In this document: positions 1-64,000 of the stretch, piece by piece | How positions within the stretch are numbered: position 1 is the first letter of the stretch | Layout: each line of letters opens with the position of its first letter | Assembly: GCF_040149665.1 (NCBI RefSeq) | Contig: NZ_JBEFLP010000001.1 | Location: 2,356,001 to 2,420,000 of the forward strand | Reading direction: 5' to 3' | Length of the DNA stretch: 64,000 nt | Origin: Sulfitobacter sp. HNIBRBA3233 | GTDB taxonomy: Bacteria; Pseudomonadota; Alphaproteobacteria; Rhodobacterales; Rhodobacteraceae | The notes under the pieces: generated by a model | Seen by the model: the letters and a program-made list of their open reading frames with translations, nothing else | What the model was told of the DNA's origin: nothing | The model's database searches: none | Made by a program: the position numbers and the translations under genes

Positions 1-791
1 TAGGAGGGAGACCACATGCTTTGAACCGAAACGCGGTCGTTGTGCAGCATGTCCTCGGCTTCCTGCGGGGTGACCCAAGCGCCGTGAAACAGCCCGCTCT
101 GGCGCAGGGATTCCAGCAGGATCATCAGGTTGTCGATTTCCTCGACGGTCATGTTGCCGATATCACCGAAGGTAAGGTCGCCACGGGCCTCCGCCGCGAG
201 GGCGGCATCGAAAAGGCCGATGGCCGGCTCATCCACCAGCGCGATCCGCCCCCGCGCGCGCGGATCCAGCAGCCAGGCCCAGCTTGCGCCGCCCGCCTCT
301 TCCTCGCCGAAGAGACGGCGGTCGAAGCCGAAGCTGTCGACGTTATGGGCGGTGGGCAGCATGGAGATATGGCGCATCGGCTGCGGACCGATCATGCCGT
401 CCGGCTGTACATAGAGCTTGCGGCGCGGGGCGTCTCCGTGCCCCTCCCAGGTATAGCGGGTCAGCCCGCCCTCGATGGCCAGATCGCCGATATTGCCCCA
501 TTCGGCGATGCGCTCGGTGTCTATAGGCTGCAGCGCGCCCCAGTACCAGACAATGTCGAGGTTGTGGAAACACTGCTCGTAGATGTCATAGCCCCCCGGA
601 TCCATCGCGGCACGGTGCTGGCAAGTCAGAAAATCGAGCGATTCGAATTCGAGGTCGATCCCGAGGTCGGCCATCGCGGCGCGGCGCACCTCTTCCAGCA
701 GCGTGACATCGGTGCCGCGCACACGCAGCTTGCGCCGCTTGACCCGCGGCGGCGAGGCAAGTTTATGTGACCGGTGCAGGTTGTCCGACAT
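1..791 (-). CDS. ABC transporter substrate-binding protein, polyamine/PotD type (C-terminus cut off)
   Basis: The frame starts at ATG 791 after an AAAGGAAG ribosome site and runs off the left edge, so only about 263 N-terminal residues are visible. The pattern fits the PotD-like extracellular solute-binding family: LRVRGTDVTLLEEV near residue 22, an aromatic FHNLDIVWYWGALQPID stretch, and WAWLLDPRARGRIAL, which resembles the W-x-D-L-x-x-P-x-x-x-G-K-x-A segment of polyamine and iron binding proteins. It follows hyuA by 52 bases on the same strand, so it is probably the third gene of the hyuB-hyuA operon and would bind the substrate or a precursor. Odd point: the N-terminus (MSDNLHRSHK...) is charged and has no hydrophobic signal peptide, unlike a normal periplasmic protein. 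The start could lie elsewhere, but no better one is visible upstream. Family is inferred by eye; the ligand is unknown. Confidence 0.72.
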   Translation of the reverse strand, partial: MSDNLHRSHKLASPPRVKRRKLRVRGTDVTLLEEVRRAAMADLGIDLEFESLDFLTCQHRAAMDPGGYDIYEQCFHNLDIVWYWGALQPIDTERIAEWGNIGDLAIEGGLTRYTWEGHGDAPRRKLYVQPDGMIGPQPMRHISMLPTAHNVDSFGFDRRLFGEEEAGGASWAWLLDPRARGRIALVDEPAIGLFDAALAAEARGDLTFGDIGNMTVEEIDNLMILLESLRQSGLFHGAWVTPQEAEDMLHNDRVSVQSMWSPS

Positions 792-843
792 TGGCTTCCT
801 TTTGTGGGGGACCGAAGCCTCCAACGCTTCGATCCCCTTTATG

Positions 844-2922
844 CTAGGCCGCCGCAGTCAGAACGTAAACGCCGCTTTCATGCAGGGACACGTTCCAGCC
901 GGGTTCAACGACAATTGTGGTCGTTTCTTCCTCAATTACAGCCGGACCGCTGAGGCTGTCGCCCGCTCCGAGGGCCGCACCGTCGTAGACCGGCGTTTCC
1001 TGCGTATCCCCGTCGAGGGAGAAAACCATCGCGCGGCTGCCCTTTCGCGCACCATCCGCGCCGCTGCCCTTTGCGATGGGCGCGCGGATGGGTTTGTCGA
1101 CCTTGCCCACGATCGTGCTTTCGACGTTGACCACCTCGATCGGGCTGCCCGGCTCATCGTAGGTATAGAGTTCGCGGTGACGCGCGTGGAACGCCGCGCG
1201 CAGTTCATCGAGGCTGTCTGTCGTGATGTCGAACGTGCCGATCTCGACGGTGCATTCGTGAACCTGACCGACATAGCGCATGTCGAGACCACGAGAGATC
1301 TCGATACTGCTTTCGTCGAAGCCGTCGCCGGACAGGTCTTCCGTCCCGCGCGCTTCCAGCCCTTTGAACAGATCGTTTAGCGTGGCCGCCGCCCCGTCAT
1401 CGTCCAGCCGGATCGGCGCGGGGGCCATGTAGTTGTATTTCACATCCGACAGGATCTGCCCGTAGGCGCACAGCCCGGACGCAAGCTTGGAAATCAGCAC
1501 CTTGCCGATGCCCATCTCGCGGGCAAGCGCCGTGATATGCGCGCCTGTCGCCCCGCCCGCGCCCATCAGGACGAAATCGCGCGGATCATACCCCCGCTCG
1601 ACCGAGACGCGGCGGATGGCGTTGACCATGTTGTTGTTGACGATGGTGAACATGCCGTAGGCGGCAGTTTCCAGCGAAAGACCCAAGGGATCGGCCAGCT
1701 TTTCCTTGATCGCCTTGCGCGATTTCTCCTTGTCCAGCGGGACGCGCCCGCCGACCAGACCTTCGTCGTTGAGATATCCGAGGGCAAGGTTCGCGTCCGT
1801 GGTCGTTGGCATCTCGCCGCCCTGACCGTAGCAGGCCGGTCCGGGATCGGCGCCCGCAGATTGCGGCCCCATCTGCAACAGGCCCATTTCGTCGATCCAG
1901 CCGATCGATCCGCCACCGGCGCCCAGCGTTTCCACCTGAATCATCGGGATCCCGATGCGGTAACGCAGAAAGTCGATGTTCTTGTTCACGTTCGCCTTGC
2001 CGTCGCGCGTCAGCGTGATGTCGAAAGACGTGCCACCCATGTCGCAGGTGATGATGTTCTTGTCCCCCCATGGCGCGGCGACATCCAGCGCGGCCTGCGG
2101 CGCGGAGGCGGGACCGGAATTGATCGCATAGACGGATTGATCGCTGACGATCTTCCCCAGTGCCAGACCACCGTTGGATTGAAAGTAGCGCACGGGATGC
2201 TGCGAGCCGAGAGTGCTGAAATAGCCGTCCACGGCCTCGACATAGCGTTGCAGAATCGGGGCGAGGTAGGCGTTGACGATCGCTGTCGAGGTACGGGTGT
2301 ATTCGCGCACCTGTGGATAGAGCTGGCTTCCGATGGTGAGCCGCACATCCGGCATCATCTCCCGCACGATTTCCGCGGTGCGGTTTTCGTGATCGGTGTG
2401 CAGGACCGACCAGACAAAGCTGATGGCAACCGATGTCACCTCCTGTTCGATGAAGTATTCGCAGGCGGCACGCACGTCATCTTCGTTCATCGGTGTATGG
2501 ACGGTTCCGTTCGACACGACCCGTTCGGTCACCGGACGGCGGAGGTGACGCGGCACAAGCATGGTCGCCGGCGGGTATTCGGGATCGTAGCGGTGCCCGC
2601 CTTCCTTGTGGCCCAGCCGGATCTCGATGCTGTCCTCGTGTCCGCGCGTACAGATCAATCCGGTCTTTGCGCCGTTGTGGGTGATCAGTGCATTCAGCCC
2701 CACGGTTGTCCCGTTGATGCATAGATCGGCATTGGACACGATATCCTCGGCACTGATGCCGGTTTCCTCGGTGATGAGGTTCAGGCCGTTGCGGATCGCG
2801 GCAGTCGGGTCATGCGGGGTCGACAGCACCTTGAACAGCCGCACGTCGGCGTTCTGCTCGGCAAGGATGAAATCGGTGAAGGTGCCTCCGGCGTCGATGC
2901 CCAGACGGTATTTGGTTCTCAT
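844..2922 (-). CDS. hyuA: hydantoinase/oxoprolinase family protein, A (ATPase) subunit
   Basis: A 692-residue protein, the usual length of HyuA-type subunits. The N-terminus has the DAGGTFTDF nucleotide-binding signature (residues 10-18) and a second CDMGGTSFDITL phosphate motif in the central hydantoinase_A domain, as in N-methylhydantoinase, 5-oxoprolinase and acetone/acetophenone carboxylase subunits. These enzymes use ATP to open a cyclic amide or to activate a ketone together with the B subunit. The start ATG 2922 has an AAAGGAAA ribosome site and lies 11 bases after the hyuB stop, so both subunits are made from one transcript. Which substrate is used cannot be told from sequence; the neighbouring binding protein of polyamine type hints at a nitrogen compound. 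It acts in the cytoplasm. The family is certain, the reaction is not. Confidence 0.9.
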   Translation of the reverse strand: MRTKYRLGIDAGGTFTDFILAEQNADVRLFKVLSTPHDPTAAIRNGLNLITEETGISAEDIVSNADLCINGTTVGLNALITHNGAKTGLICTRGHEDSIEIRLGHKEGGHRYDPEYPPATMLVPRHLRRPVTERVVSNGTVHTPMNEDDVRAACEYFIEQEVTSVAISFVWSVLHTDHENRTAEIVREMMPDVRLTIGSQLYPQVREYTRTSTAIVNAYLAPILQRYVEAVDGYFSTLGSQHPVRYFQSNGGLALGKIVSDQSVYAINSGPASAPQAALDVAAPWGDKNIITCDMGGTSFDITLTRDGKANVNKNIDFLRYRIGIPMIQVETLGAGGGSIGWIDEMGLLQMGPQSAGADPGPACYGQGGEMPTTTDANLALGYLNDEGLVGGRVPLDKEKSRKAIKEKLADPLGLSLETAAYGMFTIVNNNMVNAIRRVSVERGYDPRDFVLMGAGGATGAHITALAREMGIGKVLISKLASGLCAYGQILSDVKYNYMAPAPIRLDDDGAAATLNDLFKGLEARGTEDLSGDGFDESSIEISRGLDMRYVGQVHECTVEIGTFDITTDSLDELRAAFHARHRELYTYDEPGSPIEVVNVESTIVGKVDKPIRAPIAKGSGADGARKGSRAMVFSLDGDTQETPVYDGAALGAGDSLSGPAVIEEETTTIVVEPGWNVSLHESGVYVLTAAA

Positions 2923-2933
2923 GTCGTTTCCTT

Positions 2934-4682
2934 TCAGCCTGCGCGCAGTTCTTTGGTCGCCGCCTCGTCCACCGACAGGCTGGCACGATCCGTAATGACG
3001 ACGCCGTAGTCGAGCTTGGCCCCTTCGAGCGAGACAAGACCGTTGCGCACGTCCTCGACCACGCGGGCCACGTCGCGCTCCATCGGATCACCGAAGCCCC
3101 CGCCGCCGGGGTTCTTGTTGGCGGCGCGCTCGCCGGGATTGATCGTCTCGATCACGTTATCCTTGATGACCACGGTTTCGCCGTTGCGGGTCACCTCCAG
3201 CCGGCCAACCTTTTGTTCGATCATGGTGGATTTCGCGCCGCCCGCGCCCATCGCGGGGATGCGCCGCCCCTCGCCGAAGGTGATCAGGGTCATCGGCGCG
3301 TCGAGCGGTTCGACCTCCCAGCAGGTGCCGGAGCCGCCGCGGTATTTGCCCGCACCACCCGAATCCTCCATCAGCGAATAGCGGTGGATGATGATCGGAT
3401 AGGAATGCTCCAGCATCTCGATGTCGCCGGAGGTCAGCGCCCCGAAACAGCAAAGCGGACCGCAGGCATGCCAGCCGTCCTGACTGTTCGTGGCCCCGGC
3501 GCCCGAGATGATCGAGGCAAGCACCATGGTCACGTATTCCTCGTCGTGGCGTGTGTCCTGGCCGGCGATATTGCACCCGTTGGCGTGGCCCCAGCTGGCC
3601 GAGACCTTGTCGGGGGCGGCCTGCTCGAAGGCGAGGCGCACCGCGTCGGTCAGCGTTTCCATCGGCGTGGTGGTGCAATTGGCGTGCGGCGCGGGGGAGC
3701 GGGCGTTGCACAGGGTCCCTTTCGGCCCCATGTCCACCGTCACATTGCGGTAGAGCCCTTCGTTGTAGGGCGGCGGCAACTGGGCAAACATCATCAGCCC
3801 CAGATAGACGCCCGAGTAGCTGTTGCCCTCGTAGGAATTGATGAAATAGGGGATCTGCGGCGGGCTCTTGATCTCGATATGGCAGCTTTCGCCGGTGATC
3901 GTCACCGTGGCGGAAATGTCGAAATCGCCGAAACCGTGGCCTGCGTCCTCCAGCACGGCGGTGCCGTGATAGGTGCCGTCGGGCACTTCTGCGATCAGGG
4001 AGTTCATGTGGCTGTTGGCCATTTTCAGCAGCTCTTCGATGCAGGCCCGAACCGTTTCCAGCCCATATTTATCCAGCAGTGCGGTAAGGTTGCGCGCGCC
4101 GACCTTGCAGGCGCCGATGAGAGCGTTGAAATCCCCCTCCTGATCGCGGCGCGCGCGCATGTTCGTCAGAAGCATGTTCAGGATATCGTTGCGCGGCACG
4201 CCCTTGTCCCAGATCTTGATGGGCGGGATGCGCAGACCCTCGGCGTATATCTCGGTCGCGTCGGGGTTGTAGCCTGCGGGCACGGGGCCGCCGATGTCCG
4301 TCAGGTGGCCCTTGCAGACTGTCCAGAACACCAGCTCTCCCTTGTAGAAAACGGGGTAGTACATGCAGGTGTCGATGATGTGCGATCCGGCGTAATCTGG
4401 ATCGTTGTGCAGGATCAGATCGCCCTCGTGGATCTCGCCGTCGAAGAACTTGTCCACCGCCTTCATCGCCGGGATCAGCGACCCTAGGTGGATCGGGATG
4501 TCCTGACCTTGCAGAATCATCTCGGGCGTGTGGTTGAACAGCGCTGTCGAGTAATCATGCGCGAGATTGAAAACCGAGGAACGCGCGGTTTTCTCCAGTG
4601 TCAGCGTCATCTCCCGCTGCGTGGTTTCCAGCACGCCGCGCACGACGGAGAGGGTGATGGGATCGACTGTAGCCTGTGCCAT
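2934..4682 (-). CDS. hyuB: hydantoinase/oxoprolinase family protein, B subunit
   Basis: A 582-residue hydantoinase_B protein, within the normal range. Recognisable family segments are the N-terminal VDPITLSVVRGVLETTQREM, HNDPDYAGSHIIDTCMY (about residue 90), and the glycine-rich GGSGTCWEVEP and NPGGGGFGDP near the C-terminus. It pairs with HyuA to form the ATP-dependent cyclic-amidase or carboxylase complex in the cytoplasm. ATG 4682 has a GCAGGAGA ribosome site and is the first gene of the hyuB-hyuA-binding-protein operon; the B-before-A order is less usual than A-B. It is divergent from an AraC-type regulator at 4847, with an inverted repeat in the gap, so that regulator is the likely controller. 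Substrate unknown. Confidence 0.9.
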   Translation of the reverse strand: MAQATVDPITLSVVRGVLETTQREMTLTLEKTARSSVFNLAHDYSTALFNHTPEMILQGQDIPIHLGSLIPAMKAVDKFFDGEIHEGDLILHNDPDYAGSHIIDTCMYYPVFYKGELVFWTVCKGHLTDIGGPVPAGYNPDATEIYAEGLRIPPIKIWDKGVPRNDILNMLLTNMRARRDQEGDFNALIGACKVGARNLTALLDKYGLETVRACIEELLKMANSHMNSLIAEVPDGTYHGTAVLEDAGHGFGDFDISATVTITGESCHIEIKSPPQIPYFINSYEGNSYSGVYLGLMMFAQLPPPYNEGLYRNVTVDMGPKGTLCNARSPAPHANCTTTPMETLTDAVRLAFEQAAPDKVSASWGHANGCNIAGQDTRHDEEYVTMVLASIISGAGATNSQDGWHACGPLCCFGALTSGDIEMLEHSYPIIIHRYSLMEDSGGAGKYRGGSGTCWEVEPLDAPMTLITFGEGRRIPAMGAGGAKSTMIEQKVGRLEVTRNGETVVIKDNVIETINPGERAANKNPGGGGFGDPMERDVARVVEDVRNGLVSLEGAKLDYGVVITDRASLSVDEAATKELRAG

Positions 4683-4741
4683 GGTTGGTCTCCTGCGGTT
4701 GGATTTGCACGATGCTGCGCCGGGCGGGGCGCTGTTGTCTT

Positions 4742-4759
4742 GATCCTGAGCGCAGGATC
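4742..4759. promoter_or_regulatory. inverted repeat in the hyuB / AraC-regulator divergent gap
   Basis: GATCCTG-AGCG-CAGGATC, a perfect 7-bp repeat with a 4-base gap, roughly midway between the two divergent start codons (4682 and 4847). It is too short and lacks a T-run for a terminator, so an operator is the simplest reading. AraC-family proteins more often bind direct repeats, so the binder is not certain. Confidence 0.35.
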
Positions 4760-4846
4760 GTTTGTCGCTCGGCGCACTTCGGTCCGCGAAAAATCAATTG
4801 CCGCAACGCGGGTGTGCGGCTAGCCTCAGACAGCCCGAGGAGTCCC

Positions 4847-5806
4847 ATGCAGCCACCGCGCAACCCCCAGATGCACACCACTGCCCAGACGGTTGGACCG
4901 AAGCGCGCGGCCCGCTGGACCGAGATCATCGGTCAGACGTATTTCCCCCTGCACCTCGATTTTCGCGACCCGGAGCGGTTTACCGGCACCCTGCGCCACT
5001 GGTCGCTGGGCGGTGTGGCGCTGTCGCGGCTGACATCGGACGCGGTCCGCTATACCCGCCGCAAAAGCCACCTGCGCGTGGCAGAGGGAGAGGACTACCT
5101 CGTGACCATCCCGCGCCATACGCCGGTTTCCTTCCAGCAGATGGGCCGCGAGGTGACCTGTGATCCCGGCGGGTTCATCATCGAGCGGGGCGATGCGCCC
5201 TACCGCTTCAGCTACGCGCGGCCCAACGATCTGTTCGTGCTGAAGGTGACGAAGGAGGATCTGAGCGCGCGTGTCGCGAATCCGGACCGTCTATGCGCCC
5301 GCGTCTTCGATGCCACGCGCGGATCGGCGCAGCTGTTCACCTCCATGGCGGCGCTCGCGCAAGAAAGTGGCGCGGATGTGGGAGTGGCGGCACAGAACGC
5401 GCTGGGCCGACAGCTGCTTACCTTTCTGGCCTTGGCCCTGAACGAGGCGACGCCGACGGGCGAAGAGGCGATGTCGGCCGTGCGCGCGGCGCATCTGGCG
5501 CGCATCGACAGGTTCCTGCGCGACAATATCGAGGATGCGGATCTGGACCCCGACAGCATCGCGGCGCAATGCGGTATCTCGAAGCGCTATCTGCACGAAC
5601 TCTATCGCGCGTCGGGGCGTACCGTCTTGCAGCGGCTGCGCGACTACCGGCTGGCGGCGGTGCATGACGATTTGACCTCGCTGCGACAGGAGCCGCTGTC
5701 GCGCATCGCCTACCGCTACGGTTTTGCCGATCAGGCGCAGATGTCGCGCCTGTTTCGCGCCAAATACGGCACGACCCCCACCGCTGTCCGGCAGGGGTCG
5801 CGCTGA
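4847..5806 (+). CDS. AraC-family transcriptional regulator
   Basis: A 319-residue protein from ATG 4847, chosen over upstream starts because CCCGAGGAG sits 5-13 bases ahead and because the upstream frame lies opposite hyuB. The N-terminal part (about 1-200) matches the AraC-binding-like cupin domain of the type found with catabolic operons (LGGVALSRL, DYLVTIPRHTPVSFQQMGREV). The C-terminal 100 residues carry the double helix-turn-helix: DPDSIAAQCGISKRYLHELY and the second helix in PLSRIAYRYGFADQAQMSRLF, followed by the family tail GTTPTAVRQ. It probably senses a small molecule and switches the divergent hyuBA operon; that link rests on position only. Its own target sites were not defined apart from the inverted repeat in the shared gap. 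Confidence 0.88.
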   Translation: MQPPRNPQMHTTAQTVGPKRAARWTEIIGQTYFPLHLDFRDPERFTGTLRHWSLGGVALSRLTSDAVRYTRRKSHLRVAEGEDYLVTIPRHTPVSFQQMGREVTCDPGGFIIERGDAPYRFSYARPNDLFVLKVTKEDLSARVANPDRLCARVFDATRGSAQLFTSMAALAQESGADVGVAAQNALGRQLLTFLALALNEATPTGEEAMSAVRAAHLARIDRFLRDNIEDADLDPDSIAAQCGISKRYLHELYRASGRTVLQRLRDYRLAAVHDDLTSLRQEPLSRIAYRYGFADQAQMSRLFRAKYGTTPTAVRQGSR

Positions 5807-5965
5807 TTAGTTCAGCGTGCCGCGCAGAGGTTCCAGCAGATCGTTGGACGGCTGGGGCAAGCCGGGTCGGTGCCAGCGCGCCTGCTAAAGGCGCGTGGGT
5901 CCGCCGCAGTACTCGCGCCCAAATCCACGATGTGACCCCTTGCACCGCGGCGAAGGCTGGGGTCA

Positions 5966-6889
5966 ATGTGCCGCATGATCGTCGGTCTCGCGCTCATCGC
6001 GCCGTTCTTTGTGTATATCCTCGTCGGTGTGGTGGCGGAGCGTCTGTTGCGCTTTCCCGCGGAAAGCCAGCGCTGGCTGGATGCGTTCATCTTCTACGTC
6101 GCGTTGCCAGCCCTGCTGTTCCAGTCCGTGCGCGGAATGCCCGATGATGTGGCGCGACTGCCGGCTTTTCTGGCGCTGACCACGGCAGCCACGGGCGTGA
6201 TGTTCGTGCTGGGCTGGCTGTTGGGGCGCGGCAACCCAGACGGTGACCACCGCGCTGTCTACGGTCTCGCGGCAAGCTATTCCAACATCGGCTACATGGG
6301 CCCAACGCTGACTTTCGCGGCGCTGGGGCCCGCCGCCGGTGCGCCTGCGGCCTTCATCTTCTGCGCGGACGTGCTGCTGATTTTCACCATCTGGCCCGCG
6401 ATGATCGACAGGCGTGGGTTGAGCCTGATGGGTATAGCGGCCTCGCTGCGCCGGGTCATCGCGCATCCGTTCATCATTGCCACCCTTGCGGGTTTGGGGT
6501 TCGCCGCAACGGGGCTGGAGATGCCGGGGTTTCTCGATGCGCCGCTGAACGGGTTTCGCGACGCGGCAGCACCCGCCGCGCTGTTTTCGCTGGGGCTCAC
6601 GCTGGCGCGACACCGGGCGGGCCGGCTGGATCCGCGGTTGGGCGCCTGTCTGGGCGTCAAGCTGTTGGTGCATCCCATCGTCGTTGCAGTGGCCTTCGGC
6701 GCGATTGGCGGGTTCGACCCGATCTGGGTCGCCACGGCTATCATCATGGGGGCGCTGCCCCCTGCAGCAAACGTCTATGTCATGGCGCGCGCCGAAGGCA
6801 TCTCTGTCCCGCTTGCGGCGCGCGCTGTGCTGTTCGGCACATTGCTTTCGGCACTGAGCCTTCCGGTCGTAATTGCGATGGTATCCTAG
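5966..6889 (+). CDS. AEC (auxin efflux carrier) family transporter
   Basis: A 307-residue very hydrophobic protein with about ten membrane helices in two halves, as in the AEC family that moves organic acids or related anions across the inner membrane. Family features include FFVYILVGVVAERL in helix 1, FYVALPALLFQSV in helix 2, AASYSNIGYMG in the first half and a late ALPPAANVYVMARAEG segment. Length is normal. The start at 5966 (ATGTGCCGC) could also be ATG 5975; no strong ribosome site separates them. It stands alone between the AraC regulator, 159 bases upstream, and the convergent dehydrogenase; there is no sign of an operon. Substrate unknown. Confidence 0.88.
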   Translation: MCRMIVGLALIAPFFVYILVGVVAERLLRFPAESQRWLDAFIFYVALPALLFQSVRGMPDDVARLPAFLALTTAATGVMFVLGWLLGRGNPDGDHRAVYGLAASYSNIGYMGPTLTFAALGPAAGAPAAFIFCADVLLIFTIWPAMIDRRGLSLMGIAASLRRVIAHPFIIATLAGLGFAATGLEMPGFLDAPLNGFRDAAAPAALFSLGLTLARHRAGRLDPRLGACLGVKLLVHPIVVAVAFGAIGGFDPIWVATAIIMGALPPAANVYVMARAEGISVPLAARAVLFGTLLSALSLPVVIAMVS

Positions 6890-7031
6890 GGGTTTCCGAT
6901 CAGTTGCAGGGACGTATCCCTTCGGCAAATGTCTGATCGCGTCGACTATTCTCTTTTCCAGAACGCTGGATTTAGGGGCGGCGATCACCACCCTGCCAAG
7001 CCTTGGGTTTCACAGCAAAGCGCCCCGAGGG

Positions 7032-7778
7032 TCACACGTGCTGGCCACCGTTCACCTCGATCTCGACGCCGGTGACGTAGGAGCTTTGTCCCGAGCAGAG
7101 GAAATAGATCGCATCGGCAACTTCCTGCGGCTGACCGAGACGCCGCATCGGCAGTGTCCGGATGATCTTGTCAGTGCCCTCGCTGAGGATACTGGTCTCC
7201 ACCTCGCCGGGTGCGATGGCGTTGACGCGCACGCCGAGCGGCCCGAAATCATGGGCCATCTCGCGGGTCAGGGCGGCGAGAGCGGCCTTTGATGTCGCAT
7301 AGGCCGCACCGGCAAAGGGATGCACGCGCGATCCCGCGATGGAAGTGACGTTGACCACGGATCCCTTCCCGCGGGAGAGTTCGTTTTGCAATCCACGTGC
7401 CAGCACCACGGAGGCGAAGAAATTCACGTGAAAAACCTCGCCCCAGACCCGCAGATCGGTGTCGAGCGTGCTGAGGCGTTCGCCCTCGGGGCCCTTGGGC
7501 GAGATGCCCGCGTTGTTGACCAGCGCATGCAGTTTATCGCCATCAAGCAGGGTGCGGATATGCTCGACCGCCTCGGTGATCTGGTTCGGCTGGCTGAGAT
7601 CGACCTGCACATGGTCCCGCGCGCCCCCCGGCCACGGGCAGGCAGGTGAAAACGGCTGGCGCGAGCAGCTGATCACACGCCAGCCTTCGCTGGCGAATTT
7701 CTTGACTGTCGCATGCCCGATGCCACGGCTGGCGCCGGTCAGCAGAAGGGTTTTTCTTTCCGGGCCGGTGTCGGTCAT
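7032..7778 (-). CDS. short-chain dehydrogenase/reductase (SDR)
   Basis: A 248-residue classical SDR. It has the nucleotide-binding TGASRGIG motif at residues 14-21, the NNAG motif, the catalytic Ser of the NVTSIAGS strand and the catalytic Y-x-x-x-K in YATSK, plus the C-terminal NGGQHV end typical of FabG-like members. It would oxidise or reduce an alcohol/carbonyl with NAD(P)H in the cytoplasm. It starts 28 bases after the end of the fused ABC ATPase and is the last gene of the peptide-transporter operon, so it probably acts on the imported compound or on a breakdown product. Specificity cannot be read from the sequence. Confidence 0.9.
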   Translation of the reverse strand: MTDTGPERKTLLLTGASRGIGHATVKKFASEGWRVISCSRQPFSPACPWPGGARDHVQVDLSQPNQITEAVEHIRTLLDGDKLHALVNNAGISPKGPEGERLSTLDTDLRVWGEVFHVNFFASVVLARGLQNELSRGKGSVVNVTSIAGSRVHPFAGAAYATSKAALAALTREMAHDFGPLGVRVNAIAPGEVETSILSEGTDKIIRTLPMRRLGQPQEVADAIYFLCSGQSSYVTGVEIEVNGGQHV

Positions 7779-7806
7779 CGGGTGTCCAACTCATAAGCGC
7801 GGGTGG

Positions 7807-9429
7807 CTATTGCGCACCCATCAAGGCCTTTTCGTATTCCTGTCCCGGGATCGCGTCCAGCAGGCTTTGCGTATAGGCGGTGTCCGGCTCGTGCAGGACC
7901 TTGGCGGTCGGCCCCACCTCGACGATCTGCCCCTTCTGCATGACGATAATCCGGTCGCAGATGCGTGCCGCGACGCGCAAATCGTGGGTGATAAAAAGCA
8001 TCGAGAGGTTCAGCCGCGTCTTCAGATCCGCCAGCAGGTCCAGCACCTGCGCCTGGATCGACACATCCAGCGCCGACACCGCCTCGTCCGCGATGATGAT
8101 CGATGGGTCGAGCGCGAGCGCGCGGGCGATGCCGATCCGCTGGCGCTGGCCGCCGGAGAATTCATGCGGGAAGCGATCCATGGCGGAGCGGTCGAGGCCG
8201 ACAAGCTCCAGCAGGTTGCGGGCCTTTTCCATCGCTTCCTCGCGGGGGGTGTCATAGGCGATCAGCCCCTCGGTCAGGATGCGCGAGACACGGGCGCGCG
8301 GATTGAGGGAGGAAAAGGGATCCTGAAAGATCATCTGCATCTTGCGGCGCTTGTCACGCAGCGCCGTGCCCTTCATCGGGGCGATGTCTTCGCCGTCGAT
8401 CTGGACGCGGCCCTTGTCGGGCTCCACCAGCCGGACGATGCAGCGCCCCACTGTGGATTTGCCCGACCCGCTTTCGCCGACGATGCCGATGGTTTCGCCC
8501 GCAAAAAGGTCAAAGGTGACATCTTGCACCGCCTTCACCACCCGCGGTTTGCCAAAGAGCGCGCCGGAACCGGTGGTGAAGGTCTTGCTCAGCCCCTCGA
8601 CCCGCAGCACGGGGGTGCCGGGGGTTTCCTCGCCGTCGGCGTGGCGGGTCAGGCGCGGGATCGCGTCGATCAGCGCGCGTGTGTAGGGGTGCTGGGGACG
8701 CAAGAGAACTTCATCCGCAGTCCCCGTCTCCACGATCTCGCCCTTCTGCATGACGATCACGCGGTCGGCGATGTCGGCGACGACGCCAAAGTCGTGGGTG
8801 ATGAAGATGACCGCCATGCCGCGCGACTGGCGCAGATCCTCGATCAGCTTGAGGATTTGCGCCTGCGTGGTGACGTCGAGCGCGGTGGTGGGTTCGTCCG
8901 CGATCAGGATGTCGGGTTCGAGCGCGAGCGCCATGGCGATCATCACGCGCTGGCGCTGGCCGCCCGACAGCTGGAAGGGATAGGCGCGGATCGCGGCCCG
9001 GGGGTCCGGAATGCCGACCTCGTCCAGCAACTCCAGCGCGCGGGCGCGGCGCTGCTGCGGGGACAGCTCGCCATGGGCCTCGAAGACCTCGGCAATCTGG
9101 GCGCCGACGCGCATCAGCGGATTGAGCGCGCTGAGCGGTTCCTGAAAGATCATCGAGAAACGCTTGCCGCGCATCCGCATCATCTCGCGCTCCGACAGGT
9201 TCAGAATCTCCTGCCCGTCGAAGGTGATGGTGCCGCCGGTGGCTTTGACGCCCTGCGGCAAAAGACCCATCACGGCGTTGGCGGACATGGATTTTCCCGA
9301 TCCGCTTTCGCCAACGATGCACAGGATCTCGCCCGGGGCGAGGTCAAAATCGATGGCCTTGGCGGCGAAGGGACGGTCGGCCCCTTCGGGCAGGGCGATG
9401 TCGAGGTTTCGGATGCTCAGCAGGCTCAT
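7807..9429 (-). CDS. ABC transporter ATP-binding protein, fused DppD-DppF type
   Basis: A 540-residue protein holding two complete ABC ATPase cassettes in one chain, the fused arrangement common for peptide-type importers in alphaproteobacteria. Cassette 1 has Walker A GESGSGKS at residues 40-47 with signature [12 protein letters not shown]; cassette 2 repeats GESGSGKS about residue 310 with signature [12 protein letters not shown], and each has a Walker B ending in DEP or DEA. The start ATG 9429 overlaps the stop of the upstream permease as ATGA (9426-9429), giving translational coupling; the longer open frame upstream is only the antisense-like reading of the permease gene. It powers the two permeases in the inner membrane for uptake of a dipeptide, oligopeptide or similar small molecule. 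Confidence 0.93.
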
Positions 9430-10265
9430 TCGGATTTCCTCGTCAGGCGCGGGTTCAATGCATCGTTCAGCCCCTCGCCGATCAGGTTGAGCGCCAGCAC
9501 GGTCAGCAGGATCGCCATGCCGGGCAGGAAGGACAGCCACCAGGCGGTGCGGATCACGGTGCGCGCGGCGCCGATCATATAGCCCCAGGACATGATGTTG
9601 GGATCGCCCAGACCCAGAAAGGACAGCGAGCTTTCCAGCAGGATCGCCTGCGCCACCATGAGCGAGGCCAGCACGATGATCGCAGGCAGGGCGTTGGGCA
9701 GCACATGGCGCAGGATGATCTGGGTATTGCCGAGGCCCTGCAGCGTTGCCGCTTCGACGAATTCGCGGGTGCGCAGGCTCAGCACCTCGCCGCGTACCAA
9801 GCGGGCGACAGGAGGCCAGGACACCACCGCGATCGCGATGATGACATAGGTCAGGCTGGGCTGGAAAATCGCCAGCAGCACGATGGCCAGTGCAAAGCTT
9901 GGGATGGTCTGGAAGAACTCGGTAAAGCGCATCAGGATATCGTCGGTCCGGCCCACGAAGTATCCCGCGAGCGCGCCCACAGGCACACCGATGGCAAGCG
10001 CCACGATGGTCGAGACGAGGCCGACCAGAAGGCTCACATAGGCGCCATGGGCAAGACCGGCCAGCACGTCGCGGCCCAGCGCATCGGTGCCAAGCCACAG
10101 GGTGTCATCGGTAAAGGGCGGCAGGAACGGGCGCTGCACCATTTTCCACGGACTTTGCGGAAAGAGAAACGGGGCGGCGATGGCGGCGGCGATCACCAGC
10201 GCGAGGATCACGAGCCCGATGACCGCACCCCTGTTATAGCGGAAGCGTTTCCAGAAATCCTTCAT
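9426..10265 (-). CDS. ABC transporter permease, DppC/OppC type
   Basis: A 279-residue inner-membrane permease with an N-terminal helix (IGLVILALVIAAAIAAPFLF) followed by the characteristic periplasmic stretch ending TLWLGTDALGRDVLAGL, which marks DppC/OppC subunits. Five further helices follow, and the cytoplasmic EAA loop reads EAATLQGLGNTQIILRHVLPN, the site that docks on the ATPase. Start 10265 overlaps the stop of the DppB-type gene by 4 bases and the stop overlaps the ATPase start, so the three are co-translated. It forms the transmembrane channel with the DppB partner. Confidence 0.93.
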   Translation of the reverse strand: MKDFWKRFRYNRGAVIGLVILALVIAAAIAAPFLFPQSPWKMVQRPFLPPFTDDTLWLGTDALGRDVLAGLAHGAYVSLLVGLVSTIVALAIGVPVGALAGYFVGRTDDILMRFTEFFQTIPSFALAIVLLAIFQPSLTYVIIAIAVVSWPPVARLVRGEVLSLRTREFVEAATLQGLGNTQIILRHVLPNALPAIIVLASLMVAQAILLESSLSFLGLGDPNIMSWGYMIGAARTVIRTAWWLSFLPGMAILLTVLALNLIGEGLNDALNPRLTRKSE

Positions 10266-11233
10266 TTGGTCAGCCTTATGCGCGGGTCGATGATGACGTA
10301 GACGACATCGGTAATCAGGTTGAACAGCAGCACCATGGCCCCCGAAATATAGAAGACACCGAGGATCACGGCATAGTCGCGCTGGGCGATCGCCTCGAAC
10401 ATCAGGCGTCCGATGCCGGGCCAGGCAAAGACGGTTTCGGTCAGGATCGCGCCACCGAAGATCTGGCCGGCCTGAAGGCCCGCCAGCGTGATCACCGGCA
10501 ACAGCGCGTTGCGCAGGATATGCCGGCGCTGGATCAGGCTGCGCTTGAGCCCCTTGGCGCGCGCAGTCTTGACGAAATCGAGCCGGCTGACCTCAAGCAT
10601 CGAAGAGCGGGTCATGCGCATGTAGATCGCTGTAAAGAACAGCCCCAGCGTGGTCGCCGGCAGGATCAGGTGCTTGGCCACGTCGAGCACATGGGCAAGG
10701 CCCGTATAGCCCGCGCCGATGGTCGAATAACCAAAGCCCGGCAGCCAGCCCAGCCAGACCGAAAACACCAGCGAGGCCATCAGCGCCACCCAGAAGAGCG
10801 GCGTGGCGTAGAACAGAAGCGCGAGCGTCGAGATGATCGTGTCGCCCCAGGATCCCTGACGGGCGGAGGCGGCGACGCCTGCAATCACGCCCAGCACCAG
10901 TGAAAGCACGAACGCCACGCCGGTCAACAGAAGGGTCGCTGGCAGCCGGTCGGCGATCAGCTCCGCGACCGGCATCTGCTGGCGGTAGGAAAAGCCGAGG
11001 TCGAGCTGCACCGCCCCCTTGAGGTAGGTCCAGAGCTGGACGTGAAGCGGTTGATCCAGTCCGAAGCGGGTGCGCAGGTCGGCGAGGAATTTCTCGTCCG
11101 CGGCGCCGGCCTCACCGGCCATGACGGCGGCGGGATCGCCCGGGGCGGCGTGGATCAGAAGGAAGTTGAAGACGAGGATGGCCAGCAGGATGAAAACCGC
11201 CTTGACCAGCCTGCCCAGAATGAATCGTAGCAC
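10262..11233 (-). CDS. ABC transporter permease, DppB/OppB type
   Basis: A 323-residue permease with six membrane helices, the DppB N-terminus (LRFILGRLVKAVFILLAIL), the periplasmic APGDPA segment and the EAA loop reading TARAKGLKRSLIQRRHILRNALLP. The open frame extends up to a GTG at 11272, but that codon sits inside a 28-base hairpin (11261-11288) between this gene and the binding-protein gene; GTG 11233 lies after the hairpin and gives the usual family N-terminus, so it is preferred. The first few residues therefore remain uncertain (336 residues with the longer start). It is second in the operon after the binding protein, and its stop overlaps the start of the DppC partner. Confidence 0.9.
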   Translation of the reverse strand: MLRFILGRLVKAVFILLAILVFNFLLIHAAPGDPAAVMAGEAGAADEKFLADLRTRFGLDQPLHVQLWTYLKGAVQLDLGFSYRQQMPVAELIADRLPATLLLTGVAFVLSLVLGVIAGVAASARQGSWGDTIISTLALLFYATPLFWVALMASLVFSVWLGWLPGFGYSTIGAGYTGLAHVLDVAKHLILPATTLGLFFTAIYMRMTRSSMLEVSRLDFVKTARAKGLKRSLIQRRHILRNALLPVITLAGLQAGQIFGGAILTETVFAWPGIGRLMFEAIAQRDYAVILGVFYISGAMVLLFNLITDVVYVIIDPRIRLTK

Positions 11234-11260
11234 GCGGTTTGCCCTGATCTTGGAATGAGG

Positions 11261-11288
11261 GGTCCGGGCCACCGCAGCGGCCCGGACC
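11261..11288 (-). terminator. intercistronic hairpin between binding-protein and permease genes
   Basis: GGTCCGGGCC - 8-base loop - GGCCCGGACC, a perfect 10-bp GC-rich stem in the gap between the binding-protein stop (11305) and the permease start. There is no T-run, so it is not a full intrinsic terminator. Hairpins in this position commonly stabilise the upstream binding-protein message or partly stop transcription so that more binding protein than permease is made; that role is inferred. Confidence 0.6.
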
Positions 11289-11304
11289 GGTAAAGCCCTG
11301 AGAC

Positions 11305-12870
11305 TTAGTCCTGGTCGATCCAGACGTCCCGGAAGCCGTCATTCACACCAAGCGCGGTATTGACCGGGTTCTTGATGTTGCAGCGGTAGATCGTCGGGAA
11401 GCCCAGTTCCAGCAGCCACAGGTTTGGCACGTCTGCGACGATGGTATCCTGGATCGTCTTGTAGGCTGCCATGCGGTCATCGGGGTTCGCCATCAGCGCC
11501 GCCTCGTCGAACATCGCGTCGATTTCGGGGTTCTGATAGTTCGACACGTTGTTCCAGGGCGAGCCCGGTTCCGCGTTGGTCGACATATAGGTCCGCGACA
11601 CGCCAAGCGCCGGATCGCCGTACTGGTAGAGGTAGGTGAAGGCCAGATCGAAGTCGCGGTCGGCGACCTTCTGGTTCCAGCCCGCCACGTCGGAGGGCAC
11701 CAGTTCCACGTTCATGCCGATCTCGGTCAGGTTCTGTTTGACCGCTTCCGCCCAGCGCTGCCAGGTCTCGCCGTAAGGCAGACCCAGAAGACGGATGGTT
11801 TCGCCGTCATAGCTCGATTCCGCCAGCAGCGCCTTGGCCTTCTCGGGGTCATAACCGATGTCGGGCGTATCGCCTGCGTAGAAGCGGGTGGAGGACGACA
11901 GCGGGCCGGTTGCGACCTTGCCCAGACCGTTCCACAGCGCGTTCTTCGCGAAATCGCGGTCCAGCGCGTGCATCATGGCCTGACGCACCTTCACGTCATC
12001 CAGTGGCTCGTTGTTCATGTTGATCCAGATCCACGACAGCGGGCCGAAGTATTCCCAGCCCTGATCGGTGATGCAGGTGTTTTCCAGCTCGCGGATGCGC
12101 GGCACGTCGAAGTTCTCTACCGACCCGCCGGGCAGCACGTCGACCTTGCCGGTCTCGTAGGCCACCGCGCGCGACGCCGCATCGGGGATCACATGGTAGT
12201 AGACCTCATCCACGTAGGGCTTGCCTTCCATGTAGTAGTCCTCGTTCTTGACGAGGTGGATGTAGGTGCCCTTGACCCATTCGTTGAACTTGAAGGGGCC
12301 GGTGCCGATGGGCGTGTTGTTGGCCGGATTGTTCACGAAATCCGTGCCTTCATAGATATGCTTGGGAACCATCGGCGCGGTGCCCTGTTCGAAGATGCCG
12401 ATGAAGGGGCCGAAGGGCTGCTTGAGGTTGAAGACAACCGTCAGATCGTCCGGCGTGTCGATGCTTTCGACCCGGTCCATGTAGGTCCGTGTGCGCGGGT
12501 TGGTCTCGCGCAGGAAGACATCCATGGTGAACTTCACATCCTCCGATGTGAACGGCTCGCCGTCGTGAAAGACGACACCCTCGCGCAGCTTGAAGGTATA
12601 GGTTTTGCCGTCCTCGGAAATCTCCCAGGATTCGGCCAGCTGCCCCTCGGGCTTGAGGTCGAAGTCATAGCGCAAAAGGCTTTCGTATATGTCGCCCGCG
12701 ACCATCTGCGTGGGGCCGTTCTGCACGATCCCCAGCATCAGGCCCGGCGGTTCCGGCTGGATCACCACGTTGAGCGTACCGCCCGATTGCGGGTCCCCGT
12801 CCTGCGCGGCCAACGGCCCAGCAAGCGTCAGGGCCGCGACGGCGGCGATGATTTTGAAATGTCTAATCAT
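11305..12870 (-). CDS. ABC transporter substrate-binding protein, dipeptide/oligopeptide (SBP family 5) type
   Basis: A 521-residue precursor starting at ATG 12870, chosen for its GGGGAAAG ribosome site and because it opens directly on a signal peptide (MIRHFKIIAAVAALTLAGPLAAQ, cleavage near AAQ-D). The mature part has SBP_bac_5 features: LAESWEISEDGKTYTFKLRE, GVVFHDGEPFTSEDVKFT, TGPFKFNEW and VKVRQAMMHALDRD. It binds the ligand in the periplasm and delivers it to the two downstream permeases. It is the first transporter gene, downstream of the GntR-type regulator on the same strand with a 108-base gap, and is separated from the permease by a hairpin. SBP family 5 members bind peptides but also opines, sugars and other amines, so the ligand is open. 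Confidence 0.92.
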   Translation of the reverse strand: MIRHFKIIAAVAALTLAGPLAAQDGDPQSGGTLNVVIQPEPPGLMLGIVQNGPTQMVAGDIYESLLRYDFDLKPEGQLAESWEISEDGKTYTFKLREGVVFHDGEPFTSEDVKFTMDVFLRETNPRTRTYMDRVESIDTPDDLTVVFNLKQPFGPFIGIFEQGTAPMVPKHIYEGTDFVNNPANNTPIGTGPFKFNEWVKGTYIHLVKNEDYYMEGKPYVDEVYYHVIPDAASRAVAYETGKVDVLPGGSVENFDVPRIRELENTCITDQGWEYFGPLSWIWINMNNEPLDDVKVRQAMMHALDRDFAKNALWNGLGKVATGPLSSSTRFYAGDTPDIGYDPEKAKALLAESSYDGETIRLLGLPYGETWQRWAEAVKQNLTEIGMNVELVPSDVAGWNQKVADRDFDLAFTYLYQYGDPALGVSRTYMSTNAEPGSPWNNVSNYQNPEIDAMFDEAALMANPDDRMAAYKTIQDTIVADVPNLWLLELGFPTIYRCNIKNPVNTALGVNDGFRDVWIDQD

Positions 12871-12978
12871 AGATCTTTCCCCGTTGTTGATGCCCGTTCG
12901 GACATTATTGCGGCTCATCGCTGAACCGTTCCTTCGATGTGCCATCCCGTTGATCGGGAATAGGCACGGCCAATCGCA

Positions 12979-13662
12979 TCAGTTTTCACCGAGCGACTGG
13001 ATATACTTGGTGATCCCTTTCATCGGTCGTTCGATATCGTCCCGCATCGCAGCTCGGGCTGCTTCCGCATCATGGGTTTCGCAGGCGGCAATTATCAGGT
13101 GATGCTGGGTCACCATTTCGTTGTGGGTCCGGGCATAGTAGCCCGAGATCAGCGGCCCGGTCCGCAGCCACAGCCGGCTGAGCACATCAAGCAGGATCGG
13201 CATGCCCGCGATTTCCGCAAGGGCGAAATGGAACTTTTGGTTCATTTCAATCGCCAGCGGCCATTTTCCCGCCGCACATGCCTCCTCGTTACGCGCCACG
13301 ATCCGCTTGAGCTGGGTGACATCCCTGGGCTGTGCCACCGCCGCGGCACCGGCGGCGGCGAGCCCTTCAAGCTCGGTCCGGATGCGCGTGATCTCGAGAT
13401 AGGCGTCGGTGGTCAGCACCGGCACGCGCACATCCCGCATGCTGCGCTGTTCCAGTGCATTATCCTGCAGCAGCCGCTGAACCGCGTCCCGCACGGGGGT
13501 GGAGCTGGTGCCCAGCGCATCGGCCAGACCACGGATCGTGATCTTCTGGTTCGGTTGCAGCTTGCCCCGGATCAGGTCCTGAGACACCCGCTCGTAAATG
13601 GCGTGACCCAGCGAATCCTTGTTCAGCTCTTTCATCTCACCCCGCGTCGGCGTCAGTGTCAT
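12979..13662 (-). CDS. GntR-family transcriptional regulator (FadR/FCD subfamily)
   Basis: A 227-residue regulator. Residues about 15-80 form the winged helix (HAIYERVSQDLIRGK, ITIRGLADALGTSSTPVRDAVQRL), and the rest is the all-helical FCD ligand domain with its metal-binding histidines (NQKFHFAL, ...HHLIIAACETHDAEAAR). ATG 13662 directly abuts a 19-bp palindrome (13664-13682) and has no ribosome site; ATG 13635 (218 residues, preceded by GGGGTGAG) is an alternative start. It lies between the transporter operon on its own strand and the divergent four-gene catabolic operon, so it is the likely repressor of both, released by a pathway acid or amine. Ligand not predictable. Confidence 0.9.
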   Translation of the reverse strand: MTLTPTRGEMKELNKDSLGHAIYERVSQDLIRGKLQPNQKITIRGLADALGTSSTPVRDAVQRLLQDNALEQRSMRDVRVPVLTTDAYLEITRIRTELEGLAAAGAAAVAQPRDVTQLKRIVARNEEACAAGKWPLAIEMNQKFHFALAEIAGMPILLDVLSRLWLRTGPLISGYYARTHNEMVTQHHLIIAACETHDAEAARAAMRDDIERPMKGITKYIQSLGEN

Positions 13663-13663
13663 T

Positions 13664-13682
13664 TTGATGCATCATGCATCAA
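13664..13682. promoter_or_regulatory. 19-bp palindrome, probable GntR operator
   Basis: TTGATGCATCATGCATCAA is a perfect 9-bp inverted repeat about one central base. It touches the start codon of the GntR-type gene and lies just upstream of the candidate promoter of the divergent catabolic operon. FCD-type GntR proteins bind short palindromes of this kind as dimers, usually to repress themselves and the adjacent operon. Only one copy was seen in this gap. Confidence 0.65.
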
Positions 13683-13687
13683 TTTCG

Positions 13688-13716
13688 TTGAAGCGGCAAA
13701 TCAAAACTGCAATAGT
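13688..13716 (+). promoter_or_regulatory. candidate sigma-70 promoter of the deacetylase operon
   Basis: TTGAAG (13688-13693), a 17-base spacer and AATAGT (13711-13716), each matching 4 of 6 consensus bases with ideal spacing. It begins 5 bases from the 19-bp palindrome, so a bound GntR dimer would sit at about -60, or would block the opposing promoter. The leader to the ATG at 13785 would be about 60 bases. Confidence 0.35.
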
Positions 13717-13784
13717 CTTCTAGGCCGCCATGTGGCGGAGGGCCCCTTGCCCGAATTTTCTACACATAGGCGGAAGGTCTGAGG

Positions 13785-14813
13785 ATGAAGGTATTTTTCG
13801 ACGCGCGTCAGCTGGGTCACGCGCCCGAGGTCTATTTCAGGCGCGGCGCGGCGATGCCCCATCAGGAGCAGCCGCAGCGCGCGGAAATCCTGCGCGACAT
13901 GCTGTTGTCCGAAGGGTTCGAGATCGACGCGCCGGGCGATCACGGCGTCGGCCCGATCAAGGCGGTGCACAACCCCGACTACGTCGATTTCCTGCCCGAT
14001 GCCTACGACCGCTTTGTCGAGAGCGCGGGCACCGAGGCGCTGGCGATTCCCACCATGCATCCGGGCGTGCGGCGCGGGAAAGTGCCGCGCGATATCCACG
14101 GCCAGCTCGGCTGGTGGATGACCGACACCTCCACGCCGCTGACGCCGGGCAGCTGGGATGCGGCCTATTGGTCGGCGCAATCGGCTATAGAGGCGACAGA
14201 GACGGTGATGGCCGGGGCGCGCGCGGCCTATGCGCTCTGCCGTCCGCCGGGGCACCACGCCATGCGCGACTGCTCCAACGGTTTTTGCTTTTTCAATAAC
14301 GCCTGCATCGCGGCGCATCATCTGACCTCGAAATACGCCAAGGTCGCGCTGATCGACGTGGATGTGCATACCGGTAACGGGTCGCTCGATATCCTCTACG
14401 AACGCGGCGACATTTTCTTCTGCTCGCTGCATCCCGATCCGTCGACCTATCCCACCTTCTTTCTCGGCCACGCGGACGAAACGGGCGCGGGCGACGGCGC
14501 CGGCAAGAAGATGAACCTTCTGCTGGAACAGGGTGCGAGCCAGGACACGGTGCTGGAAACGCTTGAGCGGGGCATCGCCGCCGCGCAGGATTTCGGCGCG
14601 GAGGCGCTGGTTGTCTCGCTGGGCTTCGACATGGCCGCCGACGATCCGCTGGCGGCGGTCAAGGTATACCCCGACGGTTTCGCCGCCATGGCCAAGGCGC
14701 TGGCCGCCATGAATCTACCCACCGTGCTGGTGCAGGAGGGCGGCTATCTCGGACCGTCGCTCGCCGACAATGGCCGCGCGTTCCTGACCACCTTCCGCGA
14801 GGCGATCCGGTGA
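13785..14813 (+). CDS. histone-deacetylase-superfamily amidohydrolase, acetylpolyamine amidohydrolase type
   Basis: A 342-residue zinc hydrolase of the arginase/deacetylase fold, the length of bacterial acetylpolyamine amidohydrolases. The catalytic His pair is at 157-158 in PPGHHAMRD; the zinc ligands are the Asp and His of IDVDVHTGNG and the Asp of SLGFDMAADDP; the FCFFNNACIAA segment is also typical. It removes an acetyl group from an N-acetylated amine in the cytoplasm. It opens a four-gene operon: its TGA overlaps the next start as GTGA. Relatives act on N-acetylpolyamines or on other N-acyl amines. Given the kinase and phospholyase-like enzyme downstream, an N-acetyl amino alcohol or N-acetyl hydroxy-amino acid is a reasonable guess. 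Confidence 0.88.
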   Translation: MKVFFDARQLGHAPEVYFRRGAAMPHQEQPQRAEILRDMLLSEGFEIDAPGDHGVGPIKAVHNPDYVDFLPDAYDRFVESAGTEALAIPTMHPGVRRGKVPRDIHGQLGWWMTDTSTPLTPGSWDAAYWSAQSAIEATETVMAGARAAYALCRPPGHHAMRDCSNGFCFFNNACIAAHHLTSKYAKVALIDVDVHTGNGSLDILYERGDIFFCSLHPDPSTYPTFFLGHADETGAGDGAGKKMNLLLEQGASQDTVLETLERGIAAAQDFGAEALVVSLGFDMAADDPLAAVKVYPDGFAAMAKALAAMNLPTVLVQEGGYLGPSLADNGRAFLTTFREAIR

Positions 14814-16372
14814 AAGATCACCCCAAAACCATGAACGGCGCGGAAAGCGTCGTGCGCAGCCTGCATGACGCCGGCGTTGACGTGTGTTTCGCCAATCCCG
14901 GTACATCCGAGATGCAGTTCGTCGATGCGCTGGACCGCACCAAGCTGATGCGCTGCGTGCTGGGACTTTTCGAAGGGGTCGTGACCGGTGCCGCCGATGG
15001 CTATGCCCGGATGGCGGGCAAACCGGCGGTGACGCTGCTGCATCTCGCCCCCGGTTTTGCCAATGCGGCAGCCAATCTGCACAACGCCCGCAAGGCGCGG
15101 GTGCCGATGGTGAACCTCGTAGGCGATCACGCCCTGCGCCACCAGAAATACGATGCCCCCCTGACCGCCGATGTGGCTGGCGCCTGCGCGCCCTTCTCGG
15201 ACTGGGTCCGGTCGGGCAAGGATGCGGACAGTTTCGCCAGCGACGCGATGGAGGCCCTGCGCGTGGCCAGCGGCAAGCCGGGGCGCGTCGCCACGTTGAT
15301 CGCCCCCGCCGACATCGGCTGGAACGAGGGCGGCCAGATGGCCCCGGCGTTGTCGCCCGACGGTCCCGTGCCGCTGGACGAAGCTGCACTGGATCAGGCC
15401 GTCGCAGCCCTGTCGCAAGGGTCATCGACGGTCATCATCGCCGGGAACGGCGTGCTGGAGGACATGACGGCAATGGCCCTCTTGCGGGGCATCGCCGACA
15501 GGTCCGGGGCGCGGATCCTCGCCCCGACCTCGAACCGGAGGGTGGAGCGGGGACAGGGGCGTTTCCCCATTGCCAAGATCCCCTACCCGATCAACGAGGC
15601 GATCGAGAGCCTTGCGCCCTTCTCCCACGCAATCCTGATCGAGACCGTGCCGCCGGTGGCCTTCTTCGCCTATCCCGAAAAGCCCAGCGTGCTGTTGCCG
15701 GAGGGTTGCGAGACCGTGACGCTAGCGGGCGTGGATGGGGACGGACCACAGGCGATTGCCGCCCTTGCCGACCGGGTTGGCGCCAAGGCGGCCACGGCAC
15801 CGGCGGTGGAGATGCCCGCGCGGCCAACGGCGGGGGCCATCACGCTCAAGAACATCGCGGCGGCGATTGCCAATGCGCTGCCCGAGGATGCCATCGTCGT
15901 GGACGAGGCGGTCAGCTGGGGCGGAGCGCTTCATGCGGCGGGCGATGTGGCGCGGCCCAATTCGTGGCTGTCGCTGACCGGTGGTTCCATCGGTATCGGC
16001 ATACCGATGTCCGCGGGTGCCGCCATCGCGCGGCCCGACCGACCGGTCATCACCCTGCAGGCAGACGGATCGGCCATGTACACGCTTCAGGGCCTCTGGA
16101 CCCAGGCGCGCGAAGGATCGAACGTGACCACGATTATTCTGGCCAACCGCGCCTACCAGATCCTGAAGGGAGAGCTGCACAATGTCGGCGCGCAACCCGG
16201 CGAGGATGCGCTCAGCATGCTGAACCTCGACCGGCCTGAGCTGGATTTCGTATCGCTGGCCAAGGGGATGGGTGTGCCGGGCCGCAGCGTCGAAGACGTG
16301 CGCGACCTCATGCAGGCGATCGAGGATGCAGCGGCAGAGCCGGGTCCCTTCCTGATCGAGGCCCTGCTATGA
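14810..16372 (+). CDS. thiamine-diphosphate enzyme, acetolactate-synthase large-subunit-like
   Basis: A 520-residue ThDP enzyme of the IlvB/benzoylformate decarboxylase superfamily, somewhat shorter than true acetolactate synthases. The N-terminal PYR domain has FANPGTSE and the activating Glu55 in LFEGVVTGAADGYARM; the C-terminal PP domain has the cofactor motif beginning ADGSAMYT and ending ILANRAYQIL. The first motif residue is Ala instead of the usual Gly. GTG 14810 overlaps the upstream stop; ATG 14831 is an alternative. No small regulatory subunit gene is nearby, so a role in branched-chain synthesis is unlikely. Decarboxylation or carboligation of a 2-oxo acid from the pathway is more likely. 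Confidence 0.85.
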   Translation: MKDHPKTMNGAESVVRSLHDAGVDVCFANPGTSEMQFVDALDRTKLMRCVLGLFEGVVTGAADGYARMAGKPAVTLLHLAPGFANAAANLHNARKARVPMVNLVGDHALRHQKYDAPLTADVAGACAPFSDWVRSGKDADSFASDAMEALRVASGKPGRVATLIAPADIGWNEGGQMAPALSPDGPVPLDEAALDQAVAALSQGSSTVIIAGNGVLEDMTAMALLRGIADRSGARILAPTSNRRVERGQGRFPIAKIPYPINEAIESLAPFSHAILIETVPPVAFFAYPEKPSVLLPEGCETVTLAGVDGDGPQAIAALADRVGAKAATAPAVEMPARPTAGAITLKNIAAAIANALPEDAIVVDEAVSWGGALHAAGDVARPNSWLSLTGGSIGIGIPMSAGAAIARPDRPVITLQADGSAMYTLQGLWTQAREGSNVTTIILANRAYQILKGELHNVGAQPGEDALSMLNLDRPELDFVSLAKGMGVPGRSVEDVRDLMQAIEDAAAEPGPFLIEALL

Positions 16373-16391
16373 TCCTGTCGACGTTGCCCTG

Positions 16392-17477
16392 ATGACCGGC
16401 GCGCCCCCTTCGCAACCGCCACGCGATACGGTGCCGTATGGTCCGTCCGATCTGCTGTCCCATGATCCGCCCGAGATATCGCTGGATCTGGCGGCGGCGC
16501 TTGCGCGGGATCTCTACGGGATCGCGGGCGCGGCGCAGAAACTGACCGCCGAGAAGGACGCGAATTTTTGCGTGACGGACAGCGCGGGCGCCCAATGGCT
16601 GCTCAAGATCACCAACGCCGCCGAAGACCCCGCCGTCACCGACATGCAGACCGCCGCGCTGCTGCATCTGGGACAGGTCGATCCGACCCTGCCGGTGCCG
16701 CATGTGCGCCTGTCGCTCGACGGACGCTCGACAGAGCGGATTACCCTGCCGACAGGACAGACGCATATCGTGCGGGTGCTGTCCTATCTGGATGGTCTTG
16801 TGCTCAGCAGTGTCACCCGCCCCGTTGCGCTGCACCGCGATATCGGGCGGCTTCTGGGCCGGCTGACGCGGGCGATGCAGGGGTTTTCGCATCCAGCGGC
16901 CGGGCATATCCTGCAATGGGACATCCAGCAGGCCCATCGGTTGCGCCCCATGCTCGACGCGGTCGGCGATGCCGATCTGCGCGGGCGCCTTACCGCCCTG
17001 ATCGACCTTTTCGAAGACGAAATTCAGCCCCGCCTGGGCAGCCTGCGCGCACAGGTCGGGCACAATGATTTCAACCCGCACAATCTGCTGGTGGACGGAC
17101 CGCAGGCAACGCGGCTGACCGGCATCATCGATTTTGGCGACATGGTGCTGACGCCGGTGGTATGCGATCTGGCAGTGGCCTGTTCCTATCAGATTGCCGA
17201 TACCGATCACCCGCTCGAAGATGTGGTGCGTCTGATTGCCGGCTATTCCGAGGTGCTGCCGCTTGAGCCCGAGGAAATCGCTATCCTGCCCGACCTCATC
17301 CGCCTGCGCCACGCCACCAGTCTGACCATCGGATCGTGGCGCGCGCGGCGCTATCCTGAAAACGCCGACTACATCCTGCGCAACGCCGCCGCGTCGCTGC
17401 GCGGGCTCAAGGCGCTGGACCGGATCGGTACAGAGGCGGCCATCACTACCCTTTCGATGGGAGAGACTTCACAATGA
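16392..17477 (+). CDS. APH-fold kinase, hydroxylysine-kinase/homoserine-kinase-like
   Basis: A 361-residue phosphotransferase of the aminoglycoside-phosphotransferase/choline-kinase fold. The catalytic loop is GHNDFNPHNLL (His224, Asp226) and the metal-binding Asp247 lies in GIIDFGDM. The N-terminal lobe shows a modified ATP site: LTAEKDANFCVTDSAGAQWLLKI, with the Lys that holds ATP near residue 69. Its stop overlaps the start of the class-III aminotransferase-fold gene as ATGA. An APH-fold kinase paired with such an enzyme matches the eukaryotic hydroxylysine kinase (AGPHD1) and phospholyase pair, and also bacterial fusions of the two. It therefore probably phosphorylates a hydroxyl of an amino alcohol or hydroxy-amino acid. 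An antibiotic-resistance role is unlikely here. Confidence 0.82.
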   Translation: MTGAPPSQPPRDTVPYGPSDLLSHDPPEISLDLAAALARDLYGIAGAAQKLTAEKDANFCVTDSAGAQWLLKITNAAEDPAVTDMQTAALLHLGQVDPTLPVPHVRLSLDGRSTERITLPTGQTHIVRVLSYLDGLVLSSVTRPVALHRDIGRLLGRLTRAMQGFSHPAAGHILQWDIQQAHRLRPMLDAVGDADLRGRLTALIDLFEDEIQPRLGSLRAQVGHNDFNPHNLLVDGPQATRLTGIIDFGDMVLTPVVCDLAVACSYQIADTDHPLEDVVRLIAGYSEVLPLEPEEIAILPDLIRLRHATSLTIGSWRARRYPENADYILRNAAASLRGLKALDRIGTEAAITTLSMGETSQ

Positions 17478-18787
17478 CAATGGTAAACGCCTATGACGGC
17501 AGCGCCGCGGCCGGTCTGAACGCCGAAGACGCCGCCCTGATCGCCCGGCGGGAACGGGCGCTGGGGCCGGCCTACCGGTTGTTCTACCGCGAACCGCTGC
17601 ACCTTGTGCGGGGCGAGGGTGTCTGGCTCTGGGACCGGGACGGCAAGCGCTATCTCGACTGTTACAACAACGTGGCCTCGGTGGGTCATTGCCATCCGCG
17701 CGTCACGGGTGCCATCGCAGAACAGATGGGCGTGCTGAACACCCACACCCGGTATTTGCACGAGGGCGTGGTCGCCTATGCCGAGCGGTTGCTGGCCACC
17801 ATGCCCGATGCGCTGGGGCATGTGATGTTCACCTGCACCGGATCCGAAGCCAATGATCTGGCTTTGCGCATCACGCGGTCGCACCTGCGCCGTCAGGGCG
17901 TGATCGTCACCAAGCTCGCCTACCATGGCCTGACCGAGGCGGTATCAGAACTCTCGCCCTCACTTGGCGAATTTGTGGATCGCGGTCCGCGTGTGCGGCT
18001 GATCCCTGCCCCCGATGCCCTGCGCGTGGCGCCTGCGGAACAGGGCGCGCGGCTCGCCGCCGATCTGGCACAGGCGATCGCGGACATGCGGCGCGACGGC
18101 ATCGAACCGGCAGCCTTTATCGTCGACACGGTCTTTTCCAGCGACGGGCTCTACCCCGATCCGGCGGGCTTCCTGAAACCTGCCGTCGATCTGATCCGCG
18201 CGGAGGGTGGCATATTCATCGCAGACGAGGTGCAGCCGGGCTTTGGCCGCACGGGCGAGGCGTTCTGGGGCTTCGAGCGGCACGGGATCGTGCCGGACAT
18301 TGTCACCATGGGAAAACCGATGGGCAACGGCTTTCCGCTGTCGGGTGTGGCCATGCGCCCGGAATTGGTGGCGGAGTTCGGAAGCAAGGCGCGGTATTTC
18401 AACACTTTCGGCGGCAATCCGGTCGCCGCCGCCGCTGGCATGGCCGTCTTGGACGTGATCAAGCAGGAAGGCTTGCAGGAAAACGCGCTTCACGTGGGCG
18501 CGTTTCTGAAGGCAGGTCTGGAAGACATTGCCAAGGGTGACGAAGGAATCGTCGATGTGCGCGGAGCGGGCCTGTTCCTCGCGGTCGAGATCGCGAGGGA
18601 CGGCGCACCGGACGCCGACCGCGCCGCCTTCGTCGTGAATCATCTGCGTCAGAACGGTGTGCTGATCAGCGCGACGGGACCGGGTGCGAACATCCTGAAA
18701 ATCCGCCCACCACTGGTGCTGAAACAGGCGGAAGCCGAAATTTTCCTCGACGCTGTTGAAGCGGCCTTTTCTGCGGACCCGATGTGA
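17474..18787 (+). CDS. class-III aminotransferase-fold PLP enzyme, possible amino-alcohol phosphate phospholyase
   Basis: A 437-residue PLP enzyme. It shows the class-III landmarks: LDCYNNVASVGHCHP, TCTGSEANDLALRI and the PLP Lys281 in TMGKPMGNGFPLSGV. The TMGKPMGNG wording is close to human ethanolamine-phosphate and 5-phosphohydroxylysine phospholyases (AGXT2L1/AGXT2L2), which eliminate phosphate and ammonia to give an aldehyde. An ordinary transaminase is the alternative. The APH-fold kinase immediately upstream, translationally coupled through an ATGA overlap, favours the phospholyase reading. GGGAGAG precedes ATG 17474; ATG 17480 is a second option. Last clear gene of the operon. Confidence 0.88.
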   Translation: MTMVNAYDGSAAAGLNAEDAALIARRERALGPAYRLFYREPLHLVRGEGVWLWDRDGKRYLDCYNNVASVGHCHPRVTGAIAEQMGVLNTHTRYLHEGVVAYAERLLATMPDALGHVMFTCTGSEANDLALRITRSHLRRQGVIVTKLAYHGLTEAVSELSPSLGEFVDRGPRVRLIPAPDALRVAPAEQGARLAADLAQAIADMRRDGIEPAAFIVDTVFSSDGLYPDPAGFLKPAVDLIRAEGGIFIADEVQPGFGRTGEAFWGFERHGIVPDIVTMGKPMGNGFPLSGVAMRPELVAEFGSKARYFNTFGGNPVAAAAGMAVLDVIKQEGLQENALHVGAFLKAGLEDIAKGDEGIVDVRGAGLFLAVEIARDGAPDADRAAFVVNHLRQNGVLISATGPGANILKIRPPLVLKQAEAEIFLDAVEAAFSADPM

Positions 18788-18795
18788 AGGAACGG

Positions 18796-18909
18796 ATGCC
18801 CGCCGCAATGGCTTGCCAATTGCTGAACGGGTTGCGCGACCGCCACGCCTGCAGGCGTATCGCGGCAGACGAGCGCATCAAACGGAAATCGGGCGCTCTG
18901 GCGCCTTGA
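18796..18909 (+). CDS. possible 37-residue small ORF, function unknown
   Basis: ATG 18796 follows an AAGGAACGG ribosome-like site, 8 bases after the aminotransferase-fold gene stop, and reads 37 codons to TGA 18909, ending just before the convergent kinase gene. The peptide is basic, with two Cys and no recognisable motif. Position at the end of an operon and the ribosome site are the only support; it may well be chance. Confidence 0.2.
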   Translation: MPAAMACQLLNGLRDRHACRRIAADERIKRKSGALAP

Positions 18910-18914
18910 GCGGG

Positions 18915-19781
18915 CTAAAGGCCGAACTGGTCCTGAATCTCTTTCAGGTCCGGGATCACATCCGCAGTGCCGTGGCGCGCCACCATCAGCGACGCTGCTT
19001 TCAGCGCGAGATCAATCGCGCCCTCCATCCCCAGCCCGCGATCCAGACCCGCGATCAGATAACCGGTGAATGTGTCCCCTGCCCCCGTGGTATCGACCGC
19101 TTGCGCAGGATAGGCGTCAAAAACCTGTTGCTGGGACTCCTTGATCCACTTGCAGCCCTCCGCGCCGAGGGTCACGATTACGTCCCTGATCCCCTGTTCA
19201 GAGACTGGTTTGCCCGTCGCTTTCTCCAGCTGCGCTGCCTCGACGGCGTTCAGGATCATAATGTCGATCATTCCCGCCAGTTCGGCCACGGCATCGGCCT
19301 CGAACGGGGCGGCGGCATAGGCCACGCGCAAACCCAGCGACCTTGCGGTTTGCGCCGCATAGACCTGACCGTTGGTTTCGTTCTGCATCAGAACGAAATC
19401 GCCGGGCGACGCCTCGGCAAGGGCCGCGCCGATCATCGCGTCGGTCAACTGGCCGTTCGCACCCTGCAAAAGGATGATCGTATTCTCGCCCTCGGCATCA
19501 ACCACGATATTGGCAAGCCCGGTCGGCACCTCGATCTGGTGGATATGCGGCACGTCCACGCCGTATTCCATCAACCGCTCCCGCGTCCAGCGCCCGTCGG
19601 CCCCGATCGCACCGATATGCGATACCGGTGCAGCGGCACGCGCGGCGGCAACCGACATATTCGCCCCCTTGCCGCCCAATCCTTGCGAAAAGCTCTGCGC
19701 GACCAGCGTTTCGCCCGGCGCAGGCAGATGGGTCACACCAAAAAAGGCGTCGATGTTGATGGACCCGAGGTTCCAGATCAT
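18915..19781 (-). CDS. rbsK: PfkB-family carbohydrate kinase, ribokinase-like
   Basis: A 288-residue sugar kinase. The N-terminal pattern GSINIDAFFGV with GLGGKGANMSVAAARAAA is the ribokinase type of PfkB motif 1, and the C-terminal GAGDTFTGYLIAGL (motif 2) carries the catalytic Asp. It would phosphorylate ribose or a related sugar with ATP in the cytoplasm. Odd context: its ATG (19781) overlaps the stop of maeB as ATGA, so it is made by coupling to the malic enzyme rather than with a sugar transporter. Ribokinase is the closest match, but a nucleoside or other sugar specificity is possible. Confidence 0.8.
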   Translation of the reverse strand: MIWNLGSINIDAFFGVTHLPAPGETLVAQSFSQGLGGKGANMSVAAARAAAPVSHIGAIGADGRWTRERLMEYGVDVPHIHQIEVPTGLANIVVDAEGENTIILLQGANGQLTDAMIGAALAEASPGDFVLMQNETNGQVYAAQTARSLGLRVAYAAAPFEADAVAELAGMIDIMILNAVEAAQLEKATGKPVSEQGIRDVIVTLGAEGCKWIKESQQQVFDAYPAQAVDTTGAGDTFTGYLIAGLDRGLGMEGAIDLALKAASLMVARHGTADVIPDLKEIQDQFGL

Positions 19782-22051
19782 CAGCCGACCTTGCTGGCAG
19801 CGAGAACCGCCATGTTCAGGATGTCGTTCGCCGTCGACGTCGAAGACGCGATCTGGATCGACTTGTCCAAGCCGGTCAGGATCGGGCCGATCACGGTGGC
19901 CCCCGCCATTTCCTGCATCAGCTTGACCGAGATACTGGCCGAGTGCCGCGCAGGTACGACCAGCACGTTGGCCGGACCGGTCAGGCGGGAGAAGGGATAA
20001 TTCCGCTGGCTTGCGGCATTCATCGCGACATCGACCGTCATCTCGCCTTCGTATTCGAAATCGACACGGCGTTCATCCAGCACGCGGGGCGCGATATGCA
20101 TCTTTTCGGCGCGCTCCGATACCGGGTATCCGAAGGTCGAGAAGCTGACGAAGGCCACGCGCGGCTCAAGCCCCAGATGGCGCGCGACCCGCGCACCGCT
20201 TTCGGCGATATTGGCAAGATCGGTCTCGTTCGGCCATTCGTGAACCAAGGTATCACCGATCAGAACGATGCGGCCCTTGTGAAGCACGGCGGTAATGCCT
20301 GTCGCACCGCCTTCGGCATTGGCTTCGAAAACGTGGTTGATCCGTTCGAGAACATGCGCAGACTTGCGCGTGGCACCCGTGACCAATCCGTCGCCGTGAC
20401 CGTGCGCAAGCATCAGCGCGGCGAAGACATGACGGTCCCGCGCGGCGAGCCTGTGGACGTCTTTAGTGTCGAAACCGCGCCGCTGAAGGCGTTCGTAGAG
20501 AAACGATTTGTAGAGATCGAGATGCTGCGTATTCGCGGCATTCACGATCTCGAGCTCGCGCACCGCATCTTCGAGGCCCGAGGCGATCAGCTTTTGCTTC
20601 ACATCGTCCGACCGGCCCACGACCAGCGCCTTGCCCAGACCGGAGCGCTGATAGGTCACCGCCGCACGCAAAACCTTCGGGTCGTCCCCTTCGGCGAAAA
20701 TCATCCGCGCCTGATTGGCCCGCGCCCGCGCGAACAGACCGCGCATGATGTTCGCGGTCGGGTCGAGGCGCGATTTCAGACCCTGTTCATAGGCTTCCAT
20801 GTCGATGATGGGCCTGCGGGCCGCGCCGGTGTCCATCCCCGCCTTGGCCACGGCGGGCGGGATCCGGTGGATCAGGCGCGGATCAAACGGCGTCGGAATA
20901 ATGTAGTCCCGCCCGAAGCTGAGGTTCTTGCCGTAGGCAAGCGCCACTTCGTCCGGCACATCCTCCCGTGCGAGATTGGCGAGAGCATGGGCGCAGGCGA
21001 TCTTCATCTCGTCATTGATTGCCCGCGCGTTGATATCAAGCGCGCCGCGGAACAGGTACGGAAAGCCCAGCACGTTGTTGACCTGGTTCGGATAGTCGCT
21101 GCGCCCTGTCGCGACAATGGCGTCCGGGCGCACGGCGTGCGCCTCTTCGGGTGTAATCTCGGGGTCGGGATTCGCCATGGCAAAGATCACCGGATCGTCC
21201 GCCATGCTCGCCACCATCTCGGCGGTCACGGCCCCCTTGACCGACACGCCCAGAAACACGTCCGCGCCATCCATCGCCTCGGCCAATGTGCGCGCCTCGG
21301 TCGAAACGGCATGGGCCGACTTCCACTGGTTCATACCCTCGGTACGGCCCTGATAGATCACGCCCTTTGTGTCGCACATGATGCAGTTCTGATGCCGCGC
21401 ACCCATCGCCTTGAGCAGTTCCAGACAGGCAATGCCCGCAGCACCGGCACCGTTCAGAACGATGCGCACATCCTCGATCTTCTTGCCCGACAGCTTCAGC
21501 GCGTTCAGCAGACCCGCCGCACAGATCACGGCGGTGCCGTGCTGGTCATCGTGGAAGACGGGGATATCCATTTCTTCCTTCAGACGCTGCTCGATGATGA
21601 AGCATTCCGGCGCCTTGATGTCTTCGAGGTTGATCCCCCCGAACGTCGGTCCCATCAGTTTCACCGCCGCGCAGAACGCATCGGGATCTTCCGTGTCGAG
21701 CTCGATATCGATCGAGTTCACATCGGCAAAGCGTTTGAACAGCACCGCCTTGCCTTCCATGACCGGTTTCGATGCCAGCGCACCGAGGTTGCCCAGACCC
21801 AGAACGGCCGTCCCGTTCGAGATCACGGCAACAAGGTTGCCCTTGTTGGTGTAATCATACGCCGTCTGCGGGTCTGCCGCGATCGCCTCGCAGGGGACAG
21901 CAACGCCCGGAGAATACGCAAGCGACAGATCGCGCTGCGTGGTCATCGGAACCGTGGCGGTAATCTCGAACTTTCCCGGCGTGGGATCGAGGTGGAAGGC
22001 AAGCGCCTCTTCGTTGGTAACTTTGGTTTTTGACACGGGCGGCACTCTCAT
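19781..22051 (-). CDS. maeB: NADP-dependent malic enzyme, MaeB hybrid type
   Basis: A 756-residue protein from ATG 22051, the standard size of MaeB. The N-terminal ~430 residues are the malic enzyme (MTTQRDLSLAYSPGVAVPC, catalytic region with VFHDDQHGTA, NAD(P) site NGAGAAGIACLELL). The C-terminal ~330 residues are the phosphotransacetylase-like domain (IFAEGDDPKVLRAA, LVVPARHSASISVKLMQEM), normally catalytically inactive and regulatory. It decarboxylates malate to pyruvate, making NADPH. The open frame extends 35 codons further up to 22156, but that part does not look like the family; GTG 22036 is another possible start because the family usually begins near SKTKVT. Coupled to the downstream sugar kinase. 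Confidence 0.95.
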   Translation of the reverse strand: MRVPPVSKTKVTNEEALAFHLDPTPGKFEITATVPMTTQRDLSLAYSPGVAVPCEAIAADPQTAYDYTNKGNLVAVISNGTAVLGLGNLGALASKPVMEGKAVLFKRFADVNSIDIELDTEDPDAFCAAVKLMGPTFGGINLEDIKAPECFIIEQRLKEEMDIPVFHDDQHGTAVICAAGLLNALKLSGKKIEDVRIVLNGAGAAGIACLELLKAMGARHQNCIMCDTKGVIYQGRTEGMNQWKSAHAVSTEARTLAEAMDGADVFLGVSVKGAVTAEMVASMADDPVIFAMANPDPEITPEEAHAVRPDAIVATGRSDYPNQVNNVLGFPYLFRGALDINARAINDEMKIACAHALANLAREDVPDEVALAYGKNLSFGRDYIIPTPFDPRLIHRIPPAVAKAGMDTGAARRPIIDMEAYEQGLKSRLDPTANIMRGLFARARANQARMIFAEGDDPKVLRAAVTYQRSGLGKALVVGRSDDVKQKLIASGLEDAVRELEIVNAANTQHLDLYKSFLYERLQRRGFDTKDVHRLAARDRHVFAALMLAHGHGDGLVTGATRKSAHVLERINHVFEANAEGGATGITAVLHKGRIVLIGDTLVHEWPNETDLANIAESGARVARHLGLEPRVAFVSFSTFGYPVSERAEKMHIAPRVLDERRVDFEYEGEMTVDVAMNAASQRNYPFSRLTGPANVLVVPARHSASISVKLMQEMAGATVIGPILTGLDKSIQIASSTSTANDILNMAVLAASKVG

Positions 22052-22091
22052 CTGTTTAGGCAGTGATAGCGGCCCCGCGCCCGTCGCACAA

Positions 22092-23810
22092 TCAGGCGAC
22101 GAAGCGAACCCAATCGTGATTGCCCACAAAAGCGGCATGACGTTCCGGAAAATCACGTTCCAACCGCGACAGCGCCCAGCGGATCACCTGCGGTCGGTCA
22201 CAGTGATGCGCGCACCAGATGATGCGGATCAGAGTTTGCCACCGTGTCGGATCGGCCTTGAATGCCTGATCGATGGCCACGAGCTCCGACTTCGGCTCCG
22301 CCAGCGCCTTGTGGCAGTCGCCCCGCAGGAGGAAAAAATCCGCGTCGCCCTTGATGACGTCTTCGTGCCGGTCAAGAAGCGCCAGCGCCTGTTCGGCCAG
22401 TCCTGCCCGCAACAGCCTGCGCGCCAGTGCTTCGACCGTGCGCGCGCTCGGCAATTCGGGAACGTGGCCAAGCACGCTGACAACGTAAGAGAGGATCTGC
22501 GCGATCGCGGCATCCGACAGCGCGACAGGCACGATACCATCGGTGGCGAAATGCGGCTCTTTCAGGGGATCGTCCGTATTGAAGTCGGCGAAAAAACTGA
22601 TGTAGCGGCACTGCGATGCGTGGGCCAGCGGCCAGAAATCCGCCCAGCGGAATTGCGCGGTCTGCAGCGTCCCCAGCTCGATCACCTGCGCGTCGGGATG
22701 CGCGAAGAGCATGTTGGTCAGCCCCGCCCCATGCGCCCCGATCACAATTTCCGCGCGCGCCATCAGGGCGATCTGCTCCAGCGGCGGATAATCCTCGAAA
22801 GCAATCTCTTCAAATCCGAAGAGTTCCAGATGCTCCAGCAGACGCTCCTGCCGTGCCATGGGCCGGGCCCTGGCGTGATCGTCCCGCCGCCCGATGAAAA
22901 ACCGCGTCGGCAAATGCGAGAAATCCTGCCCCTCTATCGCCCGCAAGGCGCGATCGCGGAGCGCAAGAAGGCTTTCGCTGACCGCGTTCATCTGCAGCAA
23001 CGGCTGCATCTCGACGCTCATCCCGCCAAGACGGTTGCGGATGTGTCGCGGGATCAAACTGTCGAGCGCGCTGTCCGCAGGTGCCTGCAGCTGGGCCGAG
23101 ATCATCTCGAATCCGGTCAGCGCCTCCGGGTAGGATTTCGGAGACCTCTCGAAAAAGACCCGACCGGTCGTTTCGGGAAAAAGTGCTTCGACGAAATCGC
23201 GGACGAAATCGCGCTGCTTGTCATCCTCGTTCGGGTAGTGAAAGAAAATGTCGCGCCCTTCGGTCAAACCGTCGAAGAGCGCCAGCTGCGCCAGCGATTC
23301 AGTGATGAAGTGGTAGTAATTGAACGTGTTCCGGCACTCGATCGCGATCGGCGCGTCCGGCGAAGGGGTCGCGACAGGCAGCGCCCGACCGGCATTCTTC
23401 TCGCGGCATTGCGCGAAATAGGCGTTCAGCGCCTCCTCGGGTTCCCCTTCGGTCGCTTCGCTCTCGAAACGGAAGCCGTTGATTGCTCGGGTTCCGGCAG
23501 CGCCTTTCAGGATGAACCGGCCGCTCGACAGGATCTGGGATTTGCGAAACTCCACGTCCCGAACGACGACGGGCGCAGCGTTGAACCAGAGCGCCTTGCC
23601 GAACTTCTTCTGCTTGCGGGTGACTTCGGTAAAGGAATGGATCTTGCGGTTGATCGCGTCATGGGCGCTGACGGCAAACCCCTCAATGGTGGCTGCAGGA
23701 TGTTCGCGCCAGATGAAATCGGGCTCCGATACAAGCGATACTCCCTCTTCCCGCCACGGGTCGAGGAACAGATCTTCGGGATCGAGCGTGAATTCCAACT
23801 TGTTTCGCAC
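22092..23810 (-). CDS. glycosyltransferase family 61-type protein
   Basis: A 572-residue protein starting at GTG 23810. The central part shows the GT61 (DUF563) pattern: NTFNYYHFITESLAQLALF around residue 180, and the late IVIGAHGAGLTNMLFAHPDAQVIEL, the family's most conserved stretch. The last ~110 residues (LARRLLRAGLAEQALALLDR..., ALAEPKSELVAIDQAFK) look like TPR-type helical repeats, an added C-terminal module. It probably transfers a sugar during capsule, exopolysaccharide or lipopolysaccharide assembly on the cytoplasmic side. It is an orphan: no other glycan gene is adjacent. It ends 40 bases before maeB on the same strand. Confidence 0.82.
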   Translation of the reverse strand: MRNKLEFTLDPEDLFLDPWREEGVSLVSEPDFIWREHPAATIEGFAVSAHDAINRKIHSFTEVTRKQKKFGKALWFNAAPVVVRDVEFRKSQILSSGRFILKGAAGTRAINGFRFESEATEGEPEEALNAYFAQCREKNAGRALPVATPSPDAPIAIECRNTFNYYHFITESLAQLALFDGLTEGRDIFFHYPNEDDKQRDFVRDFVEALFPETTGRVFFERSPKSYPEALTGFEMISAQLQAPADSALDSLIPRHIRNRLGGMSVEMQPLLQMNAVSESLLALRDRALRAIEGQDFSHLPTRFFIGRRDDHARARPMARQERLLEHLELFGFEEIAFEDYPPLEQIALMARAEIVIGAHGAGLTNMLFAHPDAQVIELGTLQTAQFRWADFWPLAHASQCRYISFFADFNTDDPLKEPHFATDGIVPVALSDAAIAQILSYVVSVLGHVPELPSARTVEALARRLLRAGLAEQALALLDRHEDVIKGDADFFLLRGDCHKALAEPKSELVAIDQAFKADPTRWQTLIRIIWCAHHCDRPQVIRWALSRLERDFPERHAAFVGNHDWVRFVA

Positions 23811-23938
23811 TGTTTTTCAGCGCCTTTTTCCTGCCTTCAAAGATCATAGTACAGACCCCGCCGCGCCGTCCAGACAGCCGCGCCCCTTCCCTCCGCCCCT
23901 GCGGTTTTGTAGAGACAGGTCAGCCAAGGGGGATGCAA

Positions 23939-26581
23939 ATGAGCGCAGGCAACGCCACACCGATGATGGCCCAGTATCTGGAGATCAAATCCGGCTATCC
24001 GGACGCGCTCTTGTTCTACCGGATGGGCGATTTCTATGAGCTGTTTTTTGACGATGCCGTCGCCGCATCCGAGGCGCTTGATATCGCGCTGACCAAACGC
24101 GGCAAACATGACGGCGAAGATATTCCCATGTGCGGCGTGCCGGTCCATGCGGCCGAAGGATACCTGCTGACCCTGATCCGCAAGGGATTCCGCGTGGCCG
24201 TGGGCGAGCAACTGGAAAGCCCCGCCGAAGCGAAGAAGCGCGGCAACAAATCCGTCGTCAAACGCGATGTGGTGCGTCTGGTCACCCCCGGAACGCTGAC
24301 GGAAGAATCCCTTCTCGAAGCGCGCCGCCACAACTTCCTCGCGGCTTTCGCGCAGGTGCGGGATGACTGTGCGTTGTCCTGGGTCGACATTTCGACGGGC
24401 GCCTTTCATGTGATGGCCCTGCCGAAGGTCCGGCTGGGGCCGGAACTGGCGCGGCTGGCCCCGTCCGAACTTCTGGTAAGCGAGGGCGACAGTGCCGAAC
24501 ACCGCGAGTTAGAGACTGAATTCGGGCTGTCCGTCACCGAACTTGCCCGGTCGAGTTTCGACAGTACCGGCGCCGAAAAACGGATCTGTCAGCTTTACAA
24601 CGTCGGATCGCTTGACGGCTTTGGCACCTTCGACCGTGCCGAGATTGCCGCAATGGGTGCGGTGATCGAATATCTCGACCTGACGCAAAAGGGAAAGCTG
24701 CCGCTTCTGCGCAAGCCGGTGAAAGAGGCGCAGGCCCGGACCGTCCAGATCGACGCGGCCACACGGCGCAACCTCGAACTGACCCACGCGCTGTCAGGTG
24801 GGCGCGCCGGTACGCTGTTGTCGGTGATGGACAGGACGGCAACCGCCGGCGGCGCGCGCCTGTTGGAGCGCCGTATTTCGAGCCCGTCCCGTGTGTTAGA
24901 GACTATTCACGCACGGCAGGCCGCTGTTTCATTCGCGTTCGAGCAGACAAGATTGCGCGGCGAGATACGCGAGCGGCTGCGCAACGTGCCGGATCTGGAA
25001 CGGGCGCTATCGCGCCTGTCGCTGGATCGCGGGGGGCCCCGTGACCTTGCCGCAATCCGCAACGGCCTGACCGAGGCCGCGCGTCTTGCCCGGTTGCTGG
25101 ATCATGATCTGCCCGACCTTCTCGAAACCGCACGTCAGAGCCTTTTGGGACACGAAACGCTGGTCGATCTGCTGGACGACGCGCTGGTCGCGGAGCCGCC
25201 ACTGTTGATCCGTGACGGCGGCTTCATCGCGCCGGGATATCGCGAAGAGCTGGACGAGATGCGCAAACTGCGTGACGAGGGCCGCGGCGTTATCGCGGCG
25301 ATGCAATCCCAATTCGTCTCTGATACGGGCATTTCGTCTCTGAAAATCAAGCACAACAATGTCTTGGGCTACTTCATTGAAGTCACGGCAACCCACGCCG
25401 AAAAAATGCTCTCGCCCCCACTGTCCGAACGGTTCATCCACCGCCAGACGACGGCCAATCAGGTCAGGTTCACCACGGTTGAACTGTCGGAGCTGGAAAC
25501 CCGGATCCTGAACGCGGGAAACCACGCGACCGAATTGGAAAAACGTCTGTTCGAGGATCTGCGCAAGGCCGTGCTGGACCGCGCGGGCGAAATCGGGGCC
25601 GCGTCGGCCGCATTGGCCGAGATTGATCTGTCCACCTCTCTTGCCGATCTCGCGCAGGCCGAGGACTGGTGCAAACCGGCGGTCGACGGATCACGCGCCT
25701 TCGAAATCGTCGGGGGCCGCCATCCGGTCGTGGAGCGCGCCCTGAAGCAACAGGGTGGCACACCCTTCGTTGCCAACGATTGCAACCTCAGCGCCGATAC
25801 GGATTCCGCGATCTGGTTGCTGACCGGCCCGAACATGGCGGGTAAATCGACCTATCTGCGTCAGAATGCGATCATCGCCCTGATCGCGCAAATGGGCAGC
25901 TACGTCCCTGCCCGCTCGGCGCATATCGGAGTAGTCAGCCAGCTCTTCAGCCGCGTGGGCGCATCGGACGATCTGGCGCGTGGGCGATCCACCTTCATGG
26001 TCGAGATGGTGGAGACCGCGGCCATCCTCAACCAGGCTGACGACCGCGCGCTGGTGATCCTCGATGAAATCGGTCGCGGGACCGCAACCTACGATGGGCT
26101 GTCGATTGCGTGGGCAACGCTGGAACATCTGCACGACGTGAACCGCGCCCGCGCCCTGTTCGCCACGCACTACCACGAGATGACCGCCCTTGCCGGCAAG
26201 CTGGACGGGGTGGCGAATGCGACCGTCGCGGTGAAGGAATGGGAGGGGGATGTGATCTTTCTCCACGAGGTGAAGAAAGGTGCTGCGGACAGGTCCTACG
26301 GTGTGCAGGTTGCACAGCTTGCAGGTCTGCCGCCCAAGGTGATCGACCGCGCCCGGGTCGTGTTGGAAGCGCTGGAAAAAGGGGAGCGCGAGGGAGGTGC
26401 GACACAGAAAACGCTGATAGATGATCTTCCGCTTTTCAGCATCGCGCACACGCCGAGCCCGACGCCAGCGGCACGGACGTCACCATTGGAAGAGATGGTC
26501 GCGGAAATCATGCCGGACGAATTGTCCCCGCGCGAGGCGCTGGACCTGATCTATAAACTGAAAGAGGCGGCCAAATCCTGA
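23939..26581 (+). CDS. mutS: DNA mismatch repair protein MutS
   Basis: An 880-residue MutS. The mismatch-reading N-terminal domain starts MMAQYLEIKSGYPDALLFYRMGDFYELF, with the mismatch-stacking Phe-x-Glu in FYEL. Connector, lever and clamp domains follow, and the ATPase has Walker A TGPNMAGKST near residue 630, then DDLARGRSTFMVEM and Walker B ILDEIGRGTATYDGLSIAW. It recognises base mismatches and recruits MutL. ATG 23939 is preferred to ATG 23933 because AAGGGGG lies 7 bases ahead of it. It stands alone, divergent from the GT61 gene and convergent with grpE. Confidence 0.97.
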   Translation: MSAGNATPMMAQYLEIKSGYPDALLFYRMGDFYELFFDDAVAASEALDIALTKRGKHDGEDIPMCGVPVHAAEGYLLTLIRKGFRVAVGEQLESPAEAKKRGNKSVVKRDVVRLVTPGTLTEESLLEARRHNFLAAFAQVRDDCALSWVDISTGAFHVMALPKVRLGPELARLAPSELLVSEGDSAEHRELETEFGLSVTELARSSFDSTGAEKRICQLYNVGSLDGFGTFDRAEIAAMGAVIEYLDLTQKGKLPLLRKPVKEAQARTVQIDAATRRNLELTHALSGGRAGTLLSVMDRTATAGGARLLERRISSPSRVLETIHARQAAVSFAFEQTRLRGEIRERLRNVPDLERALSRLSLDRGGPRDLAAIRNGLTEAARLARLLDHDLPDLLETARQSLLGHETLVDLLDDALVAEPPLLIRDGGFIAPGYREELDEMRKLRDEGRGVIAAMQSQFVSDTGISSLKIKHNNVLGYFIEVTATHAEKMLSPPLSERFIHRQTTANQVRFTTVELSELETRILNAGNHATELEKRLFEDLRKAVLDRAGEIGAASAALAEIDLSTSLADLAQAEDWCKPAVDGSRAFEIVGGRHPVVERALKQQGGTPFVANDCNLSADTDSAIWLLTGPNMAGKSTYLRQNAIIALIAQMGSYVPARSAHIGVVSQLFSRVGASDDLARGRSTFMVEMVETAAILNQADDRALVILDEIGRGTATYDGLSIAWATLEHLHDVNRARALFATHYHEMTALAGKLDGVANATVAVKEWEGDVIFLHEVKKGAADRSYGVQVAQLAGLPPKVIDRARVVLEALEKGEREGGATQKTLIDDLPLFSIAHTPSPTPAARTSPLEEMVAEIMPDELSPREALDLIYKLKEAAKS

Positions 26582-26589
26582 CCGCCTCT
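26563..26589. terminator. possible bidirectional terminator between mutS and grpE
   Basis: AGAGGCGG and CCGCCTCT form an 8-bp stem with an 11-base loop across the mutS stop codon, in the convergent gap to grpE. The T-run is weak on both strands, so efficiency is doubtful. Confidence 0.35.
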
Positions 26590-26615
26590 GCCCAATGCAT
26601 TGCTCCGCTCGCGGG

Positions 26616-27176
26616 TCAGGCGGTGTTCGACGAAACGCCAACCTGCGCGGGGCGCAGCAAACGGTCGTGCAGCATGAAACCTTCGGCTGCCACCTGAATG
26701 ATATGCCCGGCTTTTGTATCCGGCACCGGCGCTTCGAACATGGCCTGATGGTGCTGGGGATCGAAACGATCACCGACTTCCGGCGCGATCACTTCGATGC
26801 CGTGTTTCTTGAACACATTCAGAAGCTCGCGCATCGTCAGCTCGATGCCTTCCAGCAGCGGGCCCGAGATCGTGCGCTGTTCTTCTGTCGCCGCTTCAAG
26901 TGCGCGCTTCATGTTGTCGTAGACCGACAGCATATCGCGGGCGAGTTTTGATCCACCGTAGTTCTCGGCCTCGCGACGGTCCTTTTCGGATCGCTTGCGC
27001 GCATTCTCCGCATCGGCAAGCGCACGCATGAAGCGATCCTTGTACTGGTCCCGCTCCGCGATCAGGTTTTCCATTTCAAGCGCACTCTCGTCGATCTCTT
27101 CCATTTCATCGGCATAGGTCTCTGCCTCCGCGGCCTCGGGATCGTCGAGGAAATCATTTTCTTTCGGGTCTGCCAT
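26616..27176 (-). CDS. grpE: nucleotide exchange factor GrpE
   Basis: A 186-residue GrpE. It has an acidic N-terminal arm, the long coiled coil (about residues 35-75, LIAERDQYKDRFMRALADAEN), and the C-terminal beta domain with EGIELTMRELLNVFKKHGIEVI and the end motif VAAEGFMLHDRLLRPAQVGV. It releases ADP from DnaK during protein folding in the cytoplasm. It starts 9 bases after the hrcA stop, so it is cotranscribed with the heat-shock repressor, the usual alphaproteobacterial arrangement. Confidence 0.96.
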   Translation of the reverse strand: MADPKENDFLDDPEAAEAETYADEMEEIDESALEMENLIAERDQYKDRFMRALADAENARKRSEKDRREAENYGGSKLARDMLSVYDNMKRALEAATEEQRTISGPLLEGIELTMRELLNVFKKHGIEVIAPEVGDRFDPQHHQAMFEAPVPDTKAGHIIQVAAEGFMLHDRLLRPAQVGVSSNTA

Positions 27177-27185
27177 TATTCACCT

Positions 27186-28250
27186 CTAACTCCGGTCAGA
27201 AATCAATTTCCCGACCAGTTGCGCCGTGTAGTTCACGATCGGCACGATACGTCCATAGTTCAGGCGCGTGGGTCCGATGACCCCGACCGCGCCGACAATC
27301 TTACGATCCGAGTTCATATATGGGGAAACCACCAAAGAGGAACCCGAAAGTGAGAAAAGTTTGTTTTCCGACCCGATAAAAATGCGAACGCCATCGCCAT
27401 CTTCTGCCAGTTCCAGAAAATCGGCGATGTCTCGTTTCCGCTCAAGATCGTCAAACAGCGTGCGAATGCGTTCCAGGTCTTCGGCCTGCCCCTTTTCACC
27501 GATCAGATTCGCCCGCCCCCGAACGATCAGACGTTCGGGATAATCATCCTCGCCGTCCCAGATCACCGCACCGCTTTCCACCAGTTCGGCGGCCAGCGCG
27601 TCGATCTCCTGACGGCGTTTCTTCATCTCGGCCTTGATCGTGCCCTGAAGCTCGCTCAGTGTTTTGCCCTCGACCAGCGAATTCAGGAAATTCGCGGCCT
27701 CGCGCATGGAGCTTGGCGTCTGCCCGACGGGGGGTTGGAAAAGCCTGTTTTCCACATGCCCGTCCGAAAACACCAGAACGGCCAAAGCCCTGTCATGGGC
27801 AAGTGAAACGAATTCGATATGCCGTATCGGCGCTTCGTGTTTCGGTGCCAGAACCAGCGACGCACCATGGGTCACCCCGCTGAGCGCTGATCCCACACGA
27901 TCGAGAATACCCGCAACATCGTTGGAGTTGCTGCCCAGCGTCGCATCAATCTGCGCGCGGTCCTCTTCATCGGGTGTGCCGACTTCGAGCAGGCCGTCGA
28001 CGAACATCCGCAGGCCCAGTTGCGTCGGGATACGTCCGGCGCTGACGTGGGGGCTGTCCAGCAGACCCAGATACTCCAGATCCTGCATCACGTTGCGGAT
28101 CGTGGCGGCACTCACCTTTTCGCTGAAATCGCGGGTCAGTGTGCGCGAGCCCACCGGATCACCGTTTGCCAGATAGCCTTCGACGACGCGGCGAAACACT
28201 TCGCGCGACCGGTCGTTCATCTCCTGAAGAAGTCTCGACGTATCTGCCAT
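27186..28250 (-). CDS. hrcA: heat-inducible transcription repressor HrcA
   Basis: A 354-residue HrcA from ATG 28250. The N-terminal winged helix holds GDPVGSRTLTRDFSEKVSAATIRNVMQDLEYLG in pieces matching the family; the GAF-like central domain and C-terminal RLNYGRIVPIVNYTAQLVG end are also characteristic. It represses chaperonin genes by binding CIRCE; no CIRCE element was found near this gene, so it probably acts on groESL elsewhere. The much longer open frame upstream is only antisense to rph. The gap to the divergent rph is 96 bases; a TTGCGG-N17-TTAATG pair on the minus strand could be its promoter, but the match is weak. Confidence 0.95.
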   Translation of the reverse strand: MADTSRLLQEMNDRSREVFRRVVEGYLANGDPVGSRTLTRDFSEKVSAATIRNVMQDLEYLGLLDSPHVSAGRIPTQLGLRMFVDGLLEVGTPDEEDRAQIDATLGSNSNDVAGILDRVGSALSGVTHGASLVLAPKHEAPIRHIEFVSLAHDRALAVLVFSDGHVENRLFQPPVGQTPSSMREAANFLNSLVEGKTLSELQGTIKAEMKKRRQEIDALAAELVESGAVIWDGEDDYPERLIVRGRANLIGEKGQAEDLERIRTLFDDLERKRDIADFLELAEDGDGVRIFIGSENKLFSLSGSSLVVSPYMNSDRKIVGAVGVIGPTRLNYGRIVPIVNYTAQLVGKLISDRS

Positions 28251-28346
28251 CTCTTGCCCTTTGGAACACATTAAGGGTGCGGGGGTTGCATCCGCAAGGG
28301 ATCGGACGCTATCGAGATCATCGAACACATGAAAAAGGAAGAACCC

Positions 28347-29060
28347 ATGCGCCCCTCCGGTCGGAAATTGGACGAAATGCGAAATGTCTCGGTCGAGGTC
28401 GGCTTCACCAAGCACGCCGAAGGGTCCGCTCTGATCAAGATGGGGGATACCCATGTGTTGTGCACCGCGTCGATCGAAGCCCGCGTGCCACCGTTTATCA
28501 AGGGCTCCGGTTTGGGATGGGTCACCGCGGAATACGGCATGTTGCCGCGCGCAACGAACACGCGGATGCGCCGCGAGGCCGCATCGGGCAAGCAGGGCGG
28601 CCGCACCGTTGAAATCCAGCGGCTGATTGGCCGCAGCCTGCGCGCGGGTGTCGATCGCTCGGCCTTGGGCGAACGCCAGATCACCGTTGATTGCGACGTC
28701 CTTCAGGCCGATGGCGGAACGCGCTGCGCTTCGATCACCGGCGGCTGGATCGCGCTGCGCCTTGCCGTGAACAAATTGATGAAAGCGGGCGATGTCATTT
28801 CCGACCCGATGACCGATCCCGTCGCCGCAATCAGCTGCGGGATCTACGCGGGCCAGCCGGTGCTCGACCTCGACTACCCCGAGGATTCCGAAGCGGGTGT
28901 AGACGGTAATTTTATCATGACCGAAAGCGGCCAGATGATCGAAACCCAGATGAGCGCCGAGGGCGCCACATATAGCCGTGCGCAGATGAACGAACTTCTG
29001 GACCTTGCCGAAAAAGGGATCAAGCAGCTGACCGCGATCCAACGTGAGGCCTGCGCATGA
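28347..29060 (+). CDS. rph: ribonuclease PH
   Basis: A 237-residue RNase PH, the standard length, starting at ATG 28347 with AAGGAAGA six bases ahead. Family segments are [19 protein letters not shown] at the start, [14 protein letters not shown], the [14 protein letters not shown] substrate loop and the phosphate-binding [20 protein letters not shown] region. It trims the 3' end of pre-tRNA by phosphorolysis. Its stop overlaps the rdgB start as ATGA, heading the rph-rdgB-hemW run. The longer frame starting at 28329 has no support. Confidence 0.96.
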
Positions 29061-29668
29061 GCCGAAAGTTTACCGGCGACCGGCTTTTGATCGCCACACA
29101 CAACGCCGGCAAGCTGCAAGAAATGACCGAACTTTTCGGCCCCCGCGGGATCACCGTGGTCGGCGCGAAAGAGTTCAACCTGCCCGAACCGGAAGAGACT
29201 GAAGATACATTCGTCGGCAACGCGCGGATCAAGGCCCATGCCGCGGCCAAGGCAACCGGCCTGCCCGCCTTGTCCGACGACAGCGGCATTCAGGTCGCGG
29301 CCCTTGATAATGCGCCGGGTGTCTACACCGCCGACTGGGCCGAGACACCCCAAGGCCGCGATTTCGTGATGGCCATGGAAAAAACCCATCGCCTCCTCGA
29401 AGAGACCGGCGCACCCGAACCGCACCTTGCGCGGTTTTGCTCAACCCTCGTTCTGGCCTGGCCCGACGGGCACGATGAAGTCGCCGAAGGAAAGATTGAC
29501 GGGCATTTCGTCTGGCCGATGCGGGGACAGACGGGTCACGGCTATGATCCGATCTTCCAGCCCATCGGCGAAACCCGAACCTTCGCGGAAATGTCCCACG
29601 ACGAAAAGAACGCGATCAGCCACCGGTCCGACGCCGTGGCAAAACTGCTGGCCAAATGTTTTGACTGA
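29057..29668 (+). CDS. rdgB: dITP/XTP pyrophosphatase (RdgB/HAM1)
   Basis: A 203-residue nucleoside-triphosphate pyrophosphatase. The N-terminal [14 protein letters not shown] binds the nucleotide phosphates, [13 protein letters not shown] carries the catalytic Asp residues, GYDPIFQP is the base-recognition motif, and the C-terminal [10 protein letters not shown] completes the family pattern. It removes dITP and XTP from the nucleotide pool. It is translationally coupled to rph (ATGA) and overlaps the hemW start by 8 bases. Confidence 0.96.
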
Positions 29669-30818
29669 AGACTGGCGTCAGGGTGGTTTCGGCATCTATA
29701 TCCATTGGCCGTTCTGCGAAGCAAAATGCCCCTACTGCGATTTCAACAGCCATGTCGCCCGCCATATCGATCAGGCCGCGTGGAAGGCCGCCTATCTGTC
29801 CGAGCTGAAGCGCTACGCATCAGAAACCCCCGGTCGTGTTGTCACATCCGTTTTCTTCGGTGGTGGCACGCCCAGTTTGATGGATCCCGAAACCGTTGCC
29901 ACGGTTATCGAGGAAATCCGCCGCCTCTGGCCCGTCGCGAATGATCTGGAAATCACGCTCGAGGCAAACCCCGGCTCGGTCGAGGCTGGCCGGTTTCAGG
30001 CCTACCGTGATGGCGGTGTTTCACGTGTGTCGATGGGACTTCAGGCCCTCAACAACGAGGACCTCCGCCGCCTAGGGCGGATCCATACCGTTGAAGAAGC
30101 GTTGCGCGCCTTCGATGTCGCGCGCAACTGCTTCGAGCGCGTCAGTTTTGATCTGATCTATGCGCGTCAGAACCAGACGCTGGACCAGTGGGAAGCTGAG
30201 CTTAAACAGGCCCTAAACCTCGCGATAGACCATCTTTCCCTGTACCAGCTTACGATCGAGGACGGGACCGCGTTCGGTGACCGCTACGCCTTGGGAAAAC
30301 TGCGCGGCCTGCCCGGTGAGGATCTGGGCGCGGACATGTTCGATCTGACGCAGGATGTCTGTGCCGCCGCCGGAATGCCCGCTTACGAAGTTTCCAACCA
30401 CGCGCGCGACGGTGCGCAATCGCGGCACAACCTGATCTATTGGCGCTACGGCGATTACCTTGGCATTGGTCCCGGTGCGCATGGCCGGCTGAGCCTGAAC
30501 CAGAAACGCCACGCGACCTTCTGCTACAGCAATCCCAAGCGCTGGCTTGATGCCGTGGACGCAAATGCGCCCGAGCAGGAGCGCGAAACGCTTGATGCGA
30601 GCGACGCCGCGACGGAATTTCTGCTTATGGGCCTCAGGTTGCGCGAGGGCGTGAGCCTTGGCCGCTACGAGGCAATCGCGGGTGCACCGCTTTCCGAAGA
30701 GCGTCTCGATCATTTACGCTCTCTGGGCATGATCGAGACGCTGGAGGACAGGTTAATCGTTTCAGATCAGGGGTTTAGAGTACTAAACGCCGTGATTTCC
30801 GAACTTCTCAGGGACTAG
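29661..30818 (+). CDS. hemW: radical SAM heme chaperone HemW
   Basis: A 385-residue radical-SAM protein. Starting from TTG 29661 the text is [19 protein letters not shown], with the FeS-binding cysteines at 19, 23 and 26 (CEAKCPYC), then FFGGGTPSLM and the HemW-type ISFDLIYARQNQT and LSLYQLTIEDGTAF segments. No ATG lies near the expected N-terminus and the TTG overlaps the end of rdgB by 8 bases, so TTG is the likely start; frames that begin further up lie inside rdgB. The CNRH residues of true coproporphyrinogen dehydrogenase (HemN) are absent at the N-terminus, favouring HemW. Its TAG is shared with the parB stop on the other strand (CTAG, 30815-30818). Confidence 0.93.
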   Translation: MTEDWRQGGFGIYIHWPFCEAKCPYCDFNSHVARHIDQAAWKAAYLSELKRYASETPGRVVTSVFFGGGTPSLMDPETVATVIEEIRRLWPVANDLEITLEANPGSVEAGRFQAYRDGGVSRVSMGLQALNNEDLRRLGRIHTVEEALRAFDVARNCFERVSFDLIYARQNQTLDQWEAELKQALNLAIDHLSLYQLTIEDGTAFGDRYALGKLRGLPGEDLGADMFDLTQDVCAAAGMPAYEVSNHARDGAQSRHNLIYWRYGDYLGIGPGAHGRLSLNQKRHATFCYSNPKRWLDAVDANAPEQERETLDASDAATEFLLMGLRLREGVSLGRYEAIAGAPLSEERLDHLRSLGMIETLEDRLIVSDQGFRVLNAVISELLRD

Positions 30819-31705
30819 TTTCCGCCCAGGATCCGACACAGTTCGTCCAGCTGGTCGAGAGACGTGTAATTCAGAACCATCTGCCCCGATTCCTGCCCCG
30901 GTTTGTGGTTCAGGGTTACTTTCATGCGCAGGTTCGCTGAAAGGTCATCTTCCAACGCCTTGGTATCGGCATCTTTTTCGACCTTCGGCTTCTGCGCGGC
31001 AGGCTGCGGTGCGTCACCCGAGAGCTCCTTCTTCACCAAGGCCTCCGTGGCACGCACGGACAAACCGCCGCGAATGATTTGCTGCGCCAGCCTCAGCGGA
31101 TCCTGTGACGGGATCAATGCCCGTGCGTGACCGGCACTCAGTTCACCCTTGCGCAGCATATCGAGAACCGCGTCGGGCAGGTTGAGAAGACGAAGGAGGT
31201 TCGCGATGTGGCTGCGGCTTTTCCCCAACGCTTCTGCAAGCTTTTCCTGTGTGTGGCCAAAACGGTCCATCAGCTGCTTGTAGCCCGCCGCCTCCTCTGC
31301 GGCATTCAAATCGGCGCGCTGGATGTTTTCGATGATCGCGACTTCGAGAACCTCGATATCGCTGTAATCCCGTACGATCACGGGAAGCTGGTGCAGCTGC
31401 GCCATCTGCGCGGCACGCCAGCGGCGTTCGCCGGCGACGATCTCAAAACGCCCCTCGCCACTCTTGCGCACGATCAGTGGCTGAAGAACGCCCTTTTCCT
31501 TGATCGACGCGGAGAGATCCTGAAGATCATCTGCCGTGAACTGCTTGCGGGGCTGATCCGGATTCGGGGCAATCTGCTCGATCGGAACCATCTGATCGGC
31601 GGCTGACGGGCCCTGCGCCGCTGCAGTCTCAGTCTCGTTCACATCGGCCATCAGGGCCGAAAGCCCGCGGCCAAGGCCCCTTTTCCGTTCTGAATTATCC
31701 GACAT
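30815..31705 (-). CDS. parB: chromosome partitioning protein ParB
   Basis: A 296-residue ParB/Spo0J. The N-terminal CTPase/nuclease-fold domain has IAPNPDQPRKQF and the FEIVAGERRWRAAQ motif; the central helix-turn-helix reads GHTQEKLAEALGKSRSHIANLLRLL and reads parS; a short C-terminal dimer domain ends the chain. It loads at parS sites and spreads to form the partition complex. Two perfect parS sites lie in rsmG and mnmG 1.4 and 3.3 kb upstream. The start overlaps the parA end by 11 bases. Confidence 0.97.
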   Translation of the reverse strand: MSDNSERKRGLGRGLSALMADVNETETAAAQGPSAADQMVPIEQIAPNPDQPRKQFTADDLQDLSASIKEKGVLQPLIVRKSGEGRFEIVAGERRWRAAQMAQLHQLPVIVRDYSDIEVLEVAIIENIQRADLNAAEEAAGYKQLMDRFGHTQEKLAEALGKSRSHIANLLRLLNLPDAVLDMLRKGELSAGHARALIPSQDPLRLAQQIIRGGLSVRATEALVKKELSGDAPQPAAQKPKVEKDADTKALEDDLSANLRMKVTLNHKPGQESGQMVLNYTSLDQLDELCRILGGN

Positions 31706-32522
31706 GCTGCACCTCTTTCACTTCATTCTCGTTATTTTCCATCAGCTCTTTCGCCAGCTCGCGGTACGCCAATGCCCCTTTTGACGTGCTGTCATACGCC
31801 AGAACCGGCATCGCGAAACTAGGCGATTCACTGACGCGCACGTTCCGCGGGATCAGGGTCTTAAACACCAGATCGCCAAGGTTATCGCGCGCATCCTGCT
31901 CAACCTGTTGGGAGAGGTTGTTACGCCGGTCGTACATCGTCAGGACGACGCCCTCGATCCGCAGGTTCTTGTTTCCGGACTGTCTGACTTCACGAATGGT
32001 CAGCATCAGCTGTGAAAGACCTTCAAGGGCAAAAAACTCACTCTGAAGCGGTACGAGAATGGAATGCGCGGCTATCATCGCGTTAACTGTCAGCAGGTTC
32101 AGCGACGGAGGGCAATCGATCAGGATATAATCGAACGCGAAACTGTCCATCTGGGTTTGCCGCAGCGCGTCATGCAGCAAAAAGCTGCGTTTTTCGTTCG
32201 TCAGCAATTCAAGGTCAGCCGAGCTGAGATCAACTGTCGCCGGAACGATAAAGAGGTTTTCCGTCGCCGTCTTCAGGATAACTTTCTGAAGGTCGACATC
32301 TTCCAGCAGCAACTCATAGGTCGTGAATTCACGATCATCCAGCTCGATACCAAGGCCTGTCGAGGCATTCCCCTGAGGATCAAGATCGATCACCAGCACG
32401 CGGCGCCCCTCCTCGGCAAGCGCGGCAGAAAGATTAATGGCTGTCGTGGTCTTGCCGACGCCGCCTTTCTGGTTGGCGATTGCGATGATTTTCGGACCCT
32501 GGGGGCGGGAAAGGTCAGACAC
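31695..32522 (-). CDS. parA: chromosome partitioning ATPase ParA
   Basis: A 275-residue deviant-Walker ATPase with KGGVGKTTTAIN near residue 19, LVIDLDPQGNASTGLG and YILIDCPPSLNLLTVNA. It binds nucleoid DNA in the ATP form and is released by ParB, moving the origin region to the new pole. GTG 32522 lies inside the last codons of rsmG (8-base overlap). It belongs to the mnmE-mnmG-rsmG-parA-parB run. Confidence 0.97.
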   Translation of the reverse strand: MSDLSRPQGPKIIAIANQKGGVGKTTTAINLSAALAEEGRRVLVIDLDPQGNASTGLGIELDDREFTTYELLLEDVDLQKVILKTATENLFIVPATVDLSSADLELLTNEKRSFLLHDALRQTQMDSFAFDYILIDCPPSLNLLTVNAMIAAHSILVPLQSEFFALEGLSQLMLTIREVRQSGNKNLRIEGVVLTMYDRRNNLSQQVEQDARDNLGDLVFKTLIPRNVRVSESPSFAMPVLAYDSTSKGALAYRELAKELMENNENEVKEVQHVG

Positions 32523-33126
32523 GCGCGAGCTCCTTGATTTTCAAGATAATGGCGTCGGGATTGGTTTTACTCTTAATCGGTTCGAGGTCGTATGACCACT
32601 CTTTGCGAGCCGCCGCATCCTCTTCGCGCCAGCGCGCGCCCTTCGGGAACAGCGCGACACCGTCTGGCGCAAGATGCTGGTGGGCATGTAACAGCAATCC
32701 ACTCAGATCATCCAAGGCGCGCGCCGATAGCACCGAGGCATTCTGCGGTTCCATCTCGTCAATCCGCGAGGCGTGAACGGTGACATTCAGGTCCAGCTCT
32801 CGCGCGGCGGTCCGCAGGAATGCACACTTCCGCTGATCACTGTCGACCAAGGTAAACGCGCGCGTAGCGTCTTCCTCTTTCGCCAGAACAGCCGCAACAA
32901 TTCCGGGGAAGCCGCCGCCGCTGCCGATATCCAGCCAGTGGCCCGCAGCTGGCGCGACGTCGAAGATCTGCACGGAATCAAGAATATGCCGCGACCAGAT
33001 TTTTTCTGCATCCTGCCTGGAGACAAGATTGATCTTCTTCGTCCACTTCGCGACCAGCGCCTCGAAATGCCTCAACCTCTCCATTGTTTCACGTGAAACA
33101 TTTGGAAGAGCGTCACGCTCGGTCAT
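32515..33126 (-). CDS. rsmG: 16S rRNA (guanine-N7)-methyltransferase RsmG
   Basis: A 203-residue Rossmann methyltransferase (formerly GidB) with [19 protein letters not shown] as the SAM site, HILDSVQI just before it, and the family core [13 protein letters not shown]. It methylates G527 of 16S rRNA. Residues 9-14 (NVSRET) are encoded by a perfect parS palindrome. The start overlaps the end of mnmG by 4 bases. Confidence 0.96.
33085..33100. promoter_or_regulatory. parS site 1, inside rsmG
   Basis: TGTTTCACGTGAAACA, the exact 16-bp parS consensus bound by ParB, lying in frame in the 5' end of rsmG. It is about 5 kb from the proposed origin. Confidence 0.95.
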
Positions 33127-34994
33127 GCTGATTTTTTCTTTCCGGCACGGCGCAGCATCGCGAGGATCAGCGTCAGTGCGGCGGGAGTCATACCGTCAAT
33201 CCGCGCCGCTTGCGCCAATGAGGTTGGCCTGACCTTTTGAAGCTTGCTTTTCAGTTCATTGGACAAGCCTTCAATCTCCTGAAAAGAAAACTCGGCGGGA
33301 ATCTTCTCACCTTCGTCCTTGCGAAGCGCAGCAACATCCTGCTCCTGACGCTTGATATAATTCGCGTAGAGCGCATCCTTCGCGACTTGGTCCGAGATCG
33401 CGCTATCAAAGCCAGCGAGACCGGGATCAAGCTGTGCCACCTGATCAAAGGTCACCTTTGGAAAGGCGAGCAGCTGAAAGCCGCTCCGCCGTTGACCATC
33501 TTGGTTAATCGCAATCCCGGCTGCGGCGATTTCCTTGGGCGTAAACGTCGTTGCTTCAAGCTGCGCACGGCACGCATCCAGCCGCTCCATCTTATCCTTG
33601 AAGATCTCTTGACGCTTCAAAGATACACAACCCGCTGCGATCCCGACAGGCGTAAGCCGTTGATCCGCGTTATCTGCCCGCAAAGACAGCCGGAATTCTG
33701 CGCGCGACGTGAACATTCTGTAGGGCTCGGTAACACCTCGGGTCGTCAAATCGTCGATCATCACACCGATATAGCTATCCGTCCGGCTGAAATGCAGCGG
33801 CTCCCCGCCCCGAGCGGAAATCGATGCGTTCAATCCCGCAACCATTCCTTGCGCGGCAGCTTCTTCGTAGCCCGTCGTCCCGTTGATCTGGCCGGCAAGA
33901 TACAGGCCGGGCACGTCACGCAACTCCAGCGTCTTTTTGAGAGCGCGAGGATCGACGTAATCGTATTCGATCGCGTAGCCAGGCTGAAGGATCGTAACCT
34001 CTTCAAGCCCCGCTATGGAGCGCACATATTCATCCTGCACGTCCAGCGGCAGCGACGTCGAAATACCGTTCGGATAAATCGTCGAGTCGCTGAGGCTTTC
34101 GGGTTCGAGGAAGATCTGGTGCGAGGTCTTGTCGGCAAACCTGACAACTTTATCCTCGATTGAGGGGCAGTATCGCGGGCCAACGCCGTCAATATGCCCG
34201 CCGTACATCGCGGACCGTCCGAGGTTCTCACGGATGATGTCATGCGTTTTCTCATTCGTATGCGTGATACCGCAGGAGATCTGGCGCGCGGACGGACGGT
34301 TTGACATGAAAGAAAACAGCGTCGGATCCTCATCCGCCGGCTGCATTTCCAATCCTTCCCAACGGATCGTTTTTCCGTCGAGCCGTGGCGGCGTTCCCGT
34401 CTTCAACCGGCCAAGCGGCAGGTTGAAGGAGTCGATACGCTCGGCCAGCCGGATGGACGGCTTGTCTCCCATGCGCCCGCCGGATTTCTGCACATCCCCA
34501 ATATGGATGACACCACGAAGGAAAGTGCCCGTCGTCAGGATCACGGAACTTGCCCTGATCTGATCCTCGCCATTGAAAATCACGCCACAAACGCGGCCGC
34601 CTTCCATGACGAGGTCGGTCGCTTCGCCCTCGATTATGGTGATGCGCGGATTGGCTTCCGTTTCGGCCAGCATTGCTTCGCGATAGATTTTGCGATCAGC
34701 CTGCGCGCGGGGCCCCTGCACCGCCGGGCCTTTCCGGCGGTTCAGAAGCCGAAACTGGATCCCGGCCTTGTCGGCAACTCGCCCCATGACACCATCCAGC
34801 GCGTCAATCTCGCGGACCAGATGCCCTTTGCCCAAACCACCAATGGCCGGGTTACACGACATCACGCCAATCGTATCACGCGACATGGTCAGGAGTGCTG
34901 TTTCGGACCCCATGCGCGCGGCGGCATGCGCGGCCTCGGCGCCCGCATGGCCCCCACCGATAACGATGACATCAAAATGTTTCACGTGAAACAA
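33123..34994 (-). CDS. mnmG: tRNA uridine-5-carboxymethylaminomethyl synthesis enzyme MnmG
   Basis: A 623-residue FAD protein (GidA). It begins [22 protein letters not shown] (FAD site), followed by [36 protein letters not shown] and [11 protein letters not shown], all family signatures; the helical C-terminal domain contacts MnmE. Together with MnmE it modifies U34 of certain tRNAs. The annotated start is TTG 34994; GTG 34985 (MKHFDV..., 620 residues) lies at the centre of the parS palindrome, with GAGG about 10 bases ahead, and may be the true start. Second gene of the mnmE-parB run. Confidence 0.96.
34978..34993. promoter_or_regulatory. parS site 2, at the start of mnmG
   Basis: TGTTTCACGTGAAACA, a second perfect parS, encoding the FHVKH residues at the MnmG N-terminus and covering its alternative GTG start. 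ParB binding here could touch translation-start-proximal transcription; that is inference. Confidence 0.95.
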
Positions 34995-34997
34995 TCC

Positions 34998-36284
34998 TCA
35001 CTTACCCAAGCAGAAACTTGCAAAGATCTCGTCCAGCAAGTTTTCAGCATCAATCCGCCCTACGAGCACTTCAAGCGCGTGGATTCCGATTCTCAGCTCC
35101 GCTGCCGCTATATCGTAGACATCGGGGCCATCCTCAAGAAGCTCAAGCGCCCTGTTCAAACCAGCCGAAGCTTGCTGCATCGCCGCAGCATGACGTGCGT
35201 GTGTGGCCAGACCGGCGCCGGAAACGAAGTCCTGCAACCTTGTCTGGATCTCCGCCAGAAGTTGATCCACCCCTGCCCCCGTCTCGCCGGAAACAGCGGG
35301 GTAGGACGCCCCGGTCAAATCAGCCTTTGCCGAGAGCATAACATCCCCTTCAACCGGAGTCATCGGGGGTTCGTCGCCTTCCTCCAACAGGAACACGCGC
35401 AAGTCAGCCAGCTCGGCACGGGCGAGCGCGCGCTCGACGCCCAGTGTTTCCACCAGATCATCGCTTTGGCGGATGCCGGCCGTATCAAGCAGAGTCACCG
35501 CAAGTCCACCCAGATCCATTCGGACTTCGATCACATCGCGGGTTGTGCCGGCAACGTTCGAGGTGATCGCCGCGTCCCGCCCCGCCAGTCGATTCAGCAG
35601 CGTCGATTTTCCGACGTTCGGCGCGCCAATGATGGCGACTTCGAAACCGGTCCTGATTCTCTCGGCGGCCTTGATCCCCTTGATCTCGTGCACCAGGGCT
35701 TTGTCCGTTTGAACCAGAAGCTCGCGGACCTCATCGCTTACATCGACCGGGACATCTTCGTCTGCGAAATCGATTGTCGCTTCGAGCAGTGCTGCCGCCC
35801 GGATCAGCGATTTTCGCCATTCCTCGACCTTATCGCCAAGGTCGCCTGACAGTACCCGAAGCGCCTGCTTCCGCTGTGCTTCGGTCTCAGCCTCGATCAG
35901 ATCACCCAAGCCTTCGACCTGCGTCAGATCAAGGCGCCCGTTCTCGAGCGCGCGGCGGGTAAATTCACCGGGCTCCGCCAGACGGCAGCCATCGAAACCA
36001 CCCAGAACTTCAAGGGTGCGGTGCATGATTGCTATGCTGCCGTGGAGATGGAGTTCGACAACATCTTCCCCGGTAAAGCTATTGGGGCCGTCGAATCGCA
36101 GGACCAGGGCCTGGTCGATGAATTCACCAGCCCCATCGCGTAGCATACGCAGCGCTGTCTGGCGGTGTTCGGGCAGAACACCAACCAGATTTGCAGCAAT
36201 TTCATGCGCAGAAGGGCCAGAGATCCGAACGACGGATACCCCGGCCCGACCCACTGCAGTGGCTTGGGCGAAAATCGTATCCAT
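34998..36284 (-). CDS. mnmE: tRNA modification GTPase MnmE
   Basis: A 428-residue GTPase. The N-terminal tetrahydrofolate-binding domain begins MDTIFAQATAVGRAGVSVVRISG; the inserted G domain has P-loop GAPNVGKS and the DTAG switch; the C-terminal CLGK completes the family's C-x-G-K signature with the catalytic Cys. Works with MnmG on tRNA U34. It lies 28 bases after rho on the same strand and 3 bases before mnmG. Confidence 0.96.
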   Translation of the reverse strand: MDTIFAQATAVGRAGVSVVRISGPSAHEIAANLVGVLPEHRQTALRMLRDGAGEFIDQALVLRFDGPNSFTGEDVVELHLHGSIAIMHRTLEVLGGFDGCRLAEPGEFTRRALENGRLDLTQVEGLGDLIEAETEAQRKQALRVLSGDLGDKVEEWRKSLIRAAALLEATIDFADEDVPVDVSDEVRELLVQTDKALVHEIKGIKAAERIRTGFEVAIIGAPNVGKSTLLNRLAGRDAAITSNVAGTTRDVIEVRMDLGGLAVTLLDTAGIRQSDDLVETLGVERALARAELADLRVFLLEEGDEPPMTPVEGDVMLSAKADLTGASYPAVSGETGAGVDQLLAEIQTRLQDFVSGAGLATHARHAAAMQQASAGLNRALELLEDGPDVYDIAAAELRIGIHALEVLVGRIDAENLLDEIFASFCLGK

Positions 36285-36312
36285 AGACCTAAGCCTTTGA
36301 ATTTACGTTATT

Positions 36313-37584
36313 TTAGGTGTTCATCGAGTCAAAGAAGTCGGAGTTTGTTTTCGTCTGCTTCAACTTGGAAATCAAGAACTCTATCGCGTCCGTGGTTCCC
36401 ATCGGATTGAGGATCCGGCGAAGAACGAATGTTTTCTGAAGATCGACCTTGTCGACCAGCAGATCCTCTTTCCGCGTGCCGGATTTCAGGATGTCGATGG
36501 CCGGGAACACGCGTTTGTCCGCAATCTTGCGGTCCAGCACGATTTCCGAGTTACCGGTCCCTTTGAATTCTTCGAAGATGACCTCATCCATGCGGCTGCC
36601 GGTATCGATCAGCGCAGTCGCGATGATGGTCAGCGATCCGCCTTCCTCGATGTTCCGCGCCGCACCAAAGAAGCGTTTCGGGCGTTGCAACGCGTTCGCA
36701 TCCACACCACCCGTCAGAACCTTGCCCGACGAAGGCACAACAGTGTTGAACGCGCGTCCAAGGCGGGTGACGGAGTCGAGCAGGATAACGACATCGCGCT
36801 TGTGTTCGACCAGACGCTTGGCTTTTTCGATCACCATGTCCGATACAGCGACGTGACGCGTGGCAGGCTCATCAAATGTCGAGGATACGACCTCCCCCTT
36901 CACCGAGCGCTGCATATCCGTCACCTCTTCGGGGCGCTCGTCGATCAGCAGGACGATCAGATAGCATTCGGGGTGGTTCTTCTCGATCGAGTTGGCGATG
37001 TTTTGCAACAGAACCGTTTTACCTGTGCGCGGCGGGGCCACGATCAGCGAACGCTGGCCTTTGCCGATCGGCGCGACAAGATCGATGATCCGGGCAGAGC
37101 GGTCCTTGGCTGTCGGATCTTCCAACTCCATCCGAAGACGCTCGTCCGGATAGAGCGGCGTAAGGTTTTCGAATGCAACCTTGTGGCGCGCCTTCTCGGG
37201 CTCCTCGAAATTGATCAAGGTCACTTCGGTCAGCGCAAAGTACCGCTCGTTATCGTCCGGCGCCTTGATCAGCCCCTCGATGGTATCACCCGTCCGCAGG
37301 GACCACTGGCGGATCATGTCCGGCGACACATAGATATCATCCGGACCGGCAAGATAGTTCGCCTCGGGCGAGCGCAGGAAACCGAAACCGTCCTGAAGCA
37401 CTTCAAGAACGCCGTCCCCGGAGATTTCCCAGCCCTCGTCCGCGCGTTCGCGGAGGATCTGGAACATCATCTCGCCCTTGCGCATGGTCGAAGCATTCTC
37501 GATCTCGAGTTCTTCGGCCATGGCGAGCAGGCTCTTGGGGGATTTCGCCTTGAGATCGGCGAGGTTCAGCGTTTCGACTGTCAT
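36313..37584 (-). CDS. rho: transcription termination factor Rho
   Basis: A 423-residue Rho. The N-terminal helical part is [21 protein letters not shown], the RNA-binding cold-shock-like domain contains [23 protein letters not shown] in segments, and the ATPase has Walker [12 protein letters not shown] and the Q/R loops ([23 protein letters not shown]). It is a hexameric RNA helicase that ends transcription. It is probably transcribed from the TTGACA promoter at 37675-37703 and may read into mnmE. Confidence 0.97.
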
Positions 37585-37674
37585 GGAAATATCCTTGGCC
37601 TGGCATGCGACTGCCAGAGATCTTCGGTTCTGATTGTACGGTATAGGCCGGTCCCCGGACGGGGCGGTGCTGAT

Positions 37675-37703
37675 GCTCTAAGCGCTGGAGCGCATTCTGT
37701 CAA
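37675..37703 (-). promoter_or_regulatory. candidate sigma-70 promoter of rho
   Basis: On the minus strand, a perfect TTGACA (plus-strand 37698-37703), a 17-base spacer and TAGAGC (37675-37680). It lies just beyond the hemJ stop and about 90 bases ahead of the rho ATG, leaving a leader long enough for the self-regulation known for rho in other bacteria. Confidence 0.45.
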
Positions 37704-37712
37704 CGACGGGTA

Positions 37713-38171
37713 TCAAAACTTCACCGTCACGGAGAAGACGATCAGGATCATCAGAAGCGTCGGCACTTCGTTCATCATCCGGTATTGTTTGCCGCTGAGC
37801 GTATTCTCTGCCCGTTGAAAACCCTTCATGCGGCGTGTGAGCCAGATGTGAAAGACCGTCATGGCGATCACGCCCGCAGCCTTGAGCCACGGCCAGACAT
37901 CGCCCCAATACACAATCCCGGGGGTCATCACCAAAAGCAGCCCGAACAGCCATGTCGCCATCATCGCGGGGCTCATGATCACTTTTGCAAGTTTATATTC
38001 CATCATCGCAAACAGCTCGTGAGTTTCCCCATTCAGCCCGACACGTTCGGTATGATGGACCATCAGGCGCGGCAGATAGAACAACGCAGCCATCCACGAG
38101 ATCACCGAGATGATGTGAAACCCTTTGATCCAGGGATACGCCAGACTGAGAAGTTCACTCATGAGTTCCAT
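37713..38171 (-). CDS. hemJ: protoporphyrinogen IX oxidase HemJ (CopD-like membrane protein)
   Basis: A 152-residue membrane protein with four helices. HemJ marks are the conserved His in WIKGFHIISVISWMAALFYLPRLMVHH, MEYKLAKVIMSPAM in helix 2 and RMMNEVPTLLMI before the last helix. It oxidises protoporphyrinogen in heme synthesis in the inner membrane. ATG 38171 is chosen for a strong AAGGAGGT upstream, though the 11-base spacing is long; ATG 38162 is an alternative. The longer frame up to 38300 runs into the putative origin and is not believed. Confidence 0.9.
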   Translation of the reverse strand: MELMSELLSLAYPWIKGFHIISVISWMAALFYLPRLMVHHTERVGLNGETHELFAMMEYKLAKVIMSPAMMATWLFGLLLVMTPGIVYWGDVWPWLKAAGVIAMTVFHIWLTRRMKGFQRAENTLSGKQYRMMNEVPTLLMILIVFSVTVKF

Positions 38172-38568
38172 CCGCTCTTTGGACCTCCTTATAATAATAA
38201 AGAAGAAAAGAAAGATTGTAGTTTTAAGTAGGGGGCGCCGAAACCTGTGGATTATTGAGTTATCCCCGATCGGAGCGGGTGTGAACATCCCGTAAGTCAC
38301 GGTATGGGGGTAACCTGCCGCAGATCAGACAAACATCTGAAATATATAAATAATAGGTATTTTTATCGAACGGAAAACCTGTGGATATCCCTGTGCATGT
38401 GATCCTGGTCCAGGCATCTATACACGCAGCGGTTTGTTCTTCTCCCCAGAGGGAAAAGATCGGCGAAACCCGGTGAGATTTGCCAAAACATCGGCACTTG
38501 AACAGTGGGACCAAATTCTCGACAAGAAGTCCCTAAGATTTCCTTAACTTCATGCAAGAGTTATCCCC
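38172..38568. other. putative chromosomal replication origin (oriC)
   Basis: The only gene-free stretch over 300 bases in the window, between hemJ and maf. Near-consensus DnaA 9-mers (TTATCCACA) are TGTGGATTA at 38246-38254 (reverse), TTATCCCCG at 38260-38268, TGTGGATAT at 38380-38388 (reverse) and TTATCCCCA at 38561-38569. Two AT-rich tracts, about 38188-38228 and 38341-38367, could be unwinding elements. The neighbourhood (parABS and rho on one side, maf-aroE-coaE-dnaQ on the other) matches alphaproteobacterial origins, and genes point away on both sides. No perfect DnaA box is present. Confidence 0.78.
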
Positions 38569-39168
38569 ATGTCTATACAGATCATCCTTGCATCGGGATC
38601 CGCGACCCGCACCCGCCTCTTGTCGCAGGCGATGGTTCCCCACGAGGTACAGGTTGCGCGTATCGACGAGGAAACGATCACCGCATCGCTTCTGGCCGAA
38701 GGTGCAGCGCCGCGGGGCATCGCCGATACATTGGCCGAGATGAAGGCGCGCAAGGTAAGCGAAAAACATCCCGGCGCTCTGGTGATCGGCTGCGATCAGG
38801 TGCTTGAACACGGCGGGGCGCTGCTTGCCAAACCCGAGACCCCCGATGATGCACTGGCGCAGTTGCGCGCGCTGAGCGGGGACCGCCACATGCTGTTGTC
38901 CGCTGCCGTCATTTACGAAGATGGCAAGCCGGTCTGGCGGCACATCGGGCAGGTCAGGCTGCGGATGCGTAAAGTCAGCGACGACTATCTGCAGGATTAC
39001 GTTGCCCGCAACTGGGACAGCATCCGTCACTCTGTCGGTTCCTACAAGCTGGAGGAAGAGGGTGTGCGCCTTTTCACCCGCGTCGAGGGGGATTACTTTA
39101 ACGTGCTCGGTATGCCACTTTTGGAACTGCTGAACTATCTTGTCCTGCGTGGAGATTTGCCGACGTGA
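38569..39168 (+). CDS. maf: Maf-family nucleotide pyrophosphatase
   Basis: A 199-residue Maf/YceF-type protein. It opens IILASGSATRTRLLSQAMV and carries the catalytic Asp of VIGCDQVLE with KP and SYKLEEEG segments of the family; the last part DYFNVLGMPL is the usual end. These enzymes hydrolyse modified nucleoside triphosphates to monophosphates. The ATG is overlapped by a DnaA-box-like 9-mer (38561-38569). First gene of maf-aroE-coaE-dnaQ leaving the origin. Confidence 0.92.
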   Translation: MSIQIILASGSATRTRLLSQAMVPHEVQVARIDEETITASLLAEGAAPRGIADTLAEMKARKVSEKHPGALVIGCDQVLEHGGALLAKPETPDDALAQLRALSGDRHMLLSAAVIYEDGKPVWRHIGQVRLRMRKVSDDYLQDYVARNWDSIRHSVGSYKLEEEGVRLFTRVEGDYFNVLGMPLLELLNYLVLRGDLPT

Positions 39169-40001
39169 CCAACCTGCCCCGTATCCCATTGGCCGGTGTG
39201 ATCGGTTCCCCCATCGCGCATTCGAAATCACCCCAGTTGCACCGGCACTGGCTCGAGACGAACGGCATTCCCGGCTACTATATTCCAATGGATGTGGCAC
39301 CGGATGATCTGGAGCGCGTCTTGCGGACGCTGCCGACAATGGGCTTCGTCGGTGTGAATGTGACAATCCCGCACAAAGAGGCGGTGATGCAGATTGCCGA
39401 TCTTGTCACCGACCGCGCCATTCTGATCGGAGCGGCCAACACGTTGATTTTCCGCAAGGATGGCAAGATCCACGCAGACAATACGGATGGGTACGGATTC
39501 CTCGAAAACCTGCGCAACGGCGCGCCTGACTGGAATCCGAAATCGGGTCCGGCGGCGGTTCTGGGTGCGGGTGGTGCCGCCCGCGCGGTGATCGCATCGC
39601 TTCTGGATGCAGGGGTACCCGAAATCCTTCTTTCCAACAGGACGCGTGTCCGTGCGGACAAGCTCAAGCAGGATTTCGGCAGCCGCCTGCATGTATTTGA
39701 CTGGGTACAGGCCGGTAACATGATCGATGACGCGGCACTTCTGGTGAACACGACCTCTCTGGGCATGATCGGCAAGGGTGAACTGCGCGTCCCGCTGGAC
39801 GGGCTGTCGCCGCGCACCGTGGTGACCGATCTGGTCTATGCACCGCTCAAGACGCAGCTTCTGGCCACCGCCGAAGAGATCGGATGCCCCACGGTCGATG
39901 GTCTGGGCATGCTGCTTCATCAGGCCGTTCCCGCATTCGAGCGGTGGTTCGGGACACGACCCGTCGTCGACCGCGCCACCCGCGCTGCGGCGCTGCGCTG
40001 A
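39165..40001 (+). CDS. aroE: shikimate dehydrogenase
   Basis: A 278-residue AroE. Shikimate binding is seen in GVIGSPIAHSKSPQLH and NVTIPHKEAV (catalytic Lys), ANTLIF and DNTDGYGF; the NADP site is VLGAGGAARAVIASL followed by LSNRTRVRA. It reduces 3-dehydroshikimate in aromatic amino acid synthesis. GTG 39165 overlaps the maf stop by 4 bases. Confidence 0.96.
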   Translation: MTNLPRIPLAGVIGSPIAHSKSPQLHRHWLETNGIPGYYIPMDVAPDDLERVLRTLPTMGFVGVNVTIPHKEAVMQIADLVTDRAILIGAANTLIFRKDGKIHADNTDGYGFLENLRNGAPDWNPKSGPAAVLGAGGAARAVIASLLDAGVPEILLSNRTRVRADKLKQDFGSRLHVFDWVQAGNMIDDAALLVNTTSLGMIGKGELRVPLDGLSPRTVVTDLVYAPLKTQLLATAEEIGCPTVDGLGMLLHQAVPAFERWFGTRPVVDRATRAAALR

Positions 40002-40591
40002 TGTTTCTGCTTGGATTGACCGGCTCCATCGGGATGGGCAAATCGACAACGGCAAAGATGTTCGTCGAAGAGGGCTGTGCGCTTTGGGATGCGGATGCGG
40101 CTGTCCACCGCCTCTATGCCGAAGGGGGCGCAGCGGTCGAACCCTTTCGCGCGGCATTTCCTGACGCCGTCATCGACGGCGCCGTGTCGCGGCCCGCGCT
40201 GAAAGACATCATCAGCGCCGACCCCGAAGCACTGGGGCGGATCGAACGGATCGTTCATCCGCTTGTCGGACAGGACCGCGCGGCATTCATCGCGCAGGCG
40301 CAGACGGATATCGTCGTGCTGGATATTCCGCTGCTCTTCGAAACAGGCGGCGAGGCGCGCGTCGATGCAACGGTTTGCGTCTACGTCGATGCCGACACGC
40401 AGGAAAAGCGGGTCATGGAGCGCGGCACCATGACGCAAGCCCAGTTTGAAGCGATCCGTGCCAAGCAATTGCCCGCAAAGGAAAAATGCGACCGCGCGGA
40501 TTATGTAATTGAAACTGATACGCTTGAACACGCGCGCGCGCAGGTTCAGGATGTCGTCAGAAAGATCAGGAGCAGTTTAACCGATGCGTGA
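40001..40591 (+). CDS. coaE: dephospho-CoA kinase
   Basis: A 196-residue kinase starting at ATG 40001, one base into the aroE TGA. Walker [13 protein letters not shown] is at residues 5-16; [20 protein letters not shown] and the lid with RQ-type QLPAKEK follow. It performs the last step of coenzyme A synthesis. Frames beginning inside aroE are not used. It overlaps dnaQ by 8 bases. Confidence 0.96.
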
Positions 40592-41270
40592 GATCGTCCT
40601 CGATACAGAGACCACCGGATTCGACCCGTCCACGGGCGACCGCATCGTGGAAATCGGCGCCGTCGAACTGATGGGCCATGTGCCTACGGGCCGCACCTAT
40701 CACCAATACATCAACCCCGAACGCGAGATGCCGCAAGAAGCTTTCGAGGTTCATGGGCTGGGCGATGAGTTCCTGCGTGACAAGCCAAAGTTTGCGGAGA
40801 TCGGGCAGGCGTTTCTGGACTTTATCGGTGATGCGAAACTGGTGATCCACAACGCGGCATTCGATATCAAGTTCCTGAACGCCGAGCTCGGCTGGATGAA
40901 GCTGCGCCAGATCCCGTGGGAGCAGGCGATCGACACACTCGCCATCGCGCGCAAGAAATTCCCCGGCTCGCCCTCGTCGCTCGATGCCCTGTGCCGCCGC
41001 TTCGGGATCGACAACTCCTCGCGGACGCTGCACGGCGCGCTTCTCGACAGCGAAATCCTCGCTGAAGTCTATCTTGAGCTGATCGGGGGAAAGCAGCCAG
41101 ACTTCGGCCTGTCACAGCGTGCTGCACCGAAGGCGGGCGAGGCGTCGACCGAATGGGCACCGCGCCCGCGCCCGACGCCCCTGCCATCGCGGATCTCTGA
41201 AAAAGAAAAAGCCGCCCATGCCGAATTTGTCGGCAAGCTGGGCGGCGATCCCTTGTGGCTCAAGGCCTGA
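40584..41270 (+). CDS. dnaQ: DNA polymerase III epsilon subunit (3'-5' proofreading exonuclease)
   Basis: A 228-residue DnaQ. The exonuclease motifs are DTETTG (Exo I, residues 6-11), [13 protein letters not shown] (Exo II) and [14 protein letters not shown] (Exo III with its His). The C-terminal ~45 residues, ending [14 protein letters not shown], are the tail that binds the polymerase subunit. It is the last gene of the origin-proximal run and meets secB head-on with a shared 12-bp palindrome at the two stops. Confidence 0.95.
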
Positions 41271-41774
41271 TCAGGCGTCGGCGGGCGGCTGGGCGTCCGC
41301 TGCGGTCGTAGATGCCTTACGGCGCGCGATTTCGTTCCGGTACAGCTGGATGAAATCGATGTTTTCAAGGTTCAGCGGTGGGAAGCCGCCATCGCGGGTT
41401 ACATCGCTGACGATCCGGCGCAGGAACGGGAAGATCATGCGTGGGCATTCGATCAGAAGGAACGGATGCAGCTGATCTTCCGGTACGTCCTCGATGTGGA
41501 AAATACCGACATAGTCGATTTCCAGAAGGAAGAGTGTCGTGTCGCTTTCCTTTGCCTTGGATGTCACGTTCAGCTTGATCGCGGTCTCGTACTGGTTCTC
41601 AACGCTGCGTTTCTTCGCATCGAGGCTGACCTGAACCTGCACGTCGGGCTGTACGTCGGATGGCGCGCCTTTTTGCGCCATGATGTTTTCGAATGACATG
41701 TCACGAATGAATTGACCCATCACACGCATCTGAGGGGCTTTTGACTGTTGTGTCGCTGCTTCGGCCTCGGCCAT
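41271..41774 (-). CDS. secB: protein-export chaperone SecB
   Basis: A 167-residue SecB with GQFIRDMSFENIMAQKG, the NVTSKAKESDTTLFLLEIDYVGIF strand region in pieces, and the ECPRMIFPFLRRIVSDVTRDGGFPPL core that binds SecA. It keeps preproteins unfolded in the cytoplasm. ATG 41774 is chosen because AAGGAG lies 6 bases ahead; ATG 41780 touches the ribosome site. Confidence 0.96.
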   Translation of the reverse strand: MAEAEAATQQSKAPQMRVMGQFIRDMSFENIMAQKGAPSDVQPDVQVQVSLDAKKRSVENQYETAIKLNVTSKAKESDTTLFLLEIDYVGIFHIEDVPEDQLHPFLLIECPRMIFPFLRRIVSDVTRDGGFPPLNLENIDFIQLYRNEIARRKASTTAADAQPPADA

Positions 41775-41857
41775 GAGCATCTCCTTTTTGGGAGGTTGAA
41801 ATCAATTCGGGAGACTTAGCAGACCCCGCAAGAGCGCTCAACGGCTTAGTCGGGCGG

Positions 41858-42352
41858 TTATCGCTTGGTCCAGCCTGAATCTCCGCGTGGCGCGTCGTCG
41901 TCGGGAAGTTCGGTGAATTCGCCTTCGATCACATCCCCTCCCGCCGGGCGGCGGGGATCCGGCCGGCCGTGGCCTGTGTGGCCTGCGCGCGCATCGAAGC
42001 TTTGCACCTGAATGCGCTCGCGGATCGCCTTGTAGGCGGCTTTGCGCACGGCGGGGATCAGAAGGGCGAATCCGACCGCATCCGTGAAAAACCCCGGCGT
42101 CAGCAGCAAGGCCCCCGAAAACAGGATCATCGCACCGCTGACCAGTGGTTCGGTGGGGTCCTGCACCTCGGAAAATGATCTCTGGAGCTTGCTCAGCTCC
42201 ATCCGACCCTGACTTTTAACCAGATACGTCCCCGCAATGGCCGTCAGAAGGACGATCAGAAGCGTTGGCCAGAGGCCGATAAAGCCGCCAACCTGTATGA
42301 ACAGCGCGATCTCGATCAGCGGTACGGCAATGAATGCGATTAAAAGCCACAT
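41858..42352 (-). CDS. fxsA: FxsA-family membrane protein
   Basis: A 164-residue protein with the FxsA/YtfJ-like membrane part: WLLIAFIAVPLIEIALFIQVGGFIGLWPTLLIVLLTAI in helices 1-2, SQGRMELSKLQRS between, then GALLLTPGFFTDAVGFALLIPAVR. The C-terminal 45 residues are polar and glycine/proline rich. In E. coli FxsA affects exclusion of phage T7; the housekeeping role is unknown. Divergent from the Tim44-domain gene. AGGATG precedes ATG 42352. Confidence 0.9.
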   Translation of the reverse strand: MWLLIAFIAVPLIEIALFIQVGGFIGLWPTLLIVLLTAIAGTYLVKSQGRMELSKLQRSFSEVQDPTEPLVSGAMILFSGALLLTPGFFTDAVGFALLIPAVRKAAYKAIRERIQVQSFDARAGHTGHGRPDPRRPAGGDVIEGEFTELPDDDAPRGDSGWTKR

Positions 42353-42456
42353 GTGTTAACATCCTTTCCTCGGGCGTCAGAGTGGACTCGCGCCCGTGCT
42401 CACCCTACATAAGGTGCTCAGTCAATTGTTTCCACGCCCTGCCCCATGAGGTGCCT

Positions 42457-43113
42457 ATGAATTCGCCGCTTATCCAGCTTCTGGTTCTCGCCGCTATCGC
42501 GGTCTTTCTGATCCTGAGGTTGAAAAACGTGCTGGGTACGCGCGAGGGTTTCGAGAAACCACCGCTGCCGCAGCAACCTGCCCAGCGTTCCGGCCCCGCC
42601 TTCGAAGTGATCGAAGGCGGCCCCGATCTGGATATCACAGATCACTTCGACGAAGGGACACCGCAGGCCAGGGCCCTGGCCGAGATGAAGCGGATCGAAC
42701 CGTCGTTCAACGTGACCGAATTCATGGCTGGCGCACGCGGCGCTTACGAGATGATCGTCATGGGTTACGAACGTGGCGAGCTTGACGATATCAAGCCCTT
42801 CCTTGCCGAAGATGTCTACGACAGCTTTGTCGATGGCGTGGCCGCGCGCGAGGATCAGGGGCTTTCCATCGAGGCCGAATTCATCGGCGTTCGGGAACTC
42901 CAGCTTGAGGATGTATCGCTCGACCCCGAGACCAAAGAGGCCGAGATGACATTGCGGTTCGTTGCCGAACTGACGTCCGCCGTGCGTGACAGCGACGGAA
43001 AGATCATCGAAGGCAGCCTGACAGACGCCAAGAAACAGAAAGACACATGGGTTTTCGCCCGCATCATGGGTTCGGATGATCCAAATTGGTTCCTGGTCTC
43101 CACAGACGGTTAG
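42457..43113 (+). CDS. Tim44-domain membrane protein
   Basis: A 218-residue protein: an N-terminal helix (QLLVLAAIAVFLILRL), a proline-rich linker, then the Tim44-like domain (FMAGARGAYEMIVMGYERGELDDIKPFL, YDSFVDGVAAREDQGL, RFVAELTSA). Bacterial relatives (TimA) are inner-membrane anchored and of uncertain function. ATG 42457 follows GAGGTG; the frame further upstream lies in the divergent gap. This gene beside secB and mltA is a conserved alphaproteobacterial arrangement. It overlaps the mltA start. Confidence 0.9.
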   Translation: MNSPLIQLLVLAAIAVFLILRLKNVLGTREGFEKPPLPQQPAQRSGPAFEVIEGGPDLDITDHFDEGTPQARALAEMKRIEPSFNVTEFMAGARGAYEMIVMGYERGELDDIKPFLAEDVYDSFVDGVAAREDQGLSIEAEFIGVRELQLEDVSLDPETKEAEMTLRFVAELTSAVRDSDGKIIEGSLTDAKKQKDTWVFARIMGSDDPNWFLVSTDG

Positions 43114-44147
43114 TGGTCGCGCTATGCGTGACGGTTGCTGCACTGGCCTCGTTTCCGGCGGGGCCAGTGGCGTCTGAGGTGCGATATGACGTGCTGTCCT
43201 TCGACCAGCTTGACGGCTGGGCCGAAGATGACCACGCCGCAGCGTTCGAGACCTTCCTGAACACCTGCGGCGATATGAAAGAGCCGGATTGGGAAGCCGT
43301 GTGTCGCTACGCCCGAACCGGCCCCGACCCACGGCACTTTTTCGAACTGCTGTTTCGTCCGGTGCTGATGGACGAAGGCAAACCGGCCCTCTTCACTGGC
43401 TATTTCGAACCTGAACTGGATGGGTCGCTCTACCGCTCCGAAAGATACCGCTATCCCGTCTATAAAATGCCGTCCGAGGCGCTTGAAAATCGCCCGTGGC
43501 TGACCCGACGCGATATTCTGGAAAGCGGGGTCATGGAACACCGGAATCTGGTGATCGCCTATGTCGATGATCCGGTTGAGTTGTTCTTTCTCCAGATTCA
43601 GGGGTCCGGGCGCATCCGTCTTCCCGACGGAAGTGCGCTGCGCGTCGGCTATCGCGGATCGAACGGGCACGAATACCGCTCCATCGGGCAGGAACTGGTG
43701 CGGCGCGGCGTTTATGAGCCCCATCAGGTCAGCGCGCAAGTCATCAAGAACTGGGTCCGGCGCAATCCGGTCGATGGGCAGGAGCTTTTATTTCACAATC
43801 CGTCATATGTGTTTTTCCGCGAAGTCAGCAGGGTTCCTGCGGATCGCGGGCCGCTTGGCGCGATGAACAGATCCGTCACCACCCTGCGCACGGTCGCTGT
43901 CGATCCGGCGTTCGTGCCCCTCGGGGCCCCTGTCTGGATCGAAAAGGACGGTGAAAGGCCCATGCGCAGGCTTATGGTCGCGCAGGATACCGGATCGGCG
44001 ATCAAGGGTGCACAACGTGCCGATGTTTTCTTTGGGACCGGCGACGGCGCTGGCCGCGCGGCGGGACGTTTGCGCGATCCGGGCAGGATGCTTGTCTTGC
44101 TGCCGATCCAGAGGGCCTATGCCCTTTTGCCGGAGTCCGCGATATGA
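43086..44147 (+). CDS. mltA: membrane-bound lytic murein transglycosylase A
   Basis: A 353-residue MltA. From TTG 43086 the N-terminus is a signal peptide with a basic start (HRRLVVALCVTVAALASFPAGPVAS). The MltA domain has LFTGYFEPELDGS and LFFLQIQGSGRIRLPDGS, and the C-terminal 3D domain holds the catalytic Asp in LMVAQDTGSAIKGAQRADVFFG. It cleaves the glycan chains of murein. A GTG at 43113 is the other possible start but gives a signal without basic residues. It overlaps the Tim44-domain gene by 28 bases and the next gene by ATGA. Confidence 0.92.
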   Translation: MVPGLHRRLVVALCVTVAALASFPAGPVASEVRYDVLSFDQLDGWAEDDHAAAFETFLNTCGDMKEPDWEAVCRYARTGPDPRHFFELLFRPVLMDEGKPALFTGYFEPELDGSLYRSERYRYPVYKMPSEALENRPWLTRRDILESGVMEHRNLVIAYVDDPVELFFLQIQGSGRIRLPDGSALRVGYRGSNGHEYRSIGQELVRRGVYEPHQVSAQVIKNWVRRNPVDGQELLFHNPSYVFFREVSRVPADRGPLGAMNRSVTTLRTVAVDPAFVPLGAPVWIEKDGERPMRRLMVAQDTGSAIKGAQRADVFFGTGDGAGRAAGRLRDPGRMLVLLPIQRAYALLPESAI

Positions 44148-44749
44148 AGCGGCGCAGGCTCAGCAAGGAAGACCGCGAGCTGTGGGAGCGCGTCACGGCC
44201 AAGACCGAGCGGATGGCTAAATCCGATCTTGAGCCTGCGCGTTTCGACCCCGACGCGAGCATGCCCGCGCCCGCGCGGCGACCGGACCAGAAGACGCTGC
44301 GCAAGTCGCGCGAAACGCTTCTGGGCAAACCGAAGGGGCAACGCCCGGGCAAGGGCCACGACCTGATGCCGTCGATACAGGACCAGCTGCGCAAATCCCC
44401 CGTGCAGATGGACCGCAAGACCCACGGCAAGCTCACCCGCGGAAAGCTGCGCCCGGAGGGTAAGATCGACCTGCACGGCATGACACTCGACCGCGCCCAC
44501 CCTGCCCTGACCGGATTTGTCCTGAAGGCCCACGCGCAGGGAAAGCGGCTGATTCTCGTGGTGACAGGCAAAGGCAAGCAGCGCGACGAAGGTGGGCCAA
44601 TTCCCGTCCGCCTCGGGGTGCTGCGCCATCAAGTGCCACAGTGGCTGCAAATGCCGCCGCTCTCGTCCGTGGTGTTGCAGATCACGCCGGCCCACATCAG
44701 CCACGGGGGTGGCGGGGCCTACTATGTCTATCTCAGGCGACAGCGGTAG
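44144..44749 (+). CDS. Smr-domain protein
   Basis: A 201-residue basic protein. The first ~105 residues are charged and poorly ordered; the C-terminal Smr domain has KIDLHGMTLDRAHPALTGF and ILVVTGKGKQR, the LDxHG and TGxG marks of Smr endonucleases. It probably binds or cuts branched DNA or RNA. Coupled to mltA by ATGA; its end overlaps the convergent MFS gene by 17 bases. Confidence 0.9.
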   Translation: MKRRRLSKEDRELWERVTAKTERMAKSDLEPARFDPDASMPAPARRPDQKTLRKSRETLLGKPKGQRPGKGHDLMPSIQDQLRKSPVQMDRKTHGKLTRGKLRPEGKIDLHGMTLDRAHPALTGFVLKAHAQGKRLILVVTGKGKQRDEGGPIPVRLGVLRHQVPQWLQMPPLSSVVLQITPAHISHGGGGAYYVYLRRQR

Positions 44750-45977
44750 CGGGCAAATCGCGCTGGTAGCGCAAAATCCCCACCCCGGCGAGGATCGCAC
44801 CACCGAAATAGAACAGCGCCATCGGGATCATCTGGTCGGGGAAATCCACGCCAAGGTCGATCAGCGCGCCCGAGATACCCGGCCCGATTGCTGAGCCGAA
44901 CACCATGAGCGCCGCCGCCGCCGCCTTGATCGCGCCAAGGTAGCGGGTGCCGTAGAATACCGCCCAGAAGGCAGCCGTGGCGGTGCCCTGCATGCCCTGC
45001 CCGACCCCGAAGATCACCAGACCGACACCCGCCATCGCAATGGTATCGGCATAGGCCAGCACCAGAAACGACATGCCGAACGGCACCATCTGGAACGGCA
45101 CGACCCATTTCACGCCGAACCTGTCGACCGCCCAGCCGGTGATGAAGGTAAAGGAGATCGATGCAACCGTATAGATCGGCATCAGCGCGACATAGGAGGT
45201 CAGCGACCAGCCCTTCACCTCTGTCAGGTGGACCTGCTGGAAGAACAGCGCAGTGCCCCATGCGGAGGGCCCCAGAACCAGCGGGATCAGCATATAAAAG
45301 AGCGGATGGCGCAGCAGCTCGGCCCGTGTCCAGTGCCGCCCCTGCATCCCGAGGCTGGCCGAGCTTTCGGCCATGGATTGCGGTGTTCTTTCCTGTCGCA
45401 GAAGAAGCTGCATCACCGGCACCAACAGCAGGATCAACCCCGCCGCGATCAGCCAGAGTGTGCGCCAGTCCGTGGTCAGCAGCAGGCCGACGAAAACCAC
45501 GGGCAACACCGCCTGCCCCATGGCAAACCCCATCGACGCAAGCGAGAGCGCCTGACCGCGTGTGGCAATGAACCACCGCGACATCGCCACCGCACCAAGC
45601 TGCGACAGCATCCCCTGCCCCATCAGGCGCAAGGCGTAGATCACGACGATCAGCAACAGCGCGCTTGTGACCATCGACATCGCCACGGCGGCCAGCGCCA
45701 GCAACACCATCACCCAGAATGCCAGCGCGCGGACGCGGAACCGGTCGGTCAGGGTGCCGACCCAGATCATCGTAACCGCCGACAGCGTTGTGCCGATGGT
45801 ATAGGTCAGACCCCAGCCACCGTCGGTCAGCCCGAAGCTTTCCTTGATCTCGCCCGCGAACAGGGAAATGAAATAGGTCTGCCCGAAAGACGATGTGAAC
45901 GTCAGCAGGAAACCTGCCAGCAGGAACAACCGGTTATCTATGACGAAACGAAAATAGCCCATGGCCACTCGTGCCAT
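44733..45977 (-). CDS. MFS transporter
   Basis: A 414-residue carrier with 12 membrane helices. MFS loop 2-3 motif A is present as WVGTLTDRFRVRALAFWVM, and the second half repeats it as FITGWAVDRFGVKWVVPF. The substrate is not evident; the general look is of the monocarboxylate/oxalate-formate branch. Start 45977 has no clear ribosome site and ATG 45962 is possible. The hslU terminator lies just upstream, so it is probably transcribed separately. Confidence 0.88.
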   Translation of the reverse strand: MARVAMGYFRFVIDNRLFLLAGFLLTFTSSFGQTYFISLFAGEIKESFGLTDGGWGLTYTIGTTLSAVTMIWVGTLTDRFRVRALAFWVMVLLALAAVAMSMVTSALLLIVVIYALRLMGQGMLSQLGAVAMSRWFIATRGQALSLASMGFAMGQAVLPVVFVGLLLTTDWRTLWLIAAGLILLLVPVMQLLLRQERTPQSMAESSASLGMQGRHWTRAELLRHPLFYMLIPLVLGPSAWGTALFFQQVHLTEVKGWSLTSYVALMPIYTVASISFTFITGWAVDRFGVKWVVPFQMVPFGMSFLVLAYADTIAMAGVGLVIFGVGQGMQGTATAAFWAVFYGTRYLGAIKAAAAALMVFGSAIGPGISGALIDLGVDFPDQMIPMALFYFGGAILAGVGILRYQRDLPATAVA

Positions 45978-45986
45978 GCGGCGCGG

Positions 45987-46011
45987 AAAAGAAAAAGCCC
46001 CGTTGAGAGGC
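45987..46011 (-). terminator. intrinsic terminator after hslU
   Basis: On the minus strand GCCTC-TCAAC-GGGGC (stem of 5 with one G-T pair) is followed by TTTTTCTTTT (plus-strand 45987-45996). A larger GGATCA...TGATCC hairpin lies just ahead of it. It separates hslU from the MFS gene. Confidence 0.55.
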
Positions 46012-46054
46012 GGATCACCCCGGACCCGGCCCGGAATGATCCATTAGCGCCGGA

Positions 46055-47359
<1,305 letters not shown>

Positions 47360-47413
47360 GCTGTCTCCTTGGGTCGCGCATCAACAGGTGGCCCCTGGGC
47401 TGGCAAATGACAA

Positions 47414-47437
47414 GGGGCAGGCCCGTGGACCTGCCCC
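47414..47437 (-). terminator. terminator-like hairpin between the hydrolase gene and hslU
   Basis: GGGGCAGG - 8-base loop - CCTGCCCC, a perfect 8-bp stem; on the minus strand it is followed by TTGTCATTT, a weak T-rich tail. It lies 10 bases after the hydrolase stop and 55 bases before hslU. Confidence 0.5.
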
Positions 47438-47446
47438 CTTTCGTGA

Positions 47447-48241
47447 TTATCCCAGAAAATCGATCAACGCCTTGTTGAAGTCTTCCGCGTGGCTGACGTT
47501 GCAGCCGTGCGGCGCCCCGTCGAGTTCGACCAGCTTGCTGCCCGCGACCGCCTTGTGGGTACGATGACCGGATCCGTCAATCGGCACGATGCCGTCCGCG
47601 GTGCCATGCAATACCAGCGTGGGAACCGTGATTTTCTTCAAGTCCTCGCGAAAATCCGTGGTTGCCCAGGCTTCCATGCAGCCCAGTGCAGCCTCTGGCG
47701 AGGACTGTTTGCACAGGCTCAGGGCCTTCTGCCTTTCCTCTTCCGAAACCTTCAGGTCACCGTTTGCCGTGAAGAAATCCTTGGTAAACCCTTCAAAGAA
47801 CGCATCGCGGTCGTCGGTGAGGTTTTTCTTGAAATCGTCGGCGGCGTCCTGGGTCAGGGGGCCGTCGGGGTTGTCATCGGTTTTCAGCAGGTAGGGTGGC
47901 ACTGCCGACGCGAAGACCACGCTTTTCAGGCGGTCCTCTCCGTAGGTTCCGACATAGCGCGCGACCTCTCCACCACCCATTGAAAACCCGACGAGCGTTA
48001 CGTCGTTCAGGTCTTTGGCGGCCAGAACTTCGCTGACATCGCGGGCGAGCGTGTCGTAGTCAAACCCTTCGCCGGGCTTGTCCGATTGTCCAAATCCGCG
48101 CCGGTCATAGGTGATGACCCGGAAACCGGCGTCCTTCAGTGCGGGCACCTGATGCTCCCACGACGCGCCCGACAGGGGCCAGCCGTGGATCAGAAAAACC
48201 GGCCGGCCGGTGCCACCTGTATCTTCTACGTGCAATTTCAT
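47447..48241 (-). CDS. alpha/beta hydrolase, non-heme haloperoxidase-like
   Basis: A 264-residue single-domain hydrolase. The oxyanion region is LIHGWPLSGASWEHQ, the nucleophile Ser87 lies in GFSMGG, and the family pattern YDRRGFGQSDKP and a late PTLVLHGTADGIVP (acid Asp) with GAPHG (His) complete the triad. Relatives are called non-heme chloroperoxidases but mostly act as esterases. It is inserted between hslV (51 bases upstream) and hslU, all on one strand; a functional link to the protease is not known. Confidence 0.9.
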   Translation of the reverse strand: MKLHVEDTGGTGRPVFLIHGWPLSGASWEHQVPALKDAGFRVITYDRRGFGQSDKPGEGFDYDTLARDVSEVLAAKDLNDVTLVGFSMGGGEVARYVGTYGEDRLKSVVFASAVPPYLLKTDDNPDGPLTQDAADDFKKNLTDDRDAFFEGFTKDFFTANGDLKVSEEERQKALSLCKQSSPEAALGCMEAWATTDFREDLKKITVPTLVLHGTADGIVPIDGSGHRTHKAVAGSKLVELDGAPHGCNVSHAEDFNKALIDFLG

Positions 48242-48292
48242 GGATGAATCCTCCGATCTGTAAATGTCACGAAGGAAACGAGCTTGCGCTGT

Positions 48293-48856
48293 CTATTGTT
48301 CCTTCGAGATCCGCTCGACCGTCAAATTTCCGTTCGTATAGACGCAGATATCGGATGCGATTGCCATTGCTTCGCGCGCGACTGCTTCGGCGTCGCGATC
48401 GCTGTCGATCATGCCGCGCGCAGCGGCGAGCGCATAGTTTCCGCCCGATCCGATGGCGGCGATGCCGTGCTCGGGTTCCAGAACATCCCCCGCACCGGTA
48501 ATCACGAAAAGCTCGGTACCGTCGGTGACGATCAGCATCGCTTCGAGCTTCTGAAGGTACTTGTCCGTGCGCCAGTCCTTCGCCAACTCCACGCTCGCGC
48601 GCTGAAGCTGGCCGGGGGTCGCCTCCAGCTTCGCTTCGAGCCGCTCAAGCAGCGCAAAGGCGTCTGCGGTAGACCCGGCAAAACCCGCAACCACGTCATA
48701 GCCACCGGGCGACAGGCGCCGCACCTTGCGCGCCGTACCCTTGATCACGGTCTGTCCGAGGCTCACCTGACCATCGCCTGCAACCACCACTTCGCCGCCC
48801 TTGCGGACACCGATGATCGTTGTTCCGTGCCATCCGGGAAATTCTTCGCGCGCCAT
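48293..48856 (-). CDS. hslV: HslVU protease peptidase subunit HslV
   Basis: A 187-residue proteasome-like peptidase from ATG 48856. The catalytic N-terminal Thr is the first of [11 protein letters not shown] and must be exposed by removing a propeptide of about 11 residues ([11 protein letters not shown]), the extended form seen in alphaproteobacteria rather than the single Met of E. coli. GDGQVSLG and [15 protein letters not shown] are further family marks. With HslU it degrades misfolded and regulatory proteins. A sigma-32-like promoter lies just upstream. Confidence 0.96.
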
Positions 48857-48882
48857 AAAAGCCTCCAATCTGGTTAGTGAAC

Positions 48883-48911
48883 ATATGGCCCGCAGCTTCG
48901 CGCGTAACAAG
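48883..48911 (-). promoter_or_regulatory. candidate heat-shock (RpoH) promoter of hslV
   Basis: On the minus strand CTTGTT (plus-strand 48906-48911), a 17-base spacer and CCATAT (48883-48888), close to alphaproteobacterial RpoH promoters (CTTG ... C-x-A-T-A-T). The leader would be about 20 bases. hslV is a classical heat-shock gene, which fits. Confidence 0.45.
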
Positions 48912-48953
48912 GGGAGCCTTGTTGCCCGATAGGGTGCGCAGTAGCGTAAGCAT

Positions 48954-49850
48954 ATGAACACCCCCGAGAAGATTACATTCCTGATGGAGCCTGAGCTGTG
49001 CGAAAGCGCAGTCGCGGGGCGGCACAATTTCATCGCGAAAGTTGCGAAGGTTCTTCAAGATGCCGGGCGGCAGGTGGCCTATGCCCCCTTCGGGGCGCAG
49101 CCGTCCGGTGCCACGCTCAGCCACATGAAGCAGCCGCCGGACGCGGGCGGCCTCGTGTTCCGCAGGGTCTATCACTATCCGTTCTGGCAGATCGAAAGCA
49201 CGGCAGAGCGCTGGCACTGGGACGTTGCGCGCGCAACATTCGACCCCGGTGCAATTGATCCGCAGGCGGCAAAGAAGTTCCGGAAATTCTGGCAGAAGCG
49301 CCTCTTCGGCGATCTGGCCGACAGGGTGTCAAACGACGGCTTCATCTATATCCCGCTGCAGGGTCGTCTGCTGGACCGGCGCAGTTTCCAGCATTGCTCT
49401 CCGGTTGAAATGATCGAAAACTGTCTGATCCACGCCCCGGACCGCAAGATCATCGCCAGCCTGCACCCGAAAGAGCAGTATTCGGATGTCGAGATGGCAG
49501 CGCTCGAACGCCTTGAGCGCGGTGCGCCACAGCTTGAAGTGCGCATGGGCGGGATGGAGGATCTGCTGCCGCGCTGCGCTTTTGTCGTGACGCAGAACTC
49601 TTCCGTTGCCTTCAACGGGTATTTCTTTCGCAAACCCGCGCTTTTGTTCGCGCGGATCGATTTTCACCATATCGCGGTGAAGGCGCGTCTGGACAACCTG
49701 CCGGAATGTTTTTGCGAGACAACCGCCCACCGGCCTGATTTTGCGCGCTACCTCTACTGGTTCTGGCAGCTGCAATCCATCAACGCAGGCCGCCCGGAGG
49801 CGGAGGAGCGTATCGCCGCCCGGTTGCGGCGTTTCGGATGGCTGAACTAG
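48954..49850 (+). CDS. capsular polysaccharide biosynthesis-type protein (KpsS-like)
   Basis: A 298-residue protein. The central stretch [17 protein letters not shown] followed by [28 protein letters not shown] matches the Capsule_synth (KpsC/KpsS) pattern of a retaining Kdo-transferase-like fold, and [23 protein letters not shown] is the second nucleotide-sugar region. It may transfer a sugar, or may be a roseobacter-specific relative of unknown activity. It is divergent from hslV and ends at a bidirectional terminator; there are no other capsule genes nearby. Family by eye only. Confidence 0.65.
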
Positions 49851-49879
49851 AAAAGGCGCCCCGCGACGGGACGCCTTTT
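49851..49879. terminator. bidirectional terminator between the KpsS-like gene and trxA
   Basis: AAAAGGCG-C-CCCG-CGA-CGGG-A-CGCCTTTT: 12 paired bases with one C/A mismatch, ending in T-runs on both strands. It starts at the base after the KpsS-like gene stop and lies 23 bases beyond the trxA stop. Confidence 0.8.
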
Positions 49880-49902
49880 CGTCAGAACACAATCAACAGT
49901 GC

Positions 49903-50223
49903 TTAGATCGAGTCTTCGATCCAGCTTTGCAGGGCTGCCTTGGGCCGTGCGCCTGCCATGTTCGATACGACTTCGCCGTTCTTGAAGATGAACAATGCGG
50001 GAATGCCGCGGACGCCCATCTGGGCGGGCGAATTCGGGTTCTCGTCCACGTTCACTTTGACGATCTTCACTTTACCGTCCATTTCGGCGGAAAGCTCTTC
50101 CAGCGACGGGCCGATCTGCTTGCACGGGCCGCACCATTCCGCCCAGAAATCCACCACAACGGGGATGTCTGAGTTCTTTACTTCGGCGTCGAACGTGTCG
50201 TCTGTTACTGCAACGGTGGCCAT
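49903..50223 (-). CDS. trxA: thioredoxin
   Basis: A 106-residue thioredoxin with the active site WCGPC (Cys31, Cys34), VVVDFWAEW ahead of it and the cis-Pro in [11 protein letters not shown]. It reduces protein disulfides in the cytoplasm. ATG 50223 is chosen for GGAGA five bases ahead. It follows addA by 33 bases and is the last gene before the terminator; it may also have its own promoter in the end of addA. Confidence 0.96.
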
Positions 50224-50256
50224 AATACTCTCCAAGGGTTCAGGGTTGCAGTGAAC

Positions 50257-53200
50257 CTATGAACGGGGCGTGCCATCGTCAAGGCGGGCCCAGCGATCTA
50301 GCGCAAGTGTGAGAAGATCGCGGGGCAGTTCCATCAACGCAGCATCCTGTGTCCAGAGGATCGCGGTCCGGATGCCGCGGTCGGGATAGATCGCTGACAG
50401 CGCATGGGCATAGGCCCCCATCTGCCTCAGCAACGCTTCTGGGGTGTCTTCAGGGGTTTTTGGCACGGTGCGGTTGGTTTTGAAGTCGACGGCAAGCACA
50501 TGATCGCGCGCGACGATCAACCGGTCGATCACCCCGTAGATCGGCCTGTCGCCCAGCGGCGCGGTGATCGCGACCTCTGCCAGCGTGTCGGGGGCGAAAA
50601 GTGCTGCGAGGTCCGGATTGGCAAGCACTCTGCCCGCTTCCGCCAGAGCCTCGGTGCGCAGGGCTGCGGGCACTGTGGGCAAAAGCGCGTCGGCGGTGCT
50701 GCCATGTTGCGCGGCGGGCAGAAGCGGCAGATGCTCAAGCAGCAGATGCACGTAGCCACCGTAGGCCTTGGCCTCGTCCTCGTCGCGGCCCGCATCGCCC
50801 GGCAGGGCCTTTGCCCCGCCCATATCCGAGGGTGACAGGCTTTCGATGCGCTGGACGGCCTCAGGCGGGGATCTGGAAAACACCGGATCCAGCGGGGGCG
50901 TGTCGCGGGTGACGACCGGAGCGGCATGGATCGGCAGATCGTCCCAGCCGGGTTCCTGATGCCGCTTGCCCGAAACCACAGGATCGCTGAAGTCGACTGC
51001 ACCGAGATGCGTCAGCGCGTCCTCGATGATCTCGTACCAGGAGGGCGACGTTTTTATGAAATTGCCTGCCGCCGCCACGATCAGCCATTTTTCGGCACGG
51101 GTCATCGCAACATAGAGCAGACGCAGCCGTTCTTCTGCCTGCAACGCCTTGGCCTTGTCGATATGCGCCGTCAGTACCTGGGGAAGCTCGTTCGCGCCGG
51201 GTTTCCAGATGGCGGTGCCGTCGGCGTCTATGATGTCGCCGCGCAATTCGTTTTTCCACCCAGCGGTGTCAGGCAGGATCACGATCGGCGCTTCCAGTCC
51301 CTTTGACCCGTGGACCGTCATCACGCGGATCTGGTTCGAGGCGCTATCGATCTGGCGCTTGATCTCGATGTCATCGGCCTGCATCCATTCCAGAAATCCG
51401 GTCAGGCTGGGCACTTCGGACTGCTCGTAGGCAAGTGCCTGGGACAGCAGTGCGTCGATCCCGTCTTCGGCTTCGGCCCCCAGCCGCGCCAGCAGGCGGC
51501 GGCGCCCGTCGTGTCGCACCAGCAGCCGCTCGATCAGATCGTATGGCCGCAGGAAATCGACCTGACTGCGCATGTCCCGCAGGATATCCAATGTATCGGG
51601 ATACCGGTCCTCGCGATCCCGCAGAACCTGCCAGAGCTGTGGTTTTTCACGTCCCTGCGCCAGCGTGAAAAGATCCTGTTCGCTCCAGCCCAGCAGGGGC
51701 GACCGCAGCGCGGTCGCAAGGGACAGGCTGTCGTCGGGGGTGGCCAGAAACGACAGCAACGCACCGATGTCGCGCACGGCCAGTTCAGCGCCGACCTTCA
51801 ACCGGTCCGCTCCCGCGATCGGCAGATCGGCGGCCTTGCAGGCGCGGATGATCTGTTCAAACAGCCCCGTCTTGCGGCCCCGCACGAGAATCAGGAAATC
51901 GCCCGCGCGGATGCGACGCCGGATCACGGTACGATCTGGCCCGTCATCGGGGATATAGTTTTCCTCCTCGATCAGATGCCTGATCTGATCGGCGATCTTC
52001 TTGGCGAGGATAACGGTCCGGTCTGTATTGCTTTTGCGGTCAACCGGGTCTGACCAATGCTCTTCGGGGTCCTCGGTCTTTTCGTTCTCGATATTGGGCC
52101 ACAGATCCACGCGGCCGGGCAGGGCGTCCTTGAACGCGAGGTGGACCATGTTTTCGTCCATCCGGGGCTCGGGTTCGGTGTTGAACGTGCCGTCGACTGC
52201 CCGCAGGATCGCCGGGGATGACCGGAACGAATAGTCGAGGCTGAGGTTCTGGAACGGCAGGTTCGCCGCAGTAAGACTGGTCTGGAATTCAGATCTTTTC
52301 AGGTCGAATTCACGGGGATCTGCGCCCTGGAATGAATAGATCGACTGCTTTTTGTCGCCCACGACGAAAAGTGTCCTGTCGCCTTGGTCGCGGGCACCTT
52401 CGCCGGAGGTGAATTCATCGGCCAGCCTTTCGATGACTTCCCACTGTACGGGCGATGTGTCCTGTGCCTCGTCCACAAGGATATGGTCGATGCCACCGTC
52501 GATGCGGTACAGCACCCATGCCGCGACTTTGGGATCGGTCAGCAGGGCGCGGGCGCGCAGGATCAGATCGTCGAAATCCAGCCACCCGCGGCTGAGCTTC
52601 TGCGCCTCGTATTCCGCAATGAAAACCCGGGCAAAACGGTGCAGCGCGGTCGAGCGCAGGACGTTGCGGTATTTCAGCATCTGCTCGCGCGCATCGAAGG
52701 TGCGCTGGCACAGGTCTTCGAGCGGGGTCAGCAGCGGGCCGAGTTCTTTGGATGCTGGTTTGGTCACCAGGCTTTTGGGCATTGACCCGTCGGCGTTGAG
52801 CAGGGCGCGCGTCAGTTTCGCCAGCTCGCCCTCGTCCGGGTCGCTGAAATCGATCTCTTCAAGACGCGCGGCGAGCAGCGGCATCGTTTTGCCGGCCTGC
52901 ACCTTCAGGATCGCGATCGCGTCCGGCATCCAGCGCGCCACCGCTTCGTCCATGACCTCGCGCACGAGCGTTGCGGGATCGAAATCCGCCGGAAGGTCGA
53001 GCAGGGCGTGAAGGTCGGGGACCGCATCGCCCGCAAACCAGTCCCGTTTGCCAACGATGCTTTTGGTGAGGTCGGCAAAATTCTCGCCGGTGTAGTGCTG
53101 CGCCAGATCGGCGATCAGCGGTGCCTGCGGGCCGTCGGCCAGGGTGTCCACGATGTCCGCCCGCAACAGCTCTGCCGCGCGGTCCTCGATCTCCTTGAAC

Positions 53201-53640
53201 TGGGGGCTGACACCCGCCTCCAGCGGGAAGCGGCGCAAAAGAGCGGCACAGAACGAATGGATGGTCTGGATCTTCAGGCCGCCGGGAGTCTCGATGGCCT
53301 GGGCGAAAAGGGTTCGGGCGCGGCGCAGGTCATCGCCGGTAATCGTCTGGAGGACGCCAAGGTCTTTCAGGGCGGCTTGCAGGGCGGCATCATCCATCAT
53401 GGCCCATTCGCCAAGGCGCTTGAACAGACGGTTCTGCATCTCGCTTGCCGCGGCCTTGGTATAGGTCAGGCACAGGATGCGCTGCGGCTCGACCCCGTCG
53501 AGAAGCAATCGCGCAACACGGTCGGTCAGCACGCGGGTCTTGCCCGATCCGGCATTCGCGCTGAGCCATGTAGAGGTATCGGGACGCGCCGCGGTGACCT
53601 GCGCGCGCGTGGCCTCGTTCCAGTCCGGCACACCGGTCAT
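50257..53640 (-). CDS. addA: double-strand break repair helicase AddA
   Basis: A 1127-residue UvrD-type helicase-nuclease from ATG 53640. Walker A is SANAGSGKTRVL, then LCLTYTKAAASEM, the DEAQDTSP Walker B, GDKKQSIYSFQGAD and VMTVHGSKGLEAPIV; the C-terminal RecB-like nuclease has VIDRLIVARDHVLAVDFKT with its metal-binding Asp and Lys. With AddB it resects double-strand ends for RecA in place of RecBCD. ATGA overlap with addB. Confidence 0.96.
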   Translation of the reverse strand: MTGVPDWNEATRAQVTAARPDTSTWLSANAGSGKTRVLTDRVARLLLDGVEPQRILCLTYTKAAASEMQNRLFKRLGEWAMMDDAALQAALKDLGVLQTITGDDLRRARTLFAQAIETPGGLKIQTIHSFCAALLRRFPLEAGVSPQFKEIEDRAAELLRADIVDTLADGPQAPLIADLAQHYTGENFADLTKSIVGKRDWFAGDAVPDLHALLDLPADFDPATLVREVMDEAVARWMPDAIAILKVQAGKTMPLLAARLEEIDFSDPDEGELAKLTRALLNADGSMPKSLVTKPASKELGPLLTPLEDLCQRTFDAREQMLKYRNVLRSTALHRFARVFIAEYEAQKLSRGWLDFDDLILRARALLTDPKVAAWVLYRIDGGIDHILVDEAQDTSPVQWEVIERLADEFTSGEGARDQGDRTLFVVGDKKQSIYSFQGADPREFDLKRSEFQTSLTAANLPFQNLSLDYSFRSSPAILRAVDGTFNTEPEPRMDENMVHLAFKDALPGRVDLWPNIENEKTEDPEEHWSDPVDRKSNTDRTVILAKKIADQIRHLIEEENYIPDDGPDRTVIRRRIRAGDFLILVRGRKTGLFEQIIRACKAADLPIAGADRLKVGAELAVRDIGALLSFLATPDDSLSLATALRSPLLGWSEQDLFTLAQGREKPQLWQVLRDREDRYPDTLDILRDMRSQVDFLRPYDLIERLLVRHDGRRRLLARLGAEAEDGIDALLSQALAYEQSEVPSLTGFLEWMQADDIEIKRQIDSASNQIRVMTVHGSKGLEAPIVILPDTAGWKNELRGDIIDADGTAIWKPGANELPQVLTAHIDKAKALQAEERLRLLYVAMTRAEKWLIVAAAGNFIKTSPSWYEIIEDALTHLGAVDFSDPVVSGKRHQEPGWDDLPIHAAPVVTRDTPPLDPVFSRSPPEAVQRIESLSPSDMGGAKALPGDAGRDEDEAKAYGGYVHLLLEHLPLLPAAQHGSTADALLPTVPAALRTEALAEAGRVLANPDLAALFAPDTLAEVAITAPLGDRPIYGVIDRLIVARDHVLAVDFKTNRTVPKTPEDTPEALLRQMGAYAHALSAIYPDRGIRTAILWTQDAALMELPRDLLTLALDRWARLDDGTPRS

Positions 53641-56591
53641 GTCAGATCCTCCGGTGTGGCGGTATCGGTCGCGTCCCATTCTCCGAAGCGGGCCAGCTGG
53701 TCGTAGTTGCCCGGAAAGCTGTCCGTTTCCGTCATCCGGCGCGCGGTGAATCCCTGCTCGGGGTCGAGATAGGTTGCCAGCAACTTGCGCAGGCTCTCCA
53801 GAACCGCCGCCGGGGGTTCCTCCTCCAGCGGTGCCGCGACTTCCTCCGGTTTCGTACCCATGCCGATAAAGACCGCCTGCGATACCGGACCTGCACCGAT
53901 GCCCTTGAACGCGCCTTCCTCGATCATCGCCGCCTCGATCAGAAGCTGCTTGTCGAACATGCTCTGCTGCTTCTTGGTCGGCGGCTTTCCGGTCTTGTAA
54001 TCGTAGATCCGGAAGCTGTGGTCATCCGCCTGATCGATCCTGTCTGCGACACCGGTCAGGGTGTAGCCCAGTTCCGGCAGCGACAGCGTTCCGCGGGCGT
54101 CATCTTCGAAGGCGACCGGTCTGGCGCGCAAAAGCCTTTCGGCTTCGCGCTCAAGAAACCAGTCGGCCACGCGCACCATCTTGGCCAGCCAGAGCGCGCG
54201 CGCCGTGGGCCATGGCACGTCTTCGGCAAGAACTTCGCTGGCGGTGCGCAGGAATTCCGCCCGTGTCAGGGCGTCGGGGGTGTCCGTCACCGTCTTGATA
54301 AAGCGTTCGAGCACGCGGTGCAGCGTCGTGCCGCGCAAAAGAGCGTCGGGCGATTGCACCAGCGGGTTCAGCGGACGCAGCCCAAGCGTGTGTTTGGCAT
54401 AGATGGCGTAGGGATCGCGGATCAGCGTCTTGATTTCGGTCACCGACAGTTTGCGGGGGCGCGCCGCCACCGGCGGGCGCGGTGACGGACGCGGGGCCGA
54501 AGGCACGCGCGCCACGGCCTCAAGCGCGCGGGCCTGATCCAGCCAGTAATCGCCGCGCTGGACCATCGCCTGCCATGCGGCGCGTCCACCCTGATCCGGC
54601 AGGCCGTTCAGCAGATTGCTCAGCCGGTTGATCCAGCGCGACGGAACGGTTTCCGCGTCATCCGACCGAATGGACCGGGTGATCCAGACCTGCGGCGCGC
54701 TGACTGCCTGCTGGTAGTCATGCGCCGACAGGCCCACGCGGCGTTCCGGCAACAAAAGGCCCGCATCATTGCGCATCTTGCGGTTCAGCCACGGATCGGG
54801 TGGCGGGGCTTCGGGCCACGTCCCGTCGTTGAGGCCGCCGAGAATGACCAGATCCGCGCCCTGCACGCGCGCCTCCAGCGTGCCCCAGATCATGATATCG
54901 GGGTGCGGTGCGTCGCGGTCGCGCACTTCACCCGCGGACAAGAGCGCACCAACCAGATCCGCGTAATCCGCTGCGGCGAAAGCGGTGCCATGGGCCGCCT
55001 CGGACTGAAGCTCTGCCATGACGCGGCGTGCCTCGACGCCCGCTTTCTTCTGCCACAGGCCGTGGTCTGCCTCGTGGTCCGGGCCTCCGGCGATCGCTTC
55101 TGCGATGTCCAGATGCATCTCCACCCATTCCGAAAGCGGTCTTTCCGCCGGATCGAGGCGATCCAGCATCGCGTTTCCGATCCACGTGGCCCATTCGGAC
55201 ATGCCCGTGTCCTCGCCAGACGCATCTGCGGCCAGCGCGCTCAGGGAATGGGGTTCGGGATAGGGCAGCCCCTTGCGGCGGATGCGCAGTTCCAGCTTCT
55301 GGGTACGAAGCTGGTGCAGATTGCGCCCCTCGACACTGTGGGTCAGCGGATGTTTCAGAAGCGTCAGTAGACCTTCGGCATCCAGCCTGCGCGACATCAG
55401 CGCCGCGACATGACGCAGGAACCGGCCCGGCGGTGACAGGTGCAGCGGTGTGCCCGCGCTGTCGTCAGGCAGCAGATCCCAGCGGCCCAGCGCCGCCGTG
55501 ACCCGCCGGCTGAGCATCCGGTCGGGCGTGATCAAGGCGGCTGTGATGCCGTCCTCGGCCGCCTGCCTCAGCCGCAGCGCGATGGCCAGCGCCTCGGCCC
55601 TCGGGCTGTCGGCAAGAACCAGCGTCATATCCTGTGTCGCTTCGGCAAGGTTTTCCAGCCTTGGCCCTTCAATGCGCCATGCATCGGTGACGGGGGCAGG
55701 GCGCAGGGACAGGGACACAAGCCGGTTGCGCGCCGCCGACGCCGGCGCGATGTTGTCCCAGCGCGCGACAGCATTTGCCGTGCTTCCCGCTTCTTGCATC
55801 AGCTTGTGAAAACGGTACTGCGGGTGGTCTTCGGACATCATCGGATCGTCGAGCGCGGCCCAGACCGCAGCGGGCAGATCGAAGTCGAAACCGGGCAGAA
55901 CCAGCGCCCCTTGCGGCAGCCGTGCCACCGCCTGCATCAACCGCATGGTGGTCCCGCGCGATCCGGTCGATCCCGCGACGATCACCGGGTGCGCGGGCGG
56001 GTTTTCGGCCCAGAGCGCGATGATCCCCTCGACCCGCGCGCGCTGGCGCGCTTCGCTATCGGGGGCCGCTTCGGTCAAGGCCAGATAGTTCTGGACGATC
56101 CCGAGAAACCGCTTTGCACGGTCCCAATGGCCGGACTGGTCCGACACGTCCAGATCGGTGATCGCGTCGGGCGGCACGCCTTCGCTTTGCATCTCGTCGA
56201 TCAGCTTGGCCAGACTGTCGGCCAGATCATACAGCGATGTTCGCGAGGCAAGATCGGGGGCCTGTTCGAGAAGGCCGGAAATCAGTCCGATCAGCTCCAG
56301 CCGCCGACGCAGTGGCGAGGTGCCGGGCGGCACGACCACTTGTGGCGCAAGCGTCCCCAGATCCGTGATCGTGCGGATCCGCGGCAGGATGCGCGCAGGG
56401 CCTTCCTCGAAAATGCCGCGCAGCCTGCGGGCCATGCGTTCGGTATTCACGATCAGGTCGATGCGGCCCAGCGCCTCCGGCGGGTCGTCGCCCTGACGCT
56501 TCAGAAGCCCATCGATCAGCGCGCGCGGAAAATCCACACCCAGCGGGAGGCCGAAAACGCGTGGACCGTCCTGCGCCTCAAACATCGCCAT
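53637..56591 (-). CDS. addB: double-strand break repair protein AddB
   Basis: A 984-residue AddB of the alphaproteobacterial type. The N-terminal inactivated helicase has VIVAGSTGSRGTTMRLMQAV, in which the Walker A lysine is replaced, and the C-terminal PD-(D/E)XK nuclease shows GVADRIDQADDHSFRIYDYKTGKPP. It recognises Chi-like sequences and cuts the second strand. It overlaps murU by 14 bases and addA by 4. Confidence 0.95.
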   Translation of the reverse strand: MAMFEAQDGPRVFGLPLGVDFPRALIDGLLKRQGDDPPEALGRIDLIVNTERMARRLRGIFEEGPARILPRIRTITDLGTLAPQVVVPPGTSPLRRRLELIGLISGLLEQAPDLASRTSLYDLADSLAKLIDEMQSEGVPPDAITDLDVSDQSGHWDRAKRFLGIVQNYLALTEAAPDSEARQRARVEGIIALWAENPPAHPVIVAGSTGSRGTTMRLMQAVARLPQGALVLPGFDFDLPAAVWAALDDPMMSEDHPQYRFHKLMQEAGSTANAVARWDNIAPASAARNRLVSLSLRPAPVTDAWRIEGPRLENLAEATQDMTLVLADSPRAEALAIALRLRQAAEDGITAALITPDRMLSRRVTAALGRWDLLPDDSAGTPLHLSPPGRFLRHVAALMSRRLDAEGLLTLLKHPLTHSVEGRNLHQLRTQKLELRIRRKGLPYPEPHSLSALAADASGEDTGMSEWATWIGNAMLDRLDPAERPLSEWVEMHLDIAEAIAGGPDHEADHGLWQKKAGVEARRVMAELQSEAAHGTAFAAADYADLVGALLSAGEVRDRDAPHPDIMIWGTLEARVQGADLVILGGLNDGTWPEAPPPDPWLNRKMRNDAGLLLPERRVGLSAHDYQQAVSAPQVWITRSIRSDDAETVPSRWINRLSNLLNGLPDQGGRAAWQAMVQRGDYWLDQARALEAVARVPSAPRPSPRPPVAARPRKLSVTEIKTLIRDPYAIYAKHTLGLRPLNPLVQSPDALLRGTTLHRVLERFIKTVTDTPDALTRAEFLRTASEVLAEDVPWPTARALWLAKMVRVADWFLEREAERLLRARPVAFEDDARGTLSLPELGYTLTGVADRIDQADDHSFRIYDYKTGKPPTKKQQSMFDKQLLIEAAMIEEGAFKGIGAGPVSQAVFIGMGTKPEEVAAPLEEEPPAAVLESLRKLLATYLDPEQGFTARRMTETDSFPGNYDQLARFGEWDATDTATPEDLT

Positions 56592-57258
56592 GGATCAGCC
56601 TTTCCGCTGTTTTGATCCCGCCCGGGTGACCGACGTCGCACCAGCGTCCCGGATAATCCAGCCCGAAGAGCCGGCCTTCGGCCTCCATCCGCCGCCAGAG
56701 CAGGTTGAGCGAAAACGCGGGTTCGCGGAAATGCGCCAACCCTTCGGTCTTGATGATCTGGACGCCGCCATAGACCAGCCCCGGCCCACAGCTGAGCCTG
56801 CCCGTGTCGTCGATGCTGAAATCACCGTTGCCGTCGTGCTCCAGCGCACGCGATACCGGAATGCAGGACATCAGCGCATCCATCCGCGTCGGATCCCACG
56901 CTGCGAGCAGCAGCTTGACCGGATTTGGTCCGGACCAGATCGCGTCCGTGTTCATGGTGATGACCGGACCGGGCCCCAGCACCGGCAGCGCATTGCGCAG
57001 ACCGCCGCCGGTATCCAGAATATCCGGTGTTTCGGTTATCGTCTGCACGCCAAGCGGCGCCAGATGCGCGTCAAGCATCCGCGCCTTGTAGTGAAGGTTC
57101 GCGGCAATCAGCGGCGGCGATACATCCTGTGCCAGCGCAAGCGCATGGTCGATCAGCGGTTTGCCGTCCACCTCGACCAGCGGCTTCGGGCGGTCATTGG
57201 TCAGCGGTTTCATGCGCGTCCCAAAACCGGCGGCAAAAAGCAGGACTGGCAGGGTCAT
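56578..57258 (-). CDS. murU: nucleotidyltransferase, MurNAc-1-phosphate uridylyltransferase type
   Basis: A 226-residue sugar-nucleotide transferase with the signature LFAAGFGTRMKPLTNDRPKPLVEV and the metal-binding VITMNTDAIW. Adjacent to an APH-fold amino-sugar kinase it matches MurU, which makes UDP-MurNAc directly from recycled MurNAc-1-phosphate; a mannose-1-phosphate guanylyltransferase-like role is the alternative. ATG 57258 overlaps the amgK stop as ATGA; the frame beyond it is antisense-like. It overlaps addB by 14 bases. Confidence 0.87.
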   Translation of the reverse strand: MTLPVLLFAAGFGTRMKPLTNDRPKPLVEVDGKPLIDHALALAQDVSPPLIAANLHYKARMLDAHLAPLGVQTITETPDILDTGGGLRNALPVLGPGPVITMNTDAIWSGPNPVKLLLAAWDPTRMDALMSCIPVSRALEHDGNGDFSIDDTGRLSCGPGLVYGGVQIIKTEGLAHFREPAFSLNLLWRRMEAEGRLFGLDYPGRWCDVGHPGGIKTAERLIHGDV

Positions 57259-58265
57259 GTGCGGGCCTGTGCCCTGATGTGATCCATCCGCTCGGGCGTC
57301 GGGGCGGGCAGGGTGGTGCGGATGTGGTCGGCAACCGGCGCCAGGGCGGGATGGGCGAGGTTGCGTTCTACGAACTCCCACACCCGCGGCAGAAGGTCGA
57401 TGTAGCGCGGTTTGCCCATCGCGAGGCAAAGCCGTGCGAACGCACCGACGATGCGCAGGTTACGCTGCACCCCGAGGATCGCATAGGCCGCGCGAAACCC
57501 TTCGGCAGCACTCGGATTTTGCGCAAGATAGCGGTCGATCATCGCCGCCTCGATCTCGCGGGGGACATCGCGCCGCGCGTCCTGAAGCACCGACATCAGA
57601 TCGTAGGCACGATGTCCCAGCATCGCGTCCTGAAAATCAAGCAGACCGACACGCGCAACGCCGTCGCGGTCGGGCAGCCACAGCAGGTTTTCCGCGTGGT
57701 AGTCCCGCTGGATCAGAACCCGTGGTGCCGCGTCGAGCGGGCGCAGCAGGTCGGCAAAAAGATCCTCGAACGTCGACTGCGCCTTGGTCTCACGCTCGCC
57801 CGTCAGCGCGTAAAGATACCAGTGGTAGCTGAGTGCCGCATATTCGGTCATCAATACGCTATCGTATGTTTTTACGGGCGGCGCAGGCGCGGCATGCAAA
57901 ACGCCCAGCACATCGACCGTCGCCGCGTAGAGGGTCGGCTCGATCTCGGGGGTGCGGGCGATCACGGTCTTGAACAGGTCATCGCCGAGATCCTCGATCA
58001 ACAGGAAACCAGCGCCGGTATCGCGGGCGTAAATGCGTGGCGCGCTGAGGCCGAGCGACAGCAGAAATTCCGCGATCCGGATGAAGGGGCGCACATCCTC
58101 GCCCTTGTCGGCAGGTGCGTCCATCAGGATCACGGTATCGCCGTTCGCGGCTGTCAGACGCTCGTAGCGCCTGTTCGATGCGTCCCCCGCAACGAGTGTC
58201 CGGTGGGCGTCCTGCCATCCGGCGTTTCGGATGAAAAGCGCGGTCGCTTCTGTATGGGTCGTCAT
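57255..58265 (-). CDS. amgK: N-acetylmuramate/N-acetylglucosamine anomeric kinase AmgK
   Basis: A 336-residue APH-fold kinase. The N-terminal lobe has LVAGDASNRRYERL and VILMDAPADKGEDV; the catalytic loop is IQRDYHAENLLWL and the metal site GLLDFQDAMLGH. AmgK phosphorylates the anomeric carbon of MurNAc and GlcNAc in cell-wall recycling, feeding MurU next to it. It is coupled to tsaE on one side and murU on the other, both by ATGA. The MurNAc role is inferred from family and pairing. Confidence 0.88.
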   Translation of the reverse strand: MTTHTEATALFIRNAGWQDAHRTLVAGDASNRRYERLTAANGDTVILMDAPADKGEDVRPFIRIAEFLLSLGLSAPRIYARDTGAGFLLIEDLGDDLFKTVIARTPEIEPTLYAATVDVLGVLHAAPAPPVKTYDSVLMTEYAALSYHWYLYALTGERETKAQSTFEDLFADLLRPLDAAPRVLIQRDYHAENLLWLPDRDGVARVGLLDFQDAMLGHRAYDLMSVLQDARRDVPREIEAAMIDRYLAQNPSAAEGFRAAYAILGVQRNLRIVGAFARLCLAMGKPRYIDLLPRVWEFVERNLAHPALAPVADHIRTTLPAPTPERMDHIRAQART

Positions 58266-58729
58266 GGAATCCAACGTGTCAAAGGGGCCTCCCACCGCGG
58301 ATCGGTCCACCGGGCGGTCAATATACGGGCATCGTCACCATCGGACGGAGACAGGGTGATGTCCAGTGCATCGGCGGGGCGCAGGCCGGCCAGCCTGTCC
58401 GGCCATTCCACAAGGCAGATCGCGGTATCGAAGGCGTCGATCAGGCCCAACTCCTCGATCTCGGACGGATCGGACAGGCGGTAGAGGTCCGCGTGCCAGA
58501 TGTCGCAATCTTCGGCCTCGTAGGTCTGGACCAGTGTGAAGGTGGGCGATGGTACGTCTTCTGCGACGCCCAGCACGCTCTGGATGAGGGAGCGCGCAAA
58601 ATGCGTCTTGCCTGCGCCGACATCGCCCGAAAGCAGGATTGTATCGCCGCTGCGCAACCTCTGGCCCAGCGCCGCGGCGCATCGGGCGGTCTCTTCCGGA
58701 GAGGCAAGATTTCGGGTCAGGGTGTTCAT
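58262..58729 (-). CDS. tsaE: tRNA threonylcarbamoyladenosine biosynthesis ATPase TsaE
   Basis: A 155-residue P-loop ATPase with GDVGAGKT at residues 35-42, SPTFTLVQTYEA and WHADLYRL with the family's Asp, and LVEWPDRL. It works with TsaB and TsaD to make t6A37 in tRNA. It follows the PAS gene by 39 bases and is coupled to amgK. Confidence 0.95.
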   Translation of the reverse strand: MNTLTRNLASPEETARCAAALGQRLRSGDTILLSGDVGAGKTHFARSLIQSVLGVAEDVPSPTFTLVQTYEAEDCDIWHADLYRLSDPSEIEELGLIDAFDTAICLVEWPDRLAGLRPADALDITLSPSDGDDARILTARWTDPRWEAPLTRWIP

Positions 58730-58768
58730 GGCGGCAAACTAACGCCGCACTCGGGCAGGGAAAAGCTG

Positions 58769-60244
58769 CTATTGCGCCGGCTGTAACGAACGGTCGGCCT
58801 CCGCAGTTGCGCGAAAGCGGATCAACGTGGCGCCCGCCGTGATCGGAACGACGCCACAGACCATCGTATCCCCGTTTTTCGGCCTGACGGGAAAGGACAG
58901 CGCTTCACGGTCGCCGAAGGTGAGCACCGAAGTCTCGACGCTGCGCCAGTCCGGACCGGCATCGCAACACGCCCGCCAAAGCTGCAGCGCATCGGTGATT
59001 GTCACATCCGCAAAGCTGCTTTCGGCGGAAAAGCCCCACAGGGTATCATAGGCCCGATTTGAAAAGGTCAGAACGCCCTGCTGTGAAAACACCGCCAGGG
59101 CGTCTTCGAAGGTGTCGAGCATGCTTTGACCCAGTTCCAGTTCGGCGCGGAAGTTGCGGGTCAGCGACACCTCGGCGCTGATATCCTCGATCAGGAAGGC
59201 GAGGGCGCCTTCCGGGTGGGGCTGTCCTTTCACTCTCAGCGTCTGCCCGTTCTCCAGCGACCATGTCTCGGTAAAGGCGTCGCCCTCTGCGGCGGTGACA
59301 AGATCGTTGATGCGGCGGCGCCAGTCGCGATAGTTTTTGGGCTCCGGCATGCGGCGGCGTTCCCGCATGGCATCGAAGAACGAGTCGAGGTCGGGCTTCG
59401 GCCCCAGAAACGCGATGTCGAGGCCGGAAAGCTCTGACAATGCGGGATTGAACAGCACCAGCCGCCGGTCGGAATTGAATATCGCCAGCCCGATCTGCAG
59501 ATTGGCAAACGTCTTGGCCAGCGTCTGGACAAAGCTGCGGCGGGTATTTTCAGCGCTGACCAGATCGGTCTGGCTGATGGCGAAATGATACTGGCCATCG
59601 TCCCCCGCGTCGCGGGTTTCGATGTTGTACCATTCGGGGCTCTCGTCCCCGTGCACATCAATGGCGATACGCGACATCGTTTCGGCATCTTGACGGACGA
59701 AGACGCCATCGTGCTGGTCGGGCGGCAGGCGCATCCGCGCGCGCAAGGCATCGAACGCGGCATTCGACCAGACAATGCGCCCCGTCCTGTCGGTGCGCCA
59801 CGCGGGGACAGGCAGCGCATCGCTGAGTTTACCGGCATCATCCGTGGATTGTGCCGGACCGTGGTCGTCAGGCTGATCCGTCAGCGGGCCGTCGGGCACC
59901 GTCACGCGCGCAACCTTGCCCATGATCTCGATCCGCAGGGCCGGTCCGCCGTTCCGCGATTCCAGTGTCGCGGCATGGACCTGCCGCGTGATGTCATGGG
60001 GCAGGCCTTCGAATTCCTTTTCGAGCAGGGTGCGCAGGTCGTCCCATCCGTTTGATCCGATCAGCAGGGGATAAGCCGCCAGCGCCGAGGGAGTCGCATG
60101 CTCCAGTATGCCGTTGCGAAACAGGAAGACCCGCGCGGGTTCGGCAGGGTCCACCCCCCTGCGCTCGCCCGAGCCGGTTGCCCAGATCGCGACGAGCAAA
60201 AGGATCGGGAGCCCGGCGAGAAACCCTATCACATAATAAAACAC
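58769..60244 (-). CDS. membrane-anchored PAS-repeat protein without kinase domain
   Basis: A 491-residue protein from GTG 60244. One N-terminal helix (VIGFLAGLPILLLVAIWA) anchors it; PAS-like domains follow, near 145-230 (VPAWRTDRTGRIVWSNAAF), 255-370 (QIGLAIFNSDRRLVLFNPALSELSG) and 380-480 (DTFEDALAVFSQQGVLTFSNRAYDTLWGF). No HisKA box or ATPase domain follows; the chain ends in a random-looking tail. It resembles histidine-kinase N-terminal regions such as DivL, but lacks output. A perfect CtrA-like box lies 54 bases upstream. It heads the tsaE-amgK-murU-addBA-trxA run. Function unknown. Confidence 0.78.
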   Translation of the reverse strand: MFYYVIGFLAGLPILLLVAIWATGSGERRGVDPAEPARVFLFRNGILEHATPSALAAYPLLIGSNGWDDLRTLLEKEFEGLPHDITRQVHAATLESRNGGPALRIEIMGKVARVTVPDGPLTDQPDDHGPAQSTDDAGKLSDALPVPAWRTDRTGRIVWSNAAFDALRARMRLPPDQHDGVFVRQDAETMSRIAIDVHGDESPEWYNIETRDAGDDGQYHFAISQTDLVSAENTRRSFVQTLAKTFANLQIGLAIFNSDRRLVLFNPALSELSGLDIAFLGPKPDLDSFFDAMRERRRMPEPKNYRDWRRRINDLVTAAEGDAFTETWSLENGQTLRVKGQPHPEGALAFLIEDISAEVSLTRNFRAELELGQSMLDTFEDALAVFSQQGVLTFSNRAYDTLWGFSAESSFADVTITDALQLWRACCDAGPDWRSVETSVLTFGDREALSFPVRPKNGDTMVCGVVPITAGATLIRFRATAEADRSLQPAQ

Positions 60245-60297
60245 TTCTCTGACCCTTCGGTCGGGATGGACCTTGGATCAGAGTGCCTGCCGGATCG

Positions 60298-60312
60298 TTA
60301 ATATTTCTTTAA
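60298..60312. promoter_or_regulatory. CtrA-like binding site
   Basis: TTAATATTTCTTTAA, i.e. TTAA-N7-TTAA, with a flanking C on both strands (GTTAA...TTAAC), the full Caulobacter-type CtrA consensus. It lies in the 92-base gap upstream of the PAS gene and downstream of regB. Confidence 0.6.
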
Positions 60313-60336
60313 CCACCGGTGGGTTTCGCGAGAAGT

Positions 60337-61722
60337 TCAACTCATTGCGACATTCTGGCCGACCGCTATGGCGCTTTCGCCATCCCGGGCGTCGATCTTC
60401 GCGCGGGGCCAGCGCACCTCGACCACCGCACCGACGCGGCGGGTCTTGTATCCGGCCTCATCGGCGCCGTTGGCGAACCGCAGCTGCGCCCCGGAACGTT
60501 CCAGCAGCGTCTTGGCGATGAAAAGGCCCAGCCCCATACCTTCGTAGCCGGGGCGCGATCGCGCGTCACTGCCGCGCTTGCGTCTGGACATGAACGGATC
60601 CCCGATGCGCCCCAGAACCTGCTGCGGGAAACCTTCGCCATCGTCGAGGATGCGAACGGTGATGTTTTCGTCGGTCCAGCGCACTTCGATCCAGACAGTG
60701 CTGGTGGCAAAATCGACAGCGTTCTGGACAAGATTGCGCAGCCCGTGAATGATTTCGGGCATGCGCAGGATCGCAGGTTGCGCGGTCGGTGGACCATCTT
60801 CGGGGTTCAGCTGGATCAGGACCGTTTTCCCACGGTCCATATGCGGTTCCGCAGCGCTCTCGACGACGGTCACCAAAGGGGCCTGCCGCATGTGCAGGTC
60901 GTCTTTCCCCGCGCGCCCCATGTTATGAAGGATGTCGCGGCATCTGTCGGACTGTTCGCGGATCAATTCGGCATCCTCGCGCAGCTCGGGCATATCGCGC
61001 AACTCGTCCACCAGTTCGGCGCTGACCAGCTTGATCGTGGCCAGAGGTGTCCCCAGCTCATGCGCCGCCGCCGCGATGACGCCCCCAAGGTCCGTCAGCT
61101 TCTGCTCGCGTGCGAGCGCCATCTGCGTCGCGGCAAGCGCATCCGACATCAGGTGGATTTCCGACGTGACCCGCCGCGCGTAGGCCGAGGTGAAGATCAC
61201 CGCGATCACGAGTGCAATCCAATGACCGAAGATAAAAAGCTGCGGGATCGCAAGGATGTCTCCTGTCTGCGTCCGCAAAGGCAGATGCACCACGGCCATC
61301 AGCGTCACACTGAAAATCGCCATCAGGCAGATCACGATGGTCGTCCGAAGGCTCAGCGCGGTCGCGGATATGGTGACCGGCCCAAGCAACAAAAGGGCGA
61401 ACGGGTTGTTCAGCCCGCCTGTCAGCAGCAGAAGAAAACTCAGCTGGGCGAGATCGAAGATGACCATCGCCATGTTCTCTCTCTCGCTCAGCCGCTTGTT
61501 TTCGGGAAATACGAAACCGGCAAAGAGATTGCCGATCACGGACGCGCCGATGGCGAACAAGCACCACCCGAGTTCAAGTTCGATGCCGAAGAGCACCGGC
61601 GTGACCGTCACCGCAATCAATTGTCCCGCGATGGCAATCCAGCGCAGGTAGATCATCGTGCGCAAGCGAATCCAGTTGGCACGGGTGCGCGTGCTCATGG
61701 GTCTGATGGTGGGCTGCGTCAT
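60337..61722 (-). CDS. regB: redox sensor histidine kinase RegB/PrrB
   Basis: A 461-residue membrane kinase with six helices. The quinone-binding GGLNNPF motif lies in helix 3-4 loop; the H-box is AAAHELGTPLATI (His about 221); the redox-active Cys is in EQSDRCRDIL (about 261); the ATP site has NLVQNAVDFA, DDGEGFP and GMGLGLFIAKTLLE. It senses the respiratory quinone state and phosphorylates RegA, controlling photosynthesis, respiration and nitrogen genes. It is divergent from senC, with an inverted repeat in the gap. Confidence 0.96.
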   Translation of the reverse strand: MTQPTIRPMSTRTRANWIRLRTMIYLRWIAIAGQLIAVTVTPVLFGIELELGWCLFAIGASVIGNLFAGFVFPENKRLSERENMAMVIFDLAQLSFLLLLTGGLNNPFALLLLGPVTISATALSLRTTIVICLMAIFSVTLMAVVHLPLRTQTGDILAIPQLFIFGHWIALVIAVIFTSAYARRVTSEIHLMSDALAATQMALAREQKLTDLGGVIAAAAHELGTPLATIKLVSAELVDELRDMPELREDAELIREQSDRCRDILHNMGRAGKDDLHMRQAPLVTVVESAAEPHMDRGKTVLIQLNPEDGPPTAQPAILRMPEIIHGLRNLVQNAVDFATSTVWIEVRWTDENITVRILDDGEGFPQQVLGRIGDPFMSRRKRGSDARSRPGYEGMGLGLFIAKTLLERSGAQLRFANGADEAGYKTRRVGAVVEVRWPRAKIDARDGESAIAVGQNVAMS

Positions 61723-61759
61723 GTCGGCGCCTTGAGTGAAAGTGACTTGTATATTTCCC

Positions 61760-61774
61760 GACCTAGCGTAGGTC
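61760..61774. promoter_or_regulatory. inverted repeat in the regB / senC gap
   Basis: GACCTA-GCG-TAGGTC, a perfect 6-bp repeat about 3 bases, flanked by an outer imperfect pair AGTGACTTG (61741-61749) and CAAATCACT (61780-61788). A TATACA -10-like hexamer for regB lies beside it. Probably an operator; RegA itself is a candidate binder. Confidence 0.4.
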
Positions 61775-61825
61775 TGGCGCAAATCACTACACCCGATGGC
61801 CGCACCCATTCGCAAGGAGGACATC

Positions 61826-62437
61826 ATGCTCCGAATTATCGCCATTTCCGCCGCCGCCCTTCTTGTCGCCGGTCTCGCGGTTCTGACATTCATCAGCCGC
61901 AGTTCAGGGGACGACGACTTTGCCCAATGCCGCGCCGGTCAGGTTGCCGGTGGCGCGCTGGGCGGCCCGTTCGAGCTGGTCAATGGCGACGGGCAGACCG
62001 TCACTGACGAAGATGTGATCACCGGTCCGTCACTGATCTATTTCGGCTATACCTTCTGCCCGGATGTCTGCCCGCTGGACGTCAGCCGGAATGCCGAGGC
62101 GATCGAGATACTGGAAGAGAACGGACAGACCGTCACGCCGGTTTTCATCACAGTGGACCCGGCGCGCGATACGACCGAGGTAGTCGGCGATTTTGCCGAT
62201 GCGATGCATCCGCGTATGATCGGGCTGACAGGTAGCGACGCGCAGGTCGCGGCTGCGTCCAAGGCGTACCGCACCTATTACAAGGCGCATCCGCCGGTGG
62301 ATGGTGAGTACCTCGTCGATCATTCGACATTCAGCTATCTTGTGACGCCGGAACACGGGTTCGTCGATTTCTTCCGCCGCGACCTGACGCCTGCGCAACT
62401 TGCCGAAAAGCTGTCGTGCTACGTTGACCGGATTTGA
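61826..62437 (+). CDS. senC: SCO1/SenC copper chaperone
   Basis: A 203-residue thioredoxin-fold protein with an N-terminal membrane anchor (IIAISAAALLVAGLAVLTFI). The copper site is Cys78 and Cys82 in FCPDVCP, with the later His in VDHSTFSYL. It delivers copper to cytochrome c oxidase and links to Reg signalling in Rhodobacter. ATG 61826 has a textbook AAGGAGG five bases ahead; the frame 30 bases longer lies in the regulatory gap. Confidence 0.95.
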   Translation: MLRIIAISAAALLVAGLAVLTFISRSSGDDDFAQCRAGQVAGGALGGPFELVNGDGQTVTDEDVITGPSLIYFGYTFCPDVCPLDVSRNAEAIEILEENGQTVTPVFITVDPARDTTEVVGDFADAMHPRMIGLTGSDAQVAAASKAYRTYYKAHPPVDGEYLVDHSTFSYLVTPEHGFVDFFRRDLTPAQLAEKLSCYVDRI

Positions 62438-62506
62438 CCGGGCGCGAGGCCGATCCATATTGCAGGTCAATGAAACAGACTTCTTTGCCACGAGGCGTAA
62501 CAGATT

Positions 62507-63061
62507 ATGCAACCGGACCAAGTGAGTGAGATCGGGCCAGACAAGTCGCTTTTGCTGGTCGACGATGATGAACCCTTTCTGCGCCGCCTCGCCAAGGCGA
62601 TGGAAAAGCGCGGATTCGAAGTTGAAACAGCCGATTCAGTGGCGGCAGGCAGTGCGATCGCCACAGCGCGCCCACCCGCCTACGCGGTTTGCGATCTGCG
62701 GCTTGAGGACGGAAACGGCCTCGATATCGTGGAAATCCTGCGCGAGAAGCGGCCCGATGCCCGTGTTGTGGTGCTGACCGGCTACGGCGCAATCGCCACG
62801 GCGGTTGCCGCGGTGAAAATCGGCGCGACGGACTATCTGTCCAAGCCGGCGGATGCGACGGATATCACGAACGCGCTTCTGGCCAATGGCGACGACCTTC
62901 CGCCGCCGCCCGAAAACCCGATGAGCGCGGACCGCGTACGCTGGGAACATATCCAGCGGGTGTTTGAGCTGTGCGACCGGAACGTGTCTGAGACTGCCCG
63001 CAGGCTGAACATGCACCGCCGGACGCTGCAGCGGATCCTCGCAAAACGCAGCCCGCGCTAG
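62507..63061 (+). CDS. regA: redox response regulator RegA/PrrA
   Basis: A 184-residue single-output regulator. The receiver has LLLVDDDEPF, phospho-acceptor Asp63 in VCDLRLEDG, T in VVLTGYG and Lys in YLSKPAD; a proline linker (PPPPENP) leads to a Fis-type helix-turn-helix, NVSETARRLNMHRRTLQRIL. It regulates photosynthesis, respiratory and carbon/nitrogen operons after phosphorylation by RegB. Its stop shares CTAG with the opposing GNAT gene. Confidence 0.97.
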   Translation: MQPDQVSEIGPDKSLLLVDDDEPFLRRLAKAMEKRGFEVETADSVAAGSAIATARPPAYAVCDLRLEDGNGLDIVEILREKRPDARVVVLTGYGAIATAVAAVKIGATDYLSKPADATDITNALLANGDDLPPPPENPMSADRVRWEHIQRVFELCDRNVSETARRLNMHRRTLQRILAKRSPR

Positions 63062-63543
63062 ACGTCGTAGCGCTTGAGACGTTTGTCGACGGCTGTGCCG
63101 TCGGCCAGCGTGTAACCCTCGATCGTTCCGTAGTCGCGAAAACCGCGACTTTGGTAATAGGTCAGTCCACCGTCATTGTCGGCGCGGATATTGGCCCTGA
63201 TCCAGCTGTATCCCAGTGACTTTGCCGCTTTGGCCGTGGCGGCAAACAGGGCCGACCCGATCCCGAGGCCGGTCTGCCCCTGTTGTACGAAAGTGGCGAT
63301 TTCGGCGGCGTCGGGGGGCAGTTGATCGCTGGGTTCGATCCATTGGAAGCCGACCACACGTTCCTGCGCGTCGAGCGCCACATGCCACGCGGACCTGTCG
63401 GGATCCACAGCCATCCATTCTGCCAGATCTTCGCCGGTGACGGGCCGCACAAGAGCCGTCGTGCCGCCGGCTTCGATGATCTGGTTCAGCAGCAGGGCCA
63501 TGGATCCGGTATCCAGACCCATTGCACGGCGCACGTTGATCAC
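63058..63543 (-). CDS. GNAT-family N-acetyltransferase
   Basis: A 161-residue acetyltransferase with the acetyl-CoA P-loop in GQTGLGIGSALF and the YYQSRGFRDYG end of motif B. The acceptor is unknown; the type resembles L-amino acid N-acyltransferases (Pat/MnaT-like). It starts 4 bases into the end of the HD gene on the same strand, so the two are coupled, and ends on regA. Confidence 0.88.
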   Translation of the reverse strand: MINVRRAMGLDTGSMALLLNQIIEAGGTTALVRPVTGEDLAEWMAVDPDRSAWHVALDAQERVVGFQWIEPSDQLPPDAAEIATFVQQGQTGLGIGSALFAATAKAAKSLGYSWIRANIRADNDGGLTYYQSRGFRDYGTIEGYTLADGTAVDKRLKRYDV

Positions 63544-64000
63544 GGCATCTGTTCCAGCAGTTGCGCGTGCCTGGCGGTGAAATCGCGCCGCACCTCGACA
63601 GGCGGGCGCAGCATGATGCGCAGGCCTTCCTTCAGCGCCTCATCGGGTTTTCCGAAGAACCTTGTCGCTTCGGCTTCTGAAAATCCGGCAATCTCGACCG
63701 CTTCCATCCACGCGCTGATCCGGTCCGCGCGCTTGATCTGCTTCTTGACGGATGCGGGCACTTTCGCGGGCAGGCCGAAGCGGATGTGGATCGCGGCTTC
63801 CAGCCGTTCGTCGAGTTTCCCGTAATCCGGCCCAATTGCCGCCTTCACGGGCGAGATCATGTCGCCGATCACGTATTCGGGCGCGTCATGCAAGAGTGCC
63901 GCAAGGCGCCATTTGACCGGCGCTGACGGTGCGATCCGGCCGAAAATCGTCTCAACAAGCAATGAGTGTTCGGCCACCGTGTAGGCGAAATCGCCGCGCG
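63540..64000 (-). CDS. HD-domain hydrolase, YfbR-like (N-terminus cut off)
   Basis: The visible 153 codons open RGDFAYTVAEHSLLVE and continue with LAALLHDAPEYVIGDM, the HD signature of 5'-deoxynucleotidase-type phosphohydrolases (YfbR), then DYGKLDERLEAAI and RADRISAWMEA. The frame is open to the right edge, so the true start is beyond 64000; a GTG at 63977 is only an internal codon. It is coupled to the GNAT gene (4-base overlap). Confidence 0.85.
   Translation of the reverse strand, partial: RGDFAYTVAEHSLLVETIFGRIAPSAPVKWRLAALLHDAPEYVIGDMISPVKAAIGPDYGKLDERLEAAIHIRFGLPAKVPASVKKQIKRADRISAWMEAVEIAGFSEAEATRFFGKPDEALKEGLRIMLRPPVEVRRDFTARHAQLLEQMP

What the first reader, a model, noticed from the sequence alone, without database searches (positions are those of the whole stretch)
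7032..18787. Candidate undescribed amine pathway: ABC importer, SDR, deacetylase, ThDP enzyme, kinase and phospholyase-like enzyme under one GntR regulator
Two operons diverge from a GntR/FCD regulator. One imports a peptide-type solute and ends with an SDR; the other encodes an acetylpolyamine-type deacetylase, a ThDP enzyme, an APH-fold kinase and a class-III aminotransferase-fold enzyme with the phospholyase-like TMGKPMGNG motif. Read in order: import, N-deacetylation, O-phosphorylation, phosphate-plus-ammonia elimination to an aldehyde, then SDR or ThDP processing. I know of no described pathway with this set. The order of steps is inference.
Basis: partly seen in the sequence, partly recalled or inferred. 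Interest (0 to 1): 0.72.

Follow-up and report, generated by a model that had tools for sequence, protein, structure and literature searches.

The report
Amide-importing amino-alcohol breakdown gene cluster
This bacterium carries a ten-gene kit, apparently switched by one regulator, that most likely imports an amide-capped amine, uncaps it and breaks it down through a phosphorylated amino alcohol; its parts are of known kinds, but the combination and its natural food molecule were not found described in the papers searched.

Summary
Ten genes at 7032-18787 form two divergent units around a GntR/FCD regulator: SDR plus SBP_bac_5-type ABC importer; HDAC-family amidohydrolase, ThDP enzyme, APH-fold kinase, class-III aminotransferase-fold phospholyase. 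A 19-bp palindrome in the divergent promoter is unique in the genome; in 295 family genomes its 17-bp core occurs in three, each beside an orthologous regulator. Both units are co-inherited in five other loci found (G137, Tritonibacter, Pseudohalocynthiibacter, Roseovarius, Chelatococcus), all five with an M20 amidase that the window lacks. Importer and HDAC gene are the stable core (13 of 13 close orthologues in the family). Kinase plus phospholyase seem to have joined such importers more than once. Best reading: import of an N-acyl amine, amide hydrolysis to a 1,2-amino alcohol, O-phosphorylation, elimination of phosphate and ammonia to an aldehyde. SDR, kinase, aminotransferase-class enzyme and GntR match the gene classes of the aminopropanol/aminoacetone (RMM/Aut) locus, without its shell, so that arm is not new. 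'Acetylpolyamine' substrate and the ThDP step are unproven. Substrate unknown. New variant of a known kind.

The parts
7032..7778 (-). SDR oxidoreductase (248 aa), last gene of the importer unit
   Evidence: PF13561/PF00106; 81% in G137, same place; 59-62% beside KIN/PLY in L043, L044, L165, L166; best solved relative 4x54, an SDR without a named function, 372 bits
7807..9429 (-). Fused dipeptide-type ABC ATPase (540 aa)
   Evidence: two ABC_tran and two oligo_HPY stretches
9426..10265 (-). ABC permease, OppC/DppC type
   Evidence: PF00528, OppC_N
10262..11272 (-). ABC permease, OppB/DppB type
   Evidence: PF00528
11305..12945 (-). SBP_bac_5 solute-binding protein
   Evidence: PF00496 303.8 bits; nearest solved Lmo0135 and AgaA, 168 and 161 bits
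12979..13662 (-). GntR/FCD regulator; likely true start at 13635 (MKEL..., a start shared with G137 and G119)
   Evidence: PF00392+PF07729; sequences
13664..13682 (.). Palindromic operator-like site TTGATGCATCATGCATCAA in the divergent promoter
13785..14813 (+). HDAC-family (acetylpolyamine amidohydrolase-like) amide hydrolase, 342 aa
   Evidence: PF00850; nearest solved acetylpolyamine amidohydrolases 3men, 3q9b, 9gkz
14810..16372 (+). ThDP enzyme of family PRK07586 (520 aa)
   Evidence: NF005760 678 bits, cut-off 363; nearest solved benzoylformate decarboxylase, 132 bits
16392..17477 (+). APH-fold small-molecule kinase (361 aa) with HND...N and DFGD motifs
   Evidence: PF01636; N-terminal part of PRK06148, 290 bits, below the cut-off set for the whole fusion; motifs invariant in 8 sequences; fold hits
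17474..18787 (+). Class-III aminotransferase-fold O-phospho-amine phospholyase (437 aa)

Best explanation
A substrate-induced catabolic cluster for an N-acylated 1,2-amino alcohol (or its amino ketone). The SBP_bac_5 ABC importer brings in an amide; the HDAC-family enzyme hydrolyses it; the freed amine (if it arrives as a ketone, after the SDR has reduced the neighbouring carbonyl) is phosphorylated on the hydroxyl by the APH-fold kinase; the PLP phospholyase eliminates phosphate and ammonia to give an aldehyde. The ThDP enzyme most likely decarboxylates or cleaves the acid half, or a 2-oxo acid from it. GntR represses both units from one palindromic operator and is released by the substrate or an intermediate. 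Shown here by sequence: gene content, families, motifs, a unique conserved palindrome, co-inheritance. Inferred: order of steps, substrate class, repression, role of SDR and ThDP. The amine arm would work like the aminopropanol/aminoacetone (RMM/Aut) route without a shell; 1-amino-2-propanol or aminoacetone is the single most likely amine, at about 0.25.
For: Phospholyase. Kinase motifs intact; 6ef6, the microcompartment aminopropanol kinase, is one of five phmmer hits (E 1.6e-4) and third by fold. KIN and PLY occur together in 12 of the 12 importer loci that have either, of 65 (five of the 85 loci scanned were added by hand, four of them with KIN/PLY). Importer and HDAC within 7 kb for 13 of 13 close SBP orthologues in 295 genomes. 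In the four loci seen with this importer and KIN/PLY but no HDAC (L080, L088, L105, L167) a GatA-type amidase is present (confirmed by Pfam in L080). PLY tree: importer-linked KIN/PLY fall in several separate clades. SDR beside KIN/PLY also in L043, L044, L135, L165, L166. Unique conserved palindrome. RMM/Aut gene set and its induction by amino-2-propanol through GntR.
Against: Kinase similarity to 6ef6 is weak; an AAC/APH protein ranks first by sequence and homoserine kinase 2ppq first by fold. No aminopropanol dehydrogenase is named among solved relatives of the SDR at E 1e-30. No BMC shell in the genome; no aldehyde dehydrogenase among 20 ORFs scanned. KIN/PLY lie beside only 2 of 13 close importer orthologues in the family, and 18 of 18 other separate KIN/PLY loci fetched from the family have no HDAC and no close SBP in the fetched stretch. 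The same importer type goes with a transaminase elsewhere, and 7 of 36 loci with SBP of at least 56% identity have no HDAC within 10 kb. The palindrome is absent (3 mismatches or fewer) from other loci with a related GntR: L044, L106, L110, L114, L166. No substrate is shown.
Confidence: 0.55

Rival explanations
1. Hydroxylysine route: the importer takes up N-acetyl-hydroxylysine or hydroxylysine peptides, HDAC/amidases free 5-hydroxylysine, and kinase plus phospholyase act as bacterial HYKK and PHYKPL, giving 2-aminoadipate semialdehyde.
For: Peptide-type importer; an HDAC family that can deacetylate lysine (PMC11532494 section 16); M20 amidases in sister loci; the phospholyase family includes a 5-phosphohydroxylysine enzyme (a reference title in PMC8154272).
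Against: No aldehyde dehydrogenase or other lysine-catabolism family among the 20 ORFs scanned; related KIN/PLY units go with other importer types and, in two plasmids, a diol dehydratase, which do not suggest lysine.
Confidence: 0.15
2. Two unrelated modules: an acetylpolyamine (or other amide) importer-deacetylase system and a KIN/PLY module that sits beside it without sharing a pathway.
For: KIN/PLY is absent beside 11 of 13 close importer orthologues and is a separate two-gene module elsewhere.
Against: HDAC, ThDP, KIN, PLY are one tight operon with overlaps and a shared promoter site, and importer-linked KIN/PLY stand in several clades of the tree.
Confidence: 0.2
3. Acetylated polyamine catabolism: HDAC frees a polyamine and the rest handles hydroxy-polyamines such as 2-hydroxyputrescine. 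This overlaps with the best explanation, of which it is a special case.
For: Nearest solved HDAC relatives are acetylpolyamine amidohydrolases; RPPGHH and EGGY motifs kept.
Against: Glu106 of the M. ramosa enzyme is His here and PIS is PLA; dipeptide-type importer; no polyamine family among the ten flanking ORFs scanned. His106 alone does not exclude it, since PsApaH has it.
Confidence: 0.1
4. The kinase is a drug-inactivating APH and the cluster a detoxification system.
For: APH fold; fold hits include amicoumacin and aminoglycoside kinases.
Against: Paired with a phospholyase gene in 12 of 12 importer loci; best family PRK06148 is a kinase-phospholyase fusion; importer and binding protein point to uptake for growth.
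Confidence: 0.03

Closest known systems
RMM / Aaum / Aut aminopropanol-aminoacetone microcompartment locus (Rhodococcus, Mycobacterium)
   Same: SDR, APH-fold phosphotransferase, class-III aminotransferase-annotated enzyme and GntR regulator in one locus; kinase shares the fold of 6ef6. Two related KIN/PLY loci, L039 and L040, add a B12 diol dehydratase, as RMM2 does; a third of the same clade, L046, has none.
   Different: No shell genes in the genome, no aldehyde dehydrogenase among the ORFs scanned, no GabP-type permease; instead an ABC importer, HDAC amidase and ThDP enzyme.
Ethanolamine-phosphate / 5-phosphohydroxylysine phospholyases (5g4i, ETNPPL 6tor)
   Same: Highest similarity of all solved proteins, GKPMGNG motif
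   Different: Substrate unknown; a kinase gene precedes it in the same operon
PRK06148 / PRK06149 kinase-aminotransferase fusion proteins
   Same: Kinase matches the N-terminal, phospholyase the C-terminal part; a fused copy exists elsewhere in this genome (G000:C3)
   Different: Here two separate genes, without the middle part of the fusion
Bacterial acetylpolyamine amidohydrolases (deacylase cluster 4 of PMC11532494)
   Same: Nearest solved relatives; RPPGHH and EGGY motifs; His106 as in PsApaH
   Different: PLA instead of PIS; encoded in an uptake and catabolism operon with a kinase and phospholyase

Membership tests
O-phospho-amine phospholyase (ETNPPL/PHYKPL/5g4i) | Closer to known phospholyases than to any solved transaminase | tested here: met
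   363 and 338 bits against 180 for the next
O-phospho-amine phospholyase (ETNPPL/PHYKPL/5g4i) | GKPMGNG motif as in both solved phospholyases | tested here: met
   30 of 30 distinct homologues under 42% identity lack GKPMG[NA]G
O-phospho-amine phospholyase (ETNPPL/PHYKPL/5g4i) | Eliminates phosphate and ammonia, no transamination | not testable with these tools
   needs purified enzyme
RMM/Aut aminopropanol locus | SDR + APH phosphotransferase + class-III enzyme + GntR together | tested here: met
RMM/Aut aminopropanol locus | BMC shell proteins | tested here: not met
   PF00936: 0 in own genome; control rings in 2 of 14 genomes
RMM/Aut aminopropanol locus | CoA-acylating aldehyde dehydrogenase in the locus | tested here: not met
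   none among the ten cluster genes and ten flanking ORFs scanned; the rest of the genome was not searched for it
RMM/Aut aminopropanol locus | Kinase orthologous to aminopropanol kinase 6ef6 | tested here: inconclusive
   phmmer E 1.6e-4, rank 2 of 5; fold rank 3, TM 0.70 by query
RMM/Aut aminopropanol locus | SDR is aminopropanol dehydrogenase | tested here: inconclusive
   only 4x54 and 2p68 at E 1e-30, neither so named
Acetylpolyamine amidohydrolase (cluster 4) | RPPGHH and EGGY motifs | tested here: met
   P0008; motifs
Acetylpolyamine amidohydrolase (cluster 4) | PIS motif | tested here: not met
   PLA in the aligned place
Acetylpolyamine amidohydrolase (cluster 4) | Glu106 at the end of the L2 loop, as in the M. 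ramosa enzyme | tested here: not met
   His, as in the active PsApaH
Acetylpolyamine amidohydrolase (cluster 4) | Deacetylates polyamines | not testable with these tools
   needs assay
PRK07586 ThDP enzymes ('acetolactate synthase large subunit') | Curated score cut-off | tested here: met
   678 against 363 bits
PRK07586 ThDP enzymes ('acetolactate synthase large subunit') | Acetolactate synthase activity | not testable with these tools
   nearest solved protein is benzoylformate decarboxylase; five of six plasmid relatives opened lie in clusters without HDAC
Hydroxylysine kinase/phospholyase route | Aminoadipate-semialdehyde follow-up genes beside it | tested here: not met
   none among 20 ORFs scanned; the rest of the genome was not searched

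The most novel reading that the evidence does not exclude
A large, undescribed superfamily of importer-deacetylase ('HDAC-ABC') catabolic clusters in Alpha-, Beta- and Gammaproteobacteria degrades widespread N-acylated amines. A core (SBP_bac_5 importer + HDAC amidase) carries exchangeable arms: amine arm = transaminase or kinase + phospholyase, acid arm = ThDP enzyme or class II aldolase + GhrA-like dehydrogenase. The window is the kinase-phospholyase/ThDP version, acting on an N-acyl amino alcohol not yet recognised as a bacterial nutrient, and it gives HDAC-family enzymes a role as nutrient-salvage amidases.
Probability: 0.35. Interest if true: 0.62.

Novelty: new variant of a known kind. 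Interest (0 to 1): 0.45.

Why it matters
Thousands of bacterial HDAC-family proteins are uncharacterised (abstract of PMC11532494, listing). Here the HDAC gene stands beside one importer type in 46 of 65 loci from three proteobacterial classes, which makes a substrate findable through the binding protein and the GntR site. It also carries the kinase-phospholyase chemistry of the aminopropanol microcompartment into operons without a shell, some on plasmids, and predicts what class of molecule (a vicinal amino alcohol behind an amide) such bacteria feed on.

Tried and rejected
Amidase-kinase fusion in L088: the 753-aa ORF has only the APH domain, so no fusion. Transaminase and KIN/PLY as strict alternatives: rejected, they co-occur in 6 of 65 loci (Fisher p 0.33). 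Ectoine, because Chelatococcus has eut/doe genes next door: rejected as general; in 84 other sequences four single weak-to-moderate hits to EutB, EutC, DoeA and DoeB lay in four different loci, never two together. SBP relatives in the PDB did not point to one ligand. The PLY model was poor (pLDDT 64) and was not used. Phage origin: no kinase match in 50,697 phage records. Diol dehydratase as a mark of the whole L039/L040/L046 clade: rejected, L046 lacks it. Literature: ten searches; no title or abstract opening in the listings described this combination, but the listings are ranked extracts. Papers opened: PMC8154272, PMC4784309, PMC4207490, PMC8007038, PMC6787980 as passages only; PMC11532494 and PMC6620236 as passages and one section each (16 and 14). 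Amino alcohol kinase and O-phosphate phospho-lyase of the 1970s literature are recalled, from no call.

Limits of the counts: the mutual exclusion of ThDP and aldolase/GhrA (0 shared among 46 HDAC loci, 21 against 12, p 1.4e-4; 1 shared, L108, among all 65, p 0.013) is not corrected for relatedness. Nine of the 12 ThDP loci have the window's family (PRK07586) and three another (PRK08199 type), counted together; five of the 85 loci were added by hand (window, L047, L048, L049, L135). Twenty loci shorter than 18 kb were left out.
Full report
1. Observation. Corrections: the ATPase is a 540-aa DppD-DppF fusion at 7807-9429, and the GntR protein probably starts at 13635. Both units are tightly packed, with 4-bp overlaps at four junctions. 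The flanks look separate: hydantoinase A/B, AraC regulator and a PF03547 transporter on one side, PfkB kinase, a malic-enzyme/PTA protein, a glycosyltransferase and MutS on the other.

2. One regulator. The divergent promoter holds TTGATGCATCATGCATCAA at 13664-13682, the only site in the 3.9-Mb genome. The perfect 17-bp core lies in the corresponding promoter of G137 (L135), Tritonibacter (L047) and Pseudohalocynthiibacter (L055); with one mismatch it lies before the GntR of Marivita (L060), with two before the GntR of an Azospirillum KIN/PLY unit (L045), with three in Roseovarius L056 and Chelatococcus L048, and perfect upstream of the binding-protein gene of an SDR-KIN-PLY unit on an E. coli plasmid (L043). 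In 2.22 Mb of fetched loci there were 6 sites with at most 2 mismatches; up to 40 palindromes with shuffled arms gave a mean of 0.1, largest 1; at 3 mismatches there were 11 sites, without a control. Among 295 family genomes the perfect core occurs in three, G000, G137 and G119, each beside an orthologous GntR; in G119 the other neighbour is a transaminase gene. In 385 genomes of the class the 19-mer was found only in G000 (the site of G137 differs at one outer base). Other loci with a related GntR lack the site at 3 mismatches or fewer: L106, L110, L114, L044, L166. Binding by this GntR is inferred, not shown.

3. Co-inheritance. G137 (L135) has the complete set with the SDR at 81% and an M20 gene (ArgE/DapE type, 80% to that of L047) between ThDP and kinase. 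Tritonibacter L047, Pseudohalocynthiibacter L055 and Roseovarius L056 have importer, HDAC, ThDP, the same M20, KIN, PLY; no SDR of this type was seen in their fetched stretches, and that of L047 ends at the ATPase. Chelatococcus L048 has importer, HDAC, ThDP, GntR, KIN, PLY in one direction with another M20 type. The window has no M20 between ThDP (ends 16372) and kinase (starts 16392); the nearest in the genome is 51% identical, on another contig. In the family, SBP orthologues of 61% or more number 13 in 295 genomes and all 13 have an HDAC gene within 7 kb; of 9 weaker ones (42-51%) 3 have (HDAC cut-off E 1e-60). Only 2 of the 13 have KIN beside them. In the wider scan 29 of 36 loci with SBP of at least 56% have HDAC.

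4. A modular superfamily. With five loci added by hand, 65 of 85 had at least 18 kb. Of these 46 have HDAC within 10 kb of the SBP; 12 have KIN and all 12 have PLY; class II aldolase and GhrA-like dehydrogenase are together in 20 of the 22 loci that have either; among the 46 HDAC loci 21 have aldolase/GhrA, 12 a ThDP enzyme (9 of the window's family, 3 of another), none both; among all 65 one has both. 44 of 65 have an M20 or GatA-type amide hydrolase. Transaminase and PLY co-occur in 6, so they are not exclusive. In L080, L088, L105 and Thioclava L167 a GatA-type amidase is present and HDAC was not seen. In the PLY tree (42 rows, FastTree, unrooted) the window, L135, L047, L055, L056 and the plasmid loci L039, L040, L046 form one clade (1.000); L048 with L045 (0.922), L071/L073/L102 (1.000) and a clade with L080, L088, L105, L164, L167 (0.928) stand elsewhere. 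Amide importers thus seem to have joined with this kinase-phospholyase pair more than once, though losses could give the same picture. This is the best evidence that amide uptake and kinase-phospholyase chemistry belong to one pathway.

5. Enzymes. The phospholyase assignment rests on scores and on the motif: 37 of 37 distinct homologues of at least 50% identity have GKPMG[NA]G, 30 of 30 under 42% do not (58 and 32 hits before removal of repeats). The kinase has intact catalytic motifs (their roles are recalled); its model (pLDDT 88) is nearest in fold to homoserine kinase, amicoumacin kinase and the microcompartment aminopropanol kinase 6ef6. HDAC keeps RPPGHH and EGGY, has His where M. ramosa ApaH has Glu106 (as PsApaH does) and PLA for PIS (PMC11532494 section 16). 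The ThDP enzyme is a PRK07586 member; of six ThDP contexts opened from 77 plasmid records, one has HDAC (L049), five do not. The SDR is 59-62% identical to SDRs beside KIN/PLY in L043, L044, L165 and L166 and also 58-60% to SDRs in importer loci L089 and L096 that lack KIN, so it is not tied to one arm alone.

6. Known systems. PMC4207490 (passages of section 28) lists for RMM1 hydrolases, a phosphotransferase, an SDR that converts amino-2-propanol to aminoacetone and is induced by amino-2-propanol through GntR, a permease and an aminotransferase, and for RMM2 in addition a diol dehydratase. PMC6620236 section 14 describes the same locus as Aut and treats the class-III enzyme as a transaminase. 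Kinase activity on 1-amino-2-propanol is taken from a reference title and a PDB title; the paper was not held. The window has the RMM gene classes without shell and without an aldehyde dehydrogenase among the ORFs scanned, with an ABC importer, HDAC and ThDP added. It is therefore not an RMM locus, but its amine arm probably works like one.

7. Verdict. Real, coherent, co-inherited; chemistry mostly of known kinds; the combination, the importer-HDAC core and the substrate were not found described in the ten searches listed. Confidence 0.55 in the general mechanism, about 0.25 in 1-amino-2-propanol or aminoacetone as the amine.

Noticed in passing
window 844-4682 (-): Hydantoinase/oxoprolinase A and B genes with an AraC regulator (4676-5806) and a PF03547 transporter (5966-6889) lie next to the cluster; another amide or lactam hydrolase system, possibly unrelated.
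   Followed up: no
L039, L040 (Shinella, Agrobacterium plasmids) and L046 (Paracoccus plasmid): Their phospholyases group with those of the window clade. L039 and L040 have sugar-type ABC importer, SDR, GntR and B12 diol dehydratase genes, like RMM2 without shell genes in the stretch; L046 has SDR and GntR but no match to the diol dehydratase.
   Followed up: partly
L043 and L165 (E. coli and Rahnella plasmids): SDR-KIN-PLY behind ABC transporter genes, beside GABA transaminase; L043 carries the perfect palindrome upstream of the binding-protein gene. 42 Klebsiella plasmid records match the phospholyase.
   Followed up: partly
L166 (Pseudomonas shirazica plasmid): An SDR/GntR/SBP/KIN/PLY unit sits a few kb from a class 1 integron with annotated VIM-2 and aac(6')-Ib genes; described only.
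   Followed up: no
G000:C3 64638-67583 (L154): The genome also has a fused kinase-phospholyase-type protein (1043-aa frame), a likely separate route; a further phospholyase-like protein, 47% identical, lies at G000:C1:360534-361808.
   Followed up: no
L050, L051, L052: PRK07586-like ThDP enzymes sit in a conserved cluster with CoA transferases, 2-hydroxyacid dehydrogenase, class II aldolase, FGGY kinase and a molybdopterin oxidoreductase, another pathway of unknown substrate.
   Followed up: no
L049, L101 (Azospirillum): Importer-HDAC-ThDP loci without KIN/PLY but with two M20 amidases; L049 also has a ketopantoate-reductase-like gene and a beta-keto acid cleavage enzyme, a hint at the acid half of the substrate.
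   Followed up: partly
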